Below the pieces are notes generated by a model. It worked only from the letters and a program-made list of their open reading frames with translations, did no database searches and was not told where the DNA came from. Positions 1-64,000 of a stretch of DNA of 64,000 nucleotides are shown one piece after another (within the stretch, counting starts at the first letter, position 1; every line of letters begins with the position of its first letter). The DNA is taken from positions 17,721,337 through 17,785,336 of the forward strand of contig CM057154.1 in NCBI GenBank assembly GCA_029962745.1. The letters are read 5' to 3'. A program made the translations under genes and the position numbers. The stretch is from Echinometra lucunter (taxonomy: Eukaryota; Echinodermata; Echinoidea; Camarodonta; Echinometridae).

Positions 1-172
1 AATGAAAATCAATGCTGATGTGGTTCAGTTTTCATGTGTGAATGTGAAGTAGGTCTCCTACCATTAATCACTATAATTAGAGATTAAGTTGATTTCTGGA
101 AATGCATTGTGAAAGAAAAGAAGAAAAAAATAAGATTTTAGAATCATCAACTGGTATAAGAAATCAACTCAC

Positions 173-262
173 TTTGCCCAAAAGGCACAGAAAATGAGTA
201 CATGGGACCACATACAAGTGCAAAGGTGGCAGGAGTGTTTGGCTTGGACCCTTCAGGTATTT
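173..262 (-). CDS. Weak exon D candidate of the unrecognised gene
   Basis: A GTGAGT donor at 172-167 is preceded by open sequence. With the CAAG acceptor at 263 it is 30 codons in phase 0 (KYLKGPSQTLLPP...). A second open frame (EIPEGSKPNTPATFALVCGP) looks more protein-like but does not match exon C's phase. The acceptor is poor. Confidence 0.25.
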
Positions 263-3200
263 CTTGTCTCATTTCACACATGAGGGCATTTGAAGAACAA
301 TTTTTTTTTTAAAGGGAATCTTTATTTATGCTATGATATTCTTCTACATAACTCACATTAAAAAAAAGATGGTAAAGCTTACCAATTATTTTCAACCTTT
401 CCTAAAACTCCAGCTGTGTGCATGTGTATTTAATAACTAATAACTAATCTGTTATTGTGATTTAATGAAAAAATTCTTGATAAATTTCTCTGAACAGCAT
501 CTCTTTTTTTGCACAGATTCATATTTTCAAGGCAAAAGATCGAGTATGCAAGAGCTGTCATACCTGACGGAAAGCATCAATGACAGCATGTTGGTTCTTG
601 CTCTGTCCTTTGGAATGGTCACATGCAGATGGAAGTGGTTCCATATCGGGAAGCTCCATCACCATCTGTGAAGAGAATGGAAGAGTAGGATCATTCATAA
701 CTTCATTTTCATCCTCGTACATGTACCTGTGCAACAGCTGCCACGGATTTGCTCTGAAACACTGAAATACAGCTCTTGAGAAAGAACGTACATGTATGTG
801 AATTAAAACAGTGACCCTATATGAGAACAAATCTTTAAAACAAGCAAAAGAAATCTGTTTTAGTTAAAGGTACATGGTACATCAAAAAGTAAATGTTCTG
901 TTCACTCAGAATAAAGGCTTGTTCACATATGGAGTGGAAACCCCCTGCTATAAACCCTCTCGGCTTTTTTTTATGCACGTAAACGAATGGTACATGGGGG
1001 GGGGGGGCAAAAAATTTATAGAGGAAAAAAGACAGGTTTTTTTAGCCTACTGGCAGCAGACAGGTGTGGACCATTCACATTCTCTTGAAATTAGTGCAAA
1101 ACATGACAACATCACAAATTTTTCACTTTTATTTTTATTTATCTGAGCAATAATGAGCAGCTCATTATCACAAGTGGCATAGTAAAAAAAAAAAATAAAA
1201 AAAAAAAATGAAAATGTTGGGGCTTTAAGTAGAGGTTTGCTACTAGATGAACCTTAAAAAATACAAGAGGGACACTAGATACATGTACCCAACTTTTTGA
1301 ATGCTGACAAGCGGGCATTAACAAAATTGATATGAAGGTGAGGTGTTTGTTGCGTCTTTGGTGATGTTAGAATCGCGCGGTTTTTACGCGTGTTAGTGCT
1401 GATCGAAGTGCAATAGCGCCACCTCCTGTTATACCCAAAAGTGGCGAAATAACTAAGCTAGACAAGACAAAAGGAAAGTTTTCTATTGGACGATATAATA
1501 GCAAGGGGATTCGTGTAGGCACGTAGCTAGGCCAAAAACCTGGAGAAGATGCATGATTTTTCAACCTTCTTCTCCTTTTCCTCTTCTAAAGTTCTATTTT
1601 TTCTATCTTAAAGGGGGTACCCAATGCTGAAACAATGTTAGCTCATTTAAAAGAGCATGATTTTATTAGCAGAAAATCATCTTCCTAAAGTTTTCTAAAA
1701 AGTCGTGTTGCCAAGGAAAGCCCAAAATGTGGTAAGATTTCAGGATATTTTTGATCCCTCAGCTGTGACCCAGTTTCAACTGGGTACCCACTTTGACGTC
1801 AAAATGACGTCAAAGTGGGTACCTTGTCGCGCACTTCTAGTAAAATGCGCGCAAGTTATAATACATATTGTACAGTCTAGCGCGCAGGACAACTGCAATG
1901 CGCGAAGCTGGGTACCCACTTTTACGTCATACCATATACTCAAATTTTTTGGTCAACTCTTGACTTTTTACGAGAAAATTAGCCAAAATGCATTGATTTC
2001 GATTAAAAATCATCAAATTTTTAATGTTATTCTTCTTAGAATTCTATTCCCGATCATATATCCGAAAAAAAATTACCATTGTGTAATCACTTTAAGTTCT
2101 TCGTTCGAATAGATGGTTATTTTGGAACATGATGTGATGTAAAGCAGCAGTTGAAGGAATAAAGGTCACCAAACTGCCAAAATATTGGTGATGTATTGGA
2201 TTATTGTGCACAGTGAGTTTTAACTGCATGTTGTGAACACATTGTTTGGTTGATTGAATGAGCTGAAGATGGGGGATGAGACCGAAGGAAGAAGCGTGAA
2301 GTGAAAACTTACGTGAGAAATGGATGAAGCATAAGGACCGGGTTAGCGGCTAGGCTTACAGAAGCTACGACGCGTATGCGCAGACATGGGGCAACAAACC
2401 ATATTAACAAAGCAGTTGCTTCAAACTGTTTTTCTCTCTCTTCCTGTTTCTTTTCTTCTCCCATTATTTGGAAGATTAGAAACCTGTTGAAATTACACAA
2501 GCAACAGCGCAGAAAGAACAAAACAGAACAGATCCCTCCTCTTTATTTAGCCTTAGGATAGCCTATGCTAGGCCTAGCTAGGCCTCTGCCCGAGACTAAC
2601 GGCTGTAAGTGAACTCACGATGACGGAGGTCGCGCTAAAAGTATTGAAATGGAAATTAATCACTCAGCAAAATCACTAAGATTAGAAAGTTGGGTTTCGT
2701 ATCAATCAAAAGTCAATTATTTATTGAGTTTGAAAAATAAAGTTTAGGTTCTAGTAATATCACAGTTACCAGTAGATCTACTAGTCCACTGGCGAACTTC
2801 GAAGGTAGTTCGCAGGGCTAACCGGGCATGAGAAAGTGTGATTTCTTTGATTACACGGTCTCCACAGGGGCAAATAGCAGAGGACTTAAGCTCTGCGTGA
2901 AATATCAGAATAAAAACTAGACCGAAGTGTTCTGTCTCTAACAGTCGTCGTTAGCCTCGTATTTTGGTAGGGTCGGCACTCCTCCTTTTTAGAGAGAGAA
3001 GCGCCCCAGTGCGTTGTGCATGCAATCTTATTGGGTGATTTCAAGTTCGGTGTGCGGTGTTGGTGTTGAGAGCGTGGAAAGGCTGCTGAACCGACCTCCA
3101 ACACCGACGGTCAGTTTAGAGGGACGATACCGATCTGATCCGATCACCTTATCGATAGCTTAACACCGAGTGACGTCATACGCTAGTAGCGAAAAATCTC

Positions 3201-4864
3201 GACGATAAAATCATTTCCCCTCAGAATTTCTAATAAATCTACATCTTATTGGATTCGAATTGCATACTCATTTGAAGAATCCAAGAGGAAAATTATCACT
3301 CTTCCAAGGAAAATATATGGTTTTGATTATTCCAAGTTGTTTTGATTGCGAAATGGGTTTAACCATCAACATGTCACGAGCGGCCGTAGAAAAGAGTGCC
3401 GTTGCTCCGCGAGGGAGAAGCAGCAATAACATGTATGATTACAACACCAACACCAACACCGTACTTGAAATCATGAATTTCCCAATCCCAAGGGGCTGGT
3501 GTTGGTGAATGGGGAAATTACATGTAAATCGTCAACACGAACCGTGATACTCGGTTCAGCAGACGACATTTAACACCAGAAAGCAACACTGACTACCGGA
3601 AATACGTCAAATCTTGCGAGGTCAATTCCAACACAGCCTGATTTCAAGTTCGGTGTTAAGGCTGGTGTTGGTGTTCTCACAACACCAACACCAGCCTCCA
3701 ACACCGTACTTGAAATCACCCATTGTCGTGGGCACGACAATGAAAAACTACCTCAAATCAGCGATTTTCCCCTTTATTCATGAATGTAAAAATATCATTA
3801 TACACTACAGAGTAGACCTATACAATGTACTTTACCGATTTTATGTTTGATTCCTTTTAACTCTCCATTTTCAGGTAAATCCAGGGTCCTAACGTCAGGT
3901 CCTCTCGGTTGAAAATCTTACAGCATCTCTGTTCGCCTCCGCGCTTTTCGCAGGGAGATCAGCGAATTTGCTACTCCTTGCATTTTAACCGGCTGTATTC
4001 AAACGATCGACCACGTACGTTTGGCCATATACGTACGAACGATGTTTTTGTTGTTGTTGTTTCGTATTGGTCGCTCGTTAATACGGTTGAAATGCGAGTC
4101 GCAAATTCGCTGACCTCCCTGCGAAAAGTGCGGAGGCGAACAGAGATAGAGGTTGGCTGCTGCAAGATTTTCAACCGAGAGGACCTAACGTTAGGAGCCT
4201 GGATTTACCTGAAAATGGAGAGTTAAAAGGAATCAAACATAAAATCGGTAAGCTACATTGTATAGGGTCTAGGCCTAGGTCTACTCTGTAGACAATGATA
4301 TTTTTATATTCATGAATAAAGGGCGAAAATCGCTGATTTGAGGTAGTTTTTCATTGTCGTGCCCACGACAATGAGATTGCATGCACAACGCACTGGAACG
4401 CTTCTGTCTCTAAAAAGGAGGAGTGCCCGACCCTACCAAAATACGAGGCTAACGACGACTGTTAGAGACAGAACACTTTGGTCTAATTAAATAAAAACAT
4501 GCAGAGCTAGTTAACCCCAAAATGCAAAATCTTAAGAAAAAACTCACTGTAGCATTGCCTTCTGTTGTTAGGGGCATCTGCCTCCTTAAATACTGATAAA
4601 TATTCTCAGATCCCGGAGGACATACTGCCACAAGTTGCGCTGATTCTTCCATTGCTTCTGCACTTGCACAGTCAGTTTCGGGACACCTGTGACTGAATAC
4701 ACACGTAAACAAATGGGGAAAAGTCATAATATTCTTCATATGCATTACTGTATTAGCTCTGTAAATTTCAAATTATGTCAATTTTCTCAAAAAAATGATA
4801 ATCAAAAGATTTGAATAACATATTTCTACCTTCCCCCGCAACTTGCACAAGTTGAAAACGGCAT
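173..4864 (-). CDS. Unrecognised multi-exon gene, partial (exon candidates A-D)
   Basis: Three exon candidates join in phase on minus: A (4864-4830, possible start MPFSTCASCGG), B (4686-4548, 139 bp) and C (761-564, 198 bp); a fourth, D (262-173), is weak. The joined product starts Cys-rich (FSTCASCGGRCPETDC), then has AQLVAVCPPGSENIYQYLRR, NPWQLLHRYMYEDENE and LPDMEPLPSACDHSKGQSKN. B and C have good donors (GTGAGT, GTATGA), acceptors and codon-like composition. The reading would run on to the left beyond the window. The family is not recognised; the clustered Cys residues could bind metal, but no domain is assigned. The 3.8-kb intron between B and C holds a TTAA MITE and a nested foldback. 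That it is one gene rests on the matching phases 2 and 0. Confidence 0.55.
564..761 (-). CDS. Exon C of the unrecognised gene
   Basis: Bounded by TATTTCAG (ending 762) and CAG/GTATGA (donor 563-562). It is exactly 66 codons, phase 0 at both ends, running CFRANPWQLLHRYMYEDENE through MELPDMEPLPSACDHSKGQ to VIDAFRQ. The composition (acidic patch, few rare repeats) is protein-like, unlike neighbouring frames. Confidence 0.7.
763..1607. other. Intronic sequence, no gene seen
   Basis: AT-rich with an 11-base G run near 1007 and A/T runs near 1184-1208. No exon or element ends recognised. Confidence 0.5.
1608..2095. mobile_element. TTAA-flanked MITE, copy 1, with CRE-like cruciform
   Basis: TTAA at 1608-1611 and 2092-2095. 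The ends TTAAAGGGGGTACCCAATG and (inverted) TTAAAGTGATTACACAATG are imperfect TIRs. Homologous over full length to 22509-22993. No transposase, so a non-autonomous piggyBac-type element is inferred from TTAA and the paired copies. Confidence 0.65.
1783..1823. repeat. Perfect palindrome with two TGACGTCA (CRE) sites
   Basis: GGTACCCACTTTGACGTCA, spacer AAA, then its exact reverse complement: 19-bp arms with no mismatch. Each arm ends in TGACGTCA, the consensus CREB/ATF site. Confidence 0.9.
2096..2905. other. Non-coding, nothing recognised
   Basis: Mixed composition with short chance frames. No splice-bounded exon or repeat ends seen. Confidence 0.4.
2910..4485. mobile_element. Large foldback element with a nested MITE
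   Basis: The outer ends are inverted copies (TAGACCGAAGTGTTCTGTCT near 2916 against AGACAGAACACTTTGGTCTA near 4465-4485). Arms continue inward: 3722-4030 is the reverse complement of about 4065-4378 (CATTGTCGTGGGCACGACAATG-type ends, TTTCAACCGAGAGGACC). The centre near 4010-4045 is itself palindromic (CGTACG..CGTACG). The left arm is interrupted by 3033-3721. Confidence 0.85.
3033..3721. mobile_element. Nested MITE with GGGTGATTTCAAGTTCGGTG ends
   Basis: It starts GGGTGATTTCAAGTTCGGTG and ends with the inverse (CACCGTACTTGAAATCACCC). ATT flanks both sides (3030-3032, 3722-3724); the uninterrupted right arm of the host foldback has a single ATT, proving insertion. The core repeats AACACCAACACC units and a second pair of internal ends near 3465 and 3640. 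Confidence 0.8.
4548..4686 (-). CDS. Exon B of the unrecognised gene
   Basis: Acceptor TCACAG (4687), donor GTGAGT (4547-4542). It encodes 46 codons, CPETDCASAEAMEESAQLVA to MPLTTEGNAT, entered with one base completing an Arg codon from exon A and leaving in phase 0, which fits exon C. Confidence 0.65.
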
Positions 4865-5715
4865 CAGATACGAAAAATCTAATTTTACAACAGAGGATGC
4901 AAATTATATTTTGAAACAGTACGCAGTTCAATGGAACACTTGGCGCGCCGAAGCACAATGAGGTTTCAAATAGATATACTGAAGCATATAGAATAGTTTC
5001 TTCATACTTTCCAAATTAAGCTTATTTTATTGATATGATATATTCGTTATTGATATATTATGACATTTATGTTATCATTATATCTAAATATAAGATTCTA
5101 ATATACTATTATTGCTTCAAAATCGACAACTAGATTAGTTTACAATATTATTCCGCGATAGAATTCGTTGTACACAGTTCAATGCAATGGCATTGCGCTA
5201 GCGCTCGCGCTGATATCGACATCGAATGGATATCGATATCGAAATGACTGCAACGGGCGCCATTTTGCCTTTGCACACGGCACCAATTTTGATCTGCAAG
5301 CAAGAAAAAGTGGGGATTCCCCCAATCCCTAATTCTTAATAACGAGAAGCTCTGTTTTACCTTTTAACTTCCCTGCAACTTGCACAAGTTGAAAAACAAC
5401 ATCAAATATGGAAAATTCTGATTTTCGGCAGATGTACACAGTTCAGTGTAAGACCGTGTAAGACCTGGGAACCGAAGCACGATGATGCTTCAAAAAATAT
5501 ACTAACGCATATAAAATAGTTCTTGATGTCCTTCAAATTAAACTTATATAATCATTACTGACAGCAAATATTTATTATTCACACATTATATTATTTTTTT
5601 ATCGATATTTCTTACTGTTGAATTTTGATTTACTTTAAATCCTTAATCTAAACTCTATACAGTCTAAACTATGCAACTACATTATTTTATAATATTATTC
5701 CGCGATACAGTCGTG
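4826..5715. repeat. Direct duplication, ~536-bp period
   Basis: GCAACTTGCACAAGTTG at 4838 and 5374, CCGAAGCAC, ATATACTRAMGCATATA and AATATTATTCCGCGATA (about 5148 and 5690) recur in the same order. The copies are diverged. Unit 1 contains exon candidate A. A related stretch (CGGGYGCCATTTTRCCTTTG) occurs at 5249 and 9201. Confidence 0.75.
4830..4864 (-). CDS. Exon A candidate (possible start) of the unrecognised gene
   Basis: From ATG at 4864-4862 it reads MPFSTCASCGG and leaves in phase 2 at an AAG/GTAGAA donor (4829). Joining to exon B, 143 nt on, gives CASCGGRCPETDC. The exon lies in a segment duplicated about 536 bp away, where the copy is frameshifted. The start could instead lie further upstream. 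Confidence 0.4.
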
Positions 5716-6017
5716 GCACGACCCGGGCACGACTGTGCTCACTGAACTCCACATGTTCATGGAATGGGTTCAATCAATCGCCGCGTGTTGATTGGTTACA
5801 GACAAATGAAGCCAAGGCATTGTTGTTGTTGTTGTTGCTGCTGTCGGTCTTTTTATGTGACTTTGATTCGTCACCGAAGTGACGCTATATGCGTGCGTGT
5901 TAGGTTCCTGTACATCGATTTAAAAAATATATATATATATCTGTTTTCACTTTTAAAGAGTTCACAGACCCGACCGCTGTAGTCGCCGATTTCTCCCGAA
6001 ACAATAGACGCCGCTCC

Positions 6018-6098
<81 letters not shown>

Positions 6099-7055
6099 TT
6101 TATATATAGGCCTACTTGATAATTTGGAGTTATTTCAATACACATATATTACAAGCCTTCATTTTGTTGAGATGATAGTAGTTGGAGGTCACAATATAGA
6201 CTTATTTATCATGTTTTTGATGAACTTATGGTGAACTTATGATTTTTTTTCTATTTTGTACTGATTGCATATACTTTGCGTTTTCTGTCAATTTTCTAAT
6301 TTCATGCTGTTTTCTTCTTTTCTTCGGACATTTTCTTCGTGTACTGCATGTGGTGAATCAATGCAAACTACAACTGGCCGAATTCATATTTCAATTTAAA
6401 GTTATTTGAATACATAATGTAAATTGGGGAAAAGAAAATAAAGTTGCTTGTAATGCATGTCAGTGATTTTTCGTTATAATATAAGTATCTTCATTGTAAT
6501 ATCAAGTTGCAAAATATATTTTATTGTAATTCTTAAATGTCAGCTCATCTGGCAGGATAATTTTGCGGGTCTGCTCAGTAACCGAAGGACCACGAGACCG
6601 AAAATGGAAAGGTAGCCTATATCACGAGACAGGATATCCACTGGCGAGACTGCATGTTCCAACCTAACCGAATTCCGGGGCCCCCTCTCGGATTTGTTTA
6701 TCTTCCGCACTTCCGATGGGGACCCCCCATCCACCCACCCCCTTACCTAGGGAGTGTGCTTTTTAAAATTTCTGGTAGTTTTCATTTATTGTTCGGAACT
6801 GTGCAGCATAGTAGAGTATACTGTTTCTGAGCTAAAAAAAAAATTAATAAATAAAATAAAATAAAAATCTAATTATCTAATTTTCACTGAACCAAATTTA
6901 CAAGAGATATTAATTTTTTGGCTGAAGAATTTGCGGTCATGTTCGTAAGTATTATCTCCAGCAATTCTTCTCTCCTCTGTATATATATTGCATTCCTTAT
7001 ACCCTTCATGCTTATTTTTATATGCACTTACGACAGTCTTGTACAGTCATAATGC
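5716..7055. other. Non-coding with (ATT)n microsatellite
   Basis: A (TTG)n at 5819-5837, an AT run at 5927-5940 and a long (ATT)n at 6018-6098. The rest shows no gene signal. Confidence 0.6.
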
Positions 7056-7059
7056 ACGT

Positions 7060-7245
7060 CGGCTGCACATGTTATGTTATCACCATCTTATTTGTTGTCT
7101 CCGCCCCCGGTCTTCTCCCTTATAATAGAGGGCTATGCACTACTGTGGTGACCACCTCTGGCTTTTTCTTTACCACCAGTGGAGGGCCAATTTTCTTTAA
7201 AATGTGGATCAATAAAAATCCGAATCTGAATCTTGTTCGTTTTCT
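7060..7245 (+). mobile_element. Probable LINE 3' end
   Basis: CCACCTCTGGC...TTTACCACCAGTGGAGGG forms a hairpin, followed by GTGGATCAATAAAAATCCGAATCTGAATC, an AATAAA plus short repeat tail typical of non-LTR 3' ends. The 5' limit is uncertain. Confidence 0.4.
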
Positions 7246-7590
7246 TCTTCTTTTATCTACCTGTATAGGCCTATTTTACCCCCAATAGGTCTAATTTAGA
7301 GTGTATTACAACATTATTCACTTAAAACGCCATCATTAATTGTACGTAAAATGTATTTCTTCATGCCCTCTTTCTCCACTTGTCTTAATTCCAGAATCCT
7401 CTCTTTCCTTTCAAGGTACACGTAGAAATAAATATATACGGTACATATTTTCTGTTGTGCTTGATTTTTATGTACATTCAACTTGCAATTCAGCCCTTGC
7501 CTTGGGCTCCCGTCTTACAACTGTGCAAATTAACGGTCCTGCACCTACACGGCTCAACGAAGGTCGGCTGTGCTTCCTGGGGGAAACAAA

Positions 7591-7716
7591 ATGGCGGAGA
7601 GTACAACCCGCCGGCTTCGCGCACTCAACCGTTCTACGCCCATTCCCCGTATAGTAGTAGTATGGAATTCAGTGACTGCATGCCCCGAGAAAACGGTTGA
7701 GACTATATTGGCGTAG
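7591..7716 (+). other. Short CpG-rich ORF, possible first exon cut by a transposon
   Basis: AACAAAATGGCGG is a strong start context in a locally CpG-rich stretch. The frame reads MAESTTRRLRALNRSTPIPR and stays open for 41 codons, but the last seven lie inside the foldback starting at 7695. No splice donor or homolog identified; it may be chance. Confidence 0.2.
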
Positions 7717-9195
7717 ATTCGGCAGATTCATTATTCATGAGCTTGGAAATCTCCTTCGGCCGGCCGATGACGTATGGCTCATTAATATTAACGCCTTGGA
7801 AATTGCGGGCGCGCGGAACAAGCCCAACGCACGTACCAGGTACGGTACACGTACGAATTGCATGGTCACTTCTCCATTCATTATCATACATGTGCAGTTT
7901 ATAACTGGCGTTAATCCAGCATCTTTGGCGCAAATCCGGCAGTTTTTATGAAAATAATCAAAATAATGACAATGAACCCAAATCAAAGTGTTAGTTTGTC
8001 CAACTTGATTGCAAAGACAGCATTGAATGATGAATGATTTCTGTTTTACTAGTCCATTGCTGTCTTTGCAATCAAGTTGGCCAAACTAACACTTTGATTT
8101 GGGTTCATTGTCATTATTTTGGTTATTTTCATAAAAACTGCCGGATTTACGTCAAAGATGCTGGATTTACGCCAGTTCTATGTACATTGACATGAAGGGA
8201 GAAATTAAAATGCATGTTGTGAATTATTTTTCATGAATAAATTCTGGTTTACTAGTTCAATGCTGTCTTTGCAATCAAGTTGGACAAACTAACACTTTGA
8301 TTTGGGTTCATTGTCATTATTTTGGTTATTTTCATAAAAACTGCCGGATTTACGCCCAAGATGCTGGATTTACGCCAGTTCTGTGTACATTGACATGAAG
8401 GGAGAAATTAAAATGCATGTTGTGAATTATTTTTCATGAATAAATTCTGGTTTACTAGTTCAATGCTAACTTTGCAATCAAGTTGGACAAACTAACACTT
8501 TGATTTGGGTTCATTGTCATTATTTGGTTATTTTCATAAAAACTGCCGGATTTACGCCAAAGATGCTGGATTTACGCCAGTTCTGTGTACATTGACATGA
8601 AGGGAGAAATTAAAATGCATGTTGCGAATTATTTTTCATGAATAAATTCTGGTTTACTAGGTCAATGCTGTCTTTGTAATAAAGTTGGACAAACTAACAC
8701 TTTGATTTGGGTTCATTGTCATTATTTTGGTTATTTTCATAAAAACTGCCGGATTTACGCCAAAGATGCTGGATTTACGCCAGTTCTGTGTACATTGACA
8801 TGAAGGGAGAAATTAAAATGCATGTTGCGAATTATTTTTCATGAATAAATTCTGGTTTACTAAGTCAATGCTGTCTTTGTAATAAAGTTGGACAAACTAA
8901 CACTTTGGTTTGGGTTCATTGTCATTATTTTGATTATTTTCATAAAAACTGCCGGATTTGCGCCAAAGATGCTGGATTTACGCCAGTTATAAACTGCACA
9001 TGTATGATAATGAATGGAGAAGTGACCATGCAATTCGTATAACGTGTACCGTACGTACGTTGGGCTTGTTCCGCGCGCCCGCAATTTCCAAGGCGTTAAT
9101 ATTAATGAGCCATACTATCGGCCGAACGAGATTTCCAAGCTCATGAATAATGAATCTGCCGAATCTACGCCAATATAGTCTCAACCCGAGAAAAC
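7686..9195. mobile_element. 1.5-kb foldback DNA transposon with 9-bp target duplication
   Basis: The element is 7695-9186: it starts GGTTGAGACTATATTGGCG and ends with its inverse. CGAGAAAAC lies directly outside on both sides (7686-7694, 9187-9195), a 9-bp duplication. Arms of about 330 bp are inverted copies. The middle is five tandem units of about 203 bp (8044, 8250, 8452, 8652, 8856) with GCCGGATTTACGCCAAAGATG. A 9-bp duplication fits Mutator-like transposases. No coding region. Confidence 0.88.
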
Positions 9196-10568
9196 TCGAC
9201 GGGTGCCATTTTACCTTTGCACACGTCACCAATCCTAATCGTCAAGAAAAATTGGGGGTTCCCCTACGTCTCTAATGTTAACCATAAGAAATGATTTGAT
9301 AACGAGAAGCTAGCTCCGGGTGCAGGGGTATTAGGTCTAGCGGTATCGTCCGCAGTCAGTTCTTGCCTTCGCCTACAAACTGACTCTGACTTGGCTCAGG
9401 TTCTAACCTACATTGTAGTAGTGAGGGGGTACTGAACATGACTTTAAACTTTAAGGCTGGTATGTAGACGTATAGCCTATTCATATCTGATTGACACCCG
9501 TCTTTTATTCAGAAATGTTCTACATGGACCTGCTAATGAACGGCTGAAATGGATAGCGAGTCAAATCCCTTTTTGAAAATTGTTAAAGTCATTCCGGAAA
9601 AGTTAAAGGGGCGGGACTAAATTTACGCTCTGATTATCACCTACACATTAATTACGTGGACAGCCAAGGGATGAGAATACTCATTTCTCAAAACCGTAAA
9701 ACCCAAAGGCTCTGCATCTGAACCCCATCTGTTTGGTGTCAGCCACCTCCCCCCCCCCCCTCCCCCCCTCCCCCCACCCAACTGAAAAAAAAATAATGAT
9801 AAAGAATAACGTCCCGGGGCCTAACAACTCTAAAATGTACTACAGGCCTATACAAAACTGAGGAATAACAAAGATTAATTGATTTGATTTCCCTTAAATT
9901 ATTTTTTATACTATAGACATCTATATGATATAGGTTTACTTTTGGCAAAATAATCCGAGATCGGTGATGAGTAAAGATGAGGGTGAAAAGTTACCATGCT
10001 GAAGATATTTACGACTGAATAAGTAATTGATTTGCATTCCAATCTCTGGAAAACACAAAACAAAACAACCAAAAATGCAAGCAAACACTTGAACAAAAAA
10101 AACAAAAACAAAAAAAGAAGAAGAAGAACAACAACAATACAGCAAACAATTACGGGAGCACTGCCAGCTTGTGCCACTTACTATTTATTTTCTTAATGAT
10201 GAATAATGCAAGCTAGCTTCATAAAGTCAATGTGCAATGACCCCCAAAGAACTTGTATTTTGATGATGCAATGCAGTCAAAAGTTAAGATTTCCTTTTGT
10301 AGCAGAACTTTTTAGGTCTAAGTAATGCTGAGCCCCACTGAACAAAGGAAATAAAGTTACGAGTATTAGCGAATTTTGGGGCTTTGAATTAAGCAGCTAT
10401 AAAACAAAAAAAGCGGCTGAAACTCAACTCTCATAAACTAAGTTAAAATGCATTAGGTGTGCATAACTTTGGCGATCATGTAACTTTTGTTTTCTGTCCA
10501 TTGCCTCTGGTGTTTTGTGTTCACCTTTGGGGCATGCATCGGACTGCCGTTTCCTTTTAAATGACACT
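9196..10568. other. Non-coding, nothing recognised apart from the 9.2-kb repeat
   Basis: 9200-9310 is a diverged copy of 5248-5345. There is a poly-C stretch at 9748-9778 and an AAC/AAG-rich stretch at 10090-10140. No exon supported. Confidence 0.5.
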
Positions 10569-11678
10569 ACCAGGATCAGTGGCGTATCGAGGGATCATGG
10601 CGCCCTGGACAAACAATACAGTTCTGCGCCCCCCCCCCCCCCACTCCCCAGCTCCAAGTGCCCAAACTTAACTACTTTAATATTGTACAATCGAGGTAGC
10701 GAAGCGAACGAGCGACAATTTTTTTTTTTCAGTTTTAACCGTACTATACACAATGTCTTGCGTATTTTACCCAGGAAATTTTGCAACTGACTACTGCAAT
10801 CGAGCGGTTGAGAATTTCAAAGTTTGTACATTGATAAACGGTTTTCCATTCACTCCCTTCTCAAATTGGGAGTAAAATAAACGAAAACCCTTGAGAAATA
10901 GGCCTTATCGAGAAATTTGGCAAGTCGACTGAACGTTGAGATTCCTTGTAAATGTTGAATCTCTCAAATGTTTTTTTTAATGTACTTTATCCTTTATTTG
11001 GGGGCGCAATATTGAGAAGGAGATAAAACTTCCATGATAGCCTGCAGGCAAATAAACGACGATGACATCTTCATGTACATGCATTTCAAATTTTGAGCCC
11101 TTTAAAAGCCTATTTTGATAAGAACTATATGGTGGGGGGGGGGGGCGAAATTACAAGATCTTGAAAGAAACTAATTATGCGAGGGAGCAGAGCGACCGAG
11201 CTTTAGACATGTTCGCATTGTAAGCCCTCAAAAACTGTATTTATAGTACATTTACCCAGCCGATAGGGGGGAGGGGGCACATAATTGAAAGTTGAGATTT
11301 CTTTTCAATGCTGAATCTCTGCAAATACTGTTTTGTGCAACGACAAATACATCTTAATTTTTCAAATTTGGAAGCCTTGAAAACAGCTGTTTAAGAACTA
11401 TATACTGGGGTCTCGAAATTTACATGCGAGATCCTGAAAGATAATAATTATGCGAGGCAGCTACCGAGCTTAAGATTTTTTTGCAATTTAAACCGTTAAA
11501 AACTGTATTTGTACTGCATTTACACTGCCGATGCATGGGGCGAAGAATCCTTAAGGATTTTTTTTTTCCTCATTTCCCCTTTTTTCTCTTTCGTTCTTTT
11601 GCGTTTTTGCGCCCCCTCAAAGTGCCGCCCAGGGCACTTGCCCCCCTTGCACCCCCTAGATACGCCACTGACCAGGAC
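10569..11678. mobile_element. hAT-type non-autonomous element (1094 bp) with 8-bp TSD
   Basis: Element 10577-11670: it starts CAGTGGCGTATCGAGGG and ends CCCTAGATACGCCACTG. Flanks ACCAGGAT (10569-10576) and ACCAGGAC (11671-11678) are an 8-bp duplication with one change. CA-G-starting TIRs and 8-bp duplications are hAT features. The interior repeats a poly-G/C plus GCGAGCG unit and has no transposase. Confidence 0.85.
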
Positions 11679-12665
11679 TGGAAAAAAAAAACCCTAAGAA
11701 AGAATTTCAGTGGGACTTATACCCATAAATTGCAAAATCTAAGCCAATATTCAGTACCTGCCATAGGATTCATTACCCTCCCTCCCCAACCCTTTTCTTT
11801 CCCCTACCATATTTCCCTCCGAAATCCTCTCGCCGATATCTTTATTGATTGATTGATGCAAGGTTTATTTCATTCACAAGTTTCAATAATGCAAAACAAC
11901 ATAATTTACAATTTTATTTGATATGTCGTGTTAATATACTTTTAGTCATAGACGGAGATCCCGGGGGGGGGGGGGGGACATGTCCCCTCCCCCCCCCCAC
12001 GTTTTTTTTCTGGGGGGGGGGGGATCGTCCCCCTCGATTTTTAAAGCTTATATTATTTTTCTATTTTGAGTCAGGTGACCAATTTTAGGCCAACCATTTA
12101 AATATTTTATAGGCCTAGCATACATTTTGATGGCAAAATCAGGCTTCTTTCATCATTTTTGCGGTTATTTTTAAGCTCGCTCGTTTCGCTCACTCGCATA
12201 ATAACGATCATAGCCTCTCACTTCTCGAAACAGTTTTTCGGCCAAGGACTTCCGTGTTTCCGTCCACCCCCCCCCCCCCCCACTCGTTACATGAAATCGC
12301 CGCTACTGCTTTTGCTATTTTCAATTTCAAAGAATGCAAAGAAGAAACTGAAAATTGCATGCATTGTTCCATCTTTCTTTGTTTTTATTTTTGAAATAAT
12401 TTTCTTAAACACACAATCATCCGTAGTCAGAAACCCTTCTTCACTCCTTTAAAACATCTTTCTCGATCGTGTCATTTTCTTCTCTTCGCACCCCCCTCCC
12501 CTCCCATCTCTTTTTCACACACTTCATACACACTAACACAAGCTCTCAAGTCTGCCATTTTTTTCCTCTCCCGATTAAGGTTTAAACTTTGACCTCCATT
12601 TTCAACCTCTTATTCTCCTTCTTTCAACACTTTCTCTCCTTCTTTCACTCTATTTCTGGCCTTCA
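11679..12665. other. Non-coding repeat debris
   Basis: Poly-G/C runs at 11963, 12013 and 12267, plus TTAAGCTCGCTCGTTTCGCTC near 12171. Part of 12225-12315 is an inverted relative of 60245-60335 (GTTACATGAAATCGCCG). No gene. Confidence 0.6.
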
Positions 12666-12803
12666 GGGGAGCGTTTCATGAAGTGTCTTGTCAGTGAGTT
12701 TTACTGACAAATTTCCTCTCAGCCAATCAGATGCATGGATTTCGGTAGCTTATAACAGTTATCAGTAAAAATCCTTGATAAGACACTTCATGAAACGTTC
12801 CCC
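12666..12803. mobile_element. Small hairpin MITE
   Basis: It starts GGGGAGCGTTTCATGAAGTG and ends with the inverse CACTTCATGAAACGTTCCCC; the next bases (TCTTGTCAG..TGATAAGA) also pair. It is 138 bp long. No clear target duplication. Confidence 0.85.
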
Positions 12804-13226
12804 AGATAACACTACGTGGTGTCTCTTCTGATTCTTCCCCTTCCCCTTCTCCTATCTATCTGCTCATCATATCCCTCCATCCATTCTGTGTGATAAAAAT
12901 CATTTGATTTTGCAGCTCCGTTTGTTCGTGTTTGTCTTCACAGAAGTTGAGTTTTGTTCATGAAATCATCAACCCGTCCCTTTCTTCACGAAGTGACGGA
13001 TGTGAGGAAAATCGTATTTTTTTTTTGTTCTCGATTTTGTGTTTTTTTTACATTTTTGGACATCTTTCACTAAGATCTTGAACCTCACAGAGTTTCAGAC
13101 CGTAATTATGTGTAATAACTGTCTACAGGCAGATTAAGATCAGGGTCCCCGTCTTGCAAAGAATTGCGGAAGATTCAAGTTGACCACAACCAGATATTAG
13201 TCTTAACTCCTATTTTAATACTGCAG

Positions 13227-13290
<64 letters not shown>

Positions 13291-13565
13291 GAAGATGTCC
13301 CCTCGCAAAACGTGTGCAGTGCTTCATTTTAGTACACAGTGAAAGAAAATAAATAGAATGAAGCTGACTCGAGAGCTACGTCAGCTTCATTTTATTTATA
13401 TTCTTTCACTATTTTATATATATATATATATGGGATTGAACTGAATCTATCACATGACTCTTTACAAAACTGGGACCACATAATATTGAAAAAAAAAAAG
13501 ATAAAAATGGCTCTTTGTAACAATTTAAACCCTAACCAGGCCGGGCTTTTCTGGCTGTTCTGTGG

Positions 13566-13601
<36 letters not shown>

Positions 13602-14335
13602 TTCAATCCCCCCCTCCCCCGAGATCTCGGCCGTCGATCGCACAAACGCTGTAAAAATTGGCATACACGTTACCTGAGGTGTAATCTGCCAAACTGTAAA
13701 AAAAAATTGAAGTTTTCCTTTTTATTTATTTTTTATAAATAAAAAAAATCGGGACCTTGACCTTGGCCATGACCTTGGATATCATAAATATTTATTCAAA
13801 CATAAAAAAATATTATTATGTGTATTTGTTTGGTAAATAATCTGGCATACATATATAATTCATACACAAATCATCCCATACTATGCCATTTCATGTGTTA
13901 TAATATAGGAAAATTCACTTTTTGGCGCGCGCACGATTGTAAAATACCGCGTTGCGCGAGAACCGTAGGTCCAAATTTTGTAAATTTTGTATCACAAGAT
14001 GCGTAAGACTCGGGGCTCAAAAGTCATGAAAGGCCGTGACGAAACCTTTTGCGGTTTAAAAATTAGCGCGAAAAAAATCACGCCCCTGGCCATTTCAGGG
14101 TTAAAAAGTTAACAGTGGAGTAAACAAAGAACATCACAAAGTGGCTCACTACTGAAGTCTCCTTCAAAAGCACACAAAATATCTCATTTAAAAAATACCT
14201 ATCATATTTTCCTCAACCTTCACAAACACTTCTGATTTTTCTCCTTTAATACACTAGATGTGTCATTTCATACATATGATGTCATCCTGAATAGAAATGG
14301 GAGGATGAAGGACACTTTCACAATCGATACAGAAA
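12804..14335. other. Non-coding with microsatellites
   Basis: (AT)n at 13231-13287, (TA)n at 13415-13431 and an unbroken G run at about 13567-13600. An inverted pair at 13340-13410 (GAAAGAAAATAAATAGAATG against the inverse) flanks GAGAGCTACG. No gene seen. Confidence 0.6.
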
Positions 14336-14363
14336 ACTTTCATAGGTTGGGGGTGATCATTAT

Positions 14364-14462
14364 ACTAGTAGTTTTAAGCTTCTACCAACCTTTAATTTTG
14401 TCCACAGGAGTGGACGAAAGCTCACCTACAAAATTTAAGGTTGGTAGAAGCTTAAACTACTA
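14364..14462. repeat. Near-perfect hairpin (36-bp arms)
   Basis: CTAGTAGTTTTAAGCTTCTACCAACCTT... pairs with ...AAGGTTGGTAGAAGCTTAAACTACTAG around a loop of about 30 nt. A short palindromic MITE is the simplest reading. It lies just beyond the inferred SELENOM 3' end. Confidence 0.85.
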
Positions 14463-14545
14463 GTGTACTTTCAAAATCATTAAATTATGTCACTGCCACC
14501 CTTCCATAATAAGAATATAAATCAAGTTCTGAGATGTTAAAATCA

Positions 14546-14551
14546 TTTATT
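14546..14551 (-). terminator. SELENOM: Candidate poly(A) signal AATAAA of SELENOM
   Basis: AATAAA on the minus strand (TTTATT on plus), about 110 nt after the SECIS candidate. It would give a 3' UTR of about 2.55 kb. Other AATAAA words occur earlier in the UTR, so use of this one is inferred from the SECIS position. Confidence 0.4.
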
Positions 14552-14659
14552 TCACATGGAATTATATACATGAACATTGGAGAGAACATAATTGTTAGAA
14601 TATTCATTAAAACAAAATAAATACATTACAAACAATAAAGACAATCCAAAAATATCAAA

Positions 14660-14742
14660 GCAGCCTGACGGAAAAAGTCCATATCAACAAGTCACGACTT
14701 TTGAGAAAAGTTTGTGCAACTTGCATCATTATTTCAGGCTAC
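14660..14742 (-). promoter_or_regulatory. SELENOM: Candidate SECIS element in the SELENOM 3' UTR
   Basis: On the minus strand the hairpin has ATGA at 14729-14726, 12 nt (TGCAAGTTGCAC), an unpaired AAA at 14713-14711, a small apical stem CTTTT/AAAAG, a return strand GTGACTTG, and TGA at 14686-14684. Outside lies a 9-bp stem GTAGCCTGA/TCAGGCTGC. ATGA, AA 12 nt later and a 3' GA is the SECIS core layout, with an extra mini-stem as in form 2. Weak points: few pairs next to the core, an asymmetric loop (4 against 15 nt) and the 2.4-kb distance from the stop. It was the best fit found when RTGA sites between 14.5 and 17.1 kb were inspected by eye. Confidence 0.45.
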
Positions 14743-14819
14743 AAAGATATCATTGGCATCTTGTGCAAAGTTTGAAATGTCCAACTTATAGCTACAGCTC
14801 TTGAAATGGAATATCAGAC

Positions 14820-14854
<35 letters not shown>

Positions 14855-15669
14855 AAGTGGAGGAGAGAGATAATAATTATTAATGCAAATAAAACAAATA
14901 ATAGCACAACATTTCAGGTACAAATTTGCTGACAATATCTCCTACTAATAACTGGCACATGCTACAATGTCACTAACAAAAACAAACACTAAAACAATGC
15001 AACAATTTTTTTCTGGCAGAATGACACTGGCAGGAGAATTTCTGCTGTACAAAAATGCTAGAAATATTCCTGCTAGAGCCTTCCTACTTGGCACATGACA
15101 ACTTCATACAGTCAAGCATGAAATGGTTGTAAAAATAATATCTACATATTGCTCTTTGAAATCACTTTAGACACGATTCATACAATAAAACATGTTCTTG
15201 AAATAATCCTATTATCATGTACTCCATAATTTTTGTCCATTTATCCGCACAATTACTGTCACAAAAATTCTGCACCCAGCCCCTTCAAAAAACAACAACA
15301 TACGATTCGAAATTCACATGGAATGTAAATAACAGAATTTCTTATCAAAGGGGTTTCCCCCTTCAATTAAGGTATGCAAGCACTTTAAGTCCATTTATTA
15401 CTTTATTGTTCATTGTATCTTTTCAACAGAATAAGATGATAGAATTTGATTTGGTATGGAATATCATGCTACATGTTAAGTACAGCCAAACCTGCTTTAG
15501 TGACCATCTGTCTATGAAGACCACAATTTTTTGTTTCTCCTAGATGATTTTTCCCCATGAAATATAACTTGTCCCCCAGCTACGTAACTGCACTAATCAG
15601 TGTACGTCAGCTGCGGCAAGGACTACTTGTGCTGGACTGATTCTTCAAGTGCCCAGTACCCACCTAAAA

Positions 15670-15898
15670 ACATATGGGGATGGAGCCTTCTCTTCGATTC
15701 CTCCACGTCTATGGAACTCTCTATCAATCCAACTTTGTAATTGTAACAACCTTGAGACCTTCAAATCTGAACTAAAGGCCTATCTTTTCCAGCAACTTTG
15801 TGAATAATTTGTGACATACTGTGGGAGCCGCGCCTTTGAATGTTTCTTACAGATAAATGGCGCTTTACAAATGCTGTTCATCATCATCATCATCAATA
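15670..15898 (+). mobile_element. 5'-truncated LINE 3' end (CR1/L2-like), antisense in the SELENOM 3' UTR
   Basis: A frame reading IPPRLWNSL...LETFKSELKAYLFQQLCE ends at TAA (15805-15807). PRLWNSL...FKS.LK.YLF is the usual C-terminus of CR1/L2/Jockey-type LINE ORF2. It is followed by GGCGCTTTACAAATGCTG and a (TCA)n tail, as in CR1/L2-type 3' ends. The orientation is opposite to SELENOM. Confidence 0.8.
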
Positions 15899-16204
15899 TA
15901 TATTAAAGAAACCTGTACACGAAGAACACCTACTTTAATATCCTCACCTCTTTTCTTGTCTCCCTTGGTCAGTGTAGACAGGTTTTACTGTATTATGTTG
16001 AATATTTTGACATGTGTTAACAGAGCTTATATGTCATTTTGAAAGTGTGAACTCATATTATGTCAAGTGGATTAAGTACCAAGTAGTAATAAATGTTGAA
16101 ATGTACTTCATCCACAGGAATGATAATGTAACATCGAAAAATAGATCTATGAAACATCCCAGAGACAATTAAATGAGACAATGCTGACATCTGCTGTTTA
16201 GACA

Positions 16205-16500
16205 CCTCCCTGTTTCATTTCATTTCATTTCATTTCATTTCATTTTGGTTTATTGGATAAAGAAGATCTTGTAAACACAGTCGGAAGACTGATACGTGCA
16301 AAGTTTACAAATAAGGTTACATAAAAGTAATGAGTACATGCGAATTGATAAGAAAGTAATCAAGGAACAAAAATTGAAAAAATGAACACAAAGGGCTCAA
16401 TAACTATACATGTAATTGGAAAATGAGGTTAGCACTTAGTAGCCAGCTTTTGATTGCTACAACATACTCCACCTTGCCAGGCATGTTTGACAAAGGGTGT
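16205..16500 (-). mobile_element. Retroposon 3' end with (AAATG)n tail
   Basis: On the minus strand the sequence ends ATCCAATAAACC followed by AAATG repeats (plus 16213-16245 reads CATTT repeats). A poly(A)-type hexamer plus a short tandem tail is typical of a LINE 3' end. It shares the SELENOM strand and could supply a premature poly(A) site upstream of the SECIS candidate. The 5' limit is unclear. Confidence 0.45.
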
Positions 16501-17093
16501 GAACCACAGACATAACTGTCACACTTTTAAGATATGTCATAGAACTGTTTTCAGTGATAGAAAAACCAGACCTTTTTTTGTTTAACTGTAATGTAACATT
16601 GATAATGAGCACTGTATACATGTAATCCAAATATATACGCATAGACATTTCTTAATGTATTTATTCCAAATTTATTACTGTTATATTTTTCAATTCCCTC
16701 AAATTTGGTACAATTTTGCACAGTTGCACAATCCTCTTTAGATTACTTGAGATTGACAAAAGCAGCATTCATGCTTACTTCACAAGAAGATTTAAGCAAA
16801 ATATTGACATTAGAAATTTTGTTTTCTTATGACATGACCTTATGACATTTGGACAGAGACACTGACAGACATATACATGTAGTCACATCAATTCTTGCAC
16901 CATGATCTATTCATGACTATATGATAATATAATAACAATAAAGCAATATTTTTAAAATCATTATAATATATCATAATAATGTTATTACAATATATTACAA
17001 TAACAATAATCTCTCTCTCTCCCTCCTTACTTATCTGTATAAGGCAGAAATTGTAATATGAAAAGAAAATGAATGAATGACAGAGAAAAAGTA

Positions 17094-17237
17094 TTACAAT
17101 TCCCTCTTAGTTGAATAGGGGCCTTTGGCATGCTGTTCTGGCACGTCTTCTGCAAGGTTGGATTTTTTGTAGAATCCCAATTCCTCGGTCATCATTCTAT
17201 TCAGCTCCACTTGCTTCATTTTGGACAGGTCAATCCT
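17094..17237 (-). CDS. SELENOM: SELENOM exon 4 (C-terminus, stop)
   Basis: Acceptor CTTGTAG, then 47 codons and TAA at 17096-17094. RIDLSKMKQVELNRMM and TEELGFYKK match the RIPLSEM...LGFYRK end of the family. The tail SNLAEDVPEQHAKGPYSTKREL is acidic to polar and ends in KREL. The acceptor follows a pyrimidine tract of about 700 nt. Confidence 0.94.
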   Translation of the reverse strand, partial: RIDLSKMKQVELNRMMTEELGFYKKSNLAEDVPEQHAKGPYSTKREL

Positions 17238-20200
17238 CTACAAGATGGTATGGGAAAGAGATAGAAACAGAGGGAGCAAGGGAGAAGGAGAGGGAAGGAG
17301 GGAGAAAGAGAATAAAAGAAGGAGAAAGAGAATGAAAGAGGGAGAGAGTGAAAGAGGAAGAAAGATAGTAAGAGGGAGAAGAGAGTGAAAGAGGGAGAGA
17401 GTGAAAGAGGGAGAGAGTGAAAGAGGGAGAGAGTGAAAGAGGAAGAAAGATAGTAAGAGGGAGAAGAGAGTGAAAGAGGAAGAAAGATAGTAAGAGGGAG
17501 AAGAGAGTGAAAGAGGGAGAGAGTGAAAGAGGAAGAAAGATAGTAAGAGGGAGAAGAGAGTGAAAGAGGAAGGATAGCAAGAGGGAGAAGAGAGTGAAAG
17601 AGGGAGAGTGAAAGAGGAAGAAAGATAGTAAGAGGGAGAAGAGAGTGAAAGAGGAAGATAGTAAGAGGGAAAAGAGAGTGAAAGAGGGAGAGAGTGAAAG
17701 AGGAAGAAAGATAGTAAGAGGGAGAAGAGAGTGAAAGAGGGAGAGAGTGAAAGAGGAAGAAAGATAGAGGGAGAAGAGAGTGAAAGAGGAAGAGAGTGAA
17801 AGAGGAAGAAAGATAGTAAAAGATGGAGAGAGTGCAAGAGAAAGAATGAAAGAGGGAGGGAGGAAAGGAGGAAGAGACAGAGAGGAGAGGTATGCACAGA
17901 ATTTTAAAAAAAGAAGGATAAGATGGGGGGGGGAGAAGGAAAAAAAGAAAGTGAAAAAAGGAGAAATATGAAAAGGAAAGAGGATAGTTAAACAGAAATT
18001 AAAGGGGGGGGGATTGAGGATATGACGGATAATAAGCAAATAAAAGAGGGAAAGAGAGATAAACATGTGATTTGACATCTGTTCAAATATGCCACATTAT
18101 CAAGGAAGGTTTATCAGTGGACTATTTTGTTGACATATTTCCAAGCTGTTCATATACATGTATAACCTGCTGTGGCTCACATCTTGTGTATAATATGAAA
18201 CTACATGAAAGGATTGAAGCCAAAGGGCTATTAAACATTAAATATTGTACAATGCCTACTAAGCTTGTTGTACACAAGTCAATGGAAGCTGAGCGTGCAA
18301 TATTTGTAGCACTGTATGCATACCATCCAAAAATGTACCACTGCACAGCGAGCGTGACGTCACAGTAAGATTCCCACAAATTACTTGTTTTGTTTCTTTC
18401 ATGACGTCACAATTACCATGAGCAGCATACGTGTATTCATTTGTTGCGAGAAGGCAGAGCAAGTCGCGCACTACACAAATATGTGCTAGGCATTTCACAG
18501 TCAGATTTTCTTTTCCTGTAATTTAAGCCTTTATTTCTACACCAAATTTTGACTGTTTTTCTAGAAATTTCATCAATTTCTCAGCCTTCGAGGCATTTTA
18601 CAATACAAATAAAGAATATTCTAATTTGTGCAGTGGTATGAGATTTTGTATTTGGTGAAAGATCGTGATGTAACGTACATTCAACTTGGCTTTGCCTCAG
18701 TCAATAGGCTGCTCTTTCACCTCTTGTGAAATCTCTTACCATTGCTCTCATGTAAATTTGCTCTTTGTATAGGCTACTATTCAAGGCCTAATAGCCCTAT
18801 ATCAATAAATTGAACAAAAATAAAATAAAAAAATCAAGTCAACTTAATCATTCAGATCAAAGGACTATCAGGGTGGCAATAGGTCATATTTCATTTACAG
18901 TGTATAAACAGAACAAGCCAATAGCAAGATTGTGTCTCGCCCACCCGTGACTAAATAACACGAAGGTTTCCCCAAGTACATCCCTAACCAAGTTTGATAT
19001 CGCAAAGTCTTGCAGGTAAACTTTAATGTTTGACCTCAAATGACCTTTGACCTCACCATGTGAACTCCGACAGCACCACAACATGATGTTACCCCTAGTG
19101 CATCTATGACCCAAGTTTGGTTGCCATTTGACCATCAGTTGTCAAGTTATGTGTCATAAGAGAGTCGTGCATGTAAACTGTAATGTTTGAAATAAAATAA
19201 CCTTTGACCTTACCACGTGACATCCGATGCCACTATAACATGAAGGTCTCCCAAGTGCATCCATGACCCAAGTTTAGTTAAAAAGGGAGCAGACGTTGCA
19301 AAGTTACTTATCATAAGAGAGTCTTGCAAGTAAACTTTCACGTCTGATATAAAATGACCTTTGACCTTACCATGTGACCTCTGATACCACTATAACATGA
19401 AGGTCCCCCAAGAACCCTTTCACCTTATCATGTGAAGTCCAACAGAATGATAACATGCACTTCCCCTTAGTGATCTGCAACCCAAGTTTGACTCAAAAGT
19501 GTGACACGGTTGCAAAGTTTTGTGTCATAAGAGAGTCTTGCACGTAAACTTTAACCGTTCAACGTTTGACCTGTAATGACCTTTGACCTGACCATGTGAC
19601 CTCTGACTGGACCATAACATGCAGGTCCCCTTAGTGCATCGACAACCCAAGTTTGATAGATAAGTGTCACACGGTTGCAGAGTTTTGTGTCATAAGAGAG
19701 TCTTGCACGTAAACTTTAATGTTTGACCTGAAATGACCTTTGACCTTACCATGTGACCTATGACTGGACCATAACATGCAGGTCCCCTTAGTGCATCGAC
19801 AACCCAAGTTTGATAGATAAGTGTCACACGGTTGCAGAGTTTTGAGTCATAAGAGAGTCTTGCACGTAAACTTCAACGTTTGACCTGAAATGACCTTTGA
19901 CCTTACCATGTGACCTCTGACTGGACCATAACATGCAGGTCCCCTCAGTGCATCTACAACCCAAGTTTGGTTGAAAAGTGAGTCACGGTTGCAAAGTTAT
20001 GTGTGATAAGAGAGTCTTGCACGTCAACTTTAACATTTGACCTGAAATGACCTTTGACCTTACCATGTGACCTCTGACTGGACAATAAGATGCAGGTCCC
20101 CTTAGTGCATCTACAACCCAAGTTTGATTGAACAGTGTCACACAGTTGCAGAGTTTTGTGTCATAAGAGAGTCTTGCACGTAAATTTTAACGTTTGACCT

Positions 20201-23200
20201 AAAATGACCTTTGACCTTACCATGTGACCTCTGACTAGAGCATAACATGCAGGTCCGCTTAGGGCATCTACAACCCAAGTTTGGTTGAAAAGTGAGTCAC
20301 GGTTGCAGAGTTTTGTGTCATAAGAGAGTCTTGCACGTAAACTTTAACGTTTGACCTGAAATGACCTTTGACCTTACCATGTGACCTCTGACTGGACCAT
20401 AACATGCAGGTCCCCTTAGTGCATCTACAACCCAAGTTTGGTTGAAAAGTGAGTCACGGTTGCCAAGTTATCTTTCATAACGTTTGTGACGGACGGACGG
20501 ACGACGGACGGACGACGGACGGACGACGGACGGACGACGGACGGACGACATTTGGATCCCTTAGTCTCGCCTTCACCTCCGGTGGGCGAGACAAAAATCT
20601 GTGCCCTTACAACAGAACAAACACAAAACATGCTTGAAAATGTGAAGGCACCTTACAGGTATACCAGTAAACACATAGTTACAAAAGGTAGGGGCACACT
20701 TACCTGCACTGTGTTCCCCTCTGTATCAAGAAGCAACAGATCAGGATTGGCCCCAGGGACTGGCTTGAATATGACATTATGGCTGGATTAAACTGGGTTA
20801 AGGCTCAAAACAATACCATAACATATATAACTATAGGAATCCTCGACCACGCGTGGTCGAACTTTATGCCTCCGCCATTACCAGATCAGAAATATATGGC
20901 ACTTCATGTTGATTTATTTTCATTTATACAATGACATCTTTGACCTTGACATCTGACCATGTGACCCCCAAATCTAATTAGACCATTGAGTTTTCCATAT
21001 GCATACATGATCCAAGTTGAAGTTGAACAGAGTTGTTGATTTATTGCAAGAAGGTGGTTCATGTATATAATACCTACCAGTATATGACCTTTGACCTTTG
21101 ACCTTGAGACCCCAAAATCTAATCAGATCACTGTCCTTCCCATACGCATACAAGAGCCAAGTTTGAAGTTGATCCGTCAAACGGTTATTGAGTTATTGCG
21201 AGAACGACCTATTTCTATATACATAATGACCTCTATGACCTTTGACCTTTGACCTTGAGACCCCAAATTCTAATCAGATCATTGTCCCACCCATATGCAT
21301 ACACGAGCCAAGTTTGAAGTTGATCCGTCAAACGGTTCTTAAGTTATCGCAAGAACGAAAACGGGACGGACGGACGGACGACCCGAAAATATAATTTGCC
21401 TCCGGCAACCACCTACGGTGGGCGGAGGCATAAAAAGGATAAATTCATGAAGAAGGAAGTGGAAGACAAATCGATGTTACATGTATGTGAAGTTGTGAAT
21501 CACATTTCTATTGCTTCATCACATGAATAAAATGCAAATGCAGTAAAATGGATAATAAGCAGATGTCTCTGGTACTGTTTGTTATCAGCAAAAGCAGTGA
21601 ACCTTGCATGGACACACACTAGGAATCCTGACGATTTTGCAGCACAAAATATTTACAAATTTTAAGTGATGGCCATTTTTTGACAAAAAATAAAAAAAAC
21701 TAATGAAATGCACAAATTCTGTGTGATGATTTATTTGAAGTTTAAGTATGTTTGCTACTACATTGCATGCACGCTACTGATTCTGCAACATATTGAAAAC
21801 ATGCAGAACTACGTGTATAAGGAGGTCAATGAAGGATACAAGAAATGGAGATCTTCATAGATGAAAGCTTTGGCCTCAGGCCATCTCTTTAAACATCACC
21901 CTGTACAACTCTGCATGGGAATGATAACATACCGTATACTATGTAGATCCCAACTTTTCATATAAAAAGATGCAGATCAACATGCTTCAATACACTATAA
22001 TGCACTCCACTGTGTCCACCTGCTTACTACATACCAGCATGTTATTGTATCAAGATGCAATTGTCTAATGTCTCTGCATGCATCGTTTGATATTTTCTGC
22101 ATTGCCAGCTTAATTGCCAGCAGGCTGGTACATGATCTGTGGTCATGAGAAATACACAAGTCCAGTCAATTTCATCCCAAGACTGGACTTGTATGATGAT
22201 GTTACAAACCACTGATGACTGCAATAAGAAAATAGGATAAGGGACAGGATGGGATGTCCATGAAATCTGAAATAAAATGATACATGTGATATCGCAACAA
22301 TAACTCCATAATACTTGGAAATGTATTGGACCTCAAAATTTAATGACAATGGACTTGTTTAGATGAACTGGATTTATGTTCTTTCTGTTTGGGGTTTGAC
22401 AATGATAATGACATGTACACTTCACGGCTCCACATCCGGGGGTATGTCTCATTGAAGCCTGTACATCATCTGTGTACATCACTTTCTGAAAAGCACCCTA
22501 AAAAGGGATTAAAGGGTGTACCCAATGCTGAAACAATGTTCCTTCATTTAAAGGAGCATATTTTCATTAGTGAAAATCATTTGCCTAAAGTTCCAAAATA
22601 GTCGTGTTGCCAAGCAATAAGGAAAAATATGGTAAGATTTCAGCCTATTTTTGGCACCTCCGTGGTGTCCCAGTTCCAACTGCTGTTGACCCAATGACGT
22701 CATTGTGGGTACCTTGTCGCGCAATTCTAGCAAAATGCGCGCTAGGTATATTACATCTTGTACAGTCTAGCGCGCGCATCAACTCCAGTGCGTGTTATCT
22801 GGTACCGTACCCACATTTATGTCACTGCAGGTTTATCGTATTTACTCAAATTCTGAGGTCAACCATGACCAAGCCACAAATAATTTGCCAAAATGCATTG
22901 ATTTCGATTGAAAATCATCAAAATTTTAATGTTACTGTTTTCAGAATTCTATTCTTTATCAAAATTTTTTCATCCATTGTGTAATCACTTTAAAGAAGGA
23001 GTGGTTTTGATACCCTGAACACAGAAACCTGTCTAATATCTCCAACTTTTATACCCTTAACAGAGATTTTATTCAAGGATTGCATCATCAAATCTGAATT
23101 TGATACGTTTTTGATGTATTTCTTGATTTTTCCTGTTTTTGATACCCTTAATGGGATACATGGAGTCCCCACCTTGGGCTGAAGAACAACCCTTCCCCCC

Positions 23201-25760
23201 CCCCCCACTTTCACGTGCACACGGTGGTATTCAAATGCCTACAGCATTTTCATTTTAAATACGATAAAAGAGCAATGTATATAAAATGCCTTGCTCAGGG
23301 GCATAAGTGCCGCGCCAGGAATCGAACCCTCGACTTTCGCGTCTCCAGTCAAGCGCCTTAAAACACTCGACCACAGCACCCCTAAAGATGATGTACAGGA
23401 CTCACTGAGACATCCCCCCCCCCCCCCCCCCCCCCCGGGCTCCACAGTACATCATGCATGTACATGTAAGACTGTGCTAAAAGGATACTAATAAGGGATG
23501 TCCTCATTGATGAATCGCTTCACTTCAGGAAGCTTATTCAAACGTCATCCAGTGCAGCTCTGAAAACAAAACAAAACAAACAAACAAAAATAAAGCACGA
23601 TACAAATGCATTCAGACATTCAGCTGATTTTGTGATTGCTTTAGGTACCAGTAACTTTCAAAAGACTACCAACTCTTAAGTCTCAAGGACCCATCAGCTT
23701 TTGTTTTAACCATTTATACGGTCTTACAGATTCCCTTTAGATGACATTTCTCAAATGAAGAATTTGTATGTACATCTATATTTATTTATTTACCTATCAA
23801 TTTACTTTTTTTTTGATTAGCCAGGGTAACCCTGTCAGTAATTAACACTGTCATACTAGGGTTCCTGCATATAAAGTACAAAGTTCATGCAAGTATTTAA
23901 CTCAACTCTCCCCAGCAATTATTTTCTGGAAGGTACTCAAATTTATTCAATACAATGATTAATAAGAATTTACTTCCATAACCTATCAAGAATTCCCACC
24001 ACCTTCATGACAGAAAACGATTACTATACCAAACTGGAAAAACCAACCACAAAATCACAAAACCCAACCAGACACTACATGCAATCAAAATCAGAGATCT
24101 TGAAAAAGAAACGAGCAGTACATGCATTAGAATTTCAGGCTATTGCAATAAAATAAAAGCTAAATCTTCTCTGCACTGTACTGACATCAGATCACACATG
24201 ATTATCAAGATTTGCCCTGTGACCTAGGGGGGTGGGAGGGGGGGGGGGAGGAGGGAGGGGATTACTCAATATACAAGTTTCAAATTTTATTGATTTAAAA
24301 CCATACATATTGGATTATTCTCAATTTTTCAGAGAATGCAACAAAATTTTTACAAAATACATGTGTGGTGGGTATGTGTCACAAAGATCCCCATTTTTAC
24401 ACTAAAATTTCTGTTCCAGTGTATATAGAGTACCGGCTCAGGTGTGCAGCCACTTAAAGGGAATTTGCTGATTATATTTATTAATCAAAGACTCACACAT
24501 AGTTCAGTACCATCAATGCATAGTCCAAATACCTGCTAATTGAATAGAGGGCAAACTTAAAATTATTGACCAATCTGTTCCAGTGTATATAGAGTACCGG
24601 CTCAGGTGTGCAGCTGCTTAAAGGGAATTTGCTGATTATATTTATTAATCAAAGACTCACACATCGTTCAGTACCATCAATGCATAGTCCAAATACCTGC
24701 TAATTGAATAGAGGGCAAACTTAAAATTATTGACCAATTACGTGGTCAGTAAGTGTCCATTTTTCATTTTTTCTTGTTGTGCTGCCCAACACAATGAGAT
24801 TGCACGCACAACGCTACGGGGCGCTTCTGTCTCTAAAAAGGAGGAGTGCCGACCCTACCATTATAATAAGAGGCCAATGATGACTGTTAAGACAGAAAAC
24901 TTCGGTCTAGATCTAGTTTTGCTGGTGTGGCCTTGCTCAGTTGCTGTGGACTTCTTCGCCTACTACCCTTGAATGTAGCATGGGGGGTTGGGGGTAATCC
25001 TGGGTTTTAGGGGTATAAATTATTTGCACTTGCATTCAATCGCTAACTTCAGCACACCACATACAACACAGACTGTCGTGCATGGACTATGGTTAGGATT
25101 AGGATTAAGATTAGGGTTAAGGTTAGGGTTAGGGTTGGGGTCAGTTGGGTTGTCAGGAAGAGGTTAGGGTTAGGGCTGGGGTCAGTTGGGTTGTCAGGAA
25201 GAGGTGTGCTGAAGTTAGCGATCGAATGGAAGTGCAGATAATTTATACCCCTAAAACCCAGGATTACCGGGTTGGGTGTCCGGACACGTAACAAAAATGA
25301 AGCCTTCTTTTTTGTCTTTGGATTAAACAAAAACTATGCATTGATTTGTGCTAATCGTCATCAATATTTGTTCGCTATAATATTGCCTAACAGTTTGTGC
25401 TAAAACATTTGAGAGATTTGCTTGTTAACTTTTTCAATTGGCAGTTTAAAATCGACTGTCCGGATATACAACCTGTCCGGACATCCAACAACTGGGTATA
25501 ATTGGGGCTTCCAAATTCAGACACTGGACAGCAGTATGCAGAGTGCATTTAACCTAATGCCATGGAATGCGTACGGCCACTATGGGCTGTTCTAATCTAC
25601 TTTTCGACTATTAATCAAAACCAAAAGGCAAAATTGGATCGAAAATTACCTCAACTCGGGCACTCATAACTTGTCCATTCCCCTCTGCAGTTGCGAAAAT
25701 GCCTGCAAGGAAACAAATTCCCAGGATTGCGGCCAAAAGCCGCTCTCGTTCTAGGCCCAT
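17094..25760 (-). CDS. SELENOM: Selenoprotein M (ER thioredoxin-fold selenoprotein), four coding exons
   Basis: Coding exons 25760-25650, 23559-23489, 20782-20704 and 17237-17094 (111, 71, 79 and 144 bp) join in phase into 134 residues plus a TAA stop. Seen: residues 1-25 form a signal peptide (hydrophobic core LLAAILGICFLAGIFA); ARVESCTGU follows, with Cys39 and Sec42 in a CxxU motif, Sec being TGA at 23547-23545; then RLNKLPEVKRF, EDIPYYHN, KPVPGANPDLLLLD, EELGFYKK and C-terminal KREL. Known: vertebrate SELENOM has ARVETCGGU, QDIPFYHN, PGADPELVLL and QELGFYRK in the same order over about 145 residues; it is an ER-lumenal thiol-disulfide oxidoreductase of the SELENOM/SELENOF family. Inferred: same fold, place and redox role. 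KREL resembles a KDEL retrieval signal but Arg at -3 is unusual. Introns are 2.1, 2.7 and 3.5 kb and full of transposons. A SECIS candidate lies at 14742-14660. Reading TGA as a stop would leave a meaningless 41-residue peptide, and conservation continues past it. Confidence 0.95.
17250..17990. repeat. Homopurine/homopyrimidine minisatellite (GAGGGAGAAGAGAGTGAAA)
   Basis: About 740 bp almost purely purine on plus, built of variants of GAGGGAGAAGAGAGTGAAA and GAGGAAGAAAGATAGTAA. On the SELENOM strand it is a giant pyrimidine tract that ends just before the exon 4 acceptor at 17238. Long Ser/Leu/Phe open frames across it are translations of the repeat. Confidence 0.95.
18933..20597. mobile_element. 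TIR element with a ~155-bp tandem core containing DR1-like sites (SELENOM intron 3)
   Basis: The ends are inverted: TGTCTCGCCCACC at 18933-18945 and GGTGGGCGAGACA at 20581-20593. Between them are about ten units of roughly 155 bp carrying CATGTGACC, ACCCAAGTTTG and CATAAGAGAGTCTTGCACG. Eight units contain a perfect TGACCTTTGACCT and one a near match. The array ends in a GGAC/GGACGAC microsatellite (20487-20549). No coding potential; a non-autonomous DNA element expanded by tandem repetition is inferred. Confidence 0.75.
20704..20782 (-). CDS. SELENOM: SELENOM exon 3
   Basis: Acceptor TTTAATCCAG, then 79 bp encoding (Y)HNVIFKPVPGANPDLLLLD and TEGNTVQ, ending CAG before a strong GTAAGT donor at 20703. 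The PGANPDLLLL stretch corresponds to PGADPELVLL of vertebrate SELENOM. Phases are 2 in and 0 out. Confidence 0.94.
20863..21435. mobile_element. Related TIR element with GCCTCCGCC ends and TGACCT repeats (SELENOM intron 2)
   Basis: The left end TTTATGCCTCCGCC (about 20867) is inverted in GGCGGAGGCATAAA (about 21421-21434). The core has 2-3 units with TGACCTTTGACCTTTGACCT, CAAGTTTGAAGTTGATCCG and a GGAC run near 21366-21383. It is organised like the element at 18933-20597 but has different terminal repeats. Confidence 0.7.
22509..22993. mobile_element. TTAA-flanked MITE, copy 2 (SELENOM intron 2)
   Basis: It is about 80% similar to 1608-2095 along its whole length. It starts TTAAAGGGTGTACCCAATG and ends, read inverted, TTAAAGTGATTACACAATG. 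TTAA target sites at both ends and short imperfect TIRs suggest a piggyBac-type non-autonomous element. The centre holds CCCAATGACGTCATTG, a CRE-like palindrome. Confidence 0.65.
23212..23392 (-). mobile_element. tRNA-derived SINE, copy in SELENOM intron 2
   Basis: On minus: GGTGCTGTGGTCGAGTG (A-box-like; its TGGTCGAGTG is at 23373-23364), AAGGCGCTTGA, GGGTTCGATTCC (B box, about 23331-23318), then a non-tRNA tail ending AACGTGTGCACGTG-like. The head resembles a Leu/Ser-type tRNA. Two sister copies lie at 28761-28937 and 45398-45553. Confidence 0.8.
23489..23559 (-). CDS. SELENOM: SELENOM exon 2, carries the selenocysteine TGA codon
   Basis: Acceptor TTTTCAG at 23560, then AGC TGC ACT GGA TGA CGT: Ser-Cys-Thr-Gly-Sec-Arg. 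TGA occupies 23547-23545. The exon goes on LNKLPEVKRFINEDIPY and ends in phase 2 at a GTATCC donor (23488). TA from this exon plus C from exon 3 make the Tyr of the conserved IPYYHN, which confirms the unusual donor. The 71-bp exon is invisible to a stop-to-stop ORF search. Confidence 0.94.
24411..24738. repeat. Tandem duplication, 2 x 164 bp (SELENOM intron 1)
   Basis: Two adjacent copies begin CTGTTCCAGTGTATATAGAG at 24411 and 24575 and are almost identical; only a few substitutions such as AGCCACT/AGCTGCT are seen. No coding signal. Confidence 0.9.
24776..24915. mobile_element. Solo terminal arm of the 2.9-4.5 kb foldback family
   Basis: TGAGATTGCACGCACAACGC, TTCTGTCTCTAAAAAGGAGG, AGTGCCGACCCTACCA and ACTTCGGTCTAG repeat, in order, the right arm at 4371-4485. 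Only one arm is present, so this is a remnant or a minimal copy. Confidence 0.7.
24985..25271. mobile_element. Foldback element with a telomere-like TTAGGG core (SELENOM intron 1)
   Basis: Arms 24985-25061 and 25201-25271 are inverted copies (GGTAATCCTGGGTTTTAGGG, GCTAACTTCAGCACACC). Between them, 25089-25200 holds degenerate GGTTAGGGTTAGGG and a doubled GGGGTCAGTTGGGTTGTCAG unit. It is more likely a MITE with a telomere-like minisatellite than a chromosome end. Confidence 0.75.
25650..25760 (-). CDS. SELENOM: SELENOM exon 1 (start codon, signal peptide)
   Basis: The ATG at 25760-25758 opens 37 codons encoding a basic N-terminus (MGLERER), a hydrophobic core (LLAAILGICFLAGIFA), then TAEGNGQVMSARVE. 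The exon ends GTTGAG followed by donor GTAATT at 25649, phase 0. The start is chosen because it is directly followed by a canonical signal peptide of the expected length, and CpG-rich DNA lies upstream. The following intron is 2090 bp. Confidence 0.93.
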
Positions 25761-25990
25761 GATGTTCACCAATGCACAACACACGGTGTACATATGACGT
25801 CGATGCGATAAATATGCAGCTATATCTAGAGCGACTTCAGCCCTAGCCCTGAGCTAGCTGAGCTGCCTGAGCTGCATGCATGCCTGGCCTGGCCCCCGGT
25901 GCGGGCGGCGCGGACGGCCGGGTGGGTCGATTGAGCGCCGCGCCGCACGCGTATTTTTTTTTTTCAGGTGAGTTCACAGCAGGCCAGGGG
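25761..25990 (-). promoter_or_regulatory. Likely SELENOM promoter and 5' UTR, CpG-rich
   Basis: Directly upstream of the SELENOM start, 25889-25952 is very rich in C+G and CpG (GGGCGGCGCGGACGGCCGGG) in otherwise AT-rich DNA. A TATA-like ATATTTATC lies about 50 bp before the ATG. No start site can be placed. Confidence 0.5.
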
Positions 25991-26768
25991 ATGATGACAC
26001 GTCAGATCTTGCGTCGGGGGCGTCTTTCTGTTCACTAATTCCAAACCAGCGCCAATCTGACAAAACCAAAAGATTTTTTAACAAGTCTTAATTGCCATGG
26101 TTTCCTTTAATCATGACATATAACTGGAAGTAAAGTATAATAAATATGGAAAAACAAGATAAGAAAAGAATTGTTTAGGGCCTATTGTTTTCATCATAGT
26201 CTGAGAAATCACTTCTGTCATACTGAAACTATATAAGGAAAAATGAATCTATAGGCCTTTATTTTCTTAGAAAAGTTGAATTCGTCTCTCAGCACAAAAA
26301 CTCAGGTTTTGCAATAATACGGAAACGGACAGATAAAACAACAAAACAACATGATATAGTTAATCACCAAATCAAGCATAGCCTATTTCGTAGTAGGAAA
26401 ACCTGAAGCCTCTGATGTTTCCCGGCCAGAGTCACAAATTTTACCTCTTCCCTATCTCGGATTTCATTATTACGGTTTTCATTATAACAACTGTTGGAAT
26501 TCCAAAGTTTAAAAAAAGATGTTTACGGGCAAGGAAAATTCTTAAAATTTATTCATTTCTTACCATATGCAAATTATATGGCCCTATACTTTCAAGCTTT
26601 TGATAATGAAAAAGAAAAAGAAGATAAAATTCACTTTCGAAAAAGGGAGCTGTTTGATATGATCAAGTTGATGGCTGCAGCTTCACAATACTGTATAATA
26701 TCGAGTGCCGTATTATGATGCCTTCCGTTGCTTTGATTTTTTTTTTGGTCACGGTGTGTGTCATTAAT
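25991..26768. other. AT-rich intergenic, nothing recognised
   Basis: Upstream of SELENOM. Chance frames only; no element ends recognised before the poly-G repeats that begin near 26770. Confidence 0.5.
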
Positions 26769-26956
26769 TTGGCGTAAATACCAGGGGGATATATCCCCCA
26801 TCCCCCCAACCACGGGGACTTTTTCGAGAGGGGGATGGCCAGGGGCGTAACAGGTACCTGTTATCGGGGGGGGGGGGGGCAGAGCCCAAAATTTCCCGGT
26901 AACTAGTCTATGTCTAGAATCTGTGGCGTAGCTACGACTGCATTTTAGGAGGACGG

Positions 26957-27462
26957 TAGTGCTCCACCGGCGTAAATCAAATTTGAGGAGTGGGGGATGA
27001 AAAACTTTTTAAATGTTTTTTTTCCCTCTCACACACATTTTGATATCTATTTTGCGAGCGAGCAGAAAATAACCACTTTTCCGGTTTTGAATCGCATTTT
27101 CGAATAGGAATTATTCTAAACTATGACGAAAGAGTGAAGCAAGCGAGCCAAAAATAACCACTTTTCTCAATTTCAATTGCATTTTCGGATGGAAATCCTA
27201 AAATTTTGACGAGCGAGCGAAGAGAGCGAGCCAAAAATAACCACTTTTTGGTTTTCAGTAGCATTTTCAAATAGAAATTCTAAAATGTGATGGTTGTTTA
27301 TGACAGATATTCAGAATTTTTACTAACTGATTAATTCAAATATATTTTCTTCCTTAAAAAGTGTGTCTGCATGGGGGGAAATTTGTACACACCATCCCCC
27401 CTCTCCGCCAAGTAGGGGTGATAGTTCCCCCCCCCCCCGGAATTTTCGCCAATGTAGTGCTC
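26957..27462. mobile_element. Nested hAT-type MITE (490 bp), 8-bp TSD
   Basis: Element 26965-27454: it starts CACCGGCGTAAATCAAATTTG and ends GGAATTTTCGCCAATG. TAGTGCTC flanks both ends exactly (26957-26964, 27455-27462). The inside holds GAGCGAGCCAAAAATAACCAC units. Confidence 0.85.
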
Positions 27463-27766
27463 CCTAGAGGGGAGGGTGCAGGGAAGCTCCGACGTTTCTT
27501 TGAATTGTTAGTTGTCGGTAATTAAGTCTATCTTCTGCGGCGTAACTAGGATTTCATTTTATGGAGATGGTACTAGTGCTCCCTAGGGGGAGGGTGCAGG
27601 AAGCTCCGACGTTTTTTCGCTGTTCCCGCTCTTCTTACGCTTTCTGCCTGTTATCGGGGGGGGGGGGGGGGGGAGGGGGCATACGCATAGCCAAAAATTT
27701 CCCGTAATTAAGTCTACTAAAGCTAGGATTTCATTTTAGGAGGACGATAGTGCAAAGCGCGCTCCC

Positions 27767-28716
27767 TAGGCATGCTGGGTGATGTTCATTATTCCGAAGG
27801 GTCGTTTTTCCGAAGGTTCGAATACTCCGAAGGTTCGTTATTCCGAAGGTTCGTTATTTCGAAAATGAAATAAGGTTCGTTATTCCGAAGGTTTGTTAGT
27901 CCGAAAATGAAATAAGGTTCGTTATTCCGAAGGTTCGTTAGTCTGAAAATGAATCAAGGTTCGTTAATCCGAAAATGAAATAAGGTTCGTTAGTCCGAAA
28001 ATGAAATAAGGTTCGTTAGTCCGAAACTGAAATAAGGTTCGTTAGTCCGAAAATAAAATAAGGTTCGTTATTCCGAAAATGAAATAAGGTTCGTTATTCC
28101 GAAAATGAAATAAACTTCTTAAGTAACAAATACCGTGTTTTAATGAAAAGATAATAGGATATTACGCAAAAAAATGTTGGTATAGTCTCAGCGGAGGATG
28201 ATACATGGCAATTTTTCGGCAGAGCATTATGTTGCATCAAAAAGTGGCATGGATTAAGAATGTTGATTTTGATTTTATCTGAGCTATTGCCGCCTGAGCG
28301 AATAGATTTAGAGTGTTGGGGGCTGTTTGTGGGTCATCCGTAGCTTACCTCCAAGCAAGAGGGTTTTTTTTTTTTTTTTTTTGGGGGGGGGGGTGTTTTA
28401 TTCTGGGTTTTTTTCGAAGGGGGGGGGGGTCATTATTTATTTTAACAGCTTCTGCTGCTAATAATAATGATAATAACGATAACGTTGATGATATTAGTAA
28501 TGATAACGATGATAAAACAAAAATATAAATATTAATAAGAATGATAATGATGGTAGTAATGGTGATAATATGAATCATGGTAAAAATGATAACAGCAATT
28601 ATAGTTATTGTTTTTTATTTCATTATCATTACCAAGTGGGATTTGAAGAGGTATTGCTTTCCAGTTCATTTCCCCGGAACAGCATGTGTGCGGGTGTGTG
28701 TGTTGTGTTTGCCGGG

Positions 28717-28760
<44 letters not shown>

Positions 28761-30063
28761 AGAGGTGTCGTACAGCGCTTGACTGTAGACGCGAAGGTCC
28801 GGGGTTCGAACCCCGGCACGGCACTTAAGCCCTTGAACAAGGCATTTTATCTACATTGCTGTTTTACCGTATTTCAAATAAAGTGATGTGCTATATGCAT
28901 ATTGATACCAACGTGTGCATGTTTTATTACAAAAAAACAAATGTGTGTGCTGAGGCGATGGGGTTAGGTTTGTACATAACCCCTGAAATCATTGTTTCGA
29001 TGCATGCCAATCTCACGTACGTACGCCCCTGCCCCATGGCATCCCCCATGTCTGAGGACTTGTCTACGCCACTGCTCTTGTCTTGCCCTCTTATAAGACA
29101 TTTAATGCAAAATAAGTGTGTATTCCCCCCCCCTCCCCCATTCCAAAAAGTTGGCTACGCTAGCTACGGATGGCTGTTTTGCCCCCCCTCCAAAAAAAAA
29201 AAAGAAAAAAAGAAAAGAAAAAGGGGGGATCGACGCCCCTGTTTGGGGTGTTAAACACTCATTCTATTCTGGTCCAAACAAGCCCCCTCCGGCCCCCGCA
29301 GAGCGACATTTTTAAGGTTTAAAAGTGGTAAACATCTAATCGAGAATGGATCTTCGAACATGGACAAAACAATGAAAAAATGCATGAACCCCCCCCCCCC
29401 CCCCCGACATCAACCGGACTGGCGAAGAGCGGTAAACATAACATCGATTCTTGCATGGATTCAGGATTGAAAATGAGCTAGTCCCATAAGCCTGTGATCA
29501 CCCCCTTGAAAGAATCCTGCGTATGTGTACGCCCCTGGTCACGATAGATCAGCCCCGCCCCCATAACAAATGAACAGAAAGGGTGATTTTCCCAACGCCC
29601 GGCCGTCCCACCCGGCTTTCCAGACTTCGCCATAGATTACTGTATTTTCGGACTAACGAACATTATTTCATTTTCGGAATAGCGAACCTTATTTCATTTT
29701 CGGATTAACAAACGTTATTTCATTTTCGGACTATCGAACCTTCGGAATAACGAACCTTATTTCATTTTCGGATAAACGAACCTTCGGAATAACGAACCTT
29801 ATTAACGAACCTTCGGAATAACGATCCTTATTTCAATTTCGGATTAACGAACTTTATTTCATTTTCGGACTAACGAACCTTCGGAGTAACGAACCTTCGG
29901 AATAACTCCACAAATGTTCGGATTAACGAACCCTTTTTCATTTTCGGACTAACGAACATCTAGGTATACACAATTTGCGTGTTTCGGAATAACCAACCTT
30001 CGGAATAAGAAACCTTCAGAATAACGAACCTTCGGAATAACGAGCTGTAACCGGCATGCTAGG
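27767..30063. mobile_element. Foldback element with inverted TTCGTTATTCCGAA arrays (2287 bp)
   Basis: Element 27772-30058. The ends CATGCTGGGT and, inverted, CATGCCGGTT match, and CTAGG flanks both sides (27767-27771, 30059-30063). Left array 27785-28112 repeats GGTTCGTTAGTCCGAAAATG about every 27 bp; right array 29645-30045 repeats the inverse. The centre holds a SINE, (GT)n at about 28708-28757 and poly-G/C runs. Confidence 0.8.
28761..28937 (+). mobile_element. tRNA-derived SINE
   Basis: GGTTCGAACCC (B box) at 28803-28813 follows CGCTTGACTGTAGACGCGAA. The tail has CCTTGAACAAGGCATTTTAT and ATTGATACCAACGTGTGCA and ends in an A-rich run, as in the copies at 23212-23392 and 45398-45553. The A box is degraded. 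It is not a functional tRNA gene: the tRNA body is incomplete. Confidence 0.8.
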
Positions 30064-30913
30064 GGAAGGGTGCAGGGATGATGATTTTCCCCTCTCGCGC
30101 GAAGCGCGGAAGCTCTGACGTTTCTTTGAATTATTGTTCGTTGACTGTTCCCGGTCTCTTACATTCTCTGCCTTTATCGGGAGGGGGGGGGGGGGGCAGC
30201 ACCGAAAATTTCCTGGACTATCTAAGTCTAGAAATAGAATATGCGGAGGTGAGCCCGCACCGCGAGTTGCTTGTTGCGAAGCCCTTAGCGGGTGGGGCCC
30301 AGGGTTCTGGCTTAGGGCCCCTGATGGGGGTCTACAGGGAAAGCCACTGCGGGGGTCCAGGGAGTGGAGCACCCGGAAACTCCGGGGTTTTGGTACTAAA
30401 TTTTCTCTCATTTCTTTTGTTTCCCTTTGCTTCCCCCCTCTTTCCCTCTTTTCCCTCTCTCTCTTCTTCTTTCTCCCCTTTTTCCTTTTCTTCTTTCCCG
30501 TTCTCCTTCTTCCTTCCCCTTCCTTCTTCTTTCTTTTCCTTTCTTCTTCTTCCTTTCTCTTTCTCCCTTCCTTTTTTCTTCCTTTCCCATCCCTTTCATT
30601 TTTTCCCGGTGTTTTGGTGGATTTTCCCGCTGAAATCTTTCGGGGGGGGGGCACTCTGCCCCCCTGCCCCCCGGCTGTTACGCCACTGGGTATGGCGTTA
30701 CAAAATATCCCCCACTTTTTAAGGAAGGAATGACATTTTCATTAATCAGATAGTAAATTTTTTGACACTCTGTCATAAACGACCATCACAATTATTTTAG
30801 AATAAAAAGGTTATTTGAAAATGCGACTGAAAACCAGAAAAGTGGTTATTTTTGGCTCGCTCGCTCCGCTAACTTGCAAAATAAAAATCAAAATGTGTGT
30901 AAGGGGGTCTGCG

Positions 30914-31395
30914 CGAGTGGGCATTGGCGTAAATCCCGGGGGGTGGGTGGGGAATATATCCCCCCACTTTTTAAGAAAGAAATGATATTTAAATCGATCT
31001 CTAAATATGATTTTTAACAATCTGTCGTAAACAACCATGATATTTAAGAATTTCTATTTGAAAATGCGATTGAAAACCAGAAAAGCGGTTATTTTTGGCT
31101 CGCTCGCTTCGCTCACTCGTCTTTTTTCGAATTTTCATTGGAAAATGCAATTGAAAACCAGAAAAGTGGTTATTTTGGGCTCGCTGGCTTCGCTCGCTCA
31201 TCATATTTTAGAATTTCTATTTGAAAATGCTTGCAAGATAAAAATTAAAATGTGTGTAAGGGGGGGGGGGGGTCTGTGCAGGTGAGTGACGGCGTGTGTT
31301 TATACTTATTAGTGTGAGTTCGACTGAAAAAAAATCGGCTAAAAAGTCGATCATCCCCCCACTCCTCAAAGGGGATTTACGCCGGTGCGAGTGGG
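30914..31395. mobile_element. hAT-type MITE (466 bp), 8-bp TSD
   Basis: Element 30922-31387: it starts CATTGGCGTAAATCCCGGGG and ends GGGGATTTACGCCGGTG. CGAGTGGG flanks both ends exactly. The inside repeats GAAAACCAGAAAAGYGGTTA and GGCTCGCTCGCTTCGCTCAC. It is the same family as 26965-27454 and 48424-48672. Confidence 0.88.
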
Positions 31396-31735
31396 TGAGG
31401 TCGTGTGTCTATACTTAAGTGTGAGTTCGACAGAAAAAATATCGCCAAAAAATGTCGCGATCATCCCCCCCCCCCTCCTCAAAGTGGATTTACATCGGTA
31501 GTGCGTGTGTGTGTGTTCGCTTTCTATTAGATATTTTTTAATGAATGTTGCTCAATGGAAGAACATGACCATTGTCATTTGATATCAGAATACAGGTTAA
31601 ATAAAAAACAAGATAGTCTAGCCTAGGCCTACTTGAAAATTATCTATTTGTAAATTCCGTGTACATTCAAATGAACTTATATGACCCTTGCACTCCGCTC
31701 CTGAATACTGTTCCCACAGCGTCCAAAAAACGACC
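31396..31735. other. Remnant of the GGCGTAAATCC family, then unassigned
   Basis: 31396-31500 repeats the right end of the family (CCTCAAAGTGGATTTACATCGG). It may be the right end of an outer copy whose left end is near 26769. After it comes TG-rich DNA with no gene. Confidence 0.4.
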
Positions 31736-32195
31736 CCGGGGGTCACTGCCATTACAAGGTGGACACCACTGCTTGTACACAACAACGCGTAAAAAGGTTT
31801 TTTTTTCTCTTTCTCATGGACGGGCGATGTACGCGCGTACAATGAAAAGGGTATATTGCAAAAATCAGGAAAAAGGGGTATACTTTTACAACAGCTGGAT
31901 TTGAAAATACTTGTTTAGGGTGGGGAAAACATGACAAAATACTTGTTTAGGGTATTCTGAGATCGAAGGATAATTACTTGTTTGACATGCATGCTCATCA
32001 TCTGTTTTGTTTTTGTGTTTATTTAATGTTTCATTTTGCTATTATGTTTTCTTACGTTTAAAATTGAGAATGATCCTTAATGTTTGGATTGAAATCAATA
32101 AATTTTGAATTTGAATTTGAATTTGTTTAGGGTCCATTTTGAAAGTCCATGTACGAGCATGGTGTCCACCTTGTAATGACAGTGCCCCCCCCCCT
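31736..32195. mobile_element. Element bounded by CATTACAAGGTGGACACCA inverted repeats
   Basis: 31743-31773 (TCACTGCCATTACAAGGTGG...) is inverted at 32157-32190 (TGGTGTCCACCTTGTAATGA). A retroposon 3' end sits inside, near 31975-32130, ending AATAAATTTTGAATTTGAATTTGAATTTG. Confidence 0.6.
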
Positions 32196-32269
32196 CCGGA
32201 AAACAAATTATCCCACTGAGGGGAATCAAGTCTTTTGCCTTCATTTGTAGTTTTTCCTTGTTTTCTTTG

Positions 32270-32945
32270 TCATTTTTTTCCCTTCAGTTATATTTCTCCA
32301 GTTCCATGATGTAAGTATACGGGGACCTTACTCTACAAGCTCAGCTTTTACTAGGTTCCCCTGCATTCATTTATACTGAATGTGTTTACTGGAAATCAGC
32401 TTCTGCATTCAAAATATTTTAATGTTATATTTGTATTATTTAATTTGATATCATTTTTTCTCAAATTATTATGATACACGTGTTTTTATATTATGGTATG
32501 GATACTTTTTGATGCAAATCGAACGTGGAAATAAATAAATCGAAATCAAATCAATTAAGAAACTTTGTTCCTGTCGCCGACAGATAAGCTGTTTTGATTA
32601 TGCTATTGATTTGTAACTTCTGCTTTGTTTTGCTTTTGTTAATATATCTATAATGACTGTGTTCGCTTATGACCGCATAAGTTTCAGGGGCTTGCACCTT
32701 ACAAGCTTTGCTTTAAAAAAATTATTTTTTTAGCTTGCCCCTCCGTTTTACTATATCTTTTTCTCAGTCTGGTCAACTTGATTTTGTTCAGTATCTCACT
32801 GGTTCTGTTCTTTCTTTTGTTATTTCCTCATATTACTTTTGTCTTAAAGAGATTACTGAATTCATATACAGTGTATTTGTCTTGTATATACTGTGAAACG
32901 GAAAAATAAATCAAATCAAATCAAATCAAAATCAAATAAAAATTT
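32270..32945 (+). mobile_element. Two LINE 3' UTR ends in tandem
   Basis: The first ends at about 32560 with GGAAATAAATAAATCGAAATC. The second ends at about 32935 with GGAAAAATAAATCAAATCAAATCAAATC. Each is preceded by a GC-rich hairpin (GGGGACCTTA...TAGGTTCCCC; AGGGGCTTGCACC...AGCTTGCCCCT), a recurrent form of non-LTR 3' ends. No ORF remains. Confidence 0.6.
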
Positions 32946-33014
32946 CTAGCTCTTTAACCATTGATGTAAGTGCAGATGCACACTGTAGATCTACACGCGG
33001 CCGCTTTTCAGTTT

Positions 33015-35476
33015 AATTAAATTTCAAATTTTTTCAAAATCATGTTTATTCACTTCCAACAGAAAAAAGAAATATGACATTTGCATAGATATAATCATCA
33101 TGGAATTAAGATATATACATAATATTTTTTTTCCCTTCATGAGTAAACATATCAGTAAATAATTAGAATAAATTATCATAAATTAAATTATTGATTTCTG
33201 TGGAAATGGAGGGTTCCACTAAAAAGCAACTGCTTGTAGTTTGTGGAACCCTCAAAAAATAAAATTGTTGCACATTTAGCCTACGAAGACTAGCAAAACA
33301 CGAAACAATATCAGAACAGAACAGAACAGAACAGAACAGCACAAAAGGAAAAACAAACAAACAAACACGAGGCGACAAGGAAAGGGAAAGCAAGAAAAGA
33401 AAAAGGGGAAAGAAAATAATGATAAGAGCAGGACATCAAAACCGAAAAAGGAAGTAAATATAGTGGTGATTTCAACAAGGTAAGATGGTATAATAATCAA
33501 TTTGAGGAGATGATGAAGACCCAAATGAAAATTTAAGATTGACAGGCATTATTATTGTACCTTAGTGTAGGATTTGAGAAAACACGTTTTAAGTTTTTTC
33601 TTGAAAGAATTAAGGGATGGACTTTTTATAATCTCTTCACTTAAAGAATTCCAGAATCTATAGGACCATCATGCATAAATGTTTTCTTAGCTAATAAGGT
33701 TCTGAAGAGTGGTAAGTAAAACTCGTTGGACTGTCTAGTTGGGTCATGATGAAATAAACGATTTTTGGGGGACATTGCATCAAATATGTGTGGAAGCATG
33801 TTGCTATTGTATTTATACATAAATTGCCCTAAGTGAAATAGATATAGGTCATTTATTTTTAACAGTCAGCTGTAAGCAAATAACGGGTCTGTGTGTGAGA
33901 GTATAGAAGAATGGTTAGTAATACGGAGAGACTTCTTTTGCAATAAAAGTAGTCTATCTAATAGAGTTTGGTGGGTATTACCCCAAACAAGAATGCCATA
34001 ATTCAAATAAGGTAAAATTAAAGAAGATTAAAGCATCAGTAAGGTTGGTGGTGGAAAATGAAATTTCACTTTATTTATTATGCCAATGTTACGTGAAATA
34101 ATCTTACAAGTATTTTCATTTCCACGAAAGTTTGTTGTCAACGGTTATGCCTAATTTAATGAACGAGACAACTTCTAAAGGGGTATCATCAAACATAATA
34201 TTCGTGGACAGTGCGTCTGTAGAGTTACTAAATAACATAATATATTTGGTTTTTTGGAGGTTAAGGGATAGTTTATTAGCTCTTATCCATTGAGTGACCT
34301 TTCCAAGCTCAGAATTTACAGTACTGACAGAGTGTTTGGATTTTTATGGGAATAGATTAGAATCGTCGGCGAAAAGTATGAACGAAAGAGTATCGGATGA
34401 TTTACAAAAGTCATTTATATAAACGATAAAGGGCCCAATAAAATGCCCTGTGGGACTGCACAATTTATATTTCATATTGGATGTACGATCATTCAAAAAT
34501 ACGTATTGTCGTCTATTGGATAAGTAGCTCCTGAACCACTCCAAGGCCTTCCCACGCATCCCATAATGAGAAAGTTTGTATAATAAAATGTCGTGATTGA
34601 TGGTGTCGAAGGCCTTGGAGAAGTCCAGGAAAATACCAACCATATGAGAACAATTGTCTAGAGCATGTGCTTCTTTGTCAACAAAATTCAGTAAGGCATG
34701 TTCTGTATTATGTTTTTCTCTAAATCCAAACTGAAAATTTGAGAAAATATTGTGAGTTTTTAAAAAGTTAACAGTTCTACTGTACGCAACATTTTCTAGA
34801 ATTTTTGACAAGGAGGATAATAGGTCGATAATTACTGACATTTAGCTTATCACCTTTGTTGTAAAGGGGTATGACCGTTGCAATTTTCATGTTATCTGGG
34901 ACTTGTCCATTAAGTAACGATAGATTTAGAATGTGTACTAAAGGATTAACAATTGAAGATATTATACCTTTTAAAATGAAATTATTAATATCGTCATAGC
35001 CGGGACTATTTTTTGTTATTCAAACTGGATGCAATATCAATAATATCTTGTTTAACAACAGGGGTGAAGAATACAGAATTAGGATTAGGTATGCCTAGAT
35101 ATTCAGAAAAATGTTTGGTTGAAGGAGGAACATCTTGAGCTAGGTTTACTCCTATAGAGGAAAAATAATTATTGTAAGTATTGGCTACATTTTCAGGATC
35201 TTCAACTATATATCATAATTTTCTCTAATTTTAGTTTTGTTTGTTTTGTTATTGGATAAGTTCATTGCTTGTTTTAAAATCTTCCATGTGTTTTGCATAT
35301 CGTTTTTATAAAGATTTAACTGGTTTGTAAAGTATTTTTTCTTTGCCAATCGTATTGTTTTAATCAAAGTATTTCTTTATCTAGAGTATCTAGCTTTAGT
35401 TTGTTCAGTGCCTTTCATTTTAAATTTGTAGTACAAGTTATTTTTTCTGTTAATAGAACGTAAAAGTGATTTGGAA
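33015..35476 (-). pseudogene. LINE reverse transcriptase (Jockey/CR1-like), decayed and cut by the gap
   Basis: The intact frame 34841-34344 (minus) contains QFGFREKHNTEHALL, FLDFSKAFDTINHDIL, WFRSYLSNRRQYV and the catalytic FADDSN. Frameshifts are visible: NYRPI (near 34825) and VPQG (near 34450) sit in other frames. Downstream frames give VTQWIRANKLSLNLQKTKY (about 34300-34220) and LRITNHSSILSH (about 33930), the usual thumb and C-terminal region. The 3' end near 33015 has AATAAA; its 3' UTR recurs at 51886-51960. Family choice is tentative. Not active as it stands. Confidence 0.9.
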
Positions 35477-35976
35477 NNNNNNNNNNNNNNNNNNNNNNNN
35501 NNNNNNNNNNNNNNNNNNNNNNNNNNNNNNNNNNNNNNNNNNNNNNNNNNNNNNNNNNNNNNNNNNNNNNNNNNNNNNNNNNNNNNNNNNNNNNNNNNNN
35601 NNNNNNNNNNNNNNNNNNNNNNNNNNNNNNNNNNNNNNNNNNNNNNNNNNNNNNNNNNNNNNNNNNNNNNNNNNNNNNNNNNNNNNNNNNNNNNNNNNNN
35701 NNNNNNNNNNNNNNNNNNNNNNNNNNNNNNNNNNNNNNNNNNNNNNNNNNNNNNNNNNNNNNNNNNNNNNNNNNNNNNNNNNNNNNNNNNNNNNNNNNNN
35801 NNNNNNNNNNNNNNNNNNNNNNNNNNNNNNNNNNNNNNNNNNNNNNNNNNNNNNNNNNNNNNNNNNNNNNNNNNNNNNNNNNNNNNNNNNNNNNNNNNNN
35901 NNNNNNNNNNNNNNNNNNNNNNNNNNNNNNNNNNNNNNNNNNNNNNNNNNNNNNNNNNNNNNNNNNNNNNNNNNNN
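35477..35976. other. Assembly gap (500 N)
   Basis: Exactly 500 N, so an arbitrary placeholder length is likely. It lies between the LINE and a tandem repeat. Confidence 1.
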
Positions 35977-36110
35977 AGTTTATATTGAATAGGTTTAAAT
36001 AATAGTCATTAAAGGTTCTGATAAATCTATATGTTCCGGATATTCTGATAGTGTCTGCGAAGGAGTTAACAAAATGTTTATACATGTATTTCTATTTTGA
36101 GAAGTCTTAT
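35977..36110 (-). mobile_element. LINE fragment beside the gap
   Basis: The minus frame reads YKHFVNSFADTIRISGTYRF and on. The same segment, interrupted after DTIRISG, recurs at 37640-37536 and 39369-39265. It may be the 5' continuation of the LINE on the other side of the gap. Confidence 0.5.
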
Positions 36111-36130
36111 TCTCAATAAGTTATCCTAAA

Positions 36131-39100
36131 GCATATGCACTGTGAAAAAATGGGCAAATGCTTTGCCCAGCGTTGGGCTTATAGTCAACCCAACGAATTG
36201 TTAGGCAATGTTTTGCCCAAGGTTATGCATTTCCCAACATATTGGCTTTTGCCTTTGCTTAAAATGCTTTCTATATTGCTCGGTTGTTGTTCAAATGTTT
36301 TTACCCAACATATTTTTTTCTACCAACATCAACTTACCCATTTTTTGGTCGCATTGTGGTTGCAAAATAATATCCAGCATCAAAGAAAATACTAGTACCC
36401 TCTAATAAAATTCTCCCTGAAAAACAGTGGCGTAATCATTCAAAATAATTTGAGGAGGCAGAACATGACACGTGAAGCACATTTCTGAAAATTTGCCAGC
36501 TAGCGAAGAGAGCAATCCAAAAATCAACTTGTTTAATGAAAATGTTATTTCGTCATGCAAATATCAGGACATAATATCCGGGAGGTAATTTAATTTGTTC
36601 CCCTTTACCTTTTTTTAAAATTAATTAATCTATTTATTTATTTTTGAGGGGGGAGGCTATTGCCCCCAAGCCCCATAACAGTATGCCCGTGCTGAAAAAA
36701 TAATAGCACCTAACATACTTTTTTTCTTGTGTATAATAATTAATGTCTATGCTATATTAATGTTGAATTCTCGATGAACAGATGTGGTGATTTCTAATGA
36801 ATTACATGTAACTTTTAAGAGGAGCAATTATATTTGACAGCACACTTTTACAGTGGCATACTCCAAGTGACACTTAAATGTTTTCTGTTTTCAAATTAGG
36901 ACAAAATATCATTTGGAAAGAATCTTTGAAAATTCAACAACAACAACAACCTTAACAAAATCGCATTTAGTCGACCAAAGCGGATCTAATCGGCGGGTAA
37001 ATATTCAGGCGATTGGTTCTAGAGGATAGCCGATGTGTTCCGGGTTCCGCAGGAACGAAATGGCTAGTCGATTCGTTCCCCGGAACCAAACGACTAATTG
37101 ATTCGTTCCAACGGAACCAGACGTCTGATGCTACTTTTGGCTGATACGTTACGATAGCCGCCGTTTGGTTCCGACATTAAGCCAAGATTTTCGGGGTACA
37201 TTTCAGAGGCCACCGAACGTTATTAGAGGGACAGGGGAATTGACACCCAAACAGGCGAAATCCAGATCCTGCAGATAGGGCCCTAACGGGGGTTCAGGGG
37301 CGGCACCCCCAACCCTTGGTTTTTCTGATTTTGAAAGTCTATATCTCTATATTTACAATTTTTGTAATTTTTTAAAAACTAATAAAGTTATATTTTTTAT
37401 TGGCCGAAAGTGTGGGGGAGCCCAGCCAGGCCCCCCCCCCCTTCCGCTTTCGCTGCCCCTGAATTTTGATTATTAATATTATCAAGAGTATTATTACACA
37501 TTGTCATTGTCAGACGGTCTCTCGAGTCTTTGTAAATGCAGTTCATATTGAATAGGTTTAAATAACAGTCATTAAAAGTTCTGATAAATCTATATGTTCC
37601 GGATATTCTGATAGTGTCTGATAGCAGAGGTTTCTGCATTTATTAAAGATACAAACATTGGAAAATATAACGATACCAATCAAATTGATACAAGTTAAGT
37701 GTGACAAATATACAAAGGAAGAATATGTATACTTAGATAATATTAAAATAATAGAGTTGGTTTTAATGAAGAAATAAATATAAATGCAGTGGCCAGCTAT
37801 CATAAGCCAAAATGCTTGAGTCGATAGCAGCCGGGAAGTCTTATTCTCAATAAGTTATCCTAAAGCATATGCACTGTGAAAAAATGGGCAAATGCTTTGC
37901 CCAGCGTTGGGCTTATAGTCAACCCAACGAATTGTTAGGCAATGTTTTGCCCAAGGTTATGCATTTCCCAACATATTGGCTTTTGCCTTTGCTTAAAATG
38001 CTTTCTATATTGCTCGGTTGTTGTTCAAATGTTTTTACCCAACATATTTTTTTCTACCAACATCAACTTACCCATTTTTTGGTCGCATTGTGGTTGCAAA
38101 ATAATATCCAGCATCAAAGAAAATACTAGTACCCTCTAATAAAATTCTCCCTGAAAAACAGTGGCGTAATCATTCAAAATAATTTGAGGAGGCAGAACAT
38201 GACACGTGAAGCACATTTCTGAAAATTTGCCAGCTAGCGAAGAGAGCAATCCAAAATCAACTTGTTTAATGAAAATGTTATTTCGTCATGCAAATATCAG
38301 GACATAATATCCGGGAGGTAATTTAATTTGTTCCCCTTTACCTTTTTTTAAAATTAATTAATCTATTTATTTATTTTTGAGGGGGGAGGCTATTGCCCCC
38401 AAGCCCCATAACAGTATGCCCGTGCTGAAAAAATAATAGCACCTAACATACTTTTTTTCTTGTGTATAATAATTAATGTCTATGCTATATTAATGTTGAA
38501 TTCTCGATGAACAGATGTGGTGATTTCTAATGAATTACATGTAACTTTTAAGAGGAGCAATTATATTTGACAGCACACTTTTACAGTGGCATACTCCAAG
38601 TGACACTTAAATGTTTTCTGTTTTCAAATTAGGACAAAATATCATTTGGAAAGAATCTTTGAAAATTCAACAACAACAACAACCTTAACAAAATCGCATT
38701 TAGTCGACCAAAGCGGATCTAATCGGCGGGTAATATTCAGGCGATTGGTTCTAGAGGATAGCCGATGTGTTCCGGGTTCCGCAGGAACGAAATGGCTAGT
38801 CGATTCGTTCCCCGGAACCAAACGACTAATTGATTCGTTCCAACGGAACCAGACGTCTGATGCTACTTTTGGCTGATACGTTACGATAGCCGCCGTTTGG
38901 TTCCGACATTAAGCCAAGATTTTCGGGGTACATTTCAGAGGCCACCGAACGTTATTAGAGGGACAGGGGAATTGACACCCAAACAGGCGAAATCCAGATC
39001 CTGCAGATAGGGCCCTAACGGGGGTTCAGGGGCGGCACCCCCAACCCTTGGTTTTTCTGATTTTGAAAGTCTATTTCTATATTTACAATTTTTGTAATTT

Positions 39101-40430
39101 TTTAAAAACTAATAAAGTTATATTTTTTATTGGCCGAAAGTGTGGGGGAGCCCAGCCAGGCCCCCCCCCTTCCGCTTTCGCTGCCCCTGAATTTTGATTA
39201 TTAATATTATCAAGAGTATTATTACACATTGTCATTGTCAGACGGTCTCTCGAGTCTTTGTAAATGCAGTTCATATTGAATAGGTTTAAATAACAGTCAT
39301 TAAAAGTTCTGATAAATCTATATGTTCCGGATATTCTGATAGTGTCTGATAGCAGAGGTTTCTGCATTTATTAAAGATACAAACATTGGAAAATATAACG
39401 ATACCAATCAAATTGATACAAGTTAAGTGTGACAAATATACAAAGGAAGAATATGTATACTTAGATAATATTAAAATAATAGAGTTGGTTTTAATGAAGA
39501 AATAAATATAAATGCAGTGGCCAGCTATCATAAGCCAAAATGCTTGAGTCGATAGCAGCCGGGAAGTCTTATTCTCAATAAGTTATCCTAAAGCATATGC
39601 ACTGTGAAAAAAATGGGCAAATGCTTTGCCCAGCGTTGGGCTTATAGTCAAACCCAACGAATTTTTCGGCAATGTTTTGCCCAAGGTTATGCATTTCCCA
39701 ACATATTGGCTTTTGCCTTTGAGTAGCTTAAAATGCTTTCTATATTGCTCAGTTGTTGTTCAAATGTTTTTACCCAACATTTTTTTTTTACCAACATCAA
39801 CTTACCCCATTTTTTGGTCGCATTGTGGTTGCAAAATAATATCCAGCATCAAAGAAAATACTAGTACCTCCTAATAAAATTCTCCCTGAAAGACAGTGGC
39901 GTAATCATTCAAAATAATTTGAGGGGCAGAACATGACATATGAAGCACATTTCTGAAACGTTGCCAGCTAGCGAAGAGAGCAATCCAAAAATCGACTTGT
40001 TTAATGAAAATGTTATTTCGTCATGCAAAGATCAGGACATAATATCCGGGAGGTAATTTAATTTGTTCCCCTTTCCTTTTTTTTTTTTTATCCATTTATT
40101 TATTTTTTTTCGGGGGGGGGGGGCTATTGCCCCCAAGCCCCATAACGGTATGCCGGTGCTGAAAAAATAATAGCACCTAACATACTTTTTTTCTTGTGTA
40201 TAATAATTGATGTCTATGCTATATTAATGTTGAATTCTCGATGAACAGATGTGGTGATTTCTAATGAATTACATGTAACTTTTAAGAGGAGCAAACAATT
40301 ATATTTGACAGCACACTTTTACAGTGGCATACTCCAAGTGACACTTAAATGTTTTTTTTTTTAAATTAGGACAAAATATCATTTGAAAAAATCTTTGAAA
40401 ATACAACAACAACAACCTTAACAACATAAG
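36131..40430. repeat. Tandem 1.73-kb units, 2 near-identical copies plus one partial
   Basis: GCATATGCACTGTG begins units at 36131, 37865 and 39593 (periods 1734 and 1728). Copies 1 and 2 differ by only a few bases; copy 3 stops near 40430 and is clearly diverged. Each full unit has, in order, a TGGGCAAATGCTTTGCCCA-rich block, a CAGTGGCGTAATCATTC/poly-G block, an ACAACAACAACAACC block with TCGATTCGTTCC repeats, and a LINE fragment on minus. No host gene. Confidence 0.95.
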
Positions 40431-41561
40431 GCTCATGCTGTTTGTCATGATCCCTTCCTATCAGAGCCCAAATGATAATCGTGTGTTTGTTGTTGTTGTT
40501 ATTGTTGTTAGAGTTTATTTTTTTGTTTTGATTTGTTCAGTTTTTAGAAATTGCATTGAAAAGTTTTTGCCTACTAGCGGAAGTGCGGAAAACACAAGTT
40601 CAAATCATTAATGCAAACTAAGCAACATTAATCCCGGGCATTAATCTGCAAAATATACTTAGCGTACTCAGATGAACCTCAAAAGAAAATAACGGAATTA
40701 CCTAAAGGGATTAGTTACATCTTATCAACTTATCGGGAAAAAAGTACGATTGCAGTAAAGTGGAAACTAATTTTCCATTTTATCTTGAAAATGTCACATG
40801 ATACATGCACCTTTCAACTATTGCCACATAGATATAAGAAATTATGCCACTTATCGTTGTCTGCATAATGCAGTAATAAATATAAATCAGAAATTAAACC
40901 AATGGACATGGTTTCGAATATAACCCCTGCAATATACCCGCAGGACATTACAATTCCTTGACATATTATTATCTCTATTTACCCGATTTAACCCCCTTTC
41001 CCCCCCCCCCCTATGAATATTAGAAAATTTAATTTTCAAAGAAGTTTTGGGCTTACTTATTTCATGCAATTGCACAATACTTTCGAAATTGCCCATAGTC
41101 TCTGCGCAGAAAGTCATGAAAAAAACACCTCTGGAAATGTCCTTTGTATGACACTTTTTACCGTAATTCACAATTTAGTTTTGTCTTCTTTTTTTTTTTT
41201 TTTTTTATAAATGACGATCTTTCGGCCCTTCGATCTAAGTAACGCACTGATCTGTACATAAAGATATTTTTTAAAAAGTATTAAAAAACAAAATCCTTGT
41301 ATTGTGTCCTAATAATTTCATCATCTCATCTCATTTCAGTCCACATCATCATCATCATCCTTTTCCCACACTCTGCCTGTATGTTCCCACACTCTCTGTT
41401 TGTTTTCAGTCTGATATACTAATCTCCTCCCCTGCTGCGTCATTCAAATGGCAGCGAGCACCAGACAAGTTATGTAACTAGTCTGGAATGTAGATGTACC
41501 TGTACATGTGAGTTGTTGTGATGGAATAAACATACTAGCAGTTTGATTCTACATCGATGCA
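40431..41561. other. Non-coding, nothing recognised
   Basis: A T run at 41190-41206. 41317-41405 (CATCTCATTTCAGTCCACATC and on) is a close copy of 49790-49862. Confidence 0.5.
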
Positions 41562-41858
41562 GTCATGAGCAGTGGCGTAGCTAGAATTTCATTAGGGACG
41601 GGAGCAAGCACGCGAAGCGTGCAAATCACCTAGGGGAAGGGTGCAGGGAGGGGGACTTAATAAGGAAGCTCCGACGTTACTTTGTCGTTGTTCCTTGTCT
41701 GCTCCCGCTTTTCTTACATTCTCTTACCTTTTTCTTTTCTCGCTCACGCTTTTTCTTTCTTCTTTTTTTCTTTTTTCCTTTCTTTCTGGCGTTTTGGCGG
41801 GGGGGGGGGGGGGGGGGGACCGCCCCCATCGCCCCCTGGCTACGCGCCTGGTCATGAG
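41562..41858. mobile_element. hAT-type MITE (281 bp), 8-bp TSD
   Basis: Element 41570-41850: it starts CAGTGGCGTAGCTAG and ends CTGGCTACGCGCCTG. GTCATGAG flanks both ends exactly. It contains GCACGCGAAGCGTGC, a T/C-rich stretch and a G run at about 41799-41818. Confidence 0.92.
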
Positions 41859-42241
41859 TCTAGTTCTTTGTCACAACAGAACACAAAACCTTGATTGATC
41901 TCTGAAGTCACGCCTAAAAGAGTTTTATTCTTATTCACTCTAAATGCACCCCTTCTCAAATTCACCCGTAACAGAGTGAATGCGTTCACTCTTTTTTGAT
42001 GAGGGAAAGAATCGTTAGAATTGTACTTTTGCACTTAGAACATTTAGGGAGTCATTGGGCCCCTTAACAGAAAAAGCCACCAGTTTTTAAAAAAAATTAT
42101 GGATACTACTAGTATCCATGAAAAAATGTAGGCTGCTATTTTAGCAAACACACAAATATTAGGGTGTGAAAAAGATTGAAAACTCGTTTAAGTGTAAATG
42201 GACCCCTGAACAGAAAGGAACCCTTTCCCCTTCCTTTTTAG

Positions 42242-42272
<31 letters not shown>

Positions 42273-43025
42273 GAGGAAGGCGAAAAAAATCAGGGTTTGA
42301 TATTTCAAAAGCAAAGAATATATATTATACATTTAACCATAAAAACTCCTTCCAGGTCAGCCCGAAAAGCATGGAGGCTTCGTTTATAATCAACCCTTCA
42401 GCTGACTTAAAAGTAGGGAAATTCAAGTTGGTGAATTTGGAATGAACAAGTGATCAAAAAGGGGTAAAATGGTGAGAGAATTTGGAACCGAATCGGATGA
42501 CCAGCCTCCGATACATGAATGCATTAGTTAATATATAGACACATAAAGCAAACTGAAATAAGAGTATGAAGAAGGATTCTAGAATTACCAATATAACAGC
42601 TGACGCGGAAGCTAATTTGATACAGCGTGTTCATTTAATGAATGAAAGTAAAATTTATAGATGTGTGTTAAAACATTTCAAATTTTGACCCCGCCTCGTA
42701 CCCCCCCCCCCCAAAAAAAAAATGGGAACGAATGAATAAGAGAATAACTTTATAGACAGAATAGAGTTATCGGAATACAAATCCCATTCCTCGCCGAGCG
42801 CCCCCCCCCCCCCTCCACAGGCATACGCCTTGGCATCTATAACTTCACACAACTGACCTTATTCCCGCCGCCCCCCCCCCCCTTATGAACAGGAATCAGT
42901 GTATTTCTACCATATCTATTTCTACGTGTATACCAAATTCTGAAATAGGCAACGTGTGGCTGATTTGGAGGAGTTTGATTGGCTCCAAAAGGTGACCAGA
43001 ATAGTACACTTTTCTTTAGGGGTGT
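41859..43025. other. Non-coding with poly-C runs
   Basis: C runs near 42702, 42801 and 42872 and (AAAAC)n at 42247-42271. No exon supported. Confidence 0.5.
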
Positions 43026-43245
43026 TACCATGACGTGATACGTTAGCACAATAGAGATTCGGATCGCCTTCGCAGCTAAGTCCTTCGTCAAATGGTCGAA
43101 AGGAACGAATCGCCTGGTCGGAACTAATCGCCTATGACGATCGCATTTAGTCGACAAAAGCGGATCTAATCGGCGGGTAAATATTCAGGCGATTGGTTCC
43201 GGAGGATCCAATCGATTGCCCGGAACAAATCGTTTATGACACCGG
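43026..43245. repeat. TCGTTCC/CGATTGGTTC repeat, copy of the unit in 36.9-37.2 kb
   Basis: TCGCATTTAGTCGACCAAAG-like and GCGGATCTAATCGGCGGG followed by ATATTCAGGCGATTGGTT match 36961-37020 and 38695-38755. Confidence 0.75.
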
Positions 43246-43782
43246 CTTCAGGAGGCTTTTACTAAACACTCGCGTCGCGGGGCGGCGCGCTGGAAACACT
43301 CGGGTCCGGTCGTCGTGGCATGCAGGGTATGGGGCGCCAATTGTTAACTAAGTTATTTGGTTCAAAACTACCAAATTTAGTGTCAAAAGTTCACTCAAAA
43401 CTCTATTTCTTTATAGAAATTACGAACAGTGAACCATTTCGTTATAAAATGAAATGCAACAGACGATTTTGCAACAAACCCCCCTACCAATATGAATAAA
43501 CAGAAAGGATTTATCATTATGATCTCTCATTAAGCCTGCTACATGTATATTCACTTCGCCCGGGCCATTGCCTTTGTTTCGCTAATTTGTGCATAGCAGA
43601 GGGACCAGTTTGCCAGAATATGCTTGTGGGCATGGCTATGAGGGTTTTGGTTTTACTATACACTGACTGTAGTTTTTGACCGAATAACCTAGTTAACACT
43701 TGGCGCACCATACCCAGCGAGCCGCGACCCGAGTGTTTTCCAGCGCGACCCGACCCGAGTGTTTAGTAAAAGCCCTTCAGGA
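43246..43782. mobile_element. TIR element (521 bp) with 8-bp TSD
   Basis: Element 43254-43774: it starts GGCTTTTACTAAACACTCG and ends with its inverse. Inverted similarity runs about 115 bp inward. CTTCAGGA flanks both ends exactly. The ends differ from the CAGTGGCG group; an 8-bp duplication allows hAT or another superfamily. Confidence 0.88.
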
Positions 43783-44410
43783 GACTTGGAAGAAGTGATG
43801 AGAATGCTGAATTGGACATTATATCACAGAGCAGCTAGAGGAAAGACGAGACAAGGTAAAAAAAAAAAAAGGGGGGGGGGTACTATTATCAAGAATGCCA
43901 AAAAATTGAAGATAAAAACAGAAAAGGCAACACTGGAGATTTGTTGAGAAGATTGGAGAAATAACGCCAAAACATGTATCGAGAGTGGATGATTTTTTTT
44001 TTTTTTAAATAACCAAGGCTCAAACTATCAAGAAAAATGGCGAGAGTATAGTCTGTACAACTGTGCAAGGAGGATCCGATTTCAAGCACAACCCAAAAGT
44101 TTGTACCACGGGTTATAGTGAGAACGAATCAAAATTACTGGAACAAAATTAATGGAACGGAAATTTGAGTGGAATGTACTGGATAGAGAAGTTTGGGAGT
44201 CACTTAATCCCGAAATTATTTGTGATCAAACGATCAGGAAATGCCAGGGAGTTTAGAGAGAAAAAAGCCTTGTCCAAATTCAAAATTGTGACGTGTATGT
44301 ACATTATTTCGTACACCTTACTTCCCTGGAGAGTACCACTGTACCAAGTCCTGAGTAGATATTTCGTCTTTGACGGATAACAGGGGTGTCTGGTTCATAG
44401 AAACATATAT
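43783..44410 (+). mobile_element. RTE-like LINE fragment, copy 1
   Basis: GAAGAAGTGATGAGAATGCTGAATTGGACATT and on, then GTACTGGATAGAGAAGTTTGGG and TTTCGTCTTTGACGGATAAC, recur at 55197-55800 and 57060-57640. Frames are broken. Confidence 0.6.
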
Positions 44411-44689
44411 ATGGGCCGTCAAAAAGGTCAAAATCAAAAGTTTGAGAAATATATAAATATGTTAAAAATAAAGAAACATACAGAAATAAATACAAAGAGA
44501 AGGTAAAAATAAAGTCAATCACGAAAACAAAGATTATAACAAAAATAAAGAAACCTTAGAAATAAAGATAACACAAAAATGTAGAAAAATCTCAGAATCA
44601 AAGATAATTCCAGAAATAATAAACACACACATATTGGAACATTTCAAAAATAGATCTAGCTGCAGAAATACGGACAAACACATAAAATG

Positions 44690-45235
44690 AAGACAATCGC
44701 AGAAATACAGGTTCACACGGAAATAGAGAAAGTGCTGGGAAAATATAGACAACCACAGAAATAAAGACAACTTCAGAAATGCAGGTTCACACGGAAATAG
44801 AGAAAGTGCTGGAAATGTATAGACAACCACAGAAATAAAGACAACTTCAGAAATGCAGGTTCACACGGAAATAGAGAAAGTGCTGGAAATGTATAGACAA
44901 CCACAGAAATAAAGACAACTTCAGAAATGCAGGTTCACACGGAAATAGAGAAAGTGCTGGAAATGTATAGACAACCACAGAAATAAAGACAACTTCAGAA
45001 ATGCAGGTTCACACGGAAATAGAGAAAGTGCTGGAAATGTATAGACAACCACAGAAATAATGACAACTTCAGAAATGCAGGTTCACACGGAAATAGAGAA
45101 AGTGCTGGAAATGTATAGACAACCACAGAAATAAAGACAACTTCAGAAATGCAGGTTCACACAGAATCATAGAAAGTGTTGGAAATATAAAGACAACTTC
45201 AGAAATATAGACAACCACAAAATTAAACGAAACGA
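44690..45235. repeat. 74-bp minisatellite, about 7 units
   Basis: AGGTTCACACGGAAATAGAG recurs every 74 bp (44783, 44857, then on to about 45153). Flanking sequence at 44440-44700 and 45180-45340 is a loose AGAAATANAGACAA repetition of the same kind. Confidence 0.95.
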
Positions 45236-45397
45236 CTGAATTAGTCTATCGCGAATACAGCACGCCAAAAATACAGAAGCAACCCAGAAATACAGACGAA
45301 CCCAGAAATATAGAGTAGCCCAGAAATATAAAGACTGGCAGTGAGAGGGCAAGAGAGGGCGTAATAGCTGGTTTTGCTCAGTGCACATGGAGGTGGA

Positions 45398-45553
45398 GGT
45401 GCCGTGGTCGAGTGGTCTAAGGCGCTTGAATGGAGACGCGAAAGTCGGACAAGGTTGAAGGTTGAGCAAGGTATTTTATCTACATTGCCCTTTTATCGTA
45501 CATCACATAAATGAAAATGCTGTAGGCATTATTGATACCAACGTGTGCACGTG
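45398..45553 (+). mobile_element. tRNA-derived SINE, B box deleted
   Basis: GGTGCCGTGGTCGAGTGGTC and TAAGGCGCTTGAATGGAGAC keep the A box better than the other copies, but the segment holding GGTTCGA is missing. The tail TATTTTATCTACATTGCCC...ACGTGTGCACGTG is present. Confidence 0.8.
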
Positions 45554-46527
45554 TTTAAAAAAACAAACAAAACAAAAAAAACATGGCCTGGCCTGAGCTA
45601 GGGCTGGGAGCTGCAGTTGGCCGGTGCGGTACGTATACGGTGGTGGTGTACGGTGCATGCTAGCTTACCCCGACTGTGATGCCATAATCCAATCATATTT
45701 TGAGGAGCCCACAATATACAAGCCTAGCTTTTTAGTGGGATCCTCCATTTTCACAAATTATAAATCACAATTTCTTTACACATGATTATTTTATATGTAA
45801 CTGCTTTATAACATGTCTTTCTCAAGTTGATTTTATGACATTGATATATTTTTTATGATATTGACTTGTTATGATTGTATTTATTTGATTTATATTTTGT
45901 TGAAAATGAAATAAATGAAATGAAAATGAAATGAAATACTGACAAGGTTGTCTGCAAAAAAAGTACTCGTAATGGAATAGGACCGTAAACAAATGCTCTG
46001 TGTACTTCAATTCTTACATTTCATTCTCACAATTTAAACACCAATGCTAGAACAAAATGCATGAGAATTCCATAAGAACAATATCATTCACGAAATATCT
46101 GGATGAAATTGCAGGATGTTGGATTGTTTACATTTGCCATTTCACCACATTTTAAGACTGTTTCTTCCAGTCACGCTTGATGGTTGAAATAATTTTTCAC
46201 ACGCCTACGAATTTTCCAGACAAATACCTCCTCTTGAATTCATTCAGCGACAATTAAATGTTTACATCGTTTCGTTGGGCATGCCTAGGATGTTTGGGTG
46301 AGTGCATATTAGTAATGTTTTGTTGAGATGGTTTATTCGATGTACAAAAAAAGCACGTCATACCATTTAAAAAAAAAATTCCATTTATTCGGAGTTTGGA
46401 AGTAGCAGAATTGTTCATGAACAACATGTTGAGAAATGAAAAAATAATGGAGTATAATTCTTCTATTCATTAAAGCCATGAGTTCGTCGAAGAATCCATT
46501 GTTTCTCTACCCTTTCTCCCTCTCTGT

Positions 46528-49062
46528 CTCACACACAGTGGCGGCACCAGGATTGTTAAAGCTGCTATTCATAGGTTTTGAATATGCTCGAATTTCATAT
46601 CAAAATAAAGTTTATGGTGCACAAATCACTATGAAACCGATTGAAACTTTTGAAAAGAAAGTGGGAAACAAATATTGCCTGTCACAAATCCATAAAACGG
46701 ACCCCACAATGTTGCCTGTGCATACGTTGCCCAACTCGATGCGAGATCCGTGACGTCATCGTATGGGCAATAGCCAGTGATATGGTGTTGTGAATGTGGT
46801 GAATGTGATGTGTCGTGTCCGAGGGAGTGATTAAAACGACGTTTCTGCATTGTTTGTATGAATTCATTATTCTGTGAATGTTTTCAAAGTATGTTTCAAC
46901 CATTCTATTTAACATTATTCATATAATAATGTCGGAGAAATTCTACAATTTAATTATGACTTTTTTGAAATTAGAAAGGGGAAAAAATCCCATAATATAA
47001 TAGAACAGTCTCCCTTGTACATGCTATGTAACTGTTGTGGGGCATACCATTTTAATTTTAGGGGTGTTATAATTCACGAAAGACGGAGGGATAGACGGAA
47101 TACTTTTTTTTCTTGAATTCAAAATTGTTTTCTTGTCGAATAGTTTGAACTTGTGTAAAGAAAATATAGAAATGGTAATCACCTTACTGCTAATTTGTTT
47201 GTTTTTTTCTTTTCTATTAAGTAGCAACTTATATTTACATGTGCTTATAAGCTCAAGTTAACTTTCCATACTCGGCATTTCAGTAGTCAATTGTATGTAG
47301 TAGGTAGGTGAGGTAAAGTAGGTGATCTGAGGCGAAGGTGAGAGTAATTTGGCTTGTAATTCAATTAGGCCTTTGGTGATAGTCGTTGATCAGTTATAAT
47401 TTGGTATCTGGGTTATTTTCACTGTTTATTTGCTTGATAATCATCAGAACCTGCAATAAAAAATAAATTCCTTGAAAAAAATTTTCGAATGAAATTCGTT
47501 ATCGAAATCAGGTTTAAAGTATTACAGGGAAAAAATCCCTTGATAAAGACTTGAAGCTATGCTATATTGCAATACATGTATGATGTTCATCTCTACACCC
47601 TAGCTCTACACTATCTGAGATCAGTGGTGACGTCCAGTCTCTGTACGCTAGCTAGCCATATATCATAATAAATACGAGATTTTAGTGAAGAGGAATGTTG
47701 TAGACCAAGATAGTTTCTACAAGAAGCATCAAGTTTCCTTAGACAACAATATTATCTAGGTAACATTTACATACAATCATGATTTGACGAGCGGGTCTCT
47801 TAATCAGTTCTGTCTCTGAGAATTTGATGCAACGTCGTTTTGGGACGTAGTTTGACATTTGCATCCCGGCCTGGCTTGGTTTTCTTTGTCATTTTCATGT
47901 CAATTTCCTACTTTATATTCTGCTTTGACCAAAAAAAGAAAAGAAAATCGAGTCATCAATGAGGAAACTTAAATAATAAGCCACTGCAGTTTTTCCTGCT
48001 CTCTTATAACAGCTAAAATCCATCAAAATTGCATGCGATCATCTCAGTGCACAATGTTTCATTACGTGCAAGCGCCTAGCTCGCCGCAGATCGCCCATAG
48101 GCCTAAGTCATCATTGGGGACCCGTTTCGCTCGCAGCCACTTCCGGGTTCTGAGAATCAAAGGGGCGTTTTTGGAAAATGCGTTTTTAGATAATTTCTTG
48201 GAATTTACAGGAGCAATAATGAACACCACTGTCTTCTACATACTTCCCCGTTTCCATTCATATGTAATTAACCCTATTCTGTGATTTTCTTTGAATGTCA
48301 CCTTTAAAGTGGGGGGGGGGGGGGGGACAAATGGAGGGCAAAAGAAAATGGGGGAGGGGGGCAAGGGCAGTCAATTTTATTTTTTCGTGTATGGAAAATC
48401 GAACGTAAAGTGCGACTTTTAGTCACCGGCGTAAATCCACTTGGGGAGGGGGGCAAAATTACCACTTCTTTTGGTTTTCAATCGCATTTTTACATAGAAA
48501 TTCTAAAATGTGATGGTTGTTTATAACAGATATTCAAAATTTTTACTAACTGATAAATCAAAATATATTTTCTTCCTCAAAAAGTGTGGGGGGATATTTG
48601 TACACGCCATACCCCCTCTCTAAAAAGTGGGGGATATATCCCCCATCCCCCCCCCCCGGATTTACGCCAATGCTTTTTGTGGCCCCAATAAACATTTTTC
48701 TGTTACACTTGATATAGAGAGAAATTTTTTATAAAATCAGGTAATGCCTAAAGGAGCAAAGTTATTGATCAAAACTAGATCATGAACTAAACATTTATGC
48801 TGCAAACCTAATAGGGTGCTAGGAAGCCAACAGCGACTGAGAAAATTTTCAAGGTTTGAAGAGCGGAAAATGGTATTTCAGAGCACTTAACAGCTTGAAT
48901 ATGATGCTTATGACAACATCTACTTCTTTACAAATATCTTTTTTTTTTCAGTCCTCAAAATTTCGGGGGGGGGGGGCAACTGGGGGGCAAAGTTTCTGAG
49001 TGGGGGGGGGGAGGCAAATGCCCCCATGACCCCCCCCCCCTTGTGCCGCCACTGCTCACACA
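46528..49062. mobile_element. hAT-type element (2519 bp), 8-bp TSD
   Basis: Element 46536-49054: it starts CAGTGGCGGCACCAGG and ends CCTTGTGCCGCCACTG. CTCACACA flanks both ends exactly. It is long enough to be a deletion derivative of an autonomous copy, but no transposase-like frame is visible. It hosts 48424-48672. Confidence 0.85.
48416..48680. mobile_element. Nested hAT-type MITE (249 bp)
   Basis: Element 48424-48672: it starts CACCGGCGTAAATCCACTTG and ends CCCGGATTTACGCCAATG. Flanks CTTTTAGT and CTTTTTGT match at 7 of 8. Confidence 0.85.
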
Positions 49063-50373
49063 TTATGCATACACCCACAACTCTCTGTCTCTCTCCCTTC
49101 CTCTCCTCTTCTTGCCAATTTCTCTAATTCTCCGTTTCTCCGATTTTCCCCATATCCTGCATTTCGCTTCTTCACTTTCTTCGATTCATTCACCAATTCG
49201 ATACACTCAACAGAGATAAGGATCCTACCTCCAGAGTAGGCATGATGGATGTTCGTAATTGCAGTAATAATAGTTGCATTGTTGTTATAATATACCTTCT
49301 TACATTTGTATATACATGCAGTTGACAAATAGGTAATTGATGAATAGGTAACTGTTTTGCCTGAAATTCACCTTGATACAAATGAAATCAGAAAAGTTTT
49401 ATATCTTGTAAATATGTTATAGAAGTGGAAGAAAACTGAGAAGTAATTATCAGTCTTCCTATTCTTTGCCTAATGATTAGTGTGGGCAAGAAAATGATTA
49501 TGTCTTGATCAAAAGTGTTACTTTGCCACAAAATTCTGTAGGCAGCTGTTTCCTCAGCTGAATACCATAAAAAGTATGCGTGCCATATCAATTTATTATA
49601 TCTTTGCCTTGTATTTGTGTACTTTTACTGGAATTGTATAGCATTCAGTTTTAAGAGTGGACAGAATACTTGATTTATTTTTGATAATAATGTCTTCCGA
49701 GAGCGAAGTTCAAAGAGTACGCCGCATTGGCGTAGCTAAGGGGAGGGGGAGGGGTCATGCCCCCTTTTGTCTCCTAATCATAATCATTTCATCATCTCAT
49801 TTCAGTCCACATCATCATCATCATCCTTTTCCCACACTCTGCCTGTTCCCCCACTCTCTATGTTTGTTTTGTTTGTTTTAAATTACGCACTCAAGCAAAA
49901 ATCCTATAGCCCAACGAAACGATGTAAACGTTTAATTGTCGCTGAATGAATTCAAGAGGAGGTATTTGTCTGGAAAATGTCGTAGGCGTGTGAAAAATTA
50001 TTTCAACCATCAAGCGTGACTGGAAGCAACAGTCTTAAAATGTGGTGAAATGGCAAATGTAAACAATCCAACATCCTGCGGTTTCATATAGATATTTCGT
50101 GAATGATATTGTTCTTATGGAATTCTCATGCAATTTTGTTCCAGCATTGGTGTTTAAATTGTGAGAATGAAATGTAAAAATTGAAGTACACAGAGCACTC
50201 GTTTACGGTCCTATTCCATTACTAGTCCTTTTTTTTTTTTGCAGACAACCTTGTCAGTATGATTGGATTAGGGCATCACAGTCGGGGTAAGCTAGCATGC
50301 ACCGTACAACACCACCGTATACGTGCGTCCGCACCTGCCAGCTGCAGCTCCCAGCCTTAGCTCAGGCCAGGCC

Positions 50374-50595
50374 GCGAATTTTTTTTCCGTGCATGGAAAC
50401 GCAAATCCTCCTTGGGCGCATGTGCGTGGACTTGATTTCTTGCTGGACCTGTCCATAGGCAATCCACGCAATCCCATAGACTGTCACGTACGACTCACTG
50501 ACGATTGTTGTTAGTCTTCGCGCGCAGACCCTATCGCTGATACTTATTGCGTTCGCGCAGGCACTGATTTTTCTCTCCTTCTCCAATAATGCTCA

Positions 50596-50632
<37 letters not shown>

Positions 50633-51386
50633 CAATGTGCTCGCACTCTCTCTGTCACTCTGTATTAGTACTACTAGTACTTATTTCAAATGTTCTGCTG
50701 AGGGCCAGAAAGCCATTAACTAAAAGCACAACAAATGCTCTTAATTATGGCTCTCAGCGAACTATGAGATGTTGCTTGTACGAGTCGTACATAGTGGGGG
50801 AGTCTAACGCTGGAAAAGTATCGACTCAAAATACTAAATGTATAGTTGAAAATATACGGTAATTGTATTTCCAAGTGTAAGGAACAGGTATCCATCACAC
50901 CACCAGAAACATACAGGCCTTTAACAAAAACAAACAACAGCAACAGCTTAAACAACAAAGAAAGAGGATGGCAGCTCAGAAAGTACCTCTTCTCTGCCAA
51001 AGCAGAATATAAGATTTATCAGGCAGCTTAAGATTGCAATCGGTTGCATATCTCCACATCATTTTCATATTTATTTAATCAAAAATGATGTTTTTCTTAT
51101 TTTCGTTTACAAAAGTGCAACCACACACACCACACTGACTACACATTAAATGTAGGCCAGTAATATAGGCCTACATAACAAAAAGGTATATTAGAAAGAG
51201 AATCTTAGGGTTGCATTTTACACCGACTGTTTTTGGCAATGAAGAATATGAAATGTACAGTGCAGTTATAATCGTTAAAGGGTCTGTTTTTTTTAAATAT
51301 CTTTTAAATTCAACTGTAACAGAAAAATCATACTGATGATATTATTTTTAAAAAATGTATACAAAATGATAACTAATTACCAACCT
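50374..51386. other. Non-coding, nothing recognised
   Basis: (CT)n at about 50599-50632. A minus frame at 50586-50362 is open for 74 codons but has no recognised motif. Confidence 0.4.
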
Positions 51387-51590
51387 ACTACTACTACCAC
51401 CAACACCACCACCACCACTACTATTACTACTACTACTACTACTACCACTACCACCACTACTACTACTACTACTACTATACTACTACTACCACTACTGTTG
51501 CTACTACTACTACTATTACCACTACTACTACTACCACTACTACCACTACTACTACTACCACCACAACTACTACCACTACTACTGCTAATA

Positions 51591-51621
<31 letters not shown>

Positions 51622-51690
51622 AGGGTAATATGACTATATTACTGCTAATAAGGCTACAACAGGCTACTACTACTGTGACTATTACTACTT

Positions 51691-51737
<47 letters not shown>

Positions 51738-51739
51738 AG

Positions 51740-51786
<47 letters not shown>

Positions 51787-51800
51787 TTACTACTACTATA
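51387..51800. repeat. (ACT)n/(CTG)n triplet microsatellite
   Basis: Mostly ACT/ACC/ATT triplets, with about thirteen CTG at 51700-51738. Thr/Leu/Ala homopolymer frames are translations of the repeat. Confidence 0.97.
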
Positions 51801-51885
51801 CACCATAGCATACAGATCTAACATATCTCACAAGCAGGTGTTTATGTATAAAATTTGGCCTGGAGGAAAAGCATATTTAAATTGT

Positions 51886-52080
51886 CAAAATCATATTTAT
51901 TCATTTCCAACAGAAGTAGGCCTACAATGACATTTGCATAAATATAATAATGCAAACAATATTAGTTTAACATATATACACTATATCATTGTATATGTTT
52001 TACTTTGTGAATGAACATAAATGATAAGAATGAATTATTTATTTTTTCATTTTTCATATTAGATGAAATATCAAATATAA
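51886..52080 (-). mobile_element. 3' UTR fragment of the 33-35 kb LINE family
   Basis: AAAATCATATTTATTCATTTCCAACAGA and ATGACATTTGCATAAATATA match 33034-33100 closely, same orientation. The rest up to about 52700 shows no gene. Confidence 0.65.
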
Positions 52081-52702
52081 ACTAGAATTTAGGGAAATTT
52101 GGATGTCACGTCACTTGCTTCCTTTTGTCAAAGCAGCGTAGAAGGGCAGACCCCAAAAGGCCTATAACCTGCAGAAATAAATTCATGCATGCAAACACTT
52201 AAAGGTAAATATCCGACACCTGAAATTATGAATCTGTGCGGTAACAAATCATGACAGCGTTAATTTAAGAGTAAACAAAGTATTGTAGATAGACCTACAC
52301 AGACATTAAAATTAAACAAAGAATTGTGCTTAGTGCTTGAAGCCCCCCCCCCCCTTAAAAAAGTAGGTTACATAGGCTTAGATCTGTAATAAAGTATAAC
52401 TCTGCTGCCATCCATTGTAGACAAATTTAACAGTATAGGGCCACTCTACCCATGCTGAAATTGTTTTTTCTTCTTCTTTTTTTTTGTAGTTTTTTTTGTT
52501 GTTGTTGCTATGTAGTAATTATTCTTCCAAACTTTAGTTTTCAATGCCACACAATCCAGAGGATACTTTATAGCAGTTTGGAGGATACTATTTTTTTAGT
52601 ACTGTAGGTGATTGAAAAGAATTAGTAAGTCGAAAACATTCTTTTGATACAAATTACAACTCTAAGATAGGCTATGCCAATAACTTTTGTTGGTGTGTGC
52701 TA

Positions 52703-52725
52703 GTAGTAGTAGTAGTAGTAGTAGT

Positions 52726-52760
<35 letters not shown>

Positions 52761-53184
52761 TATAGTAGTAGTAGTAGTACTAGTACTAGTGGCAGAAGTA
52801 GCCTAGTGTTGTAGCCTTAATAGTAGTAGTAGTAGTAGTAGTAGTAGTAGCAGTAGTAGAAGAGTAGTAGTAGTAGCAGCAGCAGTAGTAGTAGCAGTAG
52901 TAGCAGTAGTAGTAGCAGTAGTAGTAACAGCAGTAGCAGTAGTAGCAGTAGTAGTAACAGTAGTAATAGTAGTAATAGCAGTAGTAGCAGTAGCAGAAGT
53001 AGTAGTAGCAGTAGTAGTAGTAGCAGTAGTAGCAGCAGTAGTAGTAGCAGCAGTAGCAGCAGTAGTAGTAGCAGTAGTAGTAATAGCAGTAGTAGCAGTA
53101 GTAGTAGCAGCAGTAGTAGCAGTAGTAGCAGTAGTAGCAGCAGTAGCAGTAGTAGTAGTAGTGGTGGTGGTGGTAGTACTAGTT

Positions 53185-53224
<40 letters not shown>

Positions 53225-53446
53225 CATTAGTAGCAGTAGTAGAGTAGTAGCAGCAGTAGCAGTAGCAGTAGTAGTGGTAGCAGTAGTAGCAGTAGTAGAG
53301 TAGTAGCAGCAGTAGCAGTAGCAGTAGTAGCAGTGGTAGCAGTGGTAGCAGTAGTAGTAGTAGTAGTAATAGTGGTGGTGGTGGTAGTACTAGTTGTACT
53401 AGTGGTAGTAGTGGTACTAGCAGTAGTACAGTAGTAGCCTAGTAGC

Positions 53447-53478
<32 letters not shown>

Positions 53479-53807
53479 CAGCAGTAGTACTATGAGTAGC
53501 AGTAGTAGTAGTGGTGGTGGTGGTGGTGGTAGTAGGGCCTAGTAGTAGTAGTGATGGTGGTGGTGGTAGTAGTAGTAGTGGTGGTGGTGGTGGTGGTGGT
53601 AGTAGTAGTAGCAGTGGTAGTAGTAGTGGTAGTAGTAGTAGTAGTAGTAGTGGTAGTAACAGTAGTAGCAGTAGTAGCAGTAGTAGTAGTAATAATAGTG
53701 GTGGTGGTAGTACTAGTTGTAGTAGTGGTAGTGGTACTAGCAGTAGTACAGTAGTAGCCTAGTAGTAGTAGTAGTAGCAGCAGCAGTAGTAGTAGTAGCA
53801 GTAGTAG
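52703..53807. repeat. 1.1-kb AGT/AGC/GGT triplet microsatellite
   Basis: Almost uninterrupted TAG, CAG, TGG triplets with GTACTAGT islands (52778, 53175, 53387, 53709). It directly abuts the element at 53808. A minus open frame of Leu codons is an artefact. Confidence 0.97.
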
Positions 53808-55193
53808 CACGGGCGTCGCTAAAGGGGGGGTGGGGGTGTGTGACACCCCCCCCCCCACTCAAAATTCTTGTCGGCAAATTCACGATCGCTGTCGGCAATC
53901 GCTGTTGACGACGAAATAATACTGGTACCACGAAAGAGAGCGTATATTTTTCCTTGCTCGCTGCGCTCGCTCTTATTATATTCAGATACAGGATGTTTTC
54001 GGAAAGCAAACATATTCGGCAAATGAGATGAACACAAATATATAATTTAGATAAATTATCTTTAGGCCCATCATGTATTTTGATGAAGAATTATCACTTC
54101 TACCATAAAAAGAGTATGTATATTTTCCTCGCTCGTGTAATATTTACATATAGGATGGTCTTAAAAGCAAATAAATTAGGTAGGAGATGTGACCAAATAT
54201 ATCAAAATAGGTACCTTAAAGGCCAATCGTGTATTTTGATGAAGAACTTTCACTTCTACCATGAAAAGGATTATGAATTTTTCCTCGCTCGCTACGCTCG
54301 CTCGTATAATATTCAGATACAAGATGGATTGGGGAAAGCAAACAAATTTTGCAAGCTATAGGCCCATCGTGTATATTGATGAAGAATTATCACCTACCAT
54401 AAAATAGAGTATATATATTTCTCCTCGCTCGCTGCGCTCGCTCGTATAATATTTAGATACAGGATAGTCTTTGAAAGCAAATGAATTAGATAAGAGAGGT
54501 GACTAAAATCAAGATATCCAAAAGGCCCATCATGCATTTTTTTTATGAAGAACTTTCACTTCTATCATGCAAAGGAGTAAATATGTATTTTTCCTCGCTC
54601 GCTACGCTCGCTCGTACAATATTCAGATACAAGATGGATTTGGGAAAGCAAACGAATTCGACAAGTGAGGTGACTAAATGTACCTGTATAAGTTAGATAT
54701 CTCATAGTTAATACCATCGTGTATTTTCATAAAGAATTGTCACTTCTACCATGAAAAATAGATTTTTTTTCCTCGCTCGCTGCGCTAGCTCGTATAATAT
54801 TAAGATTTAGGATGGTCTTTGAAACTGAATGAATCAGGCCAGAGAGGTGACCAAATATAATTAATTTAGATATCTTTAAGCCCACCATGTAGTTTGATGA
54901 AGAACTATCACTTAAGTACGTAAGAGAGTGTATATTTTTCCTCGCTCGCTGCGCTCGCTTGTATTATATTTAGATACAGGATGTTTTCGGAAAACAAACA
55001 CATTCGGCAAGTGAGGTGAACAAAATATAGTTCAAAAGGAAAATATGATAGAGGTGCACAATTGAACATGCCTCAATGGGCTTTATACGGTTGAATTTAT
55101 CGACGTTGGTCGTCGGCAATCGGTGGCATTATTTGTCGGCAATCTGGCCTCTACACCCCCCCCCCCATTCAAAATAGTCTAGCGACGCCCCTG
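53808..55193. mobile_element. Poly-G-ended TIR element with CGCTCGCT-rich tandem core, full copy
   Basis: It starts CACGGGCGTCGCTAAAGGGG and ends ATAGTCTAGCGACGCCCCTG. Next to both ends are CTCAAAAT/ATTCAAAAT and GTCGGCAA sequences, also inverted. The core is six to seven units of about 150-190 bp with TTTTGATGAAGAATTATCAC, CTCGCTCGCTGCGCTCGCTC and TTAGATACAGGATG. hAT-like ends, but no 8-bp duplication visible, perhaps because the target is a microsatellite. Confidence 0.8.
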
Positions 55194-55196
55194 AGA

Positions 55197-55870
55197 GTGA
55201 CTCACAAAAGAAACAATTTCCATGGCAAAAGACAGACGTATAGGGCAAAAGGAATATTTGAAGAAGTGTTAAATGCTGAATTGGACCCCACTTGGACATT
55301 GCTGAGAGCTAGAGGTAAGGGAATAAGATATATTCAGCAAGAAGTATGCAAACAAGTCGAAGAAAAAAACAACAGAAAAAGCAAGACTAGAGATTTGTTT
55401 AAGAAGATAAGAGAAATAAAACTAAAACATGTATCAAGAGTGGGTGTAATAAAGAGAAATTACCAAGACTCAGACATCACAGATGTAAAAGAAGACATCA
55501 AGTAAATAGCGAGAGTAGTCTGTATAAAGAGGAAATAACACAAGAGTTTGTACCACGGGTTAATGAATACGAACCAAATGTACTGGATAGAGAAATTTGG
55601 GAGTCAATGAATGCCGAAATTACTTGTGATCAAACGATCAGGAAATGCCATGGAGTTTAATTAGAAAAAGGGCCTTTTCAAAATCCAAATGTGGCATTCA
55701 GTGTCTGTACATTTTTGTGCACCGGCCCTTACTTGCCTGTAGAGTGTACCTAGTCCTGAGTAGACATTTCGTCTTTGACGGATAACAGGGGTGTCTGGTT
55801 CATAGAAATATTCAGGGCCTCCGCTCAGGTGGTACTGGTGTGCTTGTAGACTTGTGACTTTGGTACGCAG
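55197..55870 (+). pseudogene. RTE-like LINE ORF2 fragment
   Basis: The frame 55197-55505 reads ...EEVLNAELDPTWTLLRARGKG...KTRDLFKKIREIKLKH, then stops. KTRDLFKKI.(D/E)IKGTFHA.MG is common in RTE-type LINE proteins (the 'craniofacial development protein 2-like' set). A further frame piece FVPRVNEYEPNVLDREIWES fits the segment that follows in such proteins. Broken and short. Confidence 0.65.
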
Positions 55871-56294
55871 GTGTAGTGATGGGAGTCCTTAATGTACCAG
55901 CCAGTCTGCAGGTCATATATGCTAATGAACAAATAAGCAGGATTCACGTAAATGCTCTCGTGGCCAAATCTTCCACCCTGTCAAATCTCATGAATTATGA
56001 GACTTTCTTTCTGGAAGAATTTAACTACTTTATCATCAAGTAAAATCATTGGTCGATACACCACTGAAAAGAGTAAATATCACACTTTCACATTTTTTTA
56101 TTAATTTTTATAATATATTTGGGGAATTATGTGTAAATCAAGGTGAAAAAGATGCTTCAAAACATAAATCTCTTCCTCTCACTTCTCTTGCAGATTGTGC
56201 AAAACTCTTTATTTTGAGCCCAAATAATATTTACATCAAAATAAAGCTGAAAGTCTGTACTATTTCAAAATACCATTCTTAATGTGGGGCACCT
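55871..56294. other. Unassigned
   Basis: No element ends or exon signals recognised. Confidence 0.3.
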
Positions 56295-56295
56295 T

Positions 56296-56591
56296 TTAAT
56301 CGTGTCAAGAGCACACTTTTCCCAAGGAAGTTCAGGACGAGATTTCTTGATTTTTGATCGGCATGAAATCCAATGTTCTGATTGGCTGAATAAGGCCAGC
56401 CAAAATGCCAGCGCGGTTGTTTTGAAAAGATTACCACACACGGAGTTGTGACCTTCAGTGACTCAGCAAGTGACCGTTAGGATTCCAGGATGAGTGTGGG
56501 GTCTGAATGGACCAATCACAGAGCAGTATTTATGGTTTTGGGCTGAAAAATTGCACTTGGTCTGTGTAAAGTGTGCTCTTGACCCGATTAA
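56296..56591. mobile_element. TTAA-flanked MITE (296 bp), second family
   Basis: TTAA at 56296 and 56588. TIRs TCGTGTCAAGAGCACACTTT and (inverted) TCGGGTCAAGAGCACACTTT match at 19 of 20. piggyBac-like by target site and inverted ends. It contains two CCAAT-type motifs. Confidence 0.85.
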
Positions 56592-57029
56592 ATTACATCA
56601 TGTGTTAAAATTGGTATTTTCATAAAGCATAGACATTCAGCTTTGTGGTCATGTGAAAATTATTTGGGCTCATTTACAAAAGCCTTACAAAATGGCAACT
56701 TTTGGCAGGCGAAAAAAAAAAACATTTTTGTATCTTTTTTGATCAAGAATTTTCACTCTTTTTCAAAATTTTCATTAAATTCAAATACATGACATAAGAG
56801 ATTGATTAATCATCTTTACATAGATACCAAAAACATCAAATTTGATAAAGTATTAGAGCAGCAAGGGCAAATTTGAAAGTAGTGTTCTGACAGGTTCAAA
56901 CTCATTAAATATGCAGACCCTGTTCCGTTCATGCATACCAGTTACGTGAAAGAAACCACTTTGGGGGGACCTGCAGACTGGCTGGTACGTCACAGGATTT
57001 TTTGATACATGTATATAGCAAGGCAAAAG

Positions 57030-57660
57030 GGGTGAGAAAGACAAAGTTGCTTACAAAAGAAACAATTTCCATGGAGAAAGAATGAGAAAGAACCAAAATT
57101 TAATGTACTGGATAGAGAAGTTCAGGAGTCAATAAATGCCGAAATTACTTGTGATCAGGAAATGCCATGGAGTTTAATTAGAAAAAGGGCCTTTTCAAAA
57201 TCCAAAATGTGACATTCAGTGTCTGTACATTTTTGTACACCCTTACTTGCCTGTAGAGTACCACTGTACCTAGTCCTGAGTAGACATTTCGTCTTTGACG
57301 GATAACAGGGGTCTCTGGTTCATAGAAACATTCAGGGCCTTCGCTCAGGTGGTACTGGGGTGGCTCGTCTGTGACTTTGGTCCGCAGGTATTGTGATGGA
57401 GGCCTTACTGTACGTCACAGAATTTGTTGATACATGTATAAATGTATCAAAGCAAACGGTGAGAAAGGCAGAGTGGCTCACAAAAGAAACAATTTCCATC
57501 GCAAAAGATAGACGTAAGCAAGAGGAATATTAGAAGAAGTGATGAGAATTCTGAATTGGATATTACAGAGGCAAGAAAAAAACAAGGAAAAAAGATACCT
57601 TCACCTAAATGCCAAGCAAAAGCGGGTGTATGAACTGATGTACAATTTGAGTGATAGATA
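57030..57660 (+). mobile_element. RTE-like LINE fragments, copies 3 and 4
   Basis: 57045-57340 repeats 55200-55800 (AAAAGAAACAATTTCCATGG; CGTCTTTGACGGATAACAGG). 57470-57560 repeats its beginning again. Frames are broken. Confidence 0.6.
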
Positions 57661-57719
57661 TTTACAAGCCCTTCCACATATATTTTGCAAGAACTTGTTT
57701 TTCACAAGGCCCTGTCGTT

Positions 57720-59420
57720 ATACATGTACTTCGGCAGCAACATGGAATAGAAAGAGAGTTGGTACGTTTGCTTTAGATAGATGTTGAACATACCATCCAT
57801 GTTCCACTATAGTGTTAGGCAGTGATCTCTTGGCCCTTCTGCGCACGTGCAAGATATGTGGATGTACTGGTGAATGTACAAGGTGAAGACCGGGAATCTA
57901 CAGGATTGGTTGACATTTGATTGACGGACTATATTGTCCTTTTGGACTATATACATGTACATGTATACTTCCAAAGCTGTCTATTCTTGAGTTGTGTTGT
58001 AAACTGCCAAGATGGCACATGGTCCCTTTAGCTTTCTGAGGATCACAGGTCCCAGGAGAGATCATAATTTATAAGACGCACACTACATTACAGCTACAGA
58101 ATGAATCTGGGAATTGTATACTACCATCCAGCATTGTCTAATTGTAAAAATATATATAGAGGCGTACAAGATGGAAAGACAGGAAAATGTATTGGAGGAT
58201 ATGCATGGGGATGAAAGTTTGGATGTCATTCAGGATATGGATCTGGAAGAAGATGAAGAGAACATGTCCTTGGATGAAGACATGGACTGCGAGGAAGAGG
58301 GGGGGGGGGGGGGATGTACTTGATCAGGAAATGGAATGGGAAACATCTGACCATAGCTCAGAGATTTGCTATGCGATAGATGAAAGTATATTTGTGACTT
58401 TCCAGACCATTGCAGAGCTTAGGGACATGCACTTTGTCATGTTGGTCTAGTTACATGACATGCCTTCCCAAATATTTGTATAGGATTTGAAGCAGCAAGT
58501 TGCTTGACCATTCGCATCACCTTCATACGACTATCCTTCAGACACCCTTTGGCAACTATTGCCAACGAGACTTGCTCATTGCATGTCCTGTAGAACTTTC
58601 TGCGTACAACAGAATGAGGTCTCCGCTCAGGAGCAAATTACAGCGGAGTTGACATCGAGTACTTGTAATGTTTGTCATGAAATCTTCATACGCCTTAAAG
58701 TTTATTGTTAGCTGGACACCTACAGAGCAGATGAGGAACATTAAACATTTTAACAAGTGTTCTGTTGATCTGTTTTCACAGCAACTTGGAATAAAAAAAG
58801 TAGAGTTTGAAACGTTTGCTTGAAAGATGTTGAACCTATACCCGCGATTCACTAGTTTTGTCCTTTATCATTGTACGCAGCGATCGATGTCTTGGTCCTT
58901 ATCCATACAAGGTGAAGTTGTATAGATATACTCATGAATGCACAAAGTGAACACCGGGGATACAGGACTGATGGACATTTAAATTGGTGGATATTGACAT
59001 TACCCCTTTGTGGAATATGTACATGAACATGAATACTTCCAAAGCAGTTTTTTCTTGGGTACTATCGGAAAGCTGCTGAAATGGCACATGGTCCACATAT
59101 CATTGATCCACGTATAATACATGTCCCACATGAGTGAATAACTTAGTATAATGGACGTACACTGCGTAAGAGCTACAGAATGAATCTGGGAATTGTGTAC
59201 TATCATCCAACCCTGATTGCCTCATTGTCGTAAAAATATATATATAAAAACGTTCCAAATGGAAAGGCAGGAAAGTGTACTGGAGGAGGCCATGGATGTG
59301 GATGAAAGTTTGGATGTTATCCACGATATGTCTTTGGATGAAGACATGGACTGGGAGGAAGAGGGAGGGGGGGGGGGGATAAATAAATGTATTTGGATGT
59401 GAGAGCTGTTGATGGGAAGA
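57720..59420 (+). repeat. Direct duplication (~1.1 kb) with a short acidic ORF
   Basis: 57730-58345 and 58780-59400 share ACAAGGTGAA, ACATGAATACTTCCAAAGC-like, GATGGCACATGGTCC-like and CTACAGAATGAATCTGGGAA in order. Both carry an ATG (58171; 59259) opening MERQE(N/S)VLE...ESLDVI.DM..DEDMD.EEE, which runs into a G tract (15 G at 58299-58313). After it, 58314-58449 is open in another frame (DVLDQEMEWETSDHSSEICY). No family recognised; it may be the 5' exon of a multi-copy gene or repeat. Confidence 0.5.
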
Positions 59421-60835
59421 AACTATACCACCAGGGTAGATGTGAAAGGTTGAACTCTGAATTACTATACAGCTAAGCAGGCAAACTTCAGACTTCAGTC
59501 ACGTCCAGAATTAAGCTTAAGGTTGATTGGAACACAATAGTAGCGACGAGCTGAATTCGTATTTCTTCGTTACGATATCGGTATAGCATATTAGAAACCT
59601 TTTGAACTGGACTTTTGGAGGTGGAACACGACAAGCTGAGTAGTCAAAACCGTTAATGAAAACAACCAAAAACATGTATTAAGTGATGGGAGCACGCATG
59701 CATGCTAGTGACGTACGTAAACGTAGAGCGGAATTCACCAGATAGGTCCTATAAGGGTAGTCTAGTGGGTAGTCCTATAAGGTCCTATAAGGGTAGCCTA
59801 GTGGGTAGTCCTATATAGGGTAGTCCTATAAGGGTAGTGCCTAGTGGACTCGCTGAGTCTTTATCAGACTCTTTGTCCGATCCAGCTCTTGTGGACTGAC
59901 ACTCACAGATTGGATATGGTAGCTCATTGATGTGTATTACAAGTTCAATATGTGTAACATTTGCCATGGAATCTCTATGTCAGAGTTGTTTATGGGCCCA
60001 TAGCTAGGGCAGGCAGAGCTTGGAAAAGTTGTAGTATAGCATGCCTTTATTAAGCTCGTGCCAGAGAAATTCAGTCGCGTCGAGATCCGAGGGCCGTACA
60101 ATGTTTCCACTTTTCAAAAAAAATTTCCTGGAATGAACACGGAATGAACAATGAAAATTCCTGGAATTTCAAGAAATATCCTGAAATTTTGAAAAAGGCT
60201 ACGATCATCTCCAAACCATTGATCCGTAGGCCCTACATGCAGTGACGGCGATTTCATGTAACGGGTGGGGGGGGGGGGGGGGAGCCAGAAACACCGAAGA
60301 TCTCCTCCCCAAATCTGTTTCGAGAAGTGGAAGGCCAAGGGGGATGGTCATTATTATGCAAGCGAGCGAAGCAAGCGAGCTAACAAAATAACCTCAAAGA
60401 ATAATGAAAAGAAGCCTCATTGTGCCATCAAAATACACTCTAGGCCTATATTCACGGAATCATCAAATATCCTGGAAAATTCCTGGAATTTTTTTCATTT
60501 CCTGAAATTATCCTTGAAAACCTCAAAAACTCCTGGAAATTCCTGAATTCCATGAGAATTAGAAACACTGGGGCCGTATGAAGGAAGTTATGTATGATTC
60601 GCCAAGTATGGCCGCAGCTCGACCGCTCATGACAGTGCCGCGAGAGCTATAATTAGAAATAACAGCAGAACATCTGCACTGAAAGATTAATTTTTGTGGT
60701 GGTTGCAATGCAATTATGTGTCCACTCCACTGTTTTTATTGTAATTTTAAGGTGCCTTTGCAAGACGGCATATACATGAAAACCAGAAGTGCCTTTTGAA
60801 GGGTTGTATAATTGTAAATGATCGAGTGGCTCGAT
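59421..60835. other. Non-coding with a CCTATAAGGGTAG repeat
   Basis: 59745-59850 repeats AGGTCCTATAAGGGTAGTCTAG variants. 60240-60345 is a poly-G repeat related to 12225-12315. No gene. Confidence 0.5.
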
Positions 60836-61320
60836 ATGGTGACCCTGGAGTACGCTCGACAACAGGTCATGTGCCAGCTTTGTGTCCCAGTTGCGAAATT
60901 CGCATCACGGGTCATGAATTTCGCATCCCAGGTCATGAATTTCACGTCACGGGTCATGAATTTTGAATCCCAGGTCATGAATTTCATGTCACGGGTCATG
61001 AATTTCGCATCCCAGGGGGGTGTAACATAAAAAATACAATCAATCTTACAATAGATATCAATCGTAAGTCTATGGAAAACCATGTACTAAAGAGATACAA
61101 TCGATTGTAAGGTTAATTGTATCTCTTTATGTTACACCCCCCAGATCATGAGTTTGGCATCCAGGGTCGTGAATTTCGCATCCCGTCGTGAATTTCGCGT
61201 CCTGGGTCATGAATTTCGCACCACGGTCGCGAATTTCGCGACTGGGACGAAAAGATGGCCGAGAAATTCAACTCGCACATATGACCTGTTGTCAAGCGTA
61301 CTTCAGGGCCACCATAATAT
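60836..61320. mobile_element. Foldback element with TCATGAATTTCGCATCC tandem core
   Basis: The end TATGGTGACCCTGGAGTACG (60836) is inverted near 61318 (CGTACTTCAGGGCCACCATA). The core repeats GGTCATGAATTTCGCATCCC about every 28 bp on both sides of an inserted MITE. Confidence 0.75.
61014..61142. mobile_element. Nested MITE with GGGGGGTGTAACATAAA ends
   Basis: It starts GGGGGGTGTAACATAAA and ends with the inverse. The inside repeats ACAATCGATTGTAAG-type palindromes. It splits the tandem core of 60836-61320. Confidence 0.8.
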
Positions 61321-61650
61321 GTATGTCTTGGGGTGAAGGCATGCATATCAATTATAGTGTTTGGTCTATATGGTTGAAATTCAAGATGTTTTAATGTAGG
61401 AAAATTGTCTTGATGTATCAACATGTGAAGTGTGATGGCTGGATGATGACCACTTTTTTTCATATATAAAAGTCATATAAAGGAGAGTGTACGAATTAAA
61501 AGAATTATTGAAATCGTCATGCAACCAAACTTAAGGAACCCATTTGTTTCTAGAGTAATTATTTGAGTTATGTAATGAATGCCAGGGTCGATGAGAACTT
61601 GTGAATGATAATGGAGCGGGATTATACTTCGAATTTGCTGCTGGAAGGAT
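61321..61650. other. Unassigned
   Basis: No element ends, repeats or exon signals recognised. Confidence 0.3.
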
Positions 61651-62571
61651 CACGGGCGTCGCTAAAGGGGGGGGGGGGGGGGTGTGTGGGGGGGGGGGGG
61701 TGTGGGGGGGTGTGACACCCCCCCCCCCCCCACTCAAAATTCTTGTCGGCAAATTCACTATCGCTGTCGGAAAAAAAAAAGGAGATAGAGAGAGAGAGAG
61801 AGAGAGAAAGGAGAGGGAAGAGGAAGGAGGGAAAAAAAAGGAAAAAAGAGGAGTAAGGTGCCCAAATAGAGTCATATTCGGCTTATTTACTTGTGCATTT
61901 TGACGACGAAATAATACTGTACCACGAAAGAGAGTGTATATTTTTCCTTGCTCGCTGCGCTAGCTTGTATTATATTTAGATACAGGATGTTTTCGGAAAG
62001 CAAACACATTCGGCTAGTGAGATGAACACTATATAATCTAGATATCTTTCGGCCCATCATGTATTTTGATGAAGAAGTATTACTTCTACCATAAAAAGAG
62101 TATGTATATTTTTCCTAGCTCGCTGCGCTCGCTCGTGTTCAGATACAGGATGTTTTCGGAAAGCAAACACATTCGGCTAGTGATATGAACACTATATAAT
62201 CTAGATATCTTTAGGCCCATCATGTATTTTGATGAAGAATTATCACTTCTACCATAAAAAGAGTATGTATATTTTCCTCGCTCGTGTAATATTTAGATAT
62301 AGGATGGTCTTAAAAGCAAATAAATTAGGTAGGAGATGTGACCAAATATATCAAAATAGGTACCTTGAAGGCCAATCGTGTATTTTGATGAAGAACCTTA
62401 ACTTCTACCATGAAAAGGATTACGAATTTTTCCTCCCTCGCTACGCTCGCTCGTATAATATTCAGATACAAGATGGATTGGGGAAAGCAAACAAATTTTG
62501 CAAGCTATAGGCCCATCGTGTATACTGATGAAGAATTATCACCTACCATAATATAGAGTATATATATTTCT
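61651..62571. mobile_element. Second copy of the CACGGGCGTCGCTA element, right part missing
   Basis: It is colinear with 53808 onward but carries an extra GAGATAGAGAGAGAG block (61783-61815). Similarity stops at about 62571 inside a tandem unit, where unrelated sequence begins. Confidence 0.8.
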
Positions 62572-63290
62572 GATGAGTGCCGGAGTGGCTGACTGCAGTC
62601 GATGGATGATAAATTCCTATGGTAAACCTTGTTATGTGAGGAGTGCTGATGGTGATCACGCATACTTCAACCTGATGAATTCAGCTTTCAGCAGCTTTCT
62701 GGTACTCGGCAAGCACGGGGCTTGCTAACAAGACAGTAGCCGTTTAAATTGGTTTTAAAGGACAGTCTTGTTGTACTGTCTCTATTTTTATCATTTATCA
62801 CTCACGTACATTTTCATCTTTCTGACTGCGATCTGCGAGAGCAGTCATGCTTGTGTCAACAAAGCTGACTGTATGAGAAGCCGTCATACATGGCATGTAA
62901 ATGCCAGTAATTCTACGACTATGACTTCACACTAATTGCAACGGAAAGTATTTCAATGGTTTTAGTCTAGTGGACAATCACATTATAACCAAAAAAAAAG
63001 TTCTAAGAAATCTGAGTGATGGAAAGCATTTTGTGATATTTTCTCGTTTTCGGCTAATATGCATTTAAGGACGGACACAACCAACAAGTTGACTAACTGT
63101 TCGGTTTGATACGCCTCAACAAGCATTCATTTGTTGTGCGTTTGCCCATCCATCATGACCGAGTTGGTGGCCAATATATTTCTGTGAATATTGATGACTT
63201 TTAGATACGGCTATAAAGCCTCTGATGAAAACATAACTCTATAATCCTATAGAAATTATGTTTTGTGATGTAGGCCCTATAAAATATAGA
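62572..63290. other. Unassigned sequence between two element copies
   Basis: No recognised repeats or ORFs. It begins TGATGAGTGCCGGAGTGG exactly where the second copy breaks off. Confidence 0.4.
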
Positions 63291-63394
63291 CACGGGCGTC
63301 GCTAAAGGGGGGGGGTGTGGGGGTGTGACACCCCCCCCCCACTCAAAATTCTTGTCGACAAATTCACGATCGCTGTCGGCAAAAAAAATAAAAG

Positions 63395-63435
<41 letters not shown>

Positions 63436-64000
63436 TGGAAGAGGAAGGAGGGGAAAAAAAGGAGAAAAGAGGAGTAAGGTGCCCAAATAGAGTCATATTC
63501 GGCTTATTTACTTGTGCATTTTGACGACGAAATAATACTGGTACCACGGAAGAGAGTGTATATTTTTCCTTGCTCGCTGCGCTCGCTCGTATTATATTCA
63601 GATACAGGATGTTTTCGGAAAGCAAACATATTCGGCAAATGAGATGAACACAAATATATAATTTAGATAAATTATCTTTAGGCCCATCATGTATTTTGAT
63701 GAAGAATTATCACTTCTACCATAAAAAGAGTATGTATATTTTCCTCGCTCGTGTAATATTTAGATATAGGATGGTCTTAAAAGCAAATAAATTAGGTAGG
63801 AGATGTGACCAAATATATCAAAATAGGTACCTTAAAGGCCAATCGTGTATTTTGATGAAGAACTTTCACTTCTACCATGAAAAGGATTATGAATTTTTCC
63901 TCGCTCGCTACGCTCGCTCGTATAATATTCAGATACAAGATGGATTGGGGAAAGCAAACAAATTTTGCAAGCTATAGGCCCATCGTGTATATTGATGAAG
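63291..64000. mobile_element. Third copy of the CACGGGCGTCGCTA element, cut by window end
   Basis: It starts CACGGGCGTCGCTAAAGGGG. It shares the GAGATAGAGAG block with copy 2, while its core (63600-64000) is almost identical to 53990-54390 of copy 1. Confidence 0.85.

Follow-up and report, generated by a model that had tools for sequence, protein, structure and literature searches.

The manner in which SELENOM works is still under study. Its motif is given as CGGU, and that of SELENOF (Sep15) as CGU, in passages of PMC10668967, and SelM is one of the selenoproteins that Table 1 of PMC3473315 gives for sponge, cnidarian, annelid and amphioxus. Choices between alternative exons are described in other genes. 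In the JNK gene family, mutually exclusive splicing is brought about by U2/U12 incompatibility, which forces the choice of one exon. Frame-incompatible tandem duplicated exons, as outlined in parts of PMC5740500 and PMC9741552, are adjacent homologous exons with lengths that are not multiples of three and whose joint inclusion is non-functional; such lengths are given in PMC5740500 for 377 of the 629 human clusters, together with five cases of U2/U12 incompatibility.

A 64 kb stretch of DNA from Echinometra lucunter (hereafter referred to as the window) carries a SELENOM gene which, with a probability of about 0.8 judged from its sequence, makes two thioredoxin-fold selenoproteins by the mutually exclusive use of 71-bp Sec exons. 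Relative to the first reading of this DNA, a second Sec exon (exon 2b), a SECIS candidate and the U12-type splice signals are new.

Gene structure and the reading of the UGA codon

The original prediction was a four-exon SELENOM gene with Cys-Thr-Gly-Sec, and its coordinates, lengths and frames all hold:

25650..25760, minus strand: exon 1, 111 bp, with the start codon; ends in ..ARVE, phase 0
23489..23559, minus strand: exon 2 (2a), 71 bp, encoding SCTG-U-RLNKLPEVKRFINEDIPY(Y); Sec TGA at 23547-23545
20704..20782, minus strand: exon 3, 79 bp, encoding (Y/F)HNVIFKPVPGANPDLLLLDTEGNTVQ
17094..17237, minus strand: exon 4, 144 bp, encoding RIDLSKM..STKREL, followed by the stop TAA

Exons 1, 2, 3 and 4, separated by GT..AG introns, join to give 405 nt, corresponding to 134 residues and the TAA. 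Apart from this terminal codon the frame contains a single stop, the TGA at codon 42, and the predicted count of 92 residues beyond it was confirmed. The exact start is uncertain, as the frame stays open as far as another in-frame ATG, 11 codons further upstream. The N terminus encoded by exon 1 is signal-peptide-like by eye, and the KREL at the C terminus of the exon 4 product is presumably a KDEL-like ER-retention end.

The 134-residue product, with Sec typed as Cys (isoform A), was compared with known families, as the prediction had proposed, and the Pfam and PDB matches agree with the assignment. It matches PF08806 (Sep15_SelM) over residues 34-106 (E 1.6e-21; 76.6 bits against a curated cut-off of 26) and the selenoprotein M structure 2a2p, which we take to be that of the mouse, over residues 33-128 (E 4.9e-24), the latter similarity spanning the UGA and continuing downstream. 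The 2a2p chain shows CGGC where the Echinometra gene has CTGU. The SELENOF structure 2a4h was matched far more weakly (E 0.013 for isoform A and 0.019 for isoform B, the exon 2b version). When the 2a2p stretch was searched against the window with tblastn, the top three matches were exons 4, 2 and 3 (37.7, 29.6 and 28.9 bits, respectively), the best score in 30 Markov-1 control windows being 22.7 bits. A protein database search with isoform A returned 28 candidates, none at E <= 1e-3, and 16 pattern matches in viral contigs included no relative.

Two further features lie downstream on the same strand:

14669..14737, minus strand: SECIS candidate, with an AUGA core, unpaired AAA, a 3'-side UGAU and an extra small apical helix
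14546..14551, minus strand: poly(A) signal AATAAA, the first AATAAA or ATTAAA past the SECIS candidate

The SECIS candidate is located 2.36 kb past the stop codon, with five AATAAA signals in between. It aligns to the full Rfam SECIS_1 model at 21.3 bits, below the gathering cut-off of 35, and is listed only in a 251-base stretch; searches of 16 kb and of 2.5 kb did not list it at E <= 10. No Rfam family reaches its gathering score in the window, a setting at which this candidate cannot appear, and no tRNAs were found there. A shape scan of both strands of the window gave four candidates, of which this is the most stable; for the runner-up, at the exon 2 UGA, a stretch of the same length (251 bases) gave no match to SECIS_1. 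An equal candidate arose in 3 of 400 Markov-1 strands, at a cut-off set after the candidate was known, and a looser scan of 8000-17093 gave nine candidates, among which that at 15107 is more stable (-11.5) but has a poorer shape. Folding of the region is only moderately better than that of shuffled sequences (z -1.71 for 101 nt and -1.00 for 56 nt). Because family similarity is found on both sides of the UGA and a SECIS candidate downstream of it, the reading of the UGA as Sec is supported, as is the identity of the gene as a genuine animal SELENOM, and the stop reading is rejected, as the original prediction had it.

The second Sec exon in intron 2

The four predicted exons are real, while the gene model built from them proved incomplete, as intron 2 holds an old duplicate of the Sec exon, overlooked by the first reading:

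21840..21910, minus strand: exon 2b, 71 bp, encoding SCTG-U-CLKRWPEAKAFIYEDLHF(F); TGA at 21898-21896

Exon 2b shares with exon 2 its length, splice phases, flanking AG/GT and the position of the TGA codon, and the CXXU motif is CTG-TGA in both. It was the fourth tblastn match of the 2a2p stretch (21916-21827; 24.6 bits, above the best control score), and is also found with exon 2 as the query (E 1.5e-4). A profile scan of both strands scored the two Sec exons at 88.3 and 87.0 and the next place at 18.3, a partly circular result since the profile includes both. The eight best-scoring places on each strand of the window included no further copy of exon 2, and no duplicates of exons 1, 3 and 4 were seen among the best four tblastn matches of each. 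Isoform B matches PF08806 at E 6.8e-19 (68.1 bits) and 2a2p at E 8.7e-22; exon 2 is identical to 2a2p at 14 of 24 residues and exon 2b at 11 of 24. In isoform B, a cysteine immediately follows Sec (CTGUC).

The two copies are identical at 44 of 71 nucleotides (27 differ) and 13 of 24 amino acids. Between them pS is saturated and pN is 0.23, and third positions hold 15 of 26 differences (P 0.0011). Because 9 of the 12 conserved sense codons differ silently only, despite the 27 base differences in 71, both copies appear to be kept by selection; this silent-versus-replacement contrast sums the history of both copies, such that exon 2b could have been lost recently without leaving a trace in it. 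The selection signature between the copies, like the sequence features, the frames and the family membership, is directly established. In a blastn comparison of the copies with 300-bp flanks, the one match below E 1 extended over the exon plus some 8 nt of the donor; the intronic flanks have lost detectable similarity, with the splice sites and the U12 donor intact. In neutral simulations (no indels, 20,000 trials each), a pass required the frame to stay open, the TGA to survive and 13 or more of 23 positions to be identical. Passes were frequent at lower divergence (39% at 15% and 11.6% at 25%), fell to 0.54% at the 38% divergence of the whole exon and were absent at the 65% of third positions.

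A stem-loop just 3' of a UGA can act as a Sec redefinition element. Exon 2 folds better than its synonymous variants (fractions 0.001-0.015); such an element is left unclaimed here, exon 2b showing no matching fold advantage (fractions 0.31-0.39 for 42 nt and 0.17-0.23 for 60 nt).

Splice signals and the proposed choice between Sec exons

The donors of exon 1 (GTAATTTT) and exon 3 (GTAAGTGT) are U2-like. The acceptor of exon 2 is T-rich and U2-like, and that of exon 2b (..CCCATGCAG) is U2-type-looking and less T-rich. Both Sec exon donors are U12-type, with GTATCCTT preceded by TA in exon 2 and TT in exon 2b, and agree with the U12 5' splice-site consensus RTATCCTT (RUAUCCUU) at 8 of 8 positions; true U12 sites without AG at -2/-1, as at both these donors, are described in a part of PMC10853781. 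On both strands of the 64 kb, GTATCCTT occurs exactly twice, each time as a Sec exon donor, and as about two occurrences are expected by chance, it is the position and not the number that counts as evidence. The exon 3 acceptor has no pyrimidine tract by eye and is preceded by a further element:

20797..20804, minus strand: U12-type branch-point-like GCCTTAAC, some 15 nt upstream of the acceptor of exon 3, 7/8 to TCCTTRAY (consensus from a part of PMC10853781)

With a 9-base branch-point consensus, the acceptor of exon 3 scores 7, that of exon 4 scores 6 and those of exons 2 and 2b score 5, a small margin, and CCTTAAC is common in the window (10 on both strands against 9 expected).

In the proposed mechanism, the U2-type donor of exon 1 would join the U2-type acceptor of either exon 2 or exon 2b, and the minor spliceosome would then splice the chosen exon, from its U12-type donor, to exon 3, whose acceptor is U12-type. 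Joining of exon 2 to exon 2b would be disfavoured, with a U12 donor paired to a U2 acceptor; were it to happen, the junction reads TAA, and omission of both Sec exons shifts the frame. Each product would be an ER-type thioredoxin-fold selenoprotein of 134 residues, the difference being confined to the segment after CTGU, which in SelM runs into the active-site helix and which here reads U-RLNKLPEVKRFINEDIPYY or U-CLKRWPEAKAFIYEDLHFF, and a single SECIS in the common 3'UTR would serve both UGAs. That the active-site helix with its Sec is exchanged as one unit, with exclusivity through the minor spliceosome and the frame and one SECIS for two UGAs, is considered probable. As parts of this mechanism, we infer that both exons are expressed, that U12 splicing takes place and that the SECIS functions, as well as any difference between the forms in enzyme activity. 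As isoform B has the cysteine after Sec, redox partner or redox potential may not be the same in the two forms.

Exon 2b might instead be the relic of an old duplication, no longer spliced, in a gene that makes the four-exon SELENOM alone. Its lower similarity to 2a2p and less T-rich acceptor agree with this, and the selection signature would persist if the loss were recent; however, silent changes are saturated while amino-acid changes are few, neutral simulation rarely passes at the divergence of the copies, and intact splice sites, with the U12 donor, sit between flanks that are no longer recognisably similar, so that a relic is unlikely. Addition of exon 2b after exon 2 as a poison or cassette exon, with nonsense-mediated decay tuning the SELENOM level, would make use of the TAA at their junction. 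Such an exon needs no coding conservation, whereas exon 2b retains SelM-type residues and a TGA at the Sec position, and the U12-type donor of exon 2 would face an acceptor without a U12-like branch point (best 5/9); this role is very unlikely.

Reading of the GTATCCTT donors by the major spliceosome, with exclusivity arising only via frame and decay or via RNA-binding proteins, is unlikely, as the three introns listed with an exact GTATCCTT donor carry AG at -2/-1, in contrast to the TA and TT found here, and the exon 3 acceptor has GCCTTAAC in place of a pyrimidine tract. A true stop at the UGA, yielding a 41-residue peptide, or a pseudogene at this locus, would follow from a literal standard-code reading and is scarcely credible in view of more than 80 residues of SelM similarity after the UGA, the identical position of the UGA in two diverged exons and the presence of the SECIS candidate. 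Mutually exclusive use of two functional Sec exons is the reading preferred here. If true, it would tie UGA recoding to minor-spliceosome splicing, and one body with two natural active-site helices would be a ready-made test of the importance of individual residues near Sec. A Sec exon of this kind can be missed twice by gene finders, for its UGA and for its duplicate.

Comparison with described systems

The Echinometra gene resembles SELENOM (PF08806) in its thioredoxin-like domain, the CXXU motif, the N-terminal signal-like stretch (by eye) and similarity over the whole domain. In contrast to the CGGU of described SELENOM, it has CTGU, along with a KREL C terminus and a duplicated Sec exon predicted to give two forms. 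A literature search for the word CTGU led nowhere, the word being absent from the main text of the matching paper. SELENOF has the Pfam domain in common and gives the weak match to 2a4h, but its motif is CGU and not CXXU.

The Sec exons are comparable to frame-incompatible tandem duplicated exons, being adjacent, homologous and equal in phase, with a length not divisible by three and with joint inclusion or joint skipping predicted to be non-functional. The main texts of PMC5740500 and PMC9741552 contain no word that starts with selenoprotein, and in a literature search, with subscription journals mostly outside it, no title or abstract opening among the matches listed brings selenoproteins together with U12 introns or with exons that are duplicated or mutually exclusive. 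The arrangement in SELENOM is of the JNK type; unlike JNK, the system here is a selenoprotein, and the exon that would be swapped bears both the recoded UGA and the active site.

The SELENOM gene and its surroundings

The original prediction had proposed a selenoprotein M gene of four exons, with a Cys-Thr-Gly-Sec motif in which UGA is read as Sec. The gene is real and is SELENOM; its exons join with GT..AG introns:

25760-25650, minus strand, exon 1
23559-23489, minus strand, exon 2 (encodes Sec)
20782-20704, minus strand, exon 3
17237-17094, minus strand, exon 4

The spliced exons comprise 405 nt and encode 134 residues, with a single internal in-frame TGA at codon 42. Cys was entered in place of Sec for the Pfam and PDB searches. 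PF08806 (Sep15_SelM) was the sole Pfam family matched at E <= 10 by this product, referred to as isoform A (E 1.6e-21, residues 34-106), and the top PDB match was selenoprotein M 2a2p (E 4.9e-24, residues 33-128), the others being Sep15 2a4h (E 0.013) and one unrelated entry (E 0.03). A Sec-containing SELENOM is expected in an invertebrate, since Table 1 of PMC3473315 places SelM among the selenoproteins of sponge, cnidarian, annelid and amphioxus.

Telomere-like GGTTAG repeats (25091-25205) are present within intron 1, and intron 3 carries a 157-bp tandem repeat (6.4 copies, 19450-20463) a few hundred bases past exon 3. Elsewhere in the window, a unit of ~1.73 kb occurs in tandem at 36101-40424 (97.7% identity across 2605 bp), shortly after a 500-base N run (35477-35976), and is possibly a collapsed or expanded assembly. 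A reverse transcriptase fragment (34347-34841, minus; RVT_1, E 1.6e-17) reads as part of a non-LTR-like element; a satellite-like array (8030-8988; unit 203 bp, 4.7 copies, 96% matches) and a long palindrome (3721-4373; 653 bp, 82% match to its own reverse complement) were also observed.

Reading of UGA and the 3' region

The likeness of isoform A to 2a2p extends well beyond the UGA, which together with a downstream candidate Sec insertion element (SECIS) upholds the predicted reading as Sec. The candidate, with its AUGA at 14729, 2364 nt past the stop, folds into a 9-pair helix, an unpaired AAA and an extra small helix, followed by UGAU. It aligns over the full length of Rfam SECIS_1 with 21.3 bits, under the gathering score of 35 (E 0.068 for a 251-base stretch, all families counted). 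At E <= 10, Rfam did not report it when given 16 kb or 2.5 kb of sequence; the search of the whole 64 kb ran at gathering scores and so could not show it. Under stricter criteria, a scan covering the window on both strands gave four hits (three minus, one plus), of which it was the most stable; the second, at the exon 2 UGA, did not match SECIS_1 when likewise searched in 251 bases. A looser scan of 8000-17093 folded 158 and kept 9, among which it was second in stability; the one that surpassed it, at 15107, is poorly shaped, with a long inner loop. Candidates of equal quality occurred in 3 of 400 Markov-1 strands with the length of the 3' region, at a cut-off chosen after the candidate was known.

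Downstream of the candidate, the first poly(A) signal to appear is an AATAAA at 14551. The stretch from the stop codon to the candidate (17093-14738, minus) contains five AATAAA signals and one ATTAAA; therefore, use of proximal sites could yield some SELENOM mRNAs devoid of the SECIS.

A second Sec-encoding exon and its apparent maintenance

When a stretch of 2a2p was searched against the window with tblastn, four hits rose above 22.7 bits, the highest score in 30 Markov-1 windows. Exons 4, 2 and 3 account for three of them; the fourth (21916-21827, minus, 24.6 bits) lies in intron 2 and marks a further exon:

21910-21840, minus strand, exon 2b, 71 bp, AG before and GT after

Exon 2b has the phases of exon 2 (entry 0, exit 2) and TGA at the same codon, and encodes SCTGUCLKRWPEAKAFIYEDLHF plus an F completed by the first base of exon 3. 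Exon 2 alone as query retrieves it (E 1.5e-4); for exons 1, 3 and 4, the top four hits obtained with each against the window included no second copy. The predicted product with exon 2b, isoform B, scores 68.1 bits against PF08806 and E 8.7e-22 against 2a2p. Since the CXXU motif of SelM lies between strand beta1 and helix alpha1 (PMC10668967), the exchanged part comprises this motif and the residues starting the active-site helix; the isoforms may differ in function.

Exons 2 and 2b are identical at 44 of 71 bases and 13 of 24 residues; besides Sec, 9 of the 12 common residues are encoded by different codons. Silent sites are saturated, with pN 0.23; the first 69 bases contain 26 differences, 15 of them at third positions (P 0.0011), and the silent-versus-replacement table gives P 2.5e-7 on rounded counts. 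Exon 2 was also diverged neutrally without indels (20,000 trials), a pass being a trial with the frame open, the TGA retained and no fewer than 13 of 23 positions identical. The pass rate was 39% at 15% divergence, 11.6% at 25%, 0.54% at 38% (the whole-exon value) and 0.005% at 50%, and no trial passed at 65% (the third-position value). With 300-bp flanks included, the single blastn match under E 1 spans the exon and ~8 nt of the donor. Judged from these comparisons, the duplication is old and both exons look maintained over the bulk of their history; had exon 2b been lost recently, the figures would not reveal it.

A stem-loop (23544-23503, minus) immediately follows the exon 2 UGA. Its stability beats that of synonymous variants (fraction ~0.01 for 42 nt, 0.001-0.004 for 60 nt), and the same folding comparison gave no matching excess after the UGA of exon 2b.

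Splice signals and a proposed exclusive choice

Inclusion of both exons creates TAA at their junction, and skipping of both shifts the frame, with a stop one codon later. Both donors read GTATCCTT, which agrees with the U12 consensus RUAUCCUU (PMC10853781) at every position. Counting both strands, the window has this sequence only two times, precisely at these donors; ~2 are expected by chance and therefore the position counts, not the number. The donors are preceded by TA and TT, AG at this place being incompatible with U12 sites (PMC10853781). Upstream of the exon 3 acceptor, which by eye has no pyrimidine tract, GCCTTAAC stands at ~15 nt and matches UCCUURAY at 7 of 8 positions. This branch-point-like signal is weaker than the donors, because on a 9-base consensus exon 3 scores 7 against 6 for exon 4 and 5 for exons 2 and 2b.

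The intron from exon 2 to 2b would thus pair a U12-type 5' site with a U2-like 3' site. From these signals we infer that U2/U12 incompatibility, with the reading frame as backup, would admit one Sec exon per mRNA, provided that exon 2b is expressed and the donors are U12-dependent, as their sequences suggest.

Among the matches listed, titles and abstract openings gave no report joining a selenoprotein with exclusive duplicated exons or U2/U12 incompatibility, most subscription literature lying outside this scope; the main text of PMC9741552 has no word starting with "seleno". Exclusive choice between duplicated exons has precedents elsewhere, as has U2/U12 incompatibility, which is reported for 5 of 629 human clusters (PMC5740500).
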